From: Siphonodentalium dalli
Taxonomy: Eukaryota; Mollusca; Scaphopoda; Gadilida; Siphonodentaliidae
NCBI GenBank assembly: GCA_032622095.1
Contig: CP136067.1
Coordinates: 127,757,030 to 127,821,029 of the forward strand
Length of the DNA: 64,000 nt
Direction: 5' to 3'
The notes beneath the pieces were generated by a model. That model ran no database searches. It saw nothing but the letters and a program-made list of their open reading frames with translations, and was not told the DNA's origin. The translations under genes and the position numbers were made by a program. Position 1 is the first letter of the stretch. Every line of letters starts with the position of its first letter. Shown piece by piece: positions 1-64,000 of the stretch.

Positions 1-787
1 TTGAGTACCGGTACACTGTGCATGCAGTACATTATATTAATCAGAATATGGTTGAGGAACGAATATGAGTTACATGTATTCAAATTCCAAGGAGTCACAA
101 GTTATAACTCACACAATGGTAGCAAGTGTACATTGTGAATGATTGTCATATTGTTAAAACTGTCCACAGAAAGATGTGGAAGTTTGGCATTACTAATAGT
201 CTAGTGACCATGAATCTATGGTTGGAAAAACATACGAATCTATGGTTGGTAAAACATACCAGTCTGAACTTGAAGGGAATGCTTTGTTTTCAATTTCATA
301 TATATGTTCAGTTAATGCGCATTACTGGAATTTATTTACTCAAATACACAGCTATTAACATCAACAGGCATTTCTGTACAAACTAAATTACAACTGATAC
401 AATACCATTATGCCATGCAGTTTGATACTGCCTCATGGGCATGAATCCCCATGGCCCAGCACTGGCAGTAGCGGCAGTAGTAAAAGGGTAAAATTGTAAA
501 CACAGAAGAAAAGAAAAACACTTTCCCTTAATCATTCATTATTTTCAAAAACATTAGCTCGTACATTGCACTCAATAACGCAGAATTGAAACAGTTCCTT
601 TATTGAAATGCAGGAAATTTGGCTTATTTGGTAAATTTGACGTATAGAATCGTACGAGTAAACGATCTCTCTTGTTATTCGCTGTACATGTATAAATAGT
701 ACAAAACACATTTCGCAATTTGTTCAAACCTGTAGTTATCAATATATAATCATTACCTACATATCGATGATAATCAAGCGTACCAGA
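1..787. other. Unassigned intergenic DNA
   Basis: I see no gene or structured repeat here apart from a short imperfect duplication near 205-262. The small open frames show no recognisable domain. Confidence 0.5.
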
Positions 788-1605
788 CCGATGCACACGG
801 CTACGGGCAAGAGACCAGGACACACCGGGCTGACCATGGTTGTTCGGCTCAGTGTGAGAAAATTTTGAAAACTGTACAAGAAAATCGCAAATCCTAGCAT
901 CTAGACTGTCCTCAACTGAAGCTTTCCTATAGTGTTGGAAATTTCAAACCTCATACTCCCCATCAGGTTGGAAAATTCAGTCCACAAGTTTGACCAAATG
1001 TAGTATAATATTGTTTTGTTAAAATAATTATCAGTTTTGGATTGGCCACGGGGGAGGGAGAATGACACACCGGGCCGACCATGGTTCGGCCCGGTGTGCG
1101 AAACTTTTGAAATCTGAACAAGAAAATTGCAAAATCCTAGCATCTAGACTATAGCCTCAAGCCTTCCTAGAGTTGGAAATTTCAAACCTGACACCCCAAC
1201 TTAGGTTGGGAAATTTCCAACTGATGACAATTCCAATGACAATGTTGACCAAATGTATGCCACTATTGTTTTCTTAAATTAGCTAGCAGTTTTTGACTGG
1301 CCACGGAGAGGGACCAGGGCACAAGCTTTCCAAGTGTTGGAAATTTCAAACCTGTCACCCCCCCTAAGGTTGGAAAATTTCCAACTGATGACCATTTTAG
1401 TCAAAAATGTTGACAGAAAAAAGGAAAATATACAAATATTGGTCCAAAAACAATTAATTTCCCTAATAAATTGTTTGAAAATCAAACTACAAGAACATTT
1501 TAAACCTATTATTGGTGTTAAATTTCCAACTAATGTTTTGGCAGGTATGAAATTTCCAACTGTTGAAAATTTTGACCCCCCCCCCACCTGTTGCCACGTC
1601 TCTGA
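788..1605 (+). repeat. Dispersed repeat family A, copy 1
   Basis: This copy contains repeated internal blocks of roughly 250 bp. Each carries a 'ccacgg.gaggga' stretch, a block ending in 'tcctagcatctagac', and 'gttggaaatttc'. It ends at GCCACGTCTCTG, which resembles the inverse of the GCAGGGACGTGGC left end seen in copy 3. Copy 2 (21453-22372) and copy 3 (63701 onward) are in the same orientation. The left end here looks truncated. No coding capacity is visible, so it is probably a non-autonomous TIR element. Confidence 0.7.
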
Positions 1606-1720
1606 ACTCGCATCAAAGTCTTGCATGTACGTCTATCCAACACAACTCGCATTATGTACAGTCTTAAATGTACGCCTATTCATCATAACATTTACAAAAC
1701 ATCAACCAAAATTATCTTAT

Positions 1721-2040
1721 CTTGATGGACTAATTGCGATTAAAAACGTACTCGGTATTTGTGTATTTGAACCATGGAACGAAGATCGACAATTTTGACC
1801 AGATTATTATTCTGCGTGCTATTTCGTGCACTATTCAGACCTCTATTTCAATAGAAATTAGAACAGGCATTTGCATACTTGGATGGACTAAATGTGACCA
1901 GAAACGTACTCGGTATTTGCGTGCTTGAACCATGTAACGAAGATCGACAATTTTGACCAGATTATTATTCTACGAGCTATTTCATGCACTATTCATACCT
2001 CCATTTCAATATAAATTAGAACAAATAACAAAGAAAAGAT
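1721..2040. repeat. Tandem duplication, unit about 158 bp, two copies
   Basis: The block starting 'ttgatggactaa' recurs about 158 bp later. Both copies share 'acgtactcggtatttg' and 'cgacaattttgaccag' with scattered substitutions. Confidence 0.85.
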
Positions 2041-2191
2041 AAATACCCGTTCTAATGCAGAACCGCCCCATACATAAGCTTAATTTCAATTCATTCTCTC
2101 TCGTCTTGTGGTAGCATTGGTTGATGATCCACAATCAAATGTTTACTATAGAATTCTGCCTGATATACAGTAGAAATAGATTAATAAATCT

Positions 2192-2346
2192 GGGCCCAGT
2201 TTCATGAAGCAAGGACTTTAGATGATCTTAAGTTGGACTTAATCTAAGATGTTAGGTGGAAGTTATGGTGTTTCATTTCCGTTTCACGAACGCGTATCAT
2301 AAAACAATCTGCAGTCCATCTTAAGTAGAAAGTTAAGTTCCCGCGA
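2192..2346 (+). mobile_element. MITE-like fragment with GGGCCCAGTTTCATGAA end
   Basis: It starts with GGGCCCAGTTTCATGAA and continues through CTTAAG-rich sequence to a 'gtttcacgaac' block. A related copy in the opposite orientation lies at 8217-8400. The expected second terminal repeat is not seen here. Confidence 0.6.
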
Positions 2347-2399
2347 TTTTAGACTGGTCCGCGTCCATTTAGAACAGCTGTCCTCTGTATGCTATATTA

Positions 2400-4470
2400 G
2401 TTTTTATTCCATTTTGAAGAGGAATATTTCCTCTACAACATATCCGAAATCCGCTAAAATCCGCTTTGAGCAAACTTTTTAACAGAGATTTTTTTAAATG
2501 CTCATTTTTCGATCTTGTGAAGTACGTTTTTCTACAATATCCCTCATCGGCGACACAAGAACGCATTAATCCTCCATCCGATATATAGCAGTTTGTGTAA
2601 AAGAGTATAGGGGGCGAATAGAGTGACAAGTACAGAAAACAATGCAATCGCGGCGATGAAATGGCTGTCAAAATGGCCGCAACTACAATCCATGCTACGA
2701 TGAAAGCAACATATTGGATAACCCCCTATAAGCGAAAATACACATTTGTAATTTACAAGAATGTTGTTATATATCTTTAAAGGTACACATATAATTAAAA
2801 CATATCTATCTGAATGATTTATCGATCACTGCTACGCACGTTAACCCAATGATTTACGTTCGGGTTTTCTTATTAGAATACATCCAACAGTCGGACCAAA
2901 AACAGTTATTTTGGGCATGCAACACACGAAGTAATATTTCGTCACACAGTGCGTGGTAGTTTCCTTTTGGAATGATGATTAATTATTGAATGTAAAGCAG
3001 AAACTGAAGAGCCCACCCTATCTGTGTAAATACTAGTTATATTTCCAGAATTTTCAACACTCTCCGTGACAACAAACCATACACGTATGTCGTAATGCTG
3101 ATTATACTGTCAAGAAACACTTATCTCTTCAACAGAATAGTACCCTATCCAACTAGATCGAAGAGACTGTACGTCGTACATTTTATTTAGTACTAATTTT
3201 CATGGTGCTCCCAAACCGGTTTCTTAGTAGACAATTATGTTCAAATTACTTCAATCGGCACTTTACAACATGAATATGTACCCCGCAATACACACTATTA
3301 GTTGTCAGTATCTTGTTGTTTGAAATTATGTTCCCATTGCCACCCACATACTTGCGCTAAATATCAGGTCATCAGCGTTTACAGTTATTAGTTCTGTGTC
3401 TACCATTCACTCAATGTTGCTATTTATGGTTTTGTATGCAGCAGATATGTGTAACATTAGGGAGAATGGGTAAACGCGGCGATGCGGTTGCAGAAAAGGT
3501 CGTACGTTTCGCGTATATGTGGCCTTAGTGCATTTAAGTGCACATAATTTCCAGGTATAAAGACAGTCTCTGCCATAGAGTATGTAGGCAAATTTATTGA
3601 AGATAGTCTATTGTAATCATTTGTATTTTGATAAATTGCGTTCATGGTATACCACCATGTATTTGTGTGATAAAAATGAAATATTCGTATTTAATCACTT
3701 GACCGGAGGCAACTATGACTACTATTTTAAGACACGGACAATAGGATCTACACATTTTACCTAGTACCATATGAATAGCTCTCATACTGTTCTATAGTAG
3801 TGAATTTTGACAGACTGGGTGTTGTAAATTCCAAAATAAATGATTATCGGTCACATTCGTGAGACTGTTTTCATTACATATATTTCTGCTTCTAGAAAAG
3901 GTCACACAATGAGTACGTCCATATTAGATCACATTTAACTGTTTTAATACACACATATTACACGATTCAAGATAAATAGTACAGATAAAACTGCGTTATT
4001 CTTCTATTTCTTGGCGACCAAAAAGTCCACATTCAATCGTTGTATGAGACCTGGCTTTCGGTTGCTCTCTCGCGAGATACATTAGAGAGAATTCTTACAT
4101 ACTATTATTAATAGCTCCCCTTATACTCTGAAATCATTCTTCCTCGTATAATTCGACGGCCCGTTCGTTCTTGTATAACCAGCTATTCAATTTTCCGCAA
4201 ATTGTAAATTTCATTCGATTTTGTCCATTTTGGCGGCCATTTTGGACAGACATTCTACCGATATGGTTTACGACTAATGACTTATGGGGGGATTTTATTT
4301 TATTACTAATTTGGTATTTGTTGGCGCACCTACCACCGAAATTCAGGATTTTTCTATGCCAACTGCCATCATGGACGCCATCTTGTATTACAGAAAATGC
4401 TCAAAGCGGATTTTAGCGGATTTTGGATATGTTATAGAGGATATATTCCTCTTCAAAATGGAATAGAAAC
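2400..4470. mobile_element. Possible TIR element, about 2.07 kb, with 73-bp terminal inverted repeats
   Basis: Positions 2400-2472 and 4398-4470 are inverted copies sharing 'attccattttgaagagg' and 'aatccgctaaaatccgc'. The 1.9 kb between them has no recognisable transposase, and I see no clear target duplication. It could equally be two independent inverted copies of one short repeat. Confidence 0.5.
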
Positions 4471-4476
4471 CAACTT

Positions 4477-5241
4477 AGTCCAACAAATTTCTAGGTTGAC
4501 CCTAAAATTTTAGTTTATCGACCAGACTAGTATGTTGTCTTGAGATAGGTATTAGGGCGGTTCTAAATATAATCAGGAGATTCTAATGAAAGGGCGATAA
4601 TCAGTATAGTGACTGGTGCATACTAAATGGGTGCGCTTTGTTTAACTGCATGCATGTGTTTTTCGGGTCAATTTCCATGCACATAGCTGCATTCTTCTAA
4701 TATTATATACAAACAGAGCGAGCTTCAATATGTTAAAGGGACTTACATATTTTAAAGGTGAAACTCAACTGAGGCAAGGGTCTGTGTTCGCTCCTTTCTG
4801 ATTTCTGGAATTAAGTTATAATACATGATACATCCTTTTGAATAATCTAGTTCCAGGAAACCGAATATTTCACAACCATGGTTAAAACATGTAATGGTGA
4901 CATCACGGGGCAAGCGCCGAGCTAAATTTAACGCCCTGTATTAATTGCCAAAAGGCGTGATATATATACTAACACGAAACGCTATTTATTTATTTTATAT
5001 AGTCAAATATGAATAGTACTTCACACCAAGCTCCAAATAGGCTGTATTTTTAATCAGAGACAAAAATGTATAAGCCATATATATAATTGATGTTAATGTC
5101 ATCTGCTCTGCTTCTATCGACATATATGCTAACAGCCTATGAATTAATAAACTGCGGATGAACTTTGAAACTATACGTATGTTGCTACGTTAAACGACAA
5201 TTTTGCATATAGATGTTTTGATAACACCAAAGCGATGACTT
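4477..5241. other. Unassigned intergenic DNA
   Basis: No gene is seen. Two left-end-like motifs, TTAAAGGGA (4735) and TTAAAGGTG (about 4754), occur close together, but I found no right-hand partner for either. Confidence 0.4.
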
Positions 5242-5821
5242 TTAAAGGGATATTGTACTCAAATTGTTGTTGGTTTCTGTAGTCTCTGAATCGTAGAATA
5301 AGGTCGTAGAACCAGCTTTCCGTTATTTGAAAGTCTGTTGAGTACGAAGTAATGTTACGGATGGCAGATTAGCCGGAATGCGAAAATACCAATTGTCGTT
5401 GTCGAGTAATTTTTTGACAATTTTCAAGCAAATGTATCGAATAAATGTTATATTATATGCATACTAGTCCCGTATACTTATTTAAGGCGTTTATAATCAC
5501 TAGTCTGTGAGTAGCTTGAGTTTACACCCCGAATTAACATGATTTTTTTACCCGATCACGTGTGTCATGAGTTGCCCAATCCACTATCCGTGAATAATTT
5601 TGATTACGTCTTGTAAACGGAAATTCGTAATTTAATTTATGGCTTCAGCCATAAATTAAATTGATATCAAATTATTAACGTTGATTTTAAGATAACCTAT
5701 TAACCTGAACGTTTACAGAATACATCTACGACTCAAATGATTTAGTTTCCTATACATTATCGATATTAGATCGTTGTTATCACCGATAATTTATTGAAAA
5801 TGGCGTACAGTACCCCTTTAA
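5242..5821. mobile_element. T2/Kolobok-like MITE with TTAA target duplication
   Basis: TTAA at 5242-5245 and 5818-5821 flanks a 572-bp element. The ends read AGGGATATTGTACTC on the left and AGGGGTACTGTACGC on the right, inverted. With the flanking TTAA both ends give TTAAAGGRR, the signature known for the Xenopus T2 MITE group related to Kolobok. There is no coding region. A 34-bp near-perfect palindrome sits inside. Confidence 0.72.
5629..5662. repeat. Palindrome, 16-bp arms with 2-bp spacer
   Basis: AATTTAATTTATGGCT is followed by TC and its exact reverse complement. It lies inside the 5242-5821 MITE and could form a cruciform or hairpin. Confidence 0.95.
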
Positions 5822-6052
5822 TACAGATATAAAACGGGGAGAGATAGTTCATAGTGCTATATGATGTAACGCGGACCTCGGTGTGCCCGCGAGCCGTGTA
5901 CTATATATATGCTATTTTTATTTCTCAAAGTTAAAACAATTAATGTGATGCAAATGGAATAAATGTATGTGTGATCTGAGATTCACGTGGGTGGATTATG
6001 ATAATATACTTGGGCTTGTTATGTATTATTCTCCTGCCGATATAAACGGGGG

Positions 6053-7100
6053 TAGGGGAGACCGGGGCATGTTGGAACGTGGGGTATATTGAAACACCCC
6101 ACAAAACAGCATCTACAATTGCCACTTATTTGTGGAAAACACACAAATAACACAAAGAAATTCTGACTATTCTCGGAATGGTGTAAGAGATAGGCAAAAA
6201 AATCGTTTCTGGGGGGTATCAAGTAATTTTTTTGATTTCCAGGTTGCATCAATGTTCAAGATAAAATTTCGAGACGCAAAGGGTGTAACTTATGTCAGTT
6301 GATCCAGTTTCATTTCATTTCAGTCATAAATAAAAACAATTGCCGATTAATTAGTGTCTTTCCAAGATCGTGTACCATTATACCATTTGTCCACGTTTGG
6401 GGCATGTTGGAACACCCCATTGTGTCCCCATAGTGCGACTTACGGGAAAACCCCATCATAATTATGCATTGAGCTAGTATAACTAACCAGTATGGAAAAA
6501 ATCAGATGGAATTTTGGATGAATGCATCTCAGTTGCTTGCAACCATATCCTAAATATGATTTCAATACGTTTTCGTTGATGACTAATTATTTTTGTGGCA
6601 AATGGGGAGGTTTGTATCGATAGCACTAAAACCCCTTCCAAATTTTGCCTTGCTACGTCCCTCCTGTGTGTGAAACGACGTTTTCATTGGATGTGTTGCG
6701 TTTTCCAATGATGAAGATTTCTCGAACATACTTTATTTACCGGACTCAGCGATTATGTTTCATACTAGTAATTCAATATAGTTCTTGGAATACATTAGTG
6801 GTTTTACCTCTATTATACATTGATTTCATATGTGTTCCTTATACGATCAGTGTTCTGACTTACCCCGGTCGATGTTCCAATTTGCCCCTGGTTTCAAACA
6901 ACCCGGGGCATATGCTGGAACGAATTTATTTTCGACTTTTTCCACGTAAAAGCGAAATAGATCATACATAATGATATGCCACATTTAAAGTCTTTGGTAT
7001 ACTTTATAATAAAAGTTGAAAAAACGAAGGGGCCCATGCTCACATTTCCCTGTATGTGTGATTGAATAAAAAACGTTCCAACATGCCCCGCTCTCCCCTA
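6053..7100. mobile_element. TA-flanked TIR element, about 1.04 kb
   Basis: The element 6055-7098 has 25-bp TIRs: GGGGAGACCGGGGCATG at the left, and the same with one mismatch (C to G) inverted at the right, both continuing TTGGAACG. TA dinucleotides flank both ends, as expected for Tc1/mariner-type insertion. Degenerate internal copies of the terminal motif occur near 6396-6415, 6862-6880 and 6902-6920. No transposase is recognised. Internal open frames show no domain. Confidence 0.75.
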
Positions 7101-7534
7101 CATATACGTTATCATTACCGAAATATTGCATAGCCTGGACACATTTAATAGCCATGAGTGTGCGTAACCACATGTACCACAAATCATTATTTACATTTGA
7201 TAGAAAAACAGCTGAGTATAAATACTATTATCCTATGTGAAAATATTCATAACAATTGTCATAACATTATTACTGTCTATAGTAAGATTGTATGTGATTT
7301 GAATCTACTGAAGTTAAAGCCACAATCATGGCGGTTTGCGCTCCAAAATACACCTAATTATATTCGCTTTTTAATTGTCCCAGGTACAGATTATACATGT
7401 ATGTCGATAATTACTTGATCTACCTTTCTACTGCCATCATATGTCCCAAAAAAGACACATTGAAGTAATAAAATACAACATTGAACATGGTATTTGGGTA
7501 CCAAACAAACAACACCAGGTACGCGTCATGGATT
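7101..7534. other. Unassigned intergenic DNA
   Basis: I see no gene or clear repeat in this stretch. Confidence 0.4.
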
Positions 7535-7632
7535 AAAAAGAGCGTTCCCTCTCAGTCTACTCCTGGTGTGGTATACATAAAAAGAGCGTTCCCTCTCAGT
7601 CTACTCCTGGTGTGGTATACATAAAGAGCGTT
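7535..7632. repeat. Tandem repeat, 44-bp unit, two full copies plus a partial
   Basis: The two 44-bp units starting at 7535 and 7579 (each containing 'agagcgttccctctcagtc') appear identical. The third breaks off after 'aaagagcgtt'. A related sequence with the 'ataaagagcgttt' motif and a downstream 'cagctgga' block occurs at 20760-20880. Confidence 0.9.
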
Positions 7633-7683
7633 TGTTTCACTTCTGTGCGAAAACATTGAAAACAGCTGGAAATGGCTGCAACC

Positions 7684-7791
7684 ATCACAGGTCCCCTGTT
7701 GCGACAACTCCACCACGAGTATCCACCTTAATGTGTTAAGGTATTAAGGTGGATACTCGTGGTGGGATTGTCGCACCAGGGGACCTGTGAT
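7684..7791. repeat. Long hairpin, arms about 48 bp (foldback/MITE-like)
   Basis: The left arm begins ATCACAGGTCCCCTG and ends CCACCTTAAT. After a roughly 10-base loop the right arm is its near-perfect reverse complement, ending GGACCTGTGAT. AACC directly flanks both ends and may be a 4-bp target duplication. A transcript would form a long dsRNA stem. Confidence 0.9.
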
Positions 7792-7792
7792 A

Positions 7793-8216
7793 ACCATGGC
7801 ATATATATATATATTTATTTTTTATTTTTAGAGAATATGTCAATATTTCGTGTATTTGCCAACTTATATTTTTTTTATACCTCCTTCCAAATTACGTAGA
7901 CAAAATTTGAAAGCTCGAATGATTTATGTCCATTTAAAACAAGTGATGCCATGTGCATGTATGTGAACATATATTATTGTTTTTCACCAGTTAGAACGGT
8001 AGAGTCCGATCTGGGTGGTTTACAGTTAGAAGTGAACACCCCGGCCGCCAATCGCGCAACCACTGGCACGCCCCTGTCAGCGTGTCATGCAGTTGGTTAT
8101 TAATTACTACCATTTCTGAAAAATCCACCCATATCCGCAAGATGTTCAGTTAAATATATTTATAATGATATACATGAACAAGAAACCACCCATCTTTCCG
8201 ACCAAATGCGGATAAT
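7793..8216. other. Unassigned intergenic DNA, AT-rich at the left
   Basis: A short (TA)n run at about 7801-7812 and T-rich sequence are present. No gene is seen. Confidence 0.4.
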
Positions 8217-8400
8217 ATCTTAGGTCTTAACTTTAAGTTTAGCTTAAGACACCTCACCCCAAACTTAAATTTAAGACCAAAGTTAAGACCTTCTTAATTT
8301 AGGACCTTGTTCGTGAAACGCACTTATGACTGAAGCTTGAACTTATGACCATCTTAAGTCCCAACTATTGTCATAAGTTGCTTTCATGAAACTGGGCACA
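8217..8400 (-). mobile_element. MITE-like copy with CCCAGTTTCATGAAA end
   Basis: On the minus strand it starts GTGCCCAGTTTCATGAAA. It is rich in CTTAAG-type blocks and includes 'gtttcacgaac', as does the fragment at 2192-2346. Confidence 0.6.
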
Positions 8401-8820
8401 TAATTCGAGCTTAAATTGAAAGAAATGATATCCATTTAAAGGCTCTCGCAATGGGTTAATGTCAAATAACGAATTTTTGCGTGTGAAACCCATTGTTATG
8501 TAAACAAAAACTGTTACCGTGATTAGTTAAAAACAAAACCCTCGCTATTCGTGTAATAAGTTCAAATATCTTATTTTGAATATGATCTTAAGAATATTTT
8601 TTACCTTTTCCAATGTTTACCGTCAGGTTTTGATTAAACTCTGGTATCTTATTTGAATAATTGGACTTGTATTGGTACTTCCACTGTAACAGTTATGTTA
8701 ACATAACAACGGTTTTGATATCCGAAAACTCATTATTGGAGAGCCATCAATGGAAATAAGAACACAGTCAATCTATTTGTTATGCATTTGTTGGTGATTA
8801 TTGATGCACATACTTTTAAA
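8401..8820. other. Unassigned intergenic DNA
   Basis: No gene is seen. A TTAAAGGCTC motif at about 8437 resembles a T2-type left end but has no visible partner. Confidence 0.4.
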
Positions 8821-8981
8821 TAAGGATTAACTGTCATGTGGACTGTTTTTATGGAGATGTAACCGTGAGGTAAGTGGTCATAACTTGTGTAAAACCCGAA
8901 GGGTTTTACATACAAGTTATGACCACTTACCTCACGGTTATACATCTCCATAAAAACAGTCCACATGACAGTTAATCCTTA
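8821..8981. mobile_element. Near-perfect 161-bp palindrome (foldback MITE-like)
   Basis: The arms 8821-8897 and 8901-8981 are reverse complements apart from two 2-bp insertions in the right arm. They are separated by a 3-base loop (GAA). The outer ends read TAAGGATTAAC and GTTAATCCTTA, so TA flanks an AGGATT...AATCCT element. Two open frames that appear inside mirror each other and are not genes. Confidence 0.93.
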
Positions 8982-9919
8982 TATTTATTACATTTAGCGA
9001 AAAAGCCACTTATGTAAATGTATTTAAATCGAAAAGTGTATCGTGACAAAACCAGCCCAAAATATCCCATTGCACGCTTGGCAAAAGTTAACAGGAACAA
9101 TTGAAACCCGCTGATTTATTAAGTCAATCCTGCGCGAATCCAAATGCGCACAAAACATTACGCGTTCGTATTTCCAAACCCAAATGACGTATCGATGTTG
9201 TTATGAGCTTGGTGTTATGAGCTGTTGCGCATTCACCGATAAATAATTACAACTAGCCACGTGGGCGGTGACCAATAGGAATTCTGGATTTAGTGATGAC
9301 AACACTTAGTATGTAAATATTATGTAATATCGCACGAAACCACTTCGAAAACCTTGGGTTCATTCAAAGGCACGGATGGCCTTCTTTATGGGTTATAATT
9401 TTGAAACAACAGTTACCAAATTATGAACAAGACAGTCAAAGAATGTGGGGTCGCTCACCAGACTGCAAAGACTGGGACTTTGGAGACCACAACAGTCAGA
9501 ACTTTTCATAATCACTTTAAAAGAAGTATAGATCTAAACAGGATATGTGGCTAGAGAGGCTTCATGAATGTAGATCAGTGAATATCAAATTACCAAATAT
9601 ACCTCGAAATTACCAAATCTAACTTGAAATTACCAACTGTACACTAGTGATCACCCCCTCCTCCAGCTCAAGAAGTCCCCTCTCGCCCGGGCTGCAGACT
9701 CCCAAGTCTTAGGTTGAAATTTCACAACCGACATCTCAAACTTTCTCAATTGTTGGAAATGTTCAATCTCACAAGCGCTTTATATAAAACCATTTAGACA
9801 TGTTTAAAGCCCAATTACCCATGGACCCAACAACACTATATGTATGTCAGATTAATCAGTCAGGTAGTTCCAAGGTAGACGTTTTAATAAATTTTGTATT
9901 TTAATGATTTTTTAGACAC
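8982..9919. other. Unassigned intergenic DNA with a small tandem repeat
   Basis: No gene is seen. Near 9587-9640 three degenerate units of about 21 bp share 'aaattaccaa'. From about 9650 to 9770 the sequence weakly resembles repeat family A ('attgttggaaatg'). Confidence 0.4.
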
Positions 9920-10159
9920 AAAAGTCTTAAGTCCCCATAGTCCCGTCATTTCTTAGCGGGTTGACCTCATGTTAACAGATCTGAATCTCAGTCACTAAAG
10001 GATCCTCCATACTATATGGTCCAACCTCTATTGAGAAGACATTATAAGTATTACTATAGAGACATACAGTTATGTCCCTGGTCCCACCTTATTTAACCGG
10101 GTGACCCCATCTGCATAAATTTGAATCCCATACAACAAAGAACCCTTCATACTAAATAT
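9920..10159 (+). repeat. Degenerate tandem repeat ('tatgtccctgg...gaccccat' type), left part
   Basis: At least two diverged units share 'atgtccctgg', 'gggtgacc' and 'ctccatac.a.atat'. The same repeat continues at 13060-13440, on the other side of the 10160-12998 element. The element therefore appears to have inserted into this repeat. Confidence 0.65.
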
Positions 10160-12998
10160 CACAGTGTATAAACCGTACAAACATTAAATCGGAAGTTGTT
10201 TTCGAAAAGACGAAAAATGCTTTTTTTAGAACGTAAATGTGACAGAAATATCACAACAACACCACAAAATCAAGGTTTCAGACGGACACACGGTTGCACC
10301 ACATCTATAAACGTAATTATATATTGTACATGCACATTTGCCGATGATAAGCGGGCTCCATTTGAGCGAAAGACTCTGTTTAATAGATAAAAACGGCCTT
10401 TGATCACTTCAGAAAATAATTTTCTCGCAAAAATTCCCTCTTCAAATGTCATTTGAACACATATCCAGCATCTGTCGGAAATCCCACTATGTTGCAACGG
10501 AAAGACCGTTATGTTTGTAACATATATGGACATGCCCTTGGCTCGAGTGTATTCAAAATTTGAACGTAGAAAGTATTTATTTGGACACCCCGCTCTCAGT
10601 CTATGTACGCCTAGTTGTTTAAGTTGATGATCACTAGTTGCCAAAAATATGTACGCCAAGTTGTGATGATGGGATTTGTGTGCAAAGACGAACCCATGAA
10701 TTAGGTTTCCATATTATAGATACTCGGCCTACCGATGGTCATTATTAACCTTCAATCACAAGAGGAAGGCACTGTTCCGCTCCACATCCGTTTTCCGATT
10801 CTGGGATAGGGACCCACCCCATCCAAACTGCTTCAAATGACTATTTTACTCAGTTTTCCTGATCTATCTTTTGCTATCAATGTTCATTATCATGATTATG
10901 GAAGCATTCCTACTTGTATATACCAACAGCACTGTAAAGTTTCAAAAAGAATTCTCCAATAAATGTGGGCTGTAGGGTATGCTGATGGATTGACATTTTA
11001 AATCCAAGATGGCTGCAGGTTGTTTGTTTAAAAAAAAATTTGGGGAACAATGGAGGCTCCCATTTAGAGGTCACGTATGGAGTTCGGTGACGATTTGATG
11101 AGAAATGTGACCTGTAAAGTGTGCTAAAGGATTTGGTCATACAAACAGTAAAATCCAAGATGGCCAAAATGGCAGCCATTTATTTTACAAAATTTGGAAA
11201 AAATCGAAGGCACCCATCGAGAGGTCACAACGAAGATCCATATAAATGTTGGTGATGATCGGATGAGGGATAAGCTCTGCATGGTGTGTTAAAGGATTTA
11301 GTGATGCAAAGAGTAAAATGCAAGATGGCTGCCAGTGGCCATATTTTTCATAAAATATCATTCAAATTTTACAGCTCCCATCTATAGGTGATCCTCGACC
11401 CATATACCGAATATCGTTGAAATCGGTCAAAGTTTGTTTTATCACATTTGTTTTATTTTATTACATATTTTTAATGGTCTATTTTTATTTGAAGAGTTAA
11501 ATGTACTCAATCCGAAATGTCTATTTCCTTGGCATCGACAGTAAAAGATATTTGATCCGAGTCGAGGAACCGACCCATCAAAGCTCAGAGTGATCAGATC
11601 TCGATGTTTGAATTCTATTATTTTAATTTTTCTGTGGCCCAGTAAATAGTCGACGAGAAGACTTCTCTGAACAAATTGCGGATGAAGATGGATAACTCTA
11701 AAATCAAGTGACTCTTTTGTGTCAGATATTTGACAATAACATGTTTTGGGCAATTGTATACTATAGTTGACTGGGATTAACAATATTTTTGAGCAATTAC
11801 TCGATTATTATAACTGAAGCGGCATTTAAAATAAAATGGTTGTTGTTGAAATCTAATGATATGGGGACCATCGAATCGGATTGAGTACCTTTACGTGAAG
11901 AGTTTACATTTATTTGAAGAATCTATTATTGCGTTATGTATTCATTTACATCAGGTTGATTAAATGATTTTTAATAGAACTATTTAAATATGAGCCTTTC
12001 CATGCCAATGTGCAATTATAGATCCTTGGTGAAAACATTTAGCTAGCTGACATTTTTATTACCCCTTGGTGTCATTCCTCATTATTAACTGCTGGTGAAC
12101 TCAACCCCCTACCAAGAGTTAAGTGCATACATATTACATAATATAAGCATTCTTAAAACCTTTTGTCCCATTATTTTGAAGAAAAATGACGATAGGAAAA
12201 CAATTACAGGGGCCAGGAAAATGTGTAAGCATGGCTGCAGAGCCAACCACCGCCCCGCCTAGTGTTCGGAAAACAATTTCAGACCCCACCCCTGACGTAT
12301 ACATAATTCCATAACAGAATACAACATATTTCCTCAACCCTCAAATACAGTTGTGCTACATGCGGAGTCGAATAAAAGTAGCTAAGTGTTAACCGGAATA
12401 CCTTGTTTGATTCAGGCAGAGTCTATAAGTTCAATGACGTGACATTTCGAAGACATAGTTATGTTTAAGTGGGTCGAAAGGAACATATCATTACTGTACG
12501 ATTCCTGTACAACATCGCAACTGGTATTGTCGTCGTACACAACTAGGCGTACATAGACTGACGAGTGGGGTGTCCAAATAAATACTCTCTACTTTCAAAT
12601 TGTGAATACACTCGAGCGAAGGGCATGTCCATATATGTTACACACATAACGGCCTTTCCGTTGTAATATAGTTGGATTTCCGACAGATGCTGAATATGTG
12701 TTAAAATGACATTTGAAGAGTGAATTTTTGCGAGAAAATGATTTTCTGAAGTGATCAAAGGCCGTTTTTATCTTTTAAACAGAGTCTTTCGCTCAAATGG
12801 AGCCCGCTTACGATCGGTAAATTTGTATGTACAATATATAATTACGTTTATAGATGTGGTGCTACCGTGTGTCCGTCTGAAACCTGGATTTTGTGGTGTT
12901 GTTGTGATATTTCTGTCACATTTAAGTTCTAAAAATAGCATTTTTCGTCTTTTCGAAAACAACTTCCGATTTAATGTTTGTCCGGTTTATACACTGTG
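10160..12998. mobile_element. Non-autonomous long-TIR element, 2.84 kb, CACAGTG ends
   Basis: The arms 10160-10618 and 12541-12998 are inverted copies of about 460 bp at high identity. Both ends read CACAGTGTATAAACC. The 5-bp flanks are AATAT (left) and CATAT (right), four of five identical. CAC-type termini with a 5-bp duplication fit the Transib superfamily, and CACAGTG is also the RAG recombination heptamer. No transposase is recognisable in the 1.9-kb centre, which holds three diverged AAGATGGC repeat units. The open frames in the arms are mirror images and are not treated as genes. Confidence 0.7.
10930..11430 (+). repeat. Diverged tandem repeat with AAGATGGC cores, three units
   Basis: AAGATGGC occurs at about 11006, 11157 and 11322. 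Each is preceded by 'aaatccaag' or 'aaatgcaag' and followed by sequence resembling 'atc.gatga'. It is a distant relative of the minisatellite at 25564-27815. Confidence 0.65.
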
Positions 12999-13059
12999 CA
13001 TATCAGTAAAATAAACCTGACGGTCCGTGTTAAGGAAGCATATTAAGAGGAAAACTGTC

Positions 13060-13440
13060 CTTTGCTTGGCCCCTATTTGAAAAAATCTGAACCCTTCATA
13101 CCAAATATGAACCCATTCAACCGGATGGTACACGAGAAGTCGTTTTAAAGAATCAAAGGTAAAAATGCAAAAATGTTTTTTTTTTTAGAGTTATGTCCCT
13201 GGCTCTGCCCCTATTTGACCCAGTGATCCCATTTGAACAAATCTGAACCCCAGTCACCCAAGGTCTCTCTGCATCATATATAAGCTAAATCGGCCCAATA
13301 ATTTTTTAGAAGAAGGCATTGTAAAAATTAATATGAGTTATGGCCCTGGGTTCTCAACTAATTGACCGGGCGACCTCATTTGAACAAATCTGAACACCAG
13401 TCACCCAAGGACGCTCCATACAACGGTTTCAGATGAGAAG
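13060..13440 (+). repeat. Degenerate tandem repeat, right part
   Basis: Units share 'cccctatttga', 'tttgaacaaatctgaac' and 'agtcacccaagg'. This is the same family as 9920-10159. Confidence 0.65.
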
Positions 13441-13544
13441 ATGTTCAAATAATAGTATAGTATACTGATATAGCATATGAGTATGCTTACACAAAGCACG
13501 TAAATAGTGAGCGATAAGCAAAAACAGTGAACACTGACGATTTT

Positions 13545-13944
13545 TTAAAAGAACAGTTCACGGTGACCCATTCAACACCGAAATCTTGAGAGGTGAGGAT
13601 TAGCGAGCGCTATACCGGTATGGTTTAAACAACTTTATGGCAAGGTCAATTAATGGGGTATCACTATTACGATTATGGATGTCAGAGCGTCCCCAAAACA
13701 GGACCGGTGGCACACCCTTGACATATCTGCACATAATTACACTGCGTGTGGGATATTTCGTCTCACATAAGAACCCCCGTGCGTAAATATCGAAATGTAT
13801 CCCATATACGGGCAGGATATTGTCCATATCCGTAATCGTAGTTTTGCGAAAGCTCTCCAAAACTTTCTTTTTGTTTATGGCGGTTTTAACGGATGTGACT
13901 ATTTTAACAGAAATACCGACCGTCAAGGGTCACCGTATCTTTAA
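13545..13944 (-). mobile_element. TTAA-flanked MITE (family of 16973-17334)
   Basis: TTAA at 13545-13548 and 13941-13944 flanks a 392-bp element. The right end, read inverted, is AGATACGGTGACCC. The left end contains CACGGTGACCC after a short insertion. The interior 13850-13940 matches, in inverse orientation, the left parts of the copies at 16650 and 16977 ('accgccataaaca'). Confidence 0.6.
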
Positions 13945-14214
13945 AATCGGTCCATACGGCAATAAATCTGATTTCACCGATTGCCTGTTTATCGAATGGC
14001 ACACATACAACAAGTCACAGAGGCTGTCGCATCAAGGACGGGTTGATTAAAATGTGCGACAACAGCTCTCCAGGAAGCTAACGTTAAACTTAAAATCGCC
14101 GTGTTGCAAAGAGGCACCCAAAAGAAACCCGGACCGTGGCTGCATGCAAGTAGCTCGGATTGTGTCTACAAGAAGCCCAGAACACAAACCCGGTTAACTG
14201 CAAGGAAACGTGCA

Positions 14215-14474
14215 CCCCTCCCACTACGCTGGTCTGACCACTACCATCACGTATGTATACGCAATTATATCTAACATTTATTATTTAAGACTTTTGGGGG
14301 TTACAATTCAATCAGATTTAATCTAACCAATTTCCGAATGAATATGGACAGTTCGGTTTCTCACAATAACGCAGAATGAATTGCAACCGAGCAAAGTTTT
14401 AAATACAAAAAACCGCGAGATTTCCTTAAATTCGGTGTACGTGGTGGCAGTGGTCAGACCAGCGTAGCGAGGGG
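14215..14474. mobile_element. 260-bp MITE with about 30-bp TIRs
   Basis: The left end has CTACGCTGGTCTGACCACT and the right end its reverse complement. The TIR continues inward as RCCAYCACGT and outward as CCCCTC. No clear target duplication is seen. Confidence 0.8.
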
Positions 14475-15633
14475 ACTGAACTTTGCAACCCCGCGTAAAA
14501 TGTTAATATAAAGAAAGTATCTTGTGACCAATCTTTCCGGAACTAATTCTTGTGTGTTCCCATGTGTCTTGTATATAGGCATGATCCGGGTGCCGTTCGT
14601 CCAGTGTCGAATAGCCGCACGCGCGCCCATAGATGGGGAATATACCCTAAGCAGAGAGCACCCTGGTGTAATTCAGGTTGAATATATGTCACTGAAACAC
14701 GTATTCGGGTCAGTCGAGCGCTGTTAACTTTAGTTTTCGATTCACCAGCATGTCGCGGAAGATAATTTTGAATGGAGCACGGTGTCATTGACAACGCGTG
14801 TAAAATTTGTCACTGCGTTGCCAGGAGTCGCGTAATCGAGTCAATGTAATGTTTTGTTGGATTGAATTACAATGGAGATAAACGTACGCTGTTTCGTTTG
14901 ATATTCGTGGATTCGAGCATGAAAATAGATATTAAACTCGCCGGTTCACAAACCCTTTTCACTCGAATCCACCACACCCCAGAGTATCCAACTCAACAGA
15001 GTACTTTTATCCCCCAATTGTTTGTGCTTGTGGGAGCGTCTTTAAAAAGTCACCGTTTTGTGAAACCTGTTTACTGTCTGGTTGTCGCATGTGAAAGCTC
15101 GTGTTTTATGTATCGCTCCCATAAAACTATGCTTCATCGAAGGTCTGTCTCCTGAGTTAGGTCAAGATAAATCGAGTCTATCGCGTGCACTACTGATGTG
15201 GTCGTGTGTGAGGTCCGCACCGATCCTCAGAAAAATTATAAGGAAGCTAGCACAGGAGCTATAGTGGACTGAAACCAAAAACATACGGATTGGATCAGTT
15301 AATTAATTGGGGTTTAATGTCACTTTCAACCGCTATTGTCATATCGTGACGTAAGGGGGTACCTACATTCAGACTATACGACGTTCATTTATTACTCCTC
15401 ACACTTTTAGTAGACTTATAATTCTGACAGTGACTACATGCATATATAGACTAACTGTGGTCCAGTTATTTACACCATGCTGGACCATGTCCCAATAATT
15501 AGACTATACAGGTGTGTCATCATGTTCACACGGGGAGTAGTTCGTGCTGACACACGCCCAGTCAATCAGGAGAATTGGGCGAAGGATAACAAAAATGGTT
15601 ATAAATTCGAAGGGTGAAAATTTTTATCATAAC
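14475..15633. other. Unassigned intergenic DNA
   Basis: Several short open frames exist, the longest 97 codons at 14862-15155, but none shows a recognisable domain. I see no strong repeat. Confidence 0.4.
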
Positions 15634-16133
15634 CACGGTGGGGAATCACGTGGTTTCGAGTTGATGAGTATCACGCATTCAAAATGGCCGAGGCGATCGA
15701 AAACGCGGTCAGAAACGAGGAAAAAGGTAATCAACAAGGATAATGATATGTATACGTGGTATTTTGGCAGCTATGAACATATGCTATACTATTATCCAAA
15801 CAAGCTGGTACCTCAATTGTGTCCAAACTCAAGTTGTTTGCTCTAACATTTTGACCAAAGTTGTCAGTCGAAGGAGTATCCTAGATGTTCATGGACTTAC
15901 GTATTCCACGAACCTCCAACTGGCAACTTTGGTGAGAATGTTATAGAAAACTACTGATTATTTCAAAACAGGTAAGGTATGAACTTGTTTAAACAATAAA
16001 CTAGCATATGCTCGTAACAGTCAAAATGCTATGTTTTGTGTCAGTTCCTCATATATTATGTTTTTGTGCTCCGCCATTTTGAGTGCGTGGTACTCGCCAA
16101 CCTCGAAACAACGTGATTCCTCACCGTGATAAC
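15629..16133. mobile_element. 495-bp TIR element, CACGGTG ends, 5-bp ATAAC target duplication
   Basis: The element 15634-16128 begins CACGGTGGGGAATCACG and ends with the near reverse complement. The TIRs are about 57 bp and reach an inner AAAATGGC motif. ATAAC flanks both sides exactly (15629-15633 and 16129-16133). A second inverted pair lies inside: 'taacattttgaccaaagttg' (about 15844) and its near complement (about 15918-15941). It is non-coding. CAC ends plus a 5-bp duplication suggest a Transib-type MITE. Confidence 0.82.
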
Positions 16134-16649
16134 TATAGATCTGACCAACCAGACGAAACTACGAAGACTCTTGTACGTCTTATGAACATACTAGTTTAAT
16201 GCCTATATGCCATATTCTACAAACAAAATATGTCTACCTTGGCACACGACTAGAATTCGGCAAAGATCCACACAACAGGCCCACAGAAGAAGAAATCGAA
16301 ATACAATGTTTGAGAAACATTTTAATATTCTTAAAGCAGCAAATAGTCTTTCTTGGAATATATCCATAAATAGTTAATCATGATATCAGATCACGAGCAC
16401 AGTTACAACGACCCCATTAACCAAACACGCATCCACGAGCACAGTTACAATACCCCATATACCAATACATGCATCCGTGACTGGCGGGGGCGTCTATTGC
16501 ATCGATGCATGAAAGACTTTTGAGCGGACTTCACTTCCGCGTCGCTATCCACTTGAGTCAGCTGGCTAGTCCGTTTTCTCTTCCGTTCCGTCTGTTATCA
16601 GCACAAGAGTTCCGAGTGATTCTGAATAAAAGAGCAACAGATTATTTTT
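16134..16649. other. Unassigned intergenic DNA
   Basis: Only a short near-duplicate ('acgagcacagttacaa', about 16394 and 16434) is visible. No gene is recognised. Confidence 0.4.
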
Positions 16650-16735
16650 TTAAGATACGGGCGACCTTTGGGGTGGGCATAGCTGTTAAAAAGTCACATC
16701 CGCTGAAACCGCCATAAACAGAAAGAATAGTATAT
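16650..16735 (+). mobile_element. Fragment of the 16973-17334 MITE family (left end)
   Basis: It starts TTAAGATACGGGCGACC and runs through 'accgccataaacagaaag' and 'aatagta', parallel to 16973-17060. No right end is found. Confidence 0.65.
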
Positions 16736-16972
16736 AATAGACATATGTCGTTCTAAAACGAATCATAAATATCCCGTATGTTGCATGGTATTGTCACGTT
16801 TGTGTGCTTTTTTATGCAAACAAACATAACGAGAGGCCGATCACGCTTGGCAGATGTTTAACCCATACCTTGGCGATAGTGATTAGCTATAACTGATAAT
16901 TGGTCAAAGATATGATCACAGTAATCCATATATCAGTACCTAACTTACAATCGAAATCTCAAATAATTTGTC

Positions 16973-17334
16973 TTAAAGATACGGGCGGCGTTGGCGGTGG
17001 GTATGCTGTTGAAATATTCACCTCCGTCAAAAACTGCCATAAACAGAAAGAATAGTAAATGTAGACAGGCATTGTTCTTATACCAATCATAAATATGGCA
17101 TAAACAGTACGTTTCCTGGCTTTTGTTTAGATCCGGATATGGTAAACAGAAGCACAACTTCTGTAACACGAGCAGGCTCTTGTTAACGTACACCATCGTA
17201 CGTCTTTACGACTATTTACGAGCTGATTATGTTTGGCATATGAACAAAATTATATATATTTTAATATTCCTTCTGTTGATGGCGATTTGAACAAATATAA
17301 ATATATCTGCAACGAACGCCGCCCGTGACTTTAA
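16973..17334 (+). mobile_element. TTAA-flanked MITE, 354 bp (Kolobok/T2-like)
   Basis: TTAA at 16973-16976 and 17331-17334 flanks an element beginning AGATACGGGCGGCGTT and ending AACGCCGCCCGTGACT. The inverted core ACGGGCGGCGTT is perfect. There is no coding content. Confidence 0.75.
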
Positions 17335-18724
17335 GAGGTTAAGGTATTTGGGGTAGGGGGAGTCGTTTTAAATCTCATAACTCTGTCCCTATTCACACAA
17401 GGACCTCTTACTGTGAGATCCAATGGTTTAGCCATTAATCAATTTGACAGATAGGATAAACAATTATCCAGCCAACAGGTTGTTTATTTTTACATTCATA
17501 CAACCATCCCCTAGAGCTCTGTACCATATGTCATCACTCAATTAATAACAAATTTCACTTGGAATGACATCTATTAAAGGTACTCTCATATACTCTGGAT
17601 ATTGGATGTTCACATGGTAATTTATTGATATCATTATATTACATCCAACAATTGCAATAAAATCTTCATATTTTCAAAACAGGACATCACACCTAAGTAA
17701 TGGTGTAAAACTAAAACAAATTACAGTGGCAATGACAATTTATTTTTAAATTAAATAAAAAGAATTATTATTATAAAAGTTTTTTAATTTTGTTTTTAAT
17801 TTTAGCGAGGAGTTCAATCTAAAAACGAGAGGTCGATCACGATCGGCAGATGTCAACCCATCCCTTGGCGATAGTAAATTACTATGATCTGAATCATAAA
17901 TGAGAGTCTTGGTGTTGAATTATAGTATACTGGTATGTACTATTATTGACAAAAGTACATAACACAAATTATTGGAATTTATAGGTCACTCGCATTTATA
18001 TAAGAGAATGCACTGGTACAGATCTGTAATGCTGCACCACCACAGCCTTGGGTTAAATGTGAAAGGTGACCTGGACATGGAATACTTGGGTTAAGAAAGT
18101 CAAATTTAAGTTAACAATGATAATGTATCAAATTCTACCAACAATATAGATCAAGATAGCCACCTCACTGCTGACCCATTAATATCAATTATATAGCAGA
18201 GCTGTCAACAAATGACAGGAATGTTTTATGTTGAAAGCTGGCATCTCTATTAAACCAATAACATTTATAATGACATCAGACCATCTGTATAGTGATATCT
18301 TCAGCTGTGCAAGGCAGCAGATGTTCAAGTCTACTGTTAATATCATGTGATGGTGTATTGTTGAATCTTTATTTTAAATTAGATACCATAGCTTTCTTTA
18401 TCAGATTATCTGCACATTGGCATAAGAGGCATCAGAAAATAATATAGCCTTATCAATAGCCAAGTAGTCCAAAGGCATGGGATGGAATTGGTGAATTGGA
18501 TTTAATGTCGCTCCAAACAAATTTACCAGTACATAACACTAGATTTTGGACCGATTAAAAAAAAATTGTTGTGGCGACTCGGGGTACCCTTGGCAGAGTT
18601 ATAAAGGTGTTAGTTTTAAAAAAAAATTTAACTTAAAAAATATATTTGTTCTTAATTATTTAAAAAATATATATTTAATTATATATTTTTTTTTTTTGTT
18701 TTTTTTTTGTTTTTGTTAAATTGA
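17335..18724. other. AT-rich intergenic DNA with small repeats
   Basis: About 70 bp at 17829-17900 duplicates 16830-16900 ('cgatcac', 'ggcagatgt', 'ccttggcgatagt'). T- and A-rich runs occur at 17740-17810 and 18600-18720. A block at about 18015-18065 resembles 23360-23510 ('gagaatgcactgg', 'gggttaaatg'). No gene is seen. Confidence 0.45.
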
Positions 18725-19275
18725 GCAAGGAATTCAATCTAAAATGTTTTTTTTTAAGAGTGAATAATTTTTCGAAAAAGGGCCATAACTTAGTTCACAA
18801 TAGTCGGATCAAACCCATATTCGAACTCGATCTGTCTTTTGTTCTGAGAAATTCATATAAAAAATTTGGTTCCGATCAGATAGAAAATATTTGAGTTATC
18901 GCACCATGCGTAAAGTGTCTCCAAACAGACGGACGGACGGACTAACGACGAGTGGTCAATCCGGACAACAACACTATGTTTACCATACTATGGTATGGGC
19001 AAACATAAAAATATATATATATTTTTTTTTTTTAGAATTTTTGTTGTTGAAAAATGGTCACACAACTCCTTTAAATAAATCGGATCAAACCCATCGTCGA
19101 ACTCTATCTGTATTTTGGGCTGAGAAACCCATATACAAAATTTGGTTCCGATCAGATAGAAAATGTTTGAGTTATCGCATTATGCATAAAGTGTCTACGG
19201 ACAGACGATCGACGGATGGTTGGTCCGGACGTCAGCATTATGTGTACCATACATGGTATGGGTACACATAAAAAC
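18725..19275 (+). repeat. Two tandem copies of an invertebrate dispersed repeat
   Basis: Copies at about 18725-19012 and 19030-19275 share 'cggatcaaaccc', 'aatttggttccgatcagat', 'gagttatcgca' and 'acagacg'. Each closes with a short hairpin around 'accata...tatggtatggg'. A third copy lies at 24980-25290. No coding content. Confidence 0.75.
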
Positions 19276-19610
19276 ATAACGCTGGGCCGGTGTTCTCCCA
19301 ACATAATATACAACATACATAATATACAGTCCACGCATAACATTAAACATGATGATATATGACAATGCAAAATATTTTATAACATAAATAGGTGATTGGA
19401 AGGAGATCGGTCCGCCGATATGATCACAACACATGCGCCTGTTTGATAATTTTTAACAGAGAAATTGGAAAAATGTCTACTTATGGGGGAGATTCGTCCC
19501 CAACTATTACAGTGAGGAACTAAAGGGAGTAGTCCTCGTCCGACAATTTGGTCGGAACTTGGTCATGATGGTGGGGGCTCGGGGGGCCCTCAGTATAATG
19601 ATACGAGTAA
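19276..19610. other. Probable 3' flank of the LINE remnant
   Basis: This lies downstream, on the minus strand, of the retrotransposon polymerase remnant. It has no domain of its own. GC-rich blocks such as 'ggggggccctcag' are present. I cannot place the 3' end of the element. Confidence 0.35.
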
Positions 19611-20320
19611 TTAGGAACATGTCTCGTTTAACGTACGGTTCAATAAGAGAAGGAACTTACATATGTTGCGCAAAACTACAGGTCGTGGGATGTTCATCAG
19701 TTGAGACATTTTTATTGTCGTAGGATTAGTATAACAGTAACTGGCTATATATTTCCGTCTGTCCTGTTCTAATTTATCGCATACTAATAATACATGAAAT
19801 TCGTCACCAACTGCATTGTTGCATGGTGTACAAAGTCTATTATTCAAAGCTATATCACGCCAATCCCCAACTTCTATTGGTAATCGATGATTGCGTGTTC
19901 GGAATTTTGATAAAACTTCAACTTCTTTTATGGTTAAGCACGTTAAAGTAAGATTCACATTCGAATGTTGTCTTCACTGTACTGTAAAAAGCATAATTGG
20001 ATGATCTAAAAGATCCATACCATTCCTGGAGATATGCATCACGCAATTTCAATTTAGTAGAAGATCTGAACCACTCAATATTTGGGATAAAGTGTGATAC
20101 AAATAAAAAGCTCATTCCAATATCATCTAATGTTTTTAACCCGAGAAACCCAGCCCATTCGATCACGTCTCTGATTACCAGTTCGTTGCTTACAACTGTA
20201 CAATGACCAATAAATCAGAAAACATATTTTCGTTTGTTTGCCAGTTATAAGTTTTGCCCAAAAATTCAAAATTCTTTGCTTTATTTTTCTTTCAATGGGG
20301 ACCAAACCGAGTTCTACGTA
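19611..20320 (-). pseudogene. Non-LTR retrotransposon polymerase C-terminus, frameshifted remnant
   Basis: Three overlapping minus-strand frames together read like the C-terminal region after the reverse transcriptase domain of a LINE. The first (about 20320-20123) has a 'VELGLVPIERKIKQRILNFW' stretch, where RT tails usually show a xELGRxPL..IK.RI..FW pattern. The second (20166-19918) has 'LRDAYLQEWYGSFRSS' followed by a K..FE.E segment. The third (19958-19611) has 'LSKFRTRNHRLPIEVGDWRD', then a CxxC-x8-H-x4-C motif (CTPC...GDEFHVLLVC). The order and spacing fit one protein tail, so at least two frameshifts separate the pieces. The catalytic RT core and the endonuclease are absent upstream. 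Family-level recognition is from memory, and the clade is not resolved. It is non-functional as it stands. Confidence 0.82.
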
Positions 20321-21060
20321 TGTATATGCTACGACACCGACCCACAGATGGGCGAACGCCCGTCTTTATTCAAACATATACAGGATAGAAAAACAGGATA
20401 CAAAAACTGAATAAATGAATATTTGTCAGATTAAACTCCTTGCTCAATTAAAAACATTTTTGAAGAAAAAAAAACTAAAGCCGTTAGAACATTCGTCGGG
20501 GTACCACCAAAATTGGTTGAAATCGGCCCAGGGGTCTCGAACAGACAGATGAAAAGACATACAGACATATGCTCTTTTTATATATATAAACAATGTGACG
20601 GTGTGATACACGAACTGGTGCTAGCTTTCAGTTGTATTCCGGTCAGGTTCCGGCGATCATGAGGATTCGATAAATAACTGTTATATACAGACGCCATAGG
20701 TAGACATAGTCAAGTCATAGAATTTAGGAAAATCGGACCCTAAGTTTTATTTACCATGGAATAATAAAGAGCGTTTCTTGTTGTCTATTCTGTGTATGTT
20801 AAATAAAGAGCGTTTCTCCTACTTTTATGTGAACAATTGGAAGCAGCTGGAGAATTGCTATGAGCTTGACAGGTTTTCAGAGTATAATAAGCATGCATAT
20901 TGACATTTCGTGTGTTTATCGACCTATTTTGTCCCTGCGTTTAACGTACGTAGAACCCATGTAGTCTCTGTCTGTACACATCTTTCTGCTAATAATACAC
21001 GCTTTGCCATATAATACATATTCAACATCCTCAATATGCCACCCCTAGTAACCATCCCCT
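20321..21060. other. Intergenic DNA with short dispersed-repeat pieces
   Basis: The stretch near 20470-20585 ('ttggttgaaatcggccca', 'gacagatgaaaagacat') resembles an invertebrate dispersed repeat. At 20762-20880 two 'ataaagagcgtttc'-type units precede a 'cagctgga' block related to 7535-7690. No gene is seen. Confidence 0.45.
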
Positions 21061-21256
21061 CTTCTCAAAATTTTCTTAAATCTAACTATTGCCCTTTCAT
21101 TTCATTGGTTATCCTGAATTCCCAAATCTCACCCCACTCCGATTTCTTATCTTATCTCTTCCCAAAACTTTCTTAAATTTAACTACTGCGTTTTCATTTC
21201 ATTGGTTATCCTTAATTCCCAAAATCTCACCTACTCGATGTCTTATCTCATCTCTT
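21061..21256. repeat. Tandem duplication, unit about 98 bp, two copies
   Basis: Both units contain 'tttcatttcattggttatcc' and 'tttcttaaat.taacta', with moderate divergence. The open frames across it are products of the duplication. Confidence 0.85.
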
Positions 21257-21452
21257 GCTATCTGTTGTTGAGTGCGATCTACTAAATTCATCACAAATTC
21301 ATCTAAAGTTACAAATAAGCAAAAATTCCCGCCCGATTCGCCCCGATTGCCGAACGGCCTTATGTCATCCGGGACATTTGAGCGATCTGGAAGAGACTTA
21401 CAAAAAAAGCCACAACAGGCTTGTTGTCTCATCCCATTCCAATCACAGATAC

Positions 21453-22372
21453 ACGGACGTGGCTAGATTGTGTTCATTGGGGGGGGGGGGGGGGTGTCCA
21501 CATTAGAATTTCCAACTGCGCCCCTCTTTGTAGCTTGGGTCAGGCTAAACTCACAAGTTTGTGTAATATAAATTGCACCCCAATTGGCTTGAAATTTCCG
21601 AATTGGCATCTCACAGCCTTGATTTTTTAACTTATTTTGATGAATATTAGTCTTTGGCTGACTACCGACGAGGGAAGAGGAACCACTGAGGCGAAAATGG
21701 GAAATATTTCTTAAATCTGAACCTAAAAACTGCAAAATCCATGCATCTAGACGTCTAACTCAAGGACAATTTAGCCCTAAATTGTTTTTTAATATTTATT
21801 AGCAGTTTTTAACTGACCACGGGGGAGGGACCATTCAACTGGCCATGGGAGGGGGACAAGGACCCCCGGCCGCAATGTGAGAATGAAATATAAACCTGAA
21901 AACTGCAAAAATCCTAGCATCCAGAGGTCTAATTCCAGACAAACTCAGGTGGCGATTTCTTTTTAACTGATTAGCATTTTTTGACTGGCCATCGGGGAGG
22001 AACCAGGACCCCACAGCCCAGTGGGAGAACATTTTGAAATCTGAACTTGAAAACTACACAATACTAGCATCTAGACTGGCATCAAGCTCTCCAAGTGTTG
22101 AAAATTTCCGATCCGACACCCTCCTAAGGTTGGAAAATTGATGGCGAAGATTTTTACCAAAAGCAGGAAAGATATCACTGTTGGTATAAAAACAACAAAT
22201 TTCCCTCTAATAATTTGTTGGAAAATCAAACTACGAGAACACTTTCAACCTATTGTTGGTGTGAAATTTCCAACTACTGTTTTGTCAGGTATGAAATTTC
22301 CAACTATTGAAATTTTTCACAAAGTTGGGGTGAGACACCATCCCAATCCGCACCCTGTCCCAACGTCCCTGC
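21453..22372 (+). repeat. Dispersed repeat family A, copy 2 (about 920 bp)
   Basis: The left end ACACGGACGTGGCTAG and right end ACGTCCCTGC are inverted relatives of GCAGGGACGTGGC. A G-run at about 21478-21495 follows the left end. The internal units carry 'gactggcca' and 'ccggggaggaaccaggacc'-type blocks. It parallels copies at 788-1605 and 63701 onward. No coding potential. Confidence 0.75.
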
Positions 22373-22564
22373 ACCCATACTAATCCATTAACATTTTGTT
22401 AAAATATTTGTTTTGTATTGGGAATAAATATAGTTTGCACCAATTTAGGTGGACATAATTTGCAGGTTAAAATTAGCAATGTCCGTTTAATCCAGTGCGG
22501 CATTCGCACTCATCGATCTATCATATCGTGGAGTCATCCTAATATATATGCACACATGTCACAT
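22373..22564. other. Unassigned intergenic DNA
   Basis: Nothing recognisable. Confidence 0.4.
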
Positions 22565-22808
22565 GGTGGTACAATAATCACAAACAAAAACTCATTACAA
22601 CGCGCCACGCGGTATAGGTGCGTTCAATCGAGCAACGTGTTTTCGAGTACACTTCCAGGTATTTTATTTATAAATCTGAGTATGGCGGTACAATAATCAC
22701 AAACATAAACTCATTATAAATAACAATCCACACGATATATATATGCGTTCAATCGAGCAACTTGTTTTGCGAGTACACTTCCAGGTACGTGGTTTATAAA
22801 TCTGAGTT
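22565..22808. repeat. Tandem duplication, unit about 122 bp, two copies
   Basis: 'ggtacaataatcacaaaca' and 'gcgttcaatcgagcaac' each occur twice in register, with 'gagtacacttccaggta' in both. Confidence 0.9.
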
Positions 22809-25563
22809 AAGTTATGTGTAAATATAGCTGCTGTTTATAAAGGAGTAAAGACTTGATACAGTGCAGGTCACCCATGTTGACGTGTCGCTTTAAATTACTC
22901 TGAAGTACAGACACACAGATCCACGTAGTTTATTCAGTCATTTGAGCGTACTGCATCGAATAATGACATTTGTTTTAATAGCGGTTAACCACCTGATGCT
23001 GGGGCTGCGTTGAGCAACATTAAAGATCTTGTGCCAGTGCAGAGAGCATAGCATATATAGGAAAATGCAATGAAACGATTTGATTAGTCACCCTCTGCAG
23101 AAAATATTGGTCATCCGCCCATGCGTTACAAATGTTGACCATCTCAGATTAAATTTTTTAAAAGCAGAGTGATAGGACTGCAGCGACCACAAACACCACA
23201 TATCGTCCTCGACCTGTATATATGTTATGTTCGTCATCTACATTGTATTTGTTAAAATGGTAATGGGAGAGGGGTGGATGTAAGTTGTCTGAACTTGTGC
23301 CCGATCCCTCTTGTAATATATTACAATAAAAATAGTTTTAAACAAAAATGAGAATGCACTGGCTTACAAGGTCGAAAATATTGTGAGGCAAATGCATTCT
23401 CTAATGTAAGCGAGGCTCCGTTTGTGATACTGGCATATATAAGAGATCCATTGGCACAGGTTTATCTCAATTTCAGGAAGCTCCAGTCATTGTAAAATGG
23501 GTTAAATGAAGCACAATCACCAAAGGAACTAGAGCTCCATTGGACTAGTTAAATAAATTCACCTGGCTAAGTGGTGCATGGTTAAAACAATTAAAAGATA
23601 TTTTTGTATTAATTTTGAAAAAGAGCCAAAACTGTTTAACAAAATCTGATCATCAAACCCATAAGGCCAAAAAAAAGAAGATAGTATGTTTCCGATAACG
23701 GAGTGAAAAAATTAGGGTAAGTAGGTAGGGAATTTTTTTTTATTTTATTTTGATATTTTTTATCCAGCTGCAGAAACATTGAATTATCTCGACCGAAGTG
23801 ACATAAAATACTAACTTGTGTTGTGGGGAAAGTATTACTTGATAAATACAGTTGAAATATACATTAAGATTGGTGAAAGATCAAACTTACTTCATGCTTA
23901 AGTATGTTATTTATTATTCACATACCACATTTTTGGCTATAAACTTGGTACGAAATTGATGTCACTAACTTTTATTAGAATTTTACCCATAATTCTGCCA
24001 TTATACCATGCTTGTATTGTGACGACTACATCTTGTATGGAGGTAGCCAGTACACCCAACCTAGCATGCCTGGTTTTTGGAAACAGTAGCTGTATCCCTA
24101 CTTAAACATATGTGGTGATAACCTCTATACATGTATATATACAGATACACTCACACCATGTATGTTGATAGTGTTCCTACTGCCAACTGGTACTCTCGGA
24201 CTCCAAATAAAAGTGCAGGCCCAAATAATAGTGCAGGAGGGAAATTACATTTAAAGTTAATAACAGCTACAGACCCAAATAATTGCACAGGGGAAACTCT
24301 TGAGCAAAACATCAACTATAGTTAAAAATGTTATATATTACATGTAGGTCAAGCATAGGAATCAACATAGTATGTGTCATGTAGTGTTTTATTCAATATT
24401 TAAATGTTCACATGTATGCCATAATGTAATTGAATATGTACATGCATAAAATTATAAGCTCATCAATTTGGTATCAGAATCATATACTCTTGAGTTTGTG
24501 CTGTTTTCAATTTTCATAGCCTCAAAATTAATAAACTTGCAGACTCAAATAAGCACTGTGCAGGGGGAAATTTCCCAAGAAAATTATAAATGTGCATGCA
24601 TGTTTATTTGGAATCCATGAGTACATGTATGTTCCATAAGTCACAAACAAGGCATGTATACAGGTAAAGCAGGCATGAGATCCACTCTCATGAAATTAAA
24701 AGTGCAAAATTCATGCCCATCAATCCAAAACCCATCACACACCTGGGGCTTTTGAGACAACAGTCACTTCATGGTCACTTTTCACAGGCATATGTTAGAA
24801 ACCATGTGTTTTGCACACTAATGGTCATCAATATTTATGAGCATAAGTAGTAAAAACAGTAAAAAAAAATAATATATCAATAAAAAAAATATCAATAAAA
24901 AGATTAGGGTCGGCGGGTTATTTTTTAGGGTCGGTCGATGTACGGAAACATAGCATCTTTTTTTTTTGGCCTAATCAACATTGATCTGTATTCTGGGCTG
25001 ACAAACTCACATACCAAATTTTCCGATCAGATAAAATATGTTGGGAGTTATCGCAGCATATGTGAATTCTAAGTCGAAAAGGGACATAACTCCGTAACAA
25101 AAACTCAGATGAAACCCATATTCAAACTCGTTCTGTATTTTGGGTTGAGAAACATATAGAACTTTTGTTCCGATCGGATAGAACATAAGTGAGTTATCGC
25201 ACGATGCGTCAAGCGTCTACACCCAAACGGACAGACGGACGGGCCATCTATACCACGTGTATCATACTATGATATGAGAACACAACTATTAAATATGTGC
25301 TTTAAAGTGTTCATTAATAAACCTGATTCAAAATAAAATGGTTAATTAATAAAAACCAAACTGTTTCTAACAGGTCAATGAATATAGGAACCATAAAAAA
25401 TTTGATGAAATTTGAATAGGATGCATGCCCCATGTTACAAATTGAGTGATCATTAAAATAATATAAATGAAAGTGTCAATGACACTGTAGCTCAACTTAG
25501 GTAGGGGAATAATTTAATGGTTTACAGTAAATGGAGAAATAGGAAAGATGCTGATTGAAATGT
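22809..25563. other. Intergenic DNA with scattered short repeats
   Basis: No gene is recognised. Inverted copies of a 'ggccaaaaaaaa...atgtttccg' repeat lie at about 23668-23735 and 24900-24975. An inverted pair (GAGAATGCA/TGCATTCTC) lies at about 23351 and 23394. Units of 'aataaaagtgcagg' type recur at 24205-24295 and 24545-24580. A third copy of the 18725-19275 repeat lies at 24980-25290. Confidence 0.45.
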
Positions 25564-27815
25564 CTTACCTGTGCCAAAGGATTTAGTCATAGTAAAATCC
25601 AAGATGGCTGCTGGTGGCCATGTTTTTTGGCCGAATGACCCCAAAAGAACTCTGTTCCCATCTACATGTCATTATTCATATCCATGACAAATTTTATGAA
25701 GATCCGACCAAAGCTACAACCTGTAGACTACTCCAAAGGATTTAGTCATGCAAAGAGTAAAATCCAAGATGGTTGCTGGCGGCCATGTTTTTTGGCCGAA
25801 CGACCCCAAAATGACTCGATCCAATCTACATGTCAATATTAACATCCATGACAAATTTCATGATGATCAGACTAACAGTACAACATGTAGCCCTCGCCAA
25901 TGGATTTAATTTTGAAATCCAAGATGTTCACCAGCGGCCATGTTTTTTGGCCGAATGACCCCAAAATCACTCGTTCCCAACTACATGTCAATGTCAACAT
26001 TCATGATAAATTGCATAAAGATCAGACAAAGGTACGACCTGTAGCCCGCGCCAAAGGATTTACTCATGCAAAGAGTAAAATCCAAGATGGCTGCTGGTGG
26101 CCATGTTTTTTGGCTGAACGACCCAAAAATGTCTCGTTCCCATCTACATGTCATTGTTAACATCCATGACAAATTTTATGAAGTTCCGATCAAAGCTACG
26201 ACCTGTAGCCCACGGGGAAGGATTTAGTCATGCAAAGAGTAAAATCCAAGATGGCTGCTGGTGGCCATGTTTTTTGGCCGAACGACCCCAAAATCACTCG
26301 TTCTCATCTACATGTCAATACTAACATCCATGACAAATTTCATGATGATCAGACTAACAGTACCACCTGTAGCCTGTGCTAATAGATTGAATTTTAAAAT
26401 CAAAGATGGCCGCTGGCGACAATGTTTTTCGGCCGAATGACCCCAAAATGATTCGTTCCAATCTACATGCCATTGTTAACTTTCATGACAAATTTTATGA
26501 TGATCAGACTAAAGGTACGACCTGAAGCCCGTGCTAAAGAATTTAGTCATACAAAGAGTAAAATCCAAGATGGCTGCTGGCGGACATGTTTTTTGGCCGA
26601 ATGACCCCAAAATGACTCGTTCCCATCTACATGTCAATATTAACATCCATGACAAATTTCATGATGATAAGACGAACAGTACGACATGTGGTCCGTGCTA
26701 ATGAATTAAATTTTGAAATCAAAGATGGCTGCTGGCAGCCATGTTTTTTGTCGGAATGACCCCAAAATGACTCGTTCCCATCTACATGCCATTGTTAACA
26801 TCCATGACAAATTTCATGATGATCAGACGAACAGTACGACCTGTGGCCCATTCTAATGAATTAAATTTTGAAATCAAAGATGGCTGCTGGCGGGCCATGT
26901 TTTTGGCCGAATGACCCCAAAATGACTCGTTCCCATCTACATGCCATTGTTAATATCCATGACAAATTTTATGATGATAAGACTAAAGGTACGAACTGTA
27001 GCCCGTGCTAAACGATTTAGTCATACAAAGAGTAAAATCCAAGATGGCTGCTGGCGGCCATGTTTTTTGGCCGAATGACCCCAAAATGACTCGTTCTCAT
27101 CTACATGTCATTATTAACATTCATGACAAATGTTATGATGATCAGACTAAAAGTACGACCTGTAGCCCGTGCTAAATAATTTAGTCATACAAAGAGTAAA
27201 ATCCAAGATGGCTGCTGGCGGCCATGTTTTTTGTCCGAATGACTCCAAAATGACTCGTTCCCATCTACATTCCAATTTCAACAGCCATGACAAATTTTAT
27301 GATGACCAGACTAAAGGTACGACCTGTAGCCCGTGCTAAAGGATTTGGTAATACAAAGAGTAAAATCCAAGATGGCTGCTGGCAGCCATGGTTTTTGGCC
27401 GAATGACCCAAAATGACTCGTTCCCATCTACATGTCATTATTAACATTCTTGATAAATTTTATGATGATCAGACTAAAAGTACGACCTGTAGCCCGTGCT
27501 AAAGAATTTAGTCATACAAAGAGTAAAATCCAAGATGGCTGCTGGCGGCCATGTTTTTGGGGCGAATGACCCCAAAATTACTAGTTCCCATCTACAAGTC
27601 AGTATTAACATCCATGACAAATTTCATGATGATCAGACAAACAGTACGGTCTGTAGCCCATGCAAATGGATTGAATTTTGAAATCCAAGATGGCCGTTGG
27701 CGGCCATGTTTTTTTTCCGAATGACCCCAAAATTAATCATTCTGGTCTAAATGTTGATGTCAACAGCTATGACAATTTCATAATGATCCGACCAAAGGTA
27801 CGACCTGTAGCCTGC
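25564..27815 (+). repeat. Minisatellite, unit about 160 bp, about 14 diverged units
   Basis: Each unit has 'aaatccaagatggctgctgg', then 'ccatgttttttggccgaatg', 'acccca', 'tctacatg' and 'catgacaaatttt', and closes with 'gtacgacctgtag' or similar. Unit starts (AAAATCC-like) fall near 25593, 25758, 25913, 26077, 26240, 26394, 26560, 26714, 26871, 27034, 27197, 27361, 27523 and 27679. Two linker types alternate irregularly: 'gatttagtcatacaaagagt' and 'attaaattttg'. Within each unit AAGATGGC faces an inverted AACATGGC. It ends about 220 bp from the NUPR1 stop codon. Confidence 0.95.
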
Positions 27816-28034
27816 ATTGTTGACGCCTTACGTACACACGCACACACGGACGACAAAGCCATGGCAATAGCTCAAACTTTACAAAGTAAAGTTGAGCTAA
27901 AAATGCAGGTTTGAGAGATCCAGGGTGTCTTTTTGCACGATACCATGCGACAAAGACCAAATTCAGCCACAATAACATACAATGTTTCTAGTGATTATTT
28001 ACATAATGAGTGGATACAAACCTTGACATGACCT
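27816..28034 (-). other. Repeat tail and putative NUPR1 3' flank/UTR
   Basis: An imperfect hairpin at 27869-27898 (AGCTCAAACTTTAC facing GTAAAGTTGAGCT) follows a short 'acgcacacacggacgac' stretch. Together they look like the terminal part of the minisatellite repeat. From 27960 to 28034 I see no canonical AATAAA on the minus strand, so the end of the transcript is not placed. Confidence 0.45.
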
Positions 28035-28253
28035 TCATTTCTTCTTGTCCGACGTTTGTTTGTGTGTGTTCTGAACGTTATTCATGAGTTTCTGTGTGGT
28101 TTTTCTCGTATGTCCGCTGGGGTCGTGATGATTTGTGTTCAGACTCGCCTCCTTCTTAGATCTCAGCTTGCCACTGCCCGCATGTTCGTATTTATCCTGT
28201 TCTATGTTATAATCGTCGTATTCATCCATATACTTCGCGTCTGCTTCAGTCAT
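28035..28253 (-). CDS. NUPR1: NUPR1 (p8)-like nuclear protein 1, stress-induced transcriptional regulator
   Basis: This is an intact 72-residue frame from ATG to TGA. NUPR1/p8 proteins are small, largely disordered nuclear factors induced by stress, which bind chromatin partners and modulate transcription, autophagy and survival. The family layout is visible. An acidic, tyrosine-rich N-terminal part (residues 9-22, with DEYDDYN) is followed by a basic stretch (RSKKEA, 31-36), NTN (39-41), DPSGHTRK (44-51) and a lysine-rich tail (KKK, 70-72) that could serve in nuclear import. Human NUPR1 has 82 residues and the insect protein is slightly shorter, so 72 is normal. The start has A at -3, and the frame begins where the conserved region does. 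There is no intron within the coding region and no 3' poly(A) tract, so a processed retrocopy is not favoured but is not excluded. Family assignment rests on remembered motifs. Expression is not shown. Confidence 0.9.
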   Translation of the reverse strand: MTEADAKYMDEYDDYNIEQDKYEHAGSGKLRSKKEASLNTNHHDPSGHTRKTTQKLMNNVQNTHKQTSDKKK

Positions 28254-28460
28254 TTTTCTCTGTTATTCGCTTTCCCAAACTACTTCGCAGGTGAATACAA
28301 AGTTGGACTAATTCACTGTTGACTGCACGCTATACTGGTTCGCAATAGGCAGACGACACCGCCAGATTGTTTACATGCATACCCGAGTCGGCGATTGGCT
28401 GCTCGTGATGTCATTATCCACAGTACTCGTTCACCTGAGAATCACGTGTGGCTTACAGGC
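28254..28460 (-). promoter_or_regulatory. Putative NUPR1 promoter: CCAAT, CRE/ATF-like site and E-box
   Basis: Upstream of the start codon, the minus strand carries CCAAT (28394-28398), TGACATCA (28406-28413) and CACGTG (28443-28448), about 140-195 bp from the ATG. CRE/ATF-type and CCAAT elements fit the known ATF-dependent stress induction of NUPR1 in vertebrates. No TATA box stands out and the start of transcription is unknown. The motifs are short and could occur by chance. Confidence 0.5.
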
Positions 28461-29475
28461 TGTAAACATGGCCTAGTTCGCATAATAATATCAGCGGTAC
28501 AATTCGCAGCGAAACTAACTGCTATGTGAATGGATGAACAATCAAATAGTTGCACTCTTAGCCTTGTTGGTATACAAATTATTCCGATATTCCGACCGAG
28601 TTATCAGCTTGTATCAAAGGCGAAAGACCAGCAATAAATATTAGCCAATTAACACATGGAGTGGCGAAAGGGGTATTGGGTAAAAATGTTATACAATTGT
28701 GCTTCAATTGAGTAATACAGATCTACACTTAAAGGCACATGTGACTTTCGCGTCTAACCTGACGTCCAACAAATATCAAATGCATATGTCCACGCTCAGG
28801 GGACATTCCAAAACGCCGGTAGGTGGTACATGTATACATGTATATTGTAGTTATATGACCGAAATAAATAATACAATGAAACCGGAGGGGGGGGGGGGGG
28901 GGGGGGGAGGCGATACAAAAATTGCAGGAAGGTATGCCGGAGTGGGTGGGTGTCCAAGAGGCAAAAAACAAAATTAAACTTGTCCTGCTGTAACTAAGAT
29001 ATTTTTCTCCCCGACTTCTGGATCGATTTCAACCAAATTTGGTGTGGTGACTTGGGGTACCTTGGCGGATCGTATAACGTCTGCCACATGCATGTCCCCC
29101 GACACTGAATAAAGGCTCCCAAGGGGAGCCTGATTCAGCTAGATTAGTATAATAGAAGGTGCTCCAGAAGACTAACAATTGTGGTATGGAATAATACTAG
29201 ATAATGGGCTCATTGGGCTGGTTGACAGACTAATCAAGAAATAGTTAGAAATGATGGGATTGTGTGTATCCTGTACAATGACATAGGTTTGCAAATATCA
29301 GCAATTTTTAACATAATAAATTCCAATTGCAGCCTGGTAAATATCCTCTCTGTGTATTTGTTTTCAAAATATGTCAACTCTAGTTGAATTGGAGCTCAAC
29401 AACTGATATGTCTACAAAATGTCAACAGTGAGTCGAAAGTCAAGATTAAGTTCACGGTCCTGATATGTTATCAGC
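28461..29475. other. Intergenic DNA with a G-run
   Basis: A run of about 20 G sits near 28887-28908. The stretch at 28980-29140 ('gatcgatttcaaccaaattt', 'cttggggtacc') is a dispersed-repeat type also hinted at near 18570 and 20500. A TTAAAGGCAC motif at 28730 has no visible partner. No gene is recognised. Confidence 0.45.
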
Positions 29476-29966
29476 TTAAAGGCCCACTTAATTTTCGAAC
29501 TCCCAGATCAGATATATAAAACATATGCCATATTATATACAATTTGAATGAGGAAGGTCAAAAACAATGTATTATCAACTTATTAGGTGTATTAGACTGT
29601 GAACATGTTCTTTTTGTTGAGTTACAAACGAGTTTTTGTGCTTAAGTTTCATCTGGTTTTGCTGTGCAAAGTGTACTATTTTCAATGGAGGGGGAATAAC
29701 TCTATATTTTAAATATAGAGTTATTCCCCTTCCATTGAAAATACATTTTTAGTTTGAATTCTGTTGCATTCTGGGAGCCAAAACGGGGGAAATCTTTTTT
29801 ATGATTTCAGCTGTTTTCTATTGCTCTATTCTGAGACACAGACGTTTAAAATGCTGATGAATTATAGTATATTAATAACACTTTATGGCATAGCTTGTTA
29901 TTAAAACCGCATATCAAGTCACTATAAAAAAATAATCGGTGACTCGAAAATTATGTGGGCCTTTAA
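29476..29966. mobile_element. TTAA-flanked MITE, 483 bp, with palindromic centre
   Basis: TTAA at 29476-29479 and 29963-29966 flanks 29480-29962. The left end is AGGCCCACTTAATTTTCGA and the right is its inverse with one mismatch. TTAAAGG ends and a TTAA duplication fit Kolobok/T2-like elements (piggyBac is the alternative). There is no coding region. Confidence 0.8.
29679..29741. repeat. 63-bp palindrome inside the MITE
   Basis: Arms of about 31 bp (TTTTCAATGGAGGGGGAATA... and its complement) face each other around a single T at 29710, with one mismatch seen. Confidence 0.93.
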
Positions 29967-31270
29967 AAGTATTACAGCCAAATAGACAAAATCAGTGAAC
30001 GCGTGTTCGGTTGACATGCAGCGGATATGCAGGGGATATGTCTAATTTGTTTCTGTAAAATTGGATGCATATACCTTATAATAGTGTTTTATCTGCGCCT
30101 ATCAGCTTCTAACGGGTTACTTTATTTGTCCACTACATCGATGTATTAGAACTTCCATTTAGCAGTATGGAATTTGACCACCCAGGTAGACCTAGCATAC
30201 TCTCATCACACAGATTCCTGGAACTCCAATGCATGTATGTGGTAGGCAAAATGCCTATCTGTATTGATTTTTTTCAATTAAAACAACTTCTGAAACAGGC
30301 AAAATTTTGTTTTGCTGTTTTGAGGTGGTGGGTCCCCGATATTGCCAGATGCCAAAAAAAAACAAAAAAACAAACGGCACACCTTCCTGGAAATTTTTAC
30401 TACCACCCCCCCCCCCCCCCCCCCCCCCCCCGCTGACGAAACAACAATATTTGACAATAGATATTTTTACGTCCACCGAATTTGGTTTTAGTGCCATAAT
30501 TAATCTGCCGGTTTTAATAATTCCACCAGAAGCTACTCACACACTCTTAAATTTTACGTTTTACGTTATTTCCTAGTTCTGGGCAATCAGTCGGTCCTTG
30601 ATTATAATTTTATTACGTCTCTAAGTTTTTCCAGGTTACATTTTGATCATTGGAACCAGACAAAAGCCAGACAAAAGCGCACAACTAATTGGGTTGAAGT
30701 GAATATTAACCATTAAGACATTGATCAAGTGGTCCTGCTAGTTCTTTATGATGTTGGTGTGTCCTGCCGATATAGCTATACATGATGCTGTTAACAACAA
30801 TTACCGTTATTTTGCTCAAATCGTCAGGTTCTTGTTCTTTGGCTAATCGGAGAGATTCCAGGTAAATGCAGTGTCTGTATGAAACATTCAAGAACATATT
30901 ATGTGTTTTAAAAATAGTGGCTGCGCTGCTGGTTGTTGGAAAACTACCAGAAGAACCATCTTGATTTATTTGTTCGGATTAGACATGTTACCTATTCGAA
31001 CTATCCCATCTTATGTGCGGTTTGCTGTGTGGCAGTTACTTCACAGATGGACCAACCCACCATTCAATCATTTTATTCTGATTTCTTATCTGTATTGTCT
31101 TCCAGAGTACAAGTTGAACTGTACAACACAAAACAAAATATAAAACAAGACAAGTGTATCATTATATTTTACCTCCAATATACAAATACTAAGAACAGAT
31201 AGTATATTACCACTTACAAATCGTACCAAACATTCATAATGTAGTAATATTCTTTAAATACAAATTTCCT
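29967..31270. other. Intergenic DNA with a C-run
   Basis: A run of about 26 C lies at 30405-30431. Short open frames at 30706-31202 overlap in several frames and show no domain. I see no gene. Confidence 0.4.
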
Positions 31271-31388
31271 CTCAGCCAAGAAACAACATCAAGTTTGATC
31301 AACTGTGGAAGGCACAACACATATCTCACTCAGCCAAGAAACAACACCAAGTCTGATCAACTATGGAAGGCACAACACATGATATCTC
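31271..31388. repeat. Tandem duplication, unit about 57 bp, two copies
   Basis: 'ctcagccaagaaacaaca' and 'tggaaggcacaacaca' recur in register. Confidence 0.9.
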
Positions 31389-32008
31389 TCAAAACTTATC
31401 ACCATATAAATACGTTTGTAGTACTTACCATCAACTTGATTATATGTGTGCTATTATATAGTGTTGGTATGGGCTTCTTAAGTTGCAAAGACTTGTGCCC
31501 CAATTCCTTTGTATAGTATGCAAATCAAATATGTTTCAAGTCAAGTATGTGCGGCTTTCAATTCCCTATTTGTTTTGGTGCAGGCATGACATTTAATTCC
31601 TATACTGGTGAACCATTCTGGCCAACGTTGAGGGCATACGAAACACCTACAGTTGTAGGCTACAACATCATGTTGTCTTTGGTGTATCAGTGATGTGGTA
31701 CATGGGCGGGGGTCTCAATATTTAAAAAAAAAATATGTATACATTTCATGCCTAAACACAACAACATTTCGAACATTTTCCTACTTTGGGCTGAAATTGT
31801 CATCATGCAGGTGGAAAGTTCTAAGTTGGACATTGAACACTCCCAACGGAGAGATCCTCTAGTTCTGTGTGGAGGTGTCTGGTGATCCAATTGTGTTTAC
31901 TTGGGTTCAAACACAATATATTTTGCCCGAAAATTGACAATGCTGAATACAACATTGTGACGATGAAAACATGAGAAGAATACAACAGGGAAAATATGAC
32001 CCATATAA
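31389..32008. other. Unassigned intergenic DNA
   Basis: No domain is recognised in the short open frames here. Nothing repetitive stands out. Confidence 0.4.
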
Positions 32009-35000
32009 GATCATGCCATGAATCTCTACTCTGTCTAACGCCCGTAGAGATCATATTCCATCAGTACAAATCCTTGGAACTGTTTGAAGTTTTGACAGGG
32101 AAACTTACGAAGTTGAACAAATAACGCGGGGAATATATTTCTTAGTTATTATCTGTTTCTTAATAACGTACTTCACTGTCGGTAAAGGTCCTAACTCGAA
32201 ATTTCACGATTGAAGTGATTTGTGAGAGATTTTGCTTTGCGTCGCTTACAATTATGGAATTTATTGGGTAATTAATTGAATGTTTGTTGCGATATCGGCT
32301 TAGAAAAGTCACAATAAAGCATGAAATTTCGAGTTGGGACCTTCACCTATAGTCCGTGGGCCACTCCAGATATTTTTCGAGTTGGCTGCACCCCCCCCCC
32401 TCCAACAAAGGTTTCTATATATCAAATTAAAGGTCATCATATGGCGCATCAGATTTTGCTTTGCTTGTGTCCCTAAATAGATTTTTCAGGGAAGACAACT
32501 CTTACCCCTAAAATAAAATGAAAATTTTCTCGAGTACAAGTGTCAGAGCATAAACAAAATATTGTGGTTATAAACTGCACAATATATCGTTTATATTAAT
32601 AAGAAATGATCATAAAATGACACGAGATACAAACTAGACCAATTTATGAGCTAGTTAGAACAAATTGCGATAATTATTTTGAAATCGCGAACAATTACTT
32701 GGATTTTGAAAAACATTGTCAAATATAATTAGCTGTAACGTTTGAACCACATCGGCTATTGATTCGCAACATGGCTCAAAAATTGCCCCATGACATATCA
32801 CAATGATTTTAATAATGGAATGACAAGAGTATTGCTGTGCAAATGTGATATGAGCGTAAACTTAACCCCACCCCCTAAAATATAACTTTTGCAGAAAAAA
32901 CGAATTATGTTGTTTACACTTAGAATGCCGCATGTCAAGTTGGTTTTAGAAGCATAAACTGAAACAGAATAGAGAGTGGTGAAGCTAATGAGTAATTGAT
33001 TGTTTTAAGAACTATATGTTATATACTTATTTATTGGGGGAATAATTAATAAAAGTCAATGTATAGAAAGATTAAAACGATCATCACTAACATGTGCCTT
33101 TTGGATCAGTTTGGATCAGTTTAGATAAGTAATACCAATTTATATAATTTTTCTGAAGAAAATTGAAATTACCAGCCTCCAATCTCACGTTACCTATCTC
33201 TGATGTAAAATGTGTTCAGGTGAAATAGTTTATATTAACGAAATTAGCTGTTATACAGAGGATTTTTGGTCAATAAGAAATGACTTTTGCAGTATATAAT
33301 ATTTTGTTGCCAAACAGTTTTCAAGGCATGCTACTACATCCTGTTATATAATTTGAGTATATATAGTCCTTATATGTTCTCTCACTCTGCTCATCCTATG
33401 AGTCGTCAAAATTTACACTATTTCGGTTATTATAGACATGCTCAGATACATCGTTACATGGTCAGTCTGCGGTGAAACAAGATCATTTGTTAGATTCACA
33501 CGAATATTTGCAGCTAAAGCTCAGTAGTTATCGGGAGGAAGTACAATCCGTCTGGTTGTAGGACGCAATCAAAGAGTAACCAGCCATGGCTGTCAGGACA
33601 TGGTACACCCGGCTGGGGAGTTAGTATGATGTACCAATCACTGATATAGATCGCTCGAAGATATGTTAATGTGATTTCTTAAGTTGTCTGTGTTCCAGTG
33701 TTCGGTTATACAACATAAGAACGTGTGCATTAATTTGTCGAATTGACCACATTATGACTCACCATAATATAGTCCACATGCAAATTCTTGGTAGGATATA
33801 TAGTATCATCGTTAACATTAATATATTGCACAAATTGATGCAAAAGTAGAATAACATTTTTACTGCGTTTTACTATTAAGTCAAACGGCTTCATTTCATA
33901 GGTGTTTGTGAATGTCGTAGCCTGTCAATACGTGAATTAGAGGCAAGGTTTCACACACCTCTTGGACAATACTGTCCGCTATGTCGTTCACGGAAATGGC
34001 ACATGACCTACTTTTGGTTTCAGTATGAAGAATTAACCTAGCTCTTATTCACCGAGAAACATAACATTCTAGTATTTCGACATGTACGTCAGGGGAATAA
34101 AACAATAACTAGCATCCGACTGAGGCGTGCTGCATTGGCTGCATGTAACAGCGTACCTGTATCCGCTTCCTCATGGTAACATACTAGCACGAGATCGGGA
34201 ATTAACTCTAAGCGAACGTCGCCATTCACGGACATTATAACATGTCATTCAACCCCATGGCAAACAATTCAGAGTTTTTCAAACAGCATGTAGATTATGC
34301 ACTCGACCATGCGCGAAAAAATAGAAGCCTGTCAAGGAGTCATAAATATTTAGCATTGTCTGGAACTGTGTCATGGGCACAGGATATGTGGAGCTTGTAT
34401 GGATACCAGGATTGTATTCTCGGTTTGCAGGAAAAAGGTAGCATAATGACTTATTTTCTGAAAAAGAAGTGCTGTGTATCATACAAAGCAACAACTTCAA
34501 CAATCTACTAATATCGATGATGATCTATTCACATACTGCCATGAATTTTTATTTGCTTTATGTGACGAGCCGACATGTATTCAAGTCGATGAATTACGAT
34601 AAATTTTCTCCAGTTTTAAAACAGGAACAATAACACCAATTGTAGACTCATTAAGCACCACGTTGTTCGTGCAAACTATCATACAATTACTTGGCACAAC
34701 AAATCACACCCATTCTGGAATGTCATGTCCTTGCAATTTGGGCTCCATATATAGCCCTACGTTGTGTGGTATATATAATCATATCACTGTATATAGTGCA
34801 CGAGATACATGGTTATGGTTATATTATAACAACACTAGGCAGTGTGAAATGAGGTGTCCCTAAAGTATGTTCCTTTACCTATATGCCCGTTTAAGTGTCA
34901 TGTAAATAATGCTATCCGCTTGACGCAGAATGGGAATAGTCAGCACCCAGATGCACATGCATAAGAACGAATCTATAACCAATGATGGAGCAAGATTCAG

Positions 35001-37112
35001 GGGTAATCATGATCGGCCAGTCCACTCACATTGTCCCGTTCATGCCGGTCGGGGTCATAGCATAGACCAACACCATGCTACTATTATAATCTTCGTATTG
35101 TTAACAAATCCAAATGATTTCAGTTGACCCAGTATATATACACACAAGCTGGGCAGAAACATAACAGCTAAATAGAGTCAAATTGTTCCTATAAATCATG
35201 AAGTACTGAACCTTTTGACATGCAGTGTATCGAATCGACCTGGTAACCCGGTCCGTCCCCCAACACTAATATAATCAATCCATGGGAGTTCTGCTTGTCT
35301 CCCTCAATGTTGAAAATAGGTCTGGCTAAATTGACCCCGCAACAGAAGTACGGGCATAGTTACTGTGCGTGAGATATATTGGTGCATGGGATCATATGGG
35401 ATTGATTTTCCAAGACGGCCACCGGTGGTCGCTGCGTGAGTGACCCTGAAGTCCTACACATCGACAACGCATCGATGGCACTTCATCCCTATCCCAGTGC
35501 AGTTCTGGAACTACTGCGATTTACAATTAGTTTGATGTGAAGTGTTGTTATTTGGCTGCCGACATATCAGGATGTACTGGTGTATGAAATGTGAGGATAT
35601 ATGCATAGAATAACCGAAGTAGTGCCAATTTTTACTTAACTGGTTACCCTGAGGATGAGCAGAGTTATTGGGCATTTTCGTCAATCATTTACTCATCACA
35701 AATGAGTTGAGACAAGACATTAGAGTTCTTTAGTTTGTTGAGGAGCACCAGTGAATGCATTTCTTAATGGACAATTCCCTTATTCCCATATGACGAACCA
35801 GTTAAATTTGTGCCGGTAAGTTCGAAAATCTTCGATATTTGTGGCCGTTTTGGACGCCATCTTAAAACAATTATCAAATATGAAGTGTTCGATGATGAAT
35901 ATATCGTCATTTGTGTCCAGTGTCACAAAATGCGCCACACAATAAGAAAATACCTCCCTGTAAAACGTGAGTCTCACTCATCAGCCTTGGTAGCCATGTG
36001 TGACAGTTGAAATATATATAATCGGCTTTGAACAACAATTTAAATAAAATTGAAAAAATATGAAATAGTTGACAAGAAAGTGATCATGTGAGGTTTTATG
36101 AATTTACAAATTCTGGACCAGTATTCTCGTGTGATTTTTCCACACCCCTATCAAACATTATCACAATGTTGTAAAATTTTGAGATATTAGTAAAAATTAA
36201 CATTTTTCACCATTTCCCCCCAAATTTTCATCTTAGAACACTTTCGGACAAGGTTGTTTCCAATTCCCCTTCATCAATCTCTACACTATTTCATTTTATG
36301 CCCCTAAAGCCTTATTTGCATGCGGCATTCTAACTTCTAAGTGTGAACTATACAATTCATTTTTCTGAGAAAATTATATTTTAGGGGGTGGGGTTAAGTT
36401 TATGCCCACAGCACATTTTCACATAAATATAATTGGCATTCCATCACCCAAATTGTTTTACTAGGTTCTTTGGGGCCATTTTTTGAGATATGTTGCGCGC
36501 CAATAGCCCATGTGTTCCACAAGTTATAGCCAATTATATGTGACACTTTTTTTTCAAAATCCAAGTAATATTTCGTAATTTCAAAATATTTATCGCCATT
36601 TTTTCGAACTAGCTTATACATTGGTCCAGTGTTGTACCTCATGTTGTTTTATGGTGATCTATAAATAATATAAACGATATCTTGTTCACTATAACCGCAT
36701 TATTTTTTTTATACGCTGAAACTTGTACTCGACTAAATTTTTATTTTATTGTAGGGGTAGGAGTTATCTTCCCTGAAAAATCAACTTTGGGACACATCCT
36801 GAAGCGGGCAACAAGCAAAATTGGATGCATCATATAATTACATTTAATTTGATATATTAAAACCTTTGTTGGAGGTGGGGGGGGGGGGGGTGCAGCCAAC
36901 TTCTAAACTAGAGGCTTTCTGAGAATTGGCCCACGGACTACTATTACGAAGTACATTATTAAGGAACACATAACAACTAAGAAATATATTCCTCGCGTTA
37001 TTTTTTCGACATTATAATGTTCCTGTCCATACTTCAAAAAGTTCCGAGGTTTTGTACTGGTGGAATATGCTCTCTACGGGCGTTAGCCAGAGTAGAGATT
37101 CGTGGCATGATC
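32009..37112. repeat. 5.1-kb inverted-repeat structure, arms about 0.9-1.0 kb
   Basis: The left arm (32009 to about 32995) and right arm (about 36250-37112) are diverged reverse complements. They share 'gatcatgcca..aatctctac' ends, a homopolymer C (left) / G (right) run, 'ccaccccctaaaatataa' and 'aatgccgcatg'. The central 3.2 kb (33000-36250) holds no recognisable gene; an 89-codon frame at 34242-34511 has no domain. GATC flanks both outer ends but may belong to the repeat. It is either a long-TIR element or two inverted copies of one family. Confidence 0.75.
32181..32347. mobile_element. 167-bp MITE inserted into the left arm of the inverted repeat
   Basis: The ends read GGTAAAGGTCCTAACTCG and, inverted, GGTGAAGGTCCCAACTCG, continuing AAATTTCA. 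The right arm of the inverted repeat runs directly from 'gtacttc' to 'tagtccgtgggcc' (read in the left-arm sense) without this insert. It therefore supplies an empty-site comparison. Confidence 0.82.
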
Positions 37113-37319
37113 CAGATCCATAGAAGCATAGTCCGTCGAGTTCGAATAATAATATGTTTATGAAATAATGGTATATTATATATGTATGTAATTATGCAAA
37201 TGTAAAATGGTAGATGTTGAGCCCTGAAGTACGAATGTATATATAAGGTTAGGACAGAATAAAGGAATAAATGAAAAAGAGAATATATTCATGAGGAATA
37301 TGCCGTATACATGTTATGA
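37113..37319. other. Short intergenic spacer
   Basis: AT-rich sequence with no visible feature. Confidence 0.4.
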
Positions 37320-37397
37320 TAGAGAGAGAGCGAGAGAGATAGAGAGAGCTAGAGGAAGAGGGGCAGAGGGAGATAGAGAGAGAGAGGAGAGAGAGAG

Positions 37398-37446
<49 letters not shown>

Positions 37447-37473
37447 ATCTGTTTTTTTTGGGGGGGGGGGGGG
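37320..37473 (+). repeat. (GA)n microsatellite followed by a G-run
   Basis: An interrupted GA repeat covers about 37320-37442. After a short T-run, about 14 G follow at 37460-37473. The charged open frame across it is an artefact of the repeat. Confidence 0.97.
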
Positions 37474-37544
37474 AGTTATAAAATAACCCCATAATTCCAT
37501 ATGATGGCATTTTAATTTTTAAAATAAGCCCATAATTCCAATTA

Positions 37545-37650
37545 TGGCATTTCAGTGCTAACTATGCCGTTCATGGAATTTCAGTGCTATATATGTCGTT
37601 CATGGAATGTCAGTGCTAACTATGCCATTCATGGAATGTCAGTGCTAATT
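37545..37650 (+). repeat. 29-bp minisatellite, about four units
   Basis: 'tcagtgcta' recurs at 37552, 37581, 37610 and 37639. Units also share 'tatgccgttcatggaat'. The repeat ends just before the satellite array starts. Confidence 0.92.
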
Positions 37651-37667
37651 GGTTGGTGTATTATTTT

Positions 37668-38120
37668 AGGTTACACTGGTGTAAATATTTCCCATAGGCT
37701 TCAATGTTAACGTTTGTTGATCTGCATCAGAGGTCAAATGGAAACTGTTCAAACTGCCTTCGGATTATGTGAGCTTGACATCTGTGGAAACTTTCCCAAT
37801 AAAAAAATCAACACCGTCTAGCAGGGAATCCACTTCAAATTTTCGTTTTTTCATGACTAGGGTCAGTTCCGCACTAAAAAAATATTGTCATTTTTTCAAT
37901 CACACTTAAAATTTCTAAACAGCCACAACAGACTTCACCTTTAATGAATGGGCCTCTTGGCAAATGAAGTTTGTGGGAGAATGATTCCTTGAATTTTTGT
38001 CAACAGTTTACATTTAATTCATGCAACCAATCACAGCCCAGAGTGTTTTAACTGTGAAACTCTATACTCCTCCCGCAACCGCAGGGGGAGCTGCCTATAG
38101 TATTTACACCAGTGTAACCT
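37668..38120 (+). mobile_element. 453-bp TIR block E (first of 16 copies)
   Basis: It begins AGGTTACACTGGTGTAAATA and ends with the exact reverse complement. Inside the array both ends are flanked by CTTT/AAAG, so TA adjoins GGTT...AACC on both sides, as in a Tc1/mariner-type MITE. Each TIR contains the near-palindrome TTACACTGGTGTAA. Further copies start every 1353 bp. The last, 57963-58415, is followed by TGAAACG instead of AAAGCG. Confidence 0.85.
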
Positions 38121-39020
38121 AAAGCGATAGCCCGCTTTTTCGCGGAATAATTGTAACTCCCTACATTTCTTCAGAATTGCCCATCAATGGAAAAAATGTG
38201 TTCAAAAACAATATCACCCCTATGGTTCTTTATTTATCACACACAATTTAACCCCACCCCCTTTAACAAATTATTCATCAAAAAGGCACAATTTTCCACC
38301 ACCAGTCATGTTCAGGCCCCATTTTCACTCAGTTTTAGGGGTCTGGTGTTGCAAACTTGGATCAGCTATGGAAGACTGTACAATATTCTTTCCATGAGAG
38401 AACTTCTGGTGATGTGAGGTCATTGAGTCCAGATCTGATCAGCTGAGCATCAAGCGCATGACTTTATCAGCACATTGAAGAATAAAATATGACATTTTCA
38501 GGTCTGCAAGGGTGATCCAAGATAACTGGATGTGGGTGTATATTGAATTAGTTGAATAAAGATATGCTCTCTTTGAATTGCTGAAGCATTTTCTTAAATG
38601 TGTCCAAGTTTTAGTGCTATTAACCTTCAAATGACCATACCCACCAGTGGAAATGACACACTTTTATGATATATATCTGTATATCACTGGCTATAAAATC
38701 CAAAATACTTGTTAGATTAGGTTCTTATAACAATTGATATATGTGTCGTTGACATGCTCATGTTATGGGTCATTTGCATTATCATGTGACTATTACCACC
38801 TTGAATTTTTTTGAAAATACCTTGAAAAATTGGCATTTTTTATGAAAAATCTTACTATTTTTTTGGCTGATGTAAGTGAAAGAAGACATCAGCAGCAAGA
38901 ATAGCCACACCAAGCATGAGATATTCATTGGACTGAAAGACCAGGCTCTGTAAAATGCATTAAAATGCTTTAAAGTGACTCCCAGGAATCAAAAATGATA
39001 AAAAGCTATGTTTTCCCTTT
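38121..39020 (+). repeat. 900-bp spacer block S (first of 15 copies)
   Basis: It begins AAAGCGATAGCCCGC, with a small CCGC/GCGG hairpin, and ends CCCTTT before the next E. It holds the A/C variable base (38921 here). The two short open frames lack domain similarity that I can recognise, and their conservation reflects array homogeneity rather than coding constraint. Confidence 0.85.
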
Positions 39021-42000
39021 AGGTTACACTGGTGTAAATATTTCCCATAGGCTTCAATGTTAACGTTTGTTGATCTGCATCAGAGGTCAAATGGAAACTG
39101 TTCAAACTGCCTTCGGATTATGTGAGCTTGACATCTGTGGAAACTTTCCCAATAAAAAAATCAACACCGTCTAGCAGGGAATCCACTTCAAATTTTCGTT
39201 TTTTCATGACTAGGGTCAGTTCCGCACTAAAAAAATATTGTCATTTTTTCAATCACACTTAAAATTTCTAAACAGCCACAACAGACTTCACCTTTAATGA
39301 ATGGGCCTCTTGGCAAATGAAGTTTGTGGGAGAATGATTCCTTGAATTTTTGTCAACAGTTTACATTTAATTCATGCAACCAATCACAGCCCAGAGTGTT
39401 TTAACTGTGAAACTCTATACTCCTCCCGCAACCGCAGGGGGAGCTGCCTATAGTATTTACACCAGTGTAACCTAAAGCGATAGCCCGCTTTTTCGCGGAA
39501 TAATTGTAACTCCCTACATTTCTTCAGAATTGCCCATCAATGGAAAAAATGTGTTCAAAAACAATATCACCCCTATGGTTCTTTATTTATCACACACAAT
39601 TTAACCCCACCCCCTTTAACAAATTATTCATCAAAAAGGCACAATTTTCCACCACCAGTCATGTTCAGGCCCCATTTTCACTCAGTTTTAGGGGTCTGGT
39701 GTTGCAAACTTGGATCAGCTATGGAAGACTGTACAATATTCTTTCCATGAGAGAACTTCTGGTGATGTGAGGTCATTGAGTCCAGATCTGATCAGCTGAG
39801 CATCAAGCGCATGACTTTATCAGCACATTGAAGAATAAAATATGACATTTTCAGGTCTGCAAGGGTGATCCAAGATAACTGGATGTGGGTGTATATTGAA
39901 TTAGTTGAATAAAGATATGCTCTCTTTGAATTGCTGAAGCATTTTCTTAAATGTGTCCAAGTTTTAGTGCTATTAACCTTCAAATGACCATACCCACCAG
40001 TGGAAATGACACACTTTTATGATATATATCTGTATATCACTGGCTATAAAATCCAAAATACTTGTTAGATTAGGTTCTTATAACAATTGATATATGTGTC
40101 GTTGACATGCTCATGTTATGGGTCATTTGCATTATCATGTGACTATTACCACCTTGAATTTTTTTGAAAATACCTTGAAAAATTGGCATTTTTTATGAAA
40201 AATCTTACTATTTTTTTGGCTGATGTAAGTGAAAGAAGACATCAGCAGCAAGAATAGCCACACCAAGCATGAGCTATTCATTGGACTGAAAGACCAGGCT
40301 CTGTAAAATGCATTAAAATGCTTTAAAGTGACTCCCAGGAATCAAAAATGATAAAAAGCTATTTTTTCCCTTTAGGTTACACTGGTGTAAATATTTCCCA
40401 TAGGCTTCAATGTTAACGTTTGTTGATCTGCATCAGAGGTCAAATGGAAACTGTTCAAACTGCCTTCGGATTATGTGAGCTTGACATCTGTGGAAACTTT
40501 CCCAATAAAAAAATCAACACCGTCTAGCAGGGAATCCACTTCAAATTTTCGTTTTTTCATGACTAGGGTCAGTTCCGCACTAAAAAAATATTGTCATTTT
40601 TTCAATCACACTTAAAATTTCTAAACAGCCACAACAGACTTCACCTTTAATGAATGGGCCTCTTGGCAAATGAAGTTTGTGGGAGAATGATTCCTTGAAT
40701 TTTTGTCAACAGTTTACATTTAATTCATGCAACCAATCACAGCCCAGAGTGTTTTAACTGTGAAACTCTATACTCCTCCCGCAACCGCAGGGGGAGCTGC
40801 CTATAGTATTTACACCAGTGTAACCTAAAGCGATAGCCCGCTTTTTCGCGGAATAATTGTAACTCCCTACATTTCTTCAGAATTGCCCATCAATGGAAAA
40901 AATGTGTTCAAAAACAATATCACCCCTATGGTTCTTTATTTATCACACACAATTTAACCCCACCCCCTTTAACAAATTATTCATCAAAAAGGCACAATTT
41001 TCCACCACCAGTCATGTTCAGGCCCCATTTTCACTCAGTTTTAGGGGTCTGGTGTTGCAAACTTGGATCAGCTATGGAAGACTGTACAATATTCTTTCCA
41101 TGAGAGAACTTCTGGTGATGTGAGGTCATTGAGTCCAGATCTGATCAGCTGAGCATCAAGCGCATGACTTTATCAGCACATTGAAGAATAAAATATGACA
41201 TTTTCAGGTCTGCAAGGGTGATCCAAGATAACTGGATGTGGGTGTATATTGAATTAGTTGAATAAAGATATGCTCTCTTTGAATTGCTGAAGCATTTTCT
41301 TAAATGTGTCCAAGTTTTAGTGCTATTAACCTTCAAATGACCATACCCACCAGTGGAAATGACACACTTTTATGATATATATCTGTATATCACTGGCTAT
41401 AAAATCCAAAATACTTGTTAGATTAGGTTCTTATAACAATTGATATATGTGTCGTTGACATGCTCATGTTATGGGTCATTTGCATTATCATGTGACTATT
41501 ACCACCTTGAATTTTTTTGAAAATACCTTGAAAAATTGGCATTTTTTATGAAAAATCTTACTATTTTTTTGGCTGATGTAAGTGAAAGAAGACATCAGCA
41601 GCAAGAATAGCCACACCAAGCATGAGCTATTCATTGGACTGAAAGACCAGGCTCTGTAAAATGCATTAAAATGCTTTAAAGTGACTCCCAGGAATCAAAA
41701 ATGATAAAAAGCTATTTTTTCCCTTTAGGTTACACTGGTGTAAATATTTCCCATAGGCTTCAATGTTAACGTTTGTTGATCTGCATCAGAGGTCAAATGG
41801 AAACTGTTCAAACTGCCTTCGGATTATGTGAGCTTGACATCTGTGGAAACTTTCCCAATAAAAAAATCAACACCGTCTAGCAGGGAATCCACTTCAAATT
41901 TTCGTTTTTTCATGACTAGGGTCAGTTCCGCACTAAAAAAATATTGTCATTTTTTCAATCACACTTAAAATTTCTAAACAGCCACAACAGACTTCACCTT

Positions 42001-45000
42001 TAATGAATGGGCCTCTTGGCAAATGAAGTTTGTGGGAGAATGATTCCTTGAATTTTTGTCAACAGTTTACATTTAATTCATGCAACCAATCACAGCCCAG
42101 AGTGTTTTAACTGTGAAACTCTATACTCCTCCCGCAACCGCAGGGGGAGCTGCCTATAGTATTTACACCAGTGTAACCTAAAGCGATAGCCCGCTTTTTC
42201 GCGGAATAATTGTAACTCCCTACATTTCTTCAGAATTGCCCATCAATGGAAAAAATGTGTTCAAAAACAATATCACCCCTATGGTTCTTTATTTATCACA
42301 CACAATTTAACCCCACCCCCTTTAACAAATTATTCATCAAAAAGGCACAATTTTCCACCACCAGTCATGTTCAGGCCCCATTTTCACTCAGTTTTAGGGG
42401 TCTGGTGTTGCAAACTTGGATCAGCTATGGAAGACTGTACAATATTCTTTCCATGAGAGAACTTCTGGTGATGTGAGGTCATTGAGTCCAGATCTGATCA
42501 GCTGAGCATCAAGCGCATGACTTTATCAGCACATTGAAGAATAAAATATGACATTTTCAGGTCTGCAAGGGTGATCCAAGATAACTGGATGTGGGTGTAT
42601 ATTGAATTAGTTGAATAAAGATATGCTCTCTTTGAATTGCTGAAGCATTTTCTTAAATGTGTCCAAGTTTTAGTGCTATTAACCTTCAAATGACCATACC
42701 CACCAGTGGAAATGACACACTTTTATGATATATATCTGTATATCACTGGCTATAAAATCCAAAATACTTGTTAGATTAGGTTCTTATAACAATTGATATA
42801 TGTGTCGTTGACATGCTCATGTTATGGGTCATTTGCATTATCATGTGACTATTACCACCTTGAATTTTTTTGAAAATACCTTGAAAAATTGGCATTTTTT
42901 ATGAAAAATCTTACTATTTTTTTGGCTGATGTAAGTGAAAGAAGACATCAGCAGCAAGAATAGCCACACCAAGCATGAGCTATTCATTGGACTGAAAGAC
43001 CAGGCTCTGTAAAATGCATTAAAATGCTTTAAAGTGACTCCCAGGAATCAAAAATGATAAAAAGCTATTTTTTCCCTTTAGGTTACACTGGTGTAAATAT
43101 TTCCCATAGGCTTCAATGTTAACGTTTGTTGATCTGCATCAGAGGTCAAATGGAAACTGTTCAAACTGCCTTCGGATTATGTGAGCTTGACATCTGTGGA
43201 AACTTTCCCAATAAAAAAATCAACACCGTCTAGCAGGGAATCCACTTCAAATTTTCGTTTTTTCATGACTAGGGTCAGTTCCGCACTAAAAAAATATTGT
43301 CATTTTTTCAATCACACTTAAAATTTCTAAACAGCCACAACAGACTTCACCTTTAATGAATGGGCCTCTTGGCAAATGAAGTTTGTGGGAGAATGATTCC
43401 TTGAATTTTTGTCAACAGTTTACATTTAATTCATGCAACCAATCACAGCCCAGAGTGTTTTAACTGTGAAACTCTATACTCCTCCCGCAACCGCAGGGGG
43501 AGCTGCCTATAGTATTTACACCAGTGTAACCTAAAGCGATAGCCCGCTTTTTCGCGGAATAATTGTAACTCCCTACATTTCTTCAGAATTGCCCATCAAT
43601 GGAAAAAATGTGTTCAAAAACAATATCACCCCTATGGTTCTTTATTTATCACACACAATTTAACCCCACCCCCTTTAACAAATTATTCATCAAAAAGGCA
43701 CAATTTTCCACCACCAGTCATGTTCAGGCCCCATTTTCACTCAGTTTTAGGGGTCTGGTGTTGCAAACTTGGATCAGCTATGGAAGACTGTACAATATTC
43801 TTTCCATGAGAGAACTTCTGGTGATGTGAGGTCATTGAGTCCAGATCTGATCAGCTGAGCATCAAGCGCATGACTTTATCAGCACATTGAAGAATAAAAT
43901 ATGACATTTTCAGGTCTGCAAGGGTGATCCAAGATAACTGGATGTGGGTGTATATTGAATTAGTTGAATAAAGATATGCTCTCTTTGAATTGCTGAAGCA
44001 TTTTCTTAAATGTGTCCAAGTTTTAGTGCTATTAACCTTCAAATGACCATACCCACCAGTGGAAATGACACACTTTTATGATATATATCTGTATATCACT
44101 GGCTATAAAATCCAAAATACTTGTTAGATTAGGTTCTTATAACAATTGATATATGTGTCGTTGACATGCTCATGTTATGGGTCATTTGCATTATCATGTG
44201 ACTATTACCACCTTGAATTTTTTTGAAAATACCTTGAAAAATTGGCATTTTTTATGAAAAATCTTACTATTTTTTTGGCTGATGTAAGTGAAAGAAGACA
44301 TCAGCAGCAAGAATAGCCACACCAAGCATGAGATATTCATTGGACTGAAAGACCAGGCTCTGTAAAATGCATTAAAATGCTTTAAAGTGACTCCCAGGAA
44401 TCAAAAATGATAAAAAGCTATTTTTTCCCTTTAGGTTACACTGGTGTAAATATTTCCCATAGGCTTCAATGTTAACGTTTGTTGATCTGCATCAGAGGTC
44501 AAATGGAAACTGTTCAAACTGCCTTCGGATTATGTGAGCTTGACATCTGTGGAAACTTTCCCAATAAAAAAATCAACACCGTCTAGCAGGGAATCCACTT
44601 CAAATTTTCGTTTTTTCATGACTAGGGTCAGTTCCGCACTAAAAAAATATTGTCATTTTTTCAATCACACTTAAAATTTCTAAACAGCCACAACAGACTT
44701 CACCTTTAATGAATGGGCCTCTTGGCAAATGAAGTTTGTGGGAGAATGATTCCTTGAATTTTTGTCAACAGTTTACATTTAATTCATGCAACCAATCACA
44801 GCCCAGAGTGTTTTAACTGTGAAACTCTATACTCCTCCCGCAACCGCAGGGGGAGCTGCCTATAGTATTTACACCAGTGTAACCTAAAGCGATAGCCCGC
44901 TTTTTCGCGGAATAATTGTAACTCCCTACATTTCTTCAGAATTGCCCATCAATGGAAAAAATGTGTTCAAAAACAATATCACCCCTATGGTTCTTTATTT

Positions 45001-48000
45001 ATCACACACAATTTAACCCCACCCCCTTTAACAAATTATTCATCAAAAAGGCACAATTTTCCACCACCAGTCATGTTCAGGCCCCATTTTCACTCAGTTT
45101 TAGGGGTCTGGTGTTGCAAACTTGGATCAGCTATGGAAGACTGTACAATATTCTTTCCATGAGAGAACTTCTGGTGATGTGAGGTCATTGAGTCCAGATC
45201 TGATCAGCTGAGCATCAAGCGCATGACTTTATCAGCACATTGAAGAATAAAATATGACATTTTCAGGTCTGCAAGGGTGATCCAAGATAACTGGATGTGG
45301 GTGTATATTGAATTAGTTGAATAAAGATATGCTCTCTTTGAATTGCTGAAGCATTTTCTTAAATGTGTCCAAGTTTTAGTGCTATTAACCTTCAAATGAC
45401 CATACCCACCAGTGGAAATGACACACTTTTATGATATATATCTGTATATCACTGGCTATAAAATCCAAAATACTTGTTAGATTAGGTTCTTATAACAATT
45501 GATATATGTGTCGTTGACATGCTCATGTTATGGGTCATTTGCATTATCATGTGACTATTACCACCTTGAATTTTTTTGAAAATACCTTGAAAAATTGGCA
45601 TTTTTTATGAAAAATCTTACTATTTTTTTGGCTGATGTAAGTGAAAGAAGACATCAGCAGCAAGAATAGCCACACCAAGCATGAGATATTCATTGGACTG
45701 AAAGACCAGGCTCTGTAAAATGCATTAAAATGCTTTAAAGTGACTCCCAGGAATCAAAAATGATAAAAAGCTATTTTTTCCCTTTAGGTTACACTGGTGT
45801 AAATATTTCCCATAGGCTTCAATGTTAACGTTTGTTGATCTGCATCAGAGGTCAAATGGAAACTGTTCAAACTGCCTTCGGATTATGTGAGCTTGACATC
45901 TGTGGAAACTTTCCCAATAAAAAAATCAACACCGTCTAGCAGGGAATCCACTTCAAATTTTCGTTTTTTCATGACTAGGGTCAGTTCCGCACTAAAAAAA
46001 TATTGTCATTTTTTCAATCACACTTAAAATTTCTAAACAGCCACAACAGACTTCACCTTTAATGAATGGGCCTCTTGGCAAATGAAGTTTGTGGGAGAAT
46101 GATTCCTTGAATTTTTGTCAACAGTTTACATTTAATTCATGCAACCAATCACAGCCCAGAGTGTTTTAACTGTGAAACTCTATACTCCTCCCGCAACCGC
46201 AGGGGGAGCTGCCTATAGTATTTACACCAGTGTAACCTAAAGCGATAGCCCGCTTTTTCGCGGAATAATTGTAACTCCCTACATTTCTTCAGAATTGCCC
46301 ATCAATGGAAAAAATGTGTTCAAAAACAATATCACCCCTATGGTTCTTTATTTATCACACACAATTTAACCCCACCCCCTTTAACAAATTATTCATCAAA
46401 AAGGCACAATTTTCCACCACCAGTCATGTTCAGGCCCCATTTTCACTCAGTTTTAGGGGTCTGGTGTTGCAAACTTGGATCAGCTATGGAAGACTGTACA
46501 ATATTCTTTCCATGAGAGAACTTCTGGTGATGTGAGGTCATTGAGTCCAGATCTGATCAGCTGAGCATCAAGCGCATGACTTTATCAGCACATTGAAGAA
46601 TAAAATATGACATTTTCAGGTCTGCAAGGGTGATCCAAGATAACTGGATGTGGGTGTATATTGAATTAGTTGAATAAAGATATGCTCTCTTTGAATTGCT
46701 GAAGCATTTTCTTAAATGTGTCCAAGTTTTAGTGCTATTAACCTTCAAATGACCATACCCACCAGTGGAAATGACACACTTTTATGATATATATCTGTAT
46801 ATCACTGGCTATAAAATCCAAAATACTTGTTAGATTAGGTTCTTATAACAATTGATATATGTGTCGTTGACATGCTCATGTTATGGGTCATTTGCATTAT
46901 CATGTGACTATTACCACCTTGAATTTTTTTGAAAATACCTTGAAAAATTGGCATTTTTTATGAAAAATCTTACTATTTTTTTGGCTGATGTAAGTGAAAG
47001 AAGACATCAGCAGCAAGAATAGCCACACCAAGCATGAGCTATTCATTGGACTGAAAGACCAGGCTCTGTAAAATGCATTAAAATGCTTTAAAGTGACTCC
47101 CAGGAATCAAAAATGATAAAAAGCTATTTTTTCCCTTTAGGTTACACTGGTGTAAATATTTCCCATAGGCTTCAATGTTAACGTTTGTTGATCTGCATCA
47201 GAGGTCAAATGGAAACTGTTCAAACTGCCTTCGGATTATGTGAGCTTGACATCTGTGGAAACTTTCCCAATAAAAAAATCAACACCGTCTAGCAGGGAAT
47301 CCACTTCAAATTTTCGTTTTTTCATGACTAGGGTCAGTTCCGCACTAAAAAAATATTGTCATTTTTTCAATCACACTTAAAATTTCTAAACAGCCACAAC
47401 AGACTTCACCTTTAATGAATGGGCCTCTTGGCAAATGAAGTTTGTGGGAGAATGATTCCTTGAATTTTTGTCAACAGTTTACATTTAATTCATGCAACCA
47501 ATCACAGCCCAGAGTGTTTTAACTGTGAAACTCTATACTCCTCCCGCAACCGCAGGGGGAGCTGCCTATAGTATTTACACCAGTGTAACCTAAAGCGATA
47601 GCCCGCTTTTTCGCGGAATAATTGTAACTCCCTACATTTCTTCAGAATTGCCCATCAATGGAAAAAATGTGTTCAAAAACAATATCACCCCTATGGTTCT
47701 TTATTTATCACACACAATTTAACCCCACCCCCTTTAACAAATTATTCATCAAAAAGGCACAATTTTCCACCACCAGTCATGTTCAGGCCCCATTTTCACT
47801 CAGTTTTAGGGGTCTGGTGTTGCAAACTTGGATCAGCTATGGAAGACTGTACAATATTCTTTCCATGAGAGAACTTCTGGTGATGTGAGGTCATTGAGTC
47901 CAGATCTGATCAGCTGAGCATCAAGCGCATGACTTTATCAGCACATTGAAGAATAAAATATGACATTTTCAGGTCTGCAAGGGTGATCCAAGATAACTGG

Positions 48001-51000
48001 ATGTGGGTGTATATTGAATTAGTTGAATAAAGATATGCTCTCTTTGAATTGCTGAAGCATTTTCTTAAATGTGTCCAAGTTTTAGTGCTATTAACCTTCA
48101 AATGACCATACCCACCAGTGGAAATGACACACTTTTATGATATATATCTGTATATCACTGGCTATAAAATCCAAAATACTTGTTAGATTAGGTTCTTATA
48201 ACAATTGATATATGTGTCGTTGACATGCTCATGTTATGGGTCATTTGCATTATCATGTGACTATTACCACCTTGAATTTTTTTGAAAATACCTTGAAAAA
48301 TTGGCATTTTTTATGAAAAATCTTACTATTTTTTTGGCTGATGTAAGTGAAAGAAGACATCAGCAGCAAGAATAGCCACACCAAGCATGAGATATTCATT
48401 GGACTGAAAGACCAGGCTCTGTAAAATGCATTAAAATGCTTTAAAGTGACTCCCAGGAATCAAAAATGATAAAAAGCTATTTTTTCCCTTTAGGTTACAC
48501 TGGTGTAAATATTTCCCATAGGCTTCAATGTTAACGTTTGTTGATCTGCATCAGAGGTCAAATGGAAACTGTTCAAACTGCCTTCGGATTATGTGAGCTT
48601 GACATCTGTGGAAACTTTCCCAATAAAAAAATCAACACCGTCTAGCAGGGAATCCACTTCAAATTTTCGTTTTTTCATGACTAGGGTCAGTTCCGCACTA
48701 AAAAAATATTGTCATTTTTTCAATCACACTTAAAATTTCTAAACAGCCACAACAGACTTCACCTTTAATGAATGGGCCTCTTGGCAAATGAAGTTTGTGG
48801 GAGAATGATTCCTTGAATTTTTGTCAACAGTTTACATTTAATTCATGCAACCAATCACAGCCCAGAGTGTTTTAACTGTGAAACTCTATACTCCTCCCGC
48901 AACCGCAGGGGGAGCTGCCTATAGTATTTACACCAGTGTAACCTAAAGCGATAGCCCGCTTTTTCGCGGAATAATTGTAACTCCCTACATTTCTTCAGAA
49001 TTGCCCATCAATGGAAAAAATGTGTTCAAAAACAATATCACCCCTATGGTTCTTTATTTATCACACACAATTTAACCCCACCCCCTTTAACAAATTATTC
49101 ATCAAAAAGGCACAATTTTCCACCACCAGTCATGTTCAGGCCCCATTTTCACTCAGTTTTAGGGGTCTGGTGTTGCAAACTTGGATCAGCTATGGAAGAC
49201 TGTACAATATTCTTTCCATGAGAGAACTTCTGGTGATGTGAGGTCATTGAGTCCAGATCTGATCAGCTGAGCATCAAGCGCATGACTTTATCAGCACATT
49301 GAAGAATAAAATATGACATTTTCAGGTCTGCAAGGGTGATCCAAGATAACTGGATGTGGGTGTATATTGAATTAGTTGAATAAAGATATGCTCTCTTTGA
49401 ATTGCTGAAGCATTTTCTTAAATGTGTCCAAGTTTTAGTGCTATTAACCTTCAAATGACCATACCCACCAGTGGAAATGACACACTTTTATGATATATAT
49501 CTGTATATCACTGGCTATAAAATCCAAAATACTTGTTAGATTAGGTTCTTATAACAATTGATATATGTGTCGTTGACATGCTCATGTTATGGGTCATTTG
49601 CATTATCATGTGACTATTACCACCTTGAATTTTTTTGAAAATACCTTGAAAAATTGGCATTTTTTATGAAAAATCTTACTATTTTTTTGGCTGATGTAAG
49701 TGAAAGAAGACATCAGCAGCAAGAATAGCCACACCAAGCATGAGATATTCATTGGACTGAAAGACCAGGCTCTGTAAAATGCATTAAAATGCTTTAAAGT
49801 GACTCCCAGGAATCAAAAATGATAAAAAGCTATTTTTTCCCTTTAGGTTACACTGGTGTAAATATTTCCCATAGGCTTCAATGTTAACGTTTGTTGATCT
49901 GCATCAGAGGTCAAATGGAAACTGTTCAAACTGCCTTCGGATTATGTGAGCTTGACATCTGTGGAAACTTTCCCAATAAAAAAATCAACACCGTCTAGCA
50001 GGGAATCCACTTCAAATTTTCGTTTTTTCATGACTAGGGTCAGTTCCGCACTAAAAAAATATTGTCATTTTTTCAATCACACTTAAAATTTCTAAACAGC
50101 CACAACAGACTTCACCTTTAATGAATGGGCCTCTTGGCAAATGAAGTTTGTGGGAGAATGATTCCTTGAATTTTTGTCAACAGTTTACATTTAATTCATG
50201 CAACCAATCACAGCCCAGAGTGTTTTAACTGTGAAACTCTATACTCCTCCCGCAACCGCAGGGGGAGCTGCCTATAGTATTTACACCAGTGTAACCTAAA
50301 GCGATAGCCCGCTTTTTCGCGGAATAATTGTAACTCCCTACATTTCTTCAGAATTGCCCATCAATGGAAAAAATGTGTTCAAAAACAATATCACCCCTAT
50401 GGTTCTTTATTTATCACACACAATTTAACCCCACCCCCTTTAACAAATTATTCATCAAAAAGGCACAATTTTCCACCACCAGTCATGTTCAGGCCCCATT
50501 TTCACTCAGTTTTAGGGGTCTGGTGTTGCAAACTTGGATCAGCTATGGAAGACTGTACAATATTCTTTCCATGAGAGAACTTCTGGTGATGTGAGGTCAT
50601 TGAGTCCAGATCTGATCAGCTGAGCATCAAGCGCATGACTTTATCAGCACATTGAAGAATAAAATATGACATTTTCAGGTCTGCAAGGGTGATCCAAGAT
50701 AACTGGATGTGGGTGTATATTGAATTAGTTGAATAAAGATATGCTCTCTTTGAATTGCTGAAGCATTTTCTTAAATGTGTCCAAGTTTTAGTGCTATTAA
50801 CCTTCAAATGACCATACCCACCAGTGGAAATGACACACTTTTATGATATATATCTGTATATCACTGGCTATAAAATCCAAAATACTTGTTAGATTAGGTT
50901 CTTATAACAATTGATATATGTGTCGTTGACATGCTCATGTTATGGGTCATTTGCATTATCATGTGACTATTACCACCTTGAATTTTTTTGAAAATACCTT

Positions 51001-54000
51001 GAAAAATTGGCATTTTTTATGAAAAATCTTACTATTTTTTTGGCTGATGTAAGTGAAAGAAGACATCAGCAGCAAGAATAGCCACACCAAGCATGAGCTA
51101 TTCATTGGACTGAAAGACCAGGCTCTGTAAAATGCATTAAAATGCTTTAAAGTGACTCCCAGGAATCAAAAATGATAAAAAGCTATTTTTTCCCTTTAGG
51201 TTACACTGGTGTAAATATTTCCCATAGGCTTCAATGTTAACGTTTGTTGATCTGCATCAGAGGTCAAATGGAAACTGTTCAAACTGCCTTCGGATTATGT
51301 GAGCTTGACATCTGTGGAAACTTTCCCAATAAAAAAATCAACACCGTCTAGCAGGGAATCCACTTCAAATTTTCGTTTTTTCATGACTAGGGTCAGTTCC
51401 GCACTAAAAAAATATTGTCATTTTTTCAATCACACTTAAAATTTCTAAACAGCCACAACAGACTTCACCTTTAATGAATGGGCCTCTTGGCAAATGAAGT
51501 TTGTGGGAGAATGATTCCTTGAATTTTTGTCAACAGTTTACATTTAATTCATGCAACCAATCACAGCCCAGAGTGTTTTAACTGTGAAACTCTATACTCC
51601 TCCCGCAACCGCAGGGGGAGCTGCCTATAGTATTTACACCAGTGTAACCTAAAGCGATAGCCCGCTTTTTCGCGGAATAATTGTAACTCCCTACATTTCT
51701 TCAGAATTGCCCATCAATGGAAAAAATGTGTTCAAAAACAATATCACCCCTATGGTTCTTTATTTATCACACACAATTTAACCCCACCCCCTTTAACAAA
51801 TTATTCATCAAAAAGGCACAATTTTCCACCACCAGTCATGTTCAGGCCCCATTTTCACTCAGTTTTAGGGGTCTGGTGTTGCAAACTTGGATCAGCTATG
51901 GAAGACTGTACAATATTCTTTCCATGAGAGAACTTCTGGTGATGTGAGGTCATTGAGTCCAGATCTGATCAGCTGAGCATCAAGCGCATGACTTTATCAG
52001 CACATTGAAGAATAAAATATGACATTTTCAGGTCTGCAAGGGTGATCCAAGATAACTGGATGTGGGTGTATATTGAATTAGTTGAATAAAGATATGCTCT
52101 CTTTGAATTGCTGAAGCATTTTCTTAAATGTGTCCAAGTTTTAGTGCTATTAACCTTCAAATGACCATACCCACCAGTGGAAATGACACACTTTTATGAT
52201 ATATATCTGTATATCACTGGCTATAAAATCCAAAATACTTGTTAGATTAGGTTCTTATAACAATTGATATATGTGTCGTTGACATGCTCATGTTATGGGT
52301 CATTTGCATTATCATGTGACTATTACCACCTTGAATTTTTTTGAAAATACCTTGAAAAATTGGCATTTTTTATGAAAAATCTTACTATTTTTTTGGCTGA
52401 TGTAAGTGAAAGAAGACATCAGCAGCAAGAATAGCCACACCAAGCATGAGATATTCATTGGACTGAAAGACCAGGCTCTGTAAAATGCATTAAAATGCTT
52501 TAAAGTGACTCCCAGGAATCAAAAATGATAAAAAGCTATTTTTTCCCTTTAGGTTACACTGGTGTAAATATTTCCCATAGGCTTCAATGTTAACGTTTGT
52601 TGATCTGCATCAGAGGTCAAATGGAAACTGTTCAAACTGCCTTCGGATTATGTGAGCTTGACATCTGTGGAAACTTTCCCAATAAAAAAATCAACACCGT
52701 CTAGCAGGGAATCCACTTCAAATTTTCGTTTTTTCATGACTAGGGTCAGTTCCGCACTAAAAAAATATTGTCATTTTTTCAATCACACTTAAAATTTCTA
52801 AACAGCCACAACAGACTTCACCTTTAATGAATGGGCCTCTTGGCAAATGAAGTTTGTGGGAGAATGATTCCTTGAATTTTTGTCAACAGTTTACATTTAA
52901 TTCATGCAACCAATCACAGCCCAGAGTGTTTTAACTGTGAAACTCTATACTCCTCCCGCAACCGCAGGGGGAGCTGCCTATAGTATTTACACCAGTGTAA
53001 CCTAAAGCGATAGCCCGCTTTTTCGCGGAATAATTGTAACTCCCTACATTTCTTCAGAATTGCCCATCAATGGAAAAAATGTGTTCAAAAACAATATCAC
53101 CCCTATGGTTCTTTATTTATCACACACAATTTAACCCCACCCCCTTTAACAAATTATTCATCAAAAAGGCACAATTTTCCACCACCAGTCATGTTCAGGC
53201 CCCATTTTCACTCAGTTTTAGGGGTCTGGTGTTGCAAACTTGGATCAGCTATGGAAGACTGTACAATATTCTTTCCATGAGAGAACTTCTGGTGATGTGA
53301 GGTCATTGAGTCCAGATCTGATCAGCTGAGCATCAAGCGCATGACTTTATCAGCACATTGAAGAATAAAATATGACATTTTCAGGTCTGCAAGGGTGATC
53401 CAAGATAACTGGATGTGGGTGTATATTGAATTAGTTGAATAAAGATATGCTCTCTTTGAATTGCTGAAGCATTTTCTTAAATGTGTCCAAGTTTTAGTGC
53501 TATTAACCTTCAAATGACCATACCCACCAGTGGAAATGACACACTTTTATGATATATATCTGTATATCACTGGCTATAAAATCCAAAATACTTGTTAGAT
53601 TAGGTTCTTATAACAATTGATATATGTGTCGTTGACATGCTCATGTTATGGGTCATTTGCATTATCATGTGACTATTACCACCTTGAATTTTTTTGAAAA
53701 TACCTTGAAAAATTGGCATTTTTTATGAAAAATCTTACTATTTTTTTGGCTGATGTAAGTGAAAGAAGACATCAGCAGCAAGAATAGCCACACCAAGCAT
53801 GAGATATTCATTGGACTGAAAGACCAGGCTCTGTAAAATGCATTAAAATGCTTTAAAGTGACTCCCAGGAATCAAAAATGATAAAAAGCTATTTTTTCCC
53901 TTTAGGTTACACTGGTGTAAATATTTCCCATAGGCTTCAATGTTAACGTTTGTTGATCTGCATCAGAGGTCAAATGGAAACTGTTCAAACTGCCTTCGGA

Positions 54001-57000
54001 TTATGTGAGCTTGACATCTGTGGAAACTTTCCCAATAAAAAAATCAACACCGTCTAGCAGGGAATCCACTTCAAATTTTCGTTTTTTCATGACTAGGGTC
54101 AGTTCCGCACTAAAAAAATATTGTCATTTTTTCAATCACACTTAAAATTTCTAAACAGCCACAACAGACTTCACCTTTAATGAATGGGCCTCTTGGCAAA
54201 TGAAGTTTGTGGGAGAATGATTCCTTGAATTTTTGTCAACAGTTTACATTTAATTCATGCAACCAATCACAGCCCAGAGTGTTTTAACTGTGAAACTCTA
54301 TACTCCTCCCGCAACCGCAGGGGGAGCTGCCTATAGTATTTACACCAGTGTAACCTAAAGCGATAGCCCGCTTTTTCGCGGAATAATTGTAACTCCCTAC
54401 ATTTCTTCAGAATTGCCCATCAATGGAAAAAATGTGTTCAAAAACAATATCACCCCTATGGTTCTTTATTTATCACACACAATTTAACCCCACCCCCTTT
54501 AACAAATTATTCATCAAAAAGGCACAATTTTCCACCACCAGTCATGTTCAGGCCCCATTTTCACTCAGTTTTAGGGGTCTGGTGTTGCAAACTTGGATCA
54601 GCTATGGAAGACTGTACAATATTCTTTCCATGAGAGAACTTCTGGTGATGTGAGGTCATTGAGTCCAGATCTGATCAGCTGAGCATCAAGCGCATGACTT
54701 TATCAGCACATTGAAGAATAAAATATGACATTTTCAGGTCTGCAAGGGTGATCCAAGATAACTGGATGTGGGTGTATATTGAATTAGTTGAATAAAGATA
54801 TGCTCTCTTTGAATTGCTGAAGCATTTTCTTAAATGTGTCCAAGTTTTAGTGCTATTAACCTTCAAATGACCATACCCACCAGTGGAAATGACACACTTT
54901 TATGATATATATCTGTATATCACTGGCTATAAAATCCAAAATACTTGTTAGATTAGGTTCTTATAACAATTGATATATGTGTCGTTGACATGCTCATGTT
55001 ATGGGTCATTTGCATTATCATGTGACTATTACCACCTTGAATTTTTTTGAAAATACCTTGAAAAATTGGCATTTTTTATGAAAAATCTTACTATTTTTTT
55101 GGCTGATGTAAGTGAAAGAAGACATCAGCAGCAAGAATAGCCACACCAAGCATGAGCTATTCATTGGACTGAAAGACCAGGCTCTGTAAAATGCATTAAA
55201 ATGCTTTAAAGTGACTCCCAGGAATCAAAAATGATAAAAAGCTATTTTTTCCCTTTAGGTTACACTGGTGTAAATATTTCCCATAGGCTTCAATGTTAAC
55301 GTTTGTTGATCTGCATCAGAGGTCAAATGGAAACTGTTCAAACTGCCTTCGGATTATGTGAGCTTGACATCTGTGGAAACTTTCCCAATAAAAAAATCAA
55401 CACCGTCTAGCAGGGAATCCACTTCAAATTTTCGTTTTTTCATGACTAGGGTCAGTTCCGCACTAAAAAAATATTGTCATTTTTTCAATCACACTTAAAA
55501 TTTCTAAACAGCCACAACAGACTTCACCTTTAATGAATGGGCCTCTTGGCAAATGAAGTTTGTGGGAGAATGATTCCTTGAATTTTTGTCAACAGTTTAC
55601 ATTTAATTCATGCAACCAATCACAGCCCAGAGTGTTTTAACTGTGAAACTCTATACTCCTCCCGCAACCGCAGGGGGAGCTGCCTATAGTATTTACACCA
55701 GTGTAACCTAAAGCGATAGCCCGCTTTTTCGCGGAATAATTGTAACTCCCTACATTTCTTCAGAATTGCCCATCAATGGAAAAAATGTGTTCAAAAACAA
55801 TATCACCCCTATGGTTCTTTATTTATCACACACAATTTAACCCCACCCCCTTTAACAAATTATTCATCAAAAAGGCACAATTTTCCACCACCAGTCATGT
55901 TCAGGCCCCATTTTCACTCAGTTTTAGGGGTCTGGTGTTGCAAACTTGGATCAGCTATGGAAGACTGTACAATATTCTTTCCATGAGAGAACTTCTGGTG
56001 ATGTGAGGTCATTGAGTCCAGATCTGATCAGCTGAGCATCAAGCGCATGACTTTATCAGCACATTGAAGAATAAAATATGACATTTTCAGGTCTGCAAGG
56101 GTGATCCAAGATAACTGGATGTGGGTGTATATTGAATTAGTTGAATAAAGATATGCTCTCTTTGAATTGCTGAAGCATTTTCTTAAATGTGTCCAAGTTT
56201 TAGTGCTATTAACCTTCAAATGACCATACCCACCAGTGGAAATGACACACTTTTATGATATATATCTGTATATCACTGGCTATAAAATCCAAAATACTTG
56301 TTAGATTAGGTTCTTATAACAATTGATATATGTGTCGTTGACATGCTCATGTTATGGGTCATTTGCATTATCATGTGACTATTACCACCTTGAATTTTTT
56401 TGAAAATACCTTGAAAAATTGGCATTTTTTATGAAAAATCTTACTATTTTTTTGGCTGATGTAAGTGAAAGAAGACATCAGCAGCAAGAATAGCCACACC
56501 AAGCATGAGATATTCATTGGACTGAAAGACCAGGCTCTGTAAAATGCATTAAAATGCTTTAAAGTGACTCCCAGGAATCAAAAATGATAAAAAGCTATTT
56601 TTTCCCTTTAGGTTACACTGGTGTAAATATTTCCCATAGGCTTCAATGTTAACGTTTGTTGATCTGCATCAGAGGTCAAATGGAAACTGTTCAAACTGCC
56701 TTCGGATTATGTGAGCTTGACATCTGTGGAAACTTTCCCAATAAAAAAATCAACACCGTCTAGCAGGGAATCCACTTCAAATTTTCGTTTTTTCATGACT
56801 AGGGTCAGTTCCGCACTAAAAAAATATTGTCATTTTTTCAATCACACTTAAAATTTCTAAACAGCCACAACAGACTTCACCTTTAATGAATGGGCCTCTT
56901 GGCAAATGAAGTTTGTGGGAGAATGATTCCTTGAATTTTTGTCAACAGTTTACATTTAATTCATGCAACCAATCACAGCCCAGAGTGTTTTAACTGTGAA

Positions 57001-58415
57001 ACTCTATACTCCTCCCGCAACCGCAGGGGGAGCTGCCTATAGTATTTACACCAGTGTAACCTAAAGCGATAGCCCGCTTTTTCGCGGAATAATTGTAACT
57101 CCCTACATTTCTTCAGAATTGCCCATCAATGGAAAAAATGTGTTCAAAAACAATATCACCCCTATGGTTCTTTATTTATCACACACAATTTAACCCCACC
57201 CCCTTTAACAAATTATTCATCAAAAAGGCACAATTTTCCACCACCAGTCATGTTCAGGCCCCATTTTCACTCAGTTTTAGGGGTCTGGTGTTGCAAACTT
57301 GGATCAGCTATGGAAGACTGTACAATATTCTTTCCATGAGAGAACTTCTGGTGATGTGAGGTCATTGAGTCCAGATCTGATCAGCTGAGCATCAAGCGCA
57401 TGACTTTATCAGCACATTGAAGAATAAAATATGACATTTTCAGGTCTGCAAGGGTGATCCAAGATAACTGGATGTGGGTGTATATTGAATTAGTTGAATA
57501 AAGATATGCTCTCTTTGAATTGCTGAAGCATTTTCTTAAATGTGTCCAAGTTTTAGTGCTATTAACCTTCAAATGACCATACCCACCAGTGGAAATGACA
57601 CACTTTTATGATATATATCTGTATATCACTGGCTATAAAATCCAAAATACTTGTTAGATTAGGTTCTTATAACAATTGATATATGTGTCGTTGACATGCT
57701 CATGTTATGGGTCATTTGCATTATCATGTGACTATTACCACCTTGAATTTTTTTGAAAATACCTTGAAAAATTGGCATTTTTTATGAAAAATCTTACTAT
57801 TTTTTTGGCTGATGTAAGTGAAAGAAGACATCAGCAGCAAGAATAGCCACACCAAGCATGAGATATTCATTGGACTGAAAGACCAGGCTCTGTAAAATGC
57901 ATTAAAATGCTTTAAAGTGACTCCCAGGAATCAAAAATGATAAAAAGCTATTTTTTCCCTTTAGGTTACACTGGTGTAAATATTTCCCATAGGCTTCAAT
58001 GTTAACGTTTGTTGATCTGCATCAGAGGTCAAATGGAAACTGTTCAAACTGCCTTCGGATTATGTGAGCTTGACATCTGTGGAAACTTTCCCAATAAAAA
58101 AATCAACACCGTCTAGCAGGGAATCCACTTCAAATTTTCGTTTTTTCATGACTAGGGTCAGTTCCGCACTAAAAAAATATTGTCATTTTTTCAATCACAC
58201 TTAAAATTTCTAAACAGCCACAACAGACTTCACCTTTAATGAATGGGCCTCTTGGCAAATGAAGTTTGTGGGAGAATGATTCCTTGAATTTTTGTCAACA
58301 GTTTACATTTAATTCATGCAACCAATCACAGCCCAGAGTGTTTTAACTGTGAAACTCTATACTCCTCCCGCAACCGCAGGGGGAGCTGCCTATAGTATTT
58401 ACACCAGTGTAACCT

Positions 58416-60368
58416 TGAAACGACCACGTTTCATATAAAGCATTCCGTGCGCAGCTTTGAAGATGTGTTTACGTTCGACTGCAAACCATAAACGAAAGCA
58501 ATCTATGGCCACACATAGTTGAGTTAGATTTGTCAGCACAGATATATGTCCTATATCAGACACAGTATATTTTGATCGTATGTTGGTGTATAGATTATAT
58601 TTGTATAACGACCACGGTAAGTAAACACCAGATGCTGGTGACTGTGCACTTGAGTCATACACGCATGCCACTGGATGACTAATCATATATAGGCATATGG
58701 CACATTCGGATATACAAGATGTCACACCAAACACATGAATATGCAAGAATAAAAATGTTCAAGTTATACCCAGCATGTAATTAATTGTTAGCCAATATAT
58801 CATAGCAAAAATATATTAAGGGTCAGACGCACGTATTGCCAAAATTTCCTAGTATTTCAAAATGGTTTTTCTTAAAATATGTCTTGAATTTCTTTTTGAA
58901 ATTTGGTATAAGCGATTATTGTGACACACAATTTAATACACGTTGGATATTATAACACCATTTATTTTTTGTTGGGGAGCCCAGCAAGTTTAATTTCAAG
59001 TATTGATTGCGAAAGATTTGATGTGCCGGAATTGTCGAGACGACCCGGCTGACGGAACAAACCCAACATTGTTAAGTTCCGCAATTACAGCATAAAGGGG
59101 CCATGAGCACACCCCCAATCCCTTTTATATTAACTTTCGAGTACGAGCATGAAATTTGCTTTGATTGCACCTGGATACTATACTGATCATAAAAACAGAA
59201 CTTAAGAACAGTTTATTTTGCAGAATTTTCAAATAAGAAAGGGTCCTTGATATTTGCTATGGGTAATCTCAGACATGTACTAAACATAGAAACCCAACTT
59301 AAGACGCCGATTTCTGCAGTATTTTCAGATAAGAAGGGGCATGCAGTTTGGCGCCTCCCATAAAACTACGGAAATTCCTTATTAGTCCTGGACATAACTT
59401 CATCACACTCATTTTCTTCCTTATTATATCCCTCAACTTGTAAGCAATATTAGCATGAAAAAAAGTATGGCAATATGAGGTCAAACATGGCCGCCGTTTT
59501 TCAGACGAGGTACTAAGCCAGATTGATCCAACTATAACGAGAACACTATTGGCAAATGTATACAAAGATTTAACTTTTTGTGAAAATAAAACATAGTTCC
59601 ATCTTTTTAGCCCAAACTTTGAACTCCCCATGAAATATGTACGCCACAGTGGCAACCTTTGTGGACATTTGACTATTTTTCACTTATGTTTCTACATCAG
59701 TTTCTGCTGCTTGGAACTGGTGGAGAATTGTGACTTTATGTTTTATTGTTCATGTTAACAGATCATTGGATCAATGCAATATGTCATATGTCAGGCGCCA
59801 TCGCCTTACGATCCCTCAAAAGGTCGATTTTACCGAACGCGGTAGGATATTTTCCAAAATTCACCAAAATGCCGGGCCGTGACAAATGACGTTGTCATGC
59901 AACTTTATTAATTTTGACTCTTATAACATTACCATTAATATTAGATAAACTATACATGAAAGTTGACAAAACTTCACGTTTCAGGTTTGGACCATGTTTT
60001 CAAGAAAAAATTAAACTATCTACTACATCTTAAATTGGTTACACCACAGGGGCGTGTCGTTAAACGAGTAAAATATACATTAAAAAATATTTAATTTTAA
60101 AACGAGCGCGCCACTTTAAAAAACGCATCGCTATACAATACATACGCTACAAGGGGGTCTACTTTTTCAAATACCTCCTCAATTCTAACGGCTATAACTC
60201 GCAAACGCCTGAATCGATTCTTAAAGTTCCAAGGCCAGTCGACCGAGTAAAAGTTATAAGCGAGTTTGCGATACCCGTTCGACGGGAACGGGTAAATCTG
60301 TGAACATCGTCACGGTCACTTGGGTACTTTCAATGCAGCACATAAAGCGATAGCGAATTGAAACGGGT
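58416..60368. other. Right flank of the array, no recognised gene
   Basis: A small hairpin (TGAAACG-acca-CGTTTCA, 58415-58432) directly abuts the array. Minus-strand open frames of 115 codons (58399-58746) and 118 codons (59299-59655) have no recognisable domain, and the first runs into the array. Sequence at 60100-60300 is richer in CG. Confidence 0.4.
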
Positions 60369-60784
60369 AGATTCACTTTCGGATACCCGTTTAGGTTCGG
60401 ACATTCCAAGATGGCGGCGCCCACTTAAGCAGATAAACGGTAAGTGTATATATTGTCTCCAAGCAGCAATCAACGACATCTTTCGGTGATACACCTTGAA
60501 AGAGTTATGTAGGAATTTGTATGCCCAACACATACGTAACTCGCCTTTCGCATGACAGGCATGTGAATTGTTGTATTTGGCGTGTCAAGTCGTCATAATT
60601 TTTATAAATTTTATCGAGGCGGCAAAATGTTCGCTTTTTCGTATTTTTCTGGCCCTGGGCTCATGCATCCGCAAATTTATGTATTGTTGTGGGTAGATTA
60701 GGTCACCACACATCTTCGGAATGCAAAACCGGCGATGTTTTTATTATCTAACTCCGAAAAACGACCTTTGAAAATTTCAAAATG

Positions 60785-60880
60785 TTCAGGTTCGGATTCG
60801 CAACATTCGTGATGATTTTGTTCAGGTTCAGACACAATTTTCGTTCAGGTTCGGACAAATTTGGTTCAGGTTCGGACGCA
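60785..60880 (+). repeat. Subterminal TTCAGGTTCGGA motif cluster (left arm)
   Basis: TTCAGGTTCGGA or a one-base variant occurs at about 60785, 60821, 60844 and 60865. A related TTTAGGTTCGGA sits near the outer end at 60390. The right arm carries the mirror set as TCCGAACCTGAAC at about 62893-62995. Spacing near 20 bp suggests protein-binding sites. Confidence 0.8.
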
Positions 60881-62520
60881 TCAAAAACTTCGCATAAAAA
60901 TGACACGCCGAGGTACAGTCGCGTTCTTATTGCGTTTTTGTGCATTTGGTTATCTTCCGTTCGCAAAAGAAACGATAAATGGGGAACACGAGGCATGGTT
61001 TTAGCCCACTCGTGCATAATTGGGCGGACTTTCTTATTTTATGCGTGTGAGATGTATGTGATCACGTGATTCTCCTCCACATCCACATACGATGCCACGA
61101 AGGTCGCCGCACGTAGATGAGCAGATAACTGTCCATAATATAAGTTACACGGCTTTTTGATGGGGATACTGTGTGGTATGCCCCGGTAGAGGCTCGTACC
61201 CCCGAGGCGACTCCCCTCAACAAGCCGTGTTTACCCCCAGTCTCTATTAACAATATTCCCAGACATAAAGCGCAGAAACGAGCCACGAACAGTAACTCTA
61301 TTTTGTTAGACTGCTTATACGATGAATGTGATTATATAGCTGTTCCCACAATTTGCCCATAAATACTTGCTGATAGATAGACAATATATACCATGTTTTG
61401 TATCAATAATTGGATGATATATTTGGGTATTCACACGAAACATATTCTTTTCAATATAAGCCTTATGTGTTTTGCCTCATTTCTAAATGTTGAATCCAGT
61501 TACAAGTTAACCATTTGTCACACGACTATTATATATATATGCAGGACTATTAATTAGAGCCCGAACATGTTGCGTTCTATTCAGCACTATGCGAACATAG
61601 AGAATACCTATGGTTTGCCGAATAATACCTGCAATATGCGAATCTTCGCGAGCGGCGATATTTCAGGACTATATTATTCTAGAAACCATATGTGTTCTCT
61701 TTATGTTATTCTTATGGTAAGCAATTCTGCAAAACTACAAGTATTTGTTTATCGAAACAAGAATTTAGACGCCGAAGTAGCGAAACTTATGCAAACAATA
61801 TCAGCTGTTCCGTTGGCAAATTAAGCATCTCTAAATTTTGGTGGAAATTTTCCTTCATGCGCTTAAGAGAATAGTGCCTAGCCAATGGTTAAATATTACA
61901 CACAGAAACCCAATTAACAAATAACTGAATACGTAATAAAACGGGATCAATTGTTTTTCTTTAGAACTTATCGCAGTAATAAACTATTTTCAGTCTTCCG
62001 CGGAATTTCGCGTAGTTCCATTGATAATACACGCGTCACTAATTGTGTACCCTTTTTTAAACAGAAGTATCTACAGTGAGATAACGTTTGAAAATGATTA
62101 TCCATGCCAAGGTCCTGACGAAAGAGAGCGCATCGTATGTCATTTAAAATTACAGCTATTTCATAGGGAAACATATAACAAACAACGCGTGTCCCCACAC
62201 CCGGTTGTAACTAACAATCTGATTGACAACAACGTCACGTTTAAATCATGCACCATGTCCCCGTAACTCTTGACAGTGGGCGTATAAAAGCACGTGAAAC
62301 ATCGTGGTTATGAATTACCCTTGAACTAGCAGTTTCACCAATCGTGACATTGTTCAAGCGCGCTGAGTTTAATTGACGTCACCTAAAACAGGATCTATAG
62401 GTCTGCTACTGAATTATTCTTATTGGTGCTGATTGGTGTGAATTTATCTGATAACCTATAAAAAGCACACCATATGGTAGCTATTGATGTGGGACAAAAT
62501 CGTTAGCTCCGCCAACATCG

Positions 62521-62626
62521 TGGGATACTAGGAGATTTAATACCCGGATGTCTCTTTTTGAAACCCCTTGGCTCCGCCTCGGGGTTCAAAATCGAGAACC
62601 AGGTATTAAATATCCATGTATCCCCG
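62521..62626. repeat. Imperfect hairpin inside the 60.4-63.4 kb element
   Basis: 'gggatacta...tttaatacc' faces 'ggtattaaat...tgtatccc', with 'gaaacccc' facing 'ggggttc' near the loop. It may be a nested MITE. Confidence 0.65.
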
Positions 62627-63411
62627 ATATTTCAGAAGATAAGTAATAATACCACTGTTGCTCATATGTAAAATGTAATAATTCCCACTAGCTGGTTTAT
62701 AGTAGACATTGCTCGAGAATATTCAACTGTGGCTTTTATCCCATTAATTCGGAGAATTTACCACCTATATTTGGAAATTTCAGCTGACATATTTAGATAT
62801 AACAAACTAACAGTGCATGTTCGTTAATAACACGCACAATAAGATCGCGACTGCACATCGGCATGTCGTTTATATGTAAGGTTTTGATGCATCCGAACCT
62901 GAACTAAAATTGTCCGAACCTGAACCAAATTTGTCCGAACCTGAACGAAAATTGTGTCTGAACCTGAACAAAATCATCACGAATCCGAACCTGAACATTT
63001 TGAAATTTTAAAAGGTCGTTTTTCGGAGTTAGACAATAAAAATATCGCCGGTTTTGCATTCCGAAGATGTGTGGTGACCTAATCTACCCACAACAATACA
63101 TAAATTTGCGGATGCATGAGCCCAGGGCCAGAAAAATACGAAAAAGCGAACATTTTGCCGCCTCGATAAAATTTATAAACATTATGACGACTTGACACGC
63201 CAAATACAACAATTCACATGCCTGTCATGCGAAAGGCGTGTTATGTATGTGTTGGGCATACAAATTCCTACATAACTGTTTCAAGGTGTATCACCAAAAG
63301 ATGTCGTTGATTGCTGCTTGGAGACAATATATACACTTACCGTTTATCTGCTTAAGTGGGCGCCGCCATCTTGGAATGTCCGAACCTAAACGGGCATCCG
63401 ACAGTGAGATT

Positions 63412-63700
63412 TGTCCCATTGACCGGTAGCCTTTCATTACGATTTTCTCACTCAAGGGTCCATGAATTCCATGAAATTCCAGTCAGCTATGCGTTAACCT
63501 ATTTATTGAAAGATTTCATGGGCAAATATTATTGATAAAGTTGTCATTTTAACCCAGGATTTGTGTTCAAATTCTCGAGGCGGCTTCTAGCATTTAGATA
63601 AATACGGAAGGCCGATTTTTTTTCACTAACAACTTTGTTCACTGCATTAATGACAGGTTGTGATTAATAGAGTGAGTAGATGGTGCAAAAGACGCCCATT
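63412..63700. other. Unassigned intergenic DNA
   Basis: Nothing recognisable. Confidence 0.4.
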
Positions 63701-64000
63701 GCAGGGACGTGGCTATAGATGGTCTGCGCGTTAGGAAGGGTGTCCACCTTCGAATTTCTAACTACACATCTCGAACCATATCAAATTCACAAGTTTGCGC
63801 GTAAATCACCCCCCCCCCCCTTGGCTGGCATCAAGCTTTCCAATTGTTGGAAATTTTGAGACCTGACACCCCCCCCCCCCAAGCTTCAACAATTTCCAAA
63901 TTGTTTCTGACAGCCATTTCAGTCCAAATTTTGTTACCAAAAATAGGGAAATATGCAAATGTTGGTCTAAAAACTACAAATTATCCACTAATAAATTGTT
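63701..64000 (+). repeat. Dispersed repeat family A, copy 3 (cut by window end)
   Basis: It begins GCAGGGACGTGGCTATAG and runs through 'cacaagtttgcg', two C-runs and 'tccaattgttggaaatttt', matching copies 1 and 2. The right end lies beyond the window. Confidence 0.8.

Follow-up and report, generated by a model that had tools for sequence, protein, structure and literature searches.

In the 'high-speed rail' model, arrays of the form repeat + unit + repeat grow by unequal sister-chromatid exchange, as outlined in the part of PMC8831618 that deals with the model. Satellites are also reported to be seeded by dimers or multiple insertions of transposable elements (TEs), according to the passage of PMC12628747 on McGurk and Barbash 2018, and hobo reaches 16 tandem copies in the same account. 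Helentron-like elements (HINEs) terminate, on the 3' side, 38-60 bp past a subterminal repeat (PMC4067079), and the HINE features used for comparison in this study are those given in the pertinent passages of PMC4067079 and PMC7492417.

Here we describe a tandem array in a 64,000-nucleotide stretch (the window) of contig CP136067.1 of the scaphopod Siphonodentalium dalli, in which a 453-bp block with terminal inverted repeats (TIRs), termed E, alternates with a 900-bp spacer, termed S. The array is a clean case of an already-known kind. It shares with the arrays of PMC8831618 a direct-repeat-flanked unit that is amplified to (repeat-unit)n-repeat, with the edges at the flanking repeat; in the cases presented in that source, short repeats flank genes, whereas here a 453-bp TIR block takes this role and the scans made of S showed no gene. 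It resembles the TE-dimer satellites of PMC12628747 as an apparently recent tandem expansion from direct copies of a DNA transposon, but the unit of the satellites covered there is the element itself, whereas two thirds of the present unit is non-element spacer. Short TIR elements are likewise associated with tandem arrays in the MITE-related satellites Xstir and miDNA4 of Xenopus; the tandem repeats of these satellites, as portrayed in PMC12628747, either stem from a single element or are enclosed by its TIRs, whereas here a complete TIR block is found inside every unit. Near-end palindromic inverted repeats, a T-rich target, the absence of an outer duplication and, possibly, a hairpin after the right repeat are shared with HINE/DINE-1 elements and tandem Helitron arrays as characterized in the relevant parts of PMC4067079, PMC7492417 and PMC12628747, but the repeats here are terminal and mirror-symmetric, no 3' tail is conserved, and a spacer is present within the array units. 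Among the listed titles and abstract openings, literature topic searches returned no array of exactly this form, which is not proof of absence. The palindrome strings of E gave no match in the literature, and for four shorter strings of 11-12 bases none of the listed titles (20 of 24) points to transposons.

Organization of the array

Positions 37668-58415 of the window consist of fifteen 1353-bp units and a sixteenth 453-bp E block, giving the layout (E-S)15-E. The sequence AGGTTACACTGGTGTAAATA occurs 16 times on the + strand and its reverse complement also 16 times, each series being spaced at 1353 bp between 37668 and 58415. The main components are as follows.

37668-58415, no strand assigned: whole tandem array (E-S)15-E, unit 1353 bp.
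37668-38120, + strand: first E block, 453 bp; identical copies each 1353 bp, the last at 57963-58415.
38121-39020, + strand: first S spacer, 900 bp, with a private G at 39010; 15 S copies in the array.
41727-57962, + strand: units 4-15, in which position 1254 reads CAA four times, with C at 42980, 47039, 51098 and 55157.

The division into E and S follows by definition from the phase of the array (20748 = 15 x 1353 + 453), and the overhang of any tandem array could be called 'E'. The informative part is that the ends of this overhang form a perfect 20-bp inverted pair, the chance of which at two fixed places is, by arithmetic, approximately 4^-20. Units 1-15 contain no indels and differ pairwise at a mean of 0.65 (maximum, 2) of 1353 bases, and all 16 E copies share a single sequence. 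The word counts, the 1353-bp spacing and the identity of 16/16 E copies thus bear out the sequence-only reading, which had described an array (E-S)15-E with a 453-bp E, a 900-bp S and perfect 20-bp TIRs, and the near-identity supports its further claim that the units were recently amplified or homogenized. The array is missing from the Tandem Repeats Finder list because the longest period there is 500. It is located outside any obvious satellite block of the window, 9.4 kb upstream of a NUPR1/p8 gene, which by itself points to an animal host.

Three distinct sequences were found among the 15 S copies, which vary only at unit positions 1254 (C in 6/15) and 1343 (G solely in unit 1). Of the 5005 ways in which these six variants can be arranged, 24 give a perfect period of three over a 12-unit stretch, and the share becomes 1.2% when any period from 2 to 5 is counted; the order seen over units 4-15 suggests that the array expanded in three-unit steps. 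No Rfam family reached its gathering score anywhere in the window, four weak hits within the first unit falling far short of their thresholds, and neither of the two S ORFs scanned against Pfam gave a match above the cut-off. On this present evidence from the Rfam and Pfam scans, the monomer was rejected as a functional unit (an RNA or protein gene).

Terminal repeats, edges and flanking sequences

The features at the ends of E and of the array are the following.

37668-37687, + strand: left terminal repeat of E, 20 bp, including the palindrome TTACACTGGTGTAA (37671-37684).
58396-58415, - strand: inverted 20-bp terminal repeat at the right end of the last E, including TTACACCAGTGTAA (58399-58412).
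37544-37648, + strand: 29-bp minisatellite of the left flank, 3.6 copies, ending 19 bp before the array.
37660-37667, + strand: left junction, ATTATTTT followed by AGG, with TA across the edge and 3 T in common with the S end.
38121-38138, + strand: hairpin AAAGCG-ATAGCC-CGCTTT at the S start, abutting E.
58416-58433, + strand: hairpin TGAAACG-ACCA-CGTTTCA opening the right flank, directly beside the last E.

Every terminal repeat of E is itself palindromic (TTACAC-TG-GTGTAA). Internal to the 20-bp repeats, E has a weaker inverted similarity (score 35, compared with a shuffled mean of 21.3, and reached by 7/500 shuffles), as may be expected in MITE-like elements. E combines the attributes of a short TIR MITE, namely a length of 453 bp, a perfect 20-bp TIR and no transposase among the 20 ORFs scanned from a set of 135 (stop-to-stop ORFs in the window, 70 aa or longer), and it contains none of the ORFs listed for the first unit. 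A candidate class is that of the TIR MITEs with TA duplication, Tc1/mariner- or ISL2EU-like by superfamily name. TA flanks E at three of the four distinct junctions (background TA frequency, 8.2%), the right array edge being TT. TA both precedes and follows the first E, as would be seen after insertion into TA, and the last E is preceded by TA and followed by TT; therefore, the insertion duplication of the latter is missing or decayed. We infer that E is a transposon.

Both outer flanks are unrelated to S, as had been stated in the sequence-only reading. When the S start was aligned with the right flank, 25% of 1000 shuffles scored at least as well over 80 bp and 69% over 60 bp, and for the S end with the left flank 99% of shuffles did so, the homology at the left edge running just 3 bp further out (TTT, from 37665). 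The same reading had seen no target duplication at the outer edges, and none was found (TA on the left edge, TT on the right, and no match between longer tracts). On the S side, the flanks of E read outward are complementary at 6/7 places beyond the TIR, so that the S ends adjoining E (TCCCTTTA and TAAAGCGA) form a near-palindrome; this was noticed post hoc and is matched by 0.2% of random flank pairs.

Hairpins with stems of 6-7 bp adjoin the right end of E in S and in the right flank alike. Among background places, 0.9% have a stem of at least 6 bp within 0-2 nt, and squaring this rate gives 8e-5 for both contexts, a figure that applies to hairpins noticed post hoc among many features and that the fold test backs for the right one only (equally good folds in 17/200 shuffles of the S-side context and in 0/200 of the right-flank context). 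The hairpins were rejected as a common 3' module of E because the S start and the right flank do not align above shuffles; the two tails are unrelated sequences, possibly target DNA. The palindromic terminal repeats, the TA at 3/4 junctions, the abutting hairpins and the three-unit periodicity are observations beyond those of the sequence-only reading.

Searches for related sequences

BLAST of the unit (expect values up to 1) revealed no recognizable solo E or S in the remaining 43 kb of the window, yielding five matches of 18-23 bp with expect values of 0.17-0.59, and neither a single E-S-E nor an E-less S-S junction was found elsewhere in the window. The exact 20-bp TIR is absent from viral_contigs and genome_contigs, both of which are non-animal collections. 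A degenerate 17-base version of the TIR matches 7 viral contigs, which were taken as chance because BLAST of the whole unit against all 7 recovered only 14-18 bp at the degenerate word itself, together with weak, scattered matches (best expect value, 0.006). With up to two mismatches, the palindrome is present 34 times in the window, 32 of these within the array, and the other two do not exceed the 3.83 expected by chance. A scan of the left 37.7 kb gave 10 rows of inverted palindrome pairs (two row pairs overlap), compared with 0-2 pairs in base shuffles; one pair, at 9317/12131, is AT-rich and has 0 mismatches and a TG/CA centre. Other palindrome-tipped elements may be present in this region.

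Origin of the array

The origin that we favour, with our confidence evenly balanced, is that direct copies of a TIR element flanked S and that homologous exchange between them then built the array. Two direct copies of E, a short non-autonomous TIR element, would have come to flank S, which at the start would have been a 900-bp stretch of ordinary DNA. From this E-S-E ancestor, misalignment of the E copies followed by homologous exchange (unequal exchange between sister chromatids, or a replication error with the same effect), rather than circle replication, would have duplicated E-S. This step would then have been repeated, with continued exchange holding the units identical, and later steps may have copied three units per round, as suggested by the four CAA repeats. 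Every product of such exchange would be (E-S)n-E, and the array would therefore start and finish at the outward-facing tips of its two terminal E blocks for any n. The (repeat-unit)n-repeat form with unrelated outer flanks, which is expected for amplification between direct TE copies, is present, and the edges fall exactly on the perfect 20-bp inverted pair. Homologous copying of whole units is indicated by the lack of indels and by a mean of 0.65 differences per 1353 bp, and the same repeat + unit + repeat layout in the arrays that PMC8831618 presents would, by analogy, also favour exchange. Against this origin stand the TA/TT flanks of the last E, with their missing or decayed insertion duplication, the absence of solo E, solo S or single E-S-E elsewhere in the window, the complementary S-side flanks, which independent insertions at the two S ends do not predict, and the hairpins at the right end of E, for which it does not account.

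The sequence-only reading had also derived the array from two direct TIR copies flanking S, by recombination or re-replication. This stands as the simplest account of the layout and the exact edges, but the same edges would result if a circle containing E and S had entered a solo E. In this unlikely, although not negligible, case, E would have inserted into an already circular or tandem S, and the E+S circle, perhaps enlarged by rolling-circle replication, would have recombined by homology into a resident solo E, the edges of which would now be those of the array. E inside the array has TA on both sides and near-palindromic S ends, as if it had inserted at one palindromic TA site where the S end was joined to the S start (0.2% of random pairs), and the three-unit periodicity would suit a trimer circle. 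However, the S-end palindrome was spotted post hoc, the resident solo E would carry TA/TT flanks, i.e. an imperfect duplication, and the window contains no S-S junction lacking E. We prefer the in-place E-S-E origin over the entry of such a circle.

It is improbable that the array is a HINE rolling-circle product, i.e. a concatemer extending from the left end of E to the right end of E and inserted between two Ts without duplication, in which the palindromic repeats would be subterminal repeats, the T-run would be the 5' end and the hairpins would terminate replication. HINEs have palindromic inverted repeats of 12-15 bp located 2-4 nt from the 5' end, and a T-rich site, and here TTACACTGGTGTAA begins 3 nt after TTTT, the inverted repeats of 14 bp thus lying 3 nt inside the T-run. 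A hairpin directly follows the right-hand repeat in both contexts (0.9% background; right fold 0/200), an E delimited as AGG...AACC would have T on either side of the boundary at all four distinct junctions, and the outer duplication is absent. On the other hand, the T/T junctions partly follow from the TA flanks, the fold of the S-side context does not stand out from shuffles (17/200), the two hairpin tails are unrelated, and the inverted repeat is 20 bp long and reaches both E tips in mirror symmetry. Moreover, the homology of the last E to the other E copies ends 3 bp past the subterminal repeat, compared with a 3' end at 38-60 bp in the HINEs described in the corresponding part of PMC4067079. 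No 3' tail of 38-60 bp is common to the last E and the inner E copies. Helentron/HINE membership was not accepted.

A shorter E-S array may be real while the unit number and the three-unit periodicity arose partly from an assembly graph loop walked repeatedly, a reading that we consider slightly more doubtful still. Almost identical units over 20.7 kb are hard to assemble, and a three-unit loop would presumably print CAA repeatedly, but the private base of unit 1 and the off-period units 2-3 show that the array is not one loop throughout. With very low probability, E is a palindrome-tipped rolling-circle-type element whose insertion site lies between a T-run and a hairpin and which causes no target duplication, in which case E and 900 bp of adjoining DNA would have been circle-copied many times, starting and stopping exactly at the E tips, and a single insertion would have delivered the resulting 20.7-kb concatemer. 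Least probable of all is that the whole 20.7 kb moved as one through a transposase acting on the outermost TIRs, an alternative of the sequence-only reading that is disfavoured because, although both outer tips are intact TIR tips, the outer edges, with TA on one side and TT on the other, lack the duplication that an insertion as young as the 0.05% unit difference should still show.

Implications for satellite birth

A readable birth mark is rare in satellite arrays, and here both edges lie on the tips of a transposon-like block. In-place exchange, circle entry and rolling-circle insertion predict different ancestral junctions. Because the edges coincide with element tips and the units are nearly identical, the first steps of satellite birth are therefore testable at a single locus.

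Structure of the satellite array

The array at 37668-58415 (20,748 bp) consists of 15 tandem units of 1353 bp, each comprising a 453-bp block (E) with 20-bp perfect inverted ends and a 900-bp spacer (S), followed by a 16th copy of the initial 453 bp; the (E-S)15-E structure claimed in the sequence-only reading is thus real. All 16 E copies are identical, and the 15 S copies vary at two sites only: unit position 1254, which is C in units 2, 3, 4, 7, 10, and 13 and A in the remaining nine, and unit position 1343, where unit 1 has G. Pairwise differences between units average 0.65 per 1353 bases, with a maximum of 2. The GC contents of E and S are 0.389 and 0.358, respectively, and those of the two 5-kb flanks are 0.373 and 0.387.

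From unit 1 to unit 15, the variant at position 1254 reads A CC CAA CAA CAA CAA. Of the 5005 ways to place six C in 15 units, 24 give an equally long perfect period-3 run; when periods 2 to 5 are all allowed, the share with so long a run is 1.2%. This pattern suggests either growth in three-unit blocks or an assembly loop of three units.

Both terminal repeats of E are palindromic, the left one being TTACAC-TG-GTGTAA and the right one TTACAC-CA-GTGTAA. Inverted similarity persists inward of the 20 bp (local score 35 versus a shuffled mean of 21.3; matched by 7 of 500 shuffles) and includes a 14-bp pair matching at 93% (37736-37749 and 38002-38015). No transposase was found among the 20 ORFs scanned, out of 135 in the window with a length of 70 aa or more. 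An exact search of bacterial, archaeal, and viral sequence collections gave no copy of the 20-bp terminal repeat. Because of these features, E looks like a non-autonomous TIR element.

Surroundings of the array

The array is located 9.4 kb upstream of a NUPR1/p8 gene, whose ORF has 72 codons counted from the first ATG, followed by TGA. The Phospho_p8 family points to an animal host.

Features surrounding the array in the window
9317 and 12131: a further pair of palindromes, ATATTATGTAATAT and ATATTACATAATAT, whose TG/CA centres are inverted; AT-rich, possibly chance
10156-13003: inverted pair (488 bp at 93%) across 2.8 kb, inner ends CACAGTGTATAAACC and GGTTTATACACTGTG; probably another TIR element
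19614-20214, minus: ORF pieces resembling the C-terminal portion of non-LTR reverse transcriptases; no Pfam match over cut-off
25591-27812: tandem array of 13.8 diverged 164-bp copies (82% matches) adjoining the NUPR1 gene; a 319-bp period also scores because the units alternate
28038-28262, minus: NUPR1/p8 gene ORF; Pfam Phospho_p8 (PF10195), E 4.9e-21, 75.5 bits versus cut-off 25
32009-37112: degenerate inverted pair across ~5.1 kb (76-87% identity), ending 0.55 kb before the array
60373-63407: ~3-kb element whose long inverted arms match over 428 bp at 98% and a further 73 bp at 100%; each arm carries 21-bp tandem repeats, and the element may be bounded by a GAT direct repeat

Array edges and junctions

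The (E-S)n-E form alone is uninformative, as it fits any tandem array ending mid-unit, E being set by the phase. The edges do lie at the TIR tips, as had been stated, but that wording masks the dependence of the E/S split on array phase. Independent of phase is the fact that, exactly at the edge bases, the two ends of the 453-bp overhang are perfect inverted copies of each other over 20 bp; arithmetically, such a match at two fixed places has a chance of ~4^-20. Homology runs 3 bp beyond E at the left edge (TTT, from 37665). Beyond this TTT, no S-related sequence was detected in the flanks: edge alignments remained at shuffle level, and BLAST outside the array at expect values up to 1 yielded 18-23-bp matches only, bearing out the claim of unrelated flanks.

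Junctions of E and adjoining hairpins (a slash marks the tip of E)
Left junction: ATTATTTT/AGG; TA across the tip
Inner S-E junction: CCCTTT/AGG; TA across the tip
Inner E-S junction: CCT/AAAGCG; TA across the tip
Right junction: CCT/TGAAAC; TT across the tip
Hairpin in S, abutting the right tip of E: AAAGCG-ATAGCC-CGCTTT
Hairpin in the right flank, abutting the right tip of the last E: TGAAACG-ACCA-CGTTTCA

TA spans the tip at three of the four distinct junctions (background TA, 8.2%), the right edge (TT) being the exception, so that the first E has a TA/TA pair and the last E has none. The outer pair, TA/TT, is no duplication, in agreement with the sequence-only reading. Redefining E as AGG...AACC gives T/T at all four junctions, which is partly implied by TA.

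Stems of at least 6 within 0-2 nt occur at 0.9% of background places. When folded as 57-nt contexts, the right-flank hairpin was better than every one of 200 shuffles (z -3.5); that in S was unremarkable, 17 of 200 shuffles being equally good (z -1.4), and neither left-side context gave anything notable. The S-side and right-flank hairpin tails showed no alignment. As a meaningful feature, the hairpins are suggestive only.

Origin of the array

Exact edges, the lack of indels, near-identity, and blockwise growth would all follow from one event type, exchange between E copies. Direct E copies would have flanked S, and homologous exchange between them would have amplified E-S. This account, the main interpretation put forward from the sequence, is unproven but is the most likely and the best available. 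Arrays with a repeat + unit + repeat layout that expand via unequal sister-chromatid exchange are described in PMC8831618, and the present array has that layout.

The main rival is the entry of an E+S circle into a solo E. Within the array, the S bases on the two sides of E are complementary outward of the TIR at six of seven places, as in 0.2% of random flank pairs (spotted post hoc). Such a pattern fits E residing in a TA site that is palindromic once the end of S is joined to the start of S; this is the sole point favouring a circle over an in-place E-S-E. E may also behave like a Helentron-like rolling-circle element. The features described for Helentron-associated elements (HINEs) in PMC4067079 and PMC7492417 include palindromic inverted repeats 2-4 nt from a T-rich 5' end, a hairpin beyond the right repeat, and no duplication; E has such repeats near a T-rich 5' end, and the array shows no outer duplication; a hairpin follows the right tip of E in both contexts, but the two are of unrelated sequence and possibly target DNA. 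However, homology among E copies ends 3 bp past the repeat, versus 38-60 bp for the HINE 3' ends described in PMC4067079, and E is therefore not classed as a Helentron or HINE member. Insertion of the whole array as a macro-element, the alternative raised in the sequence-only reading, is disfavoured because the outer edges lack a duplication.

The array, most likely built by homologous exchange between direct E copies, is a clean further instance of an already known kind, and is of interest mainly as a locus at which satellite birth can be tested.
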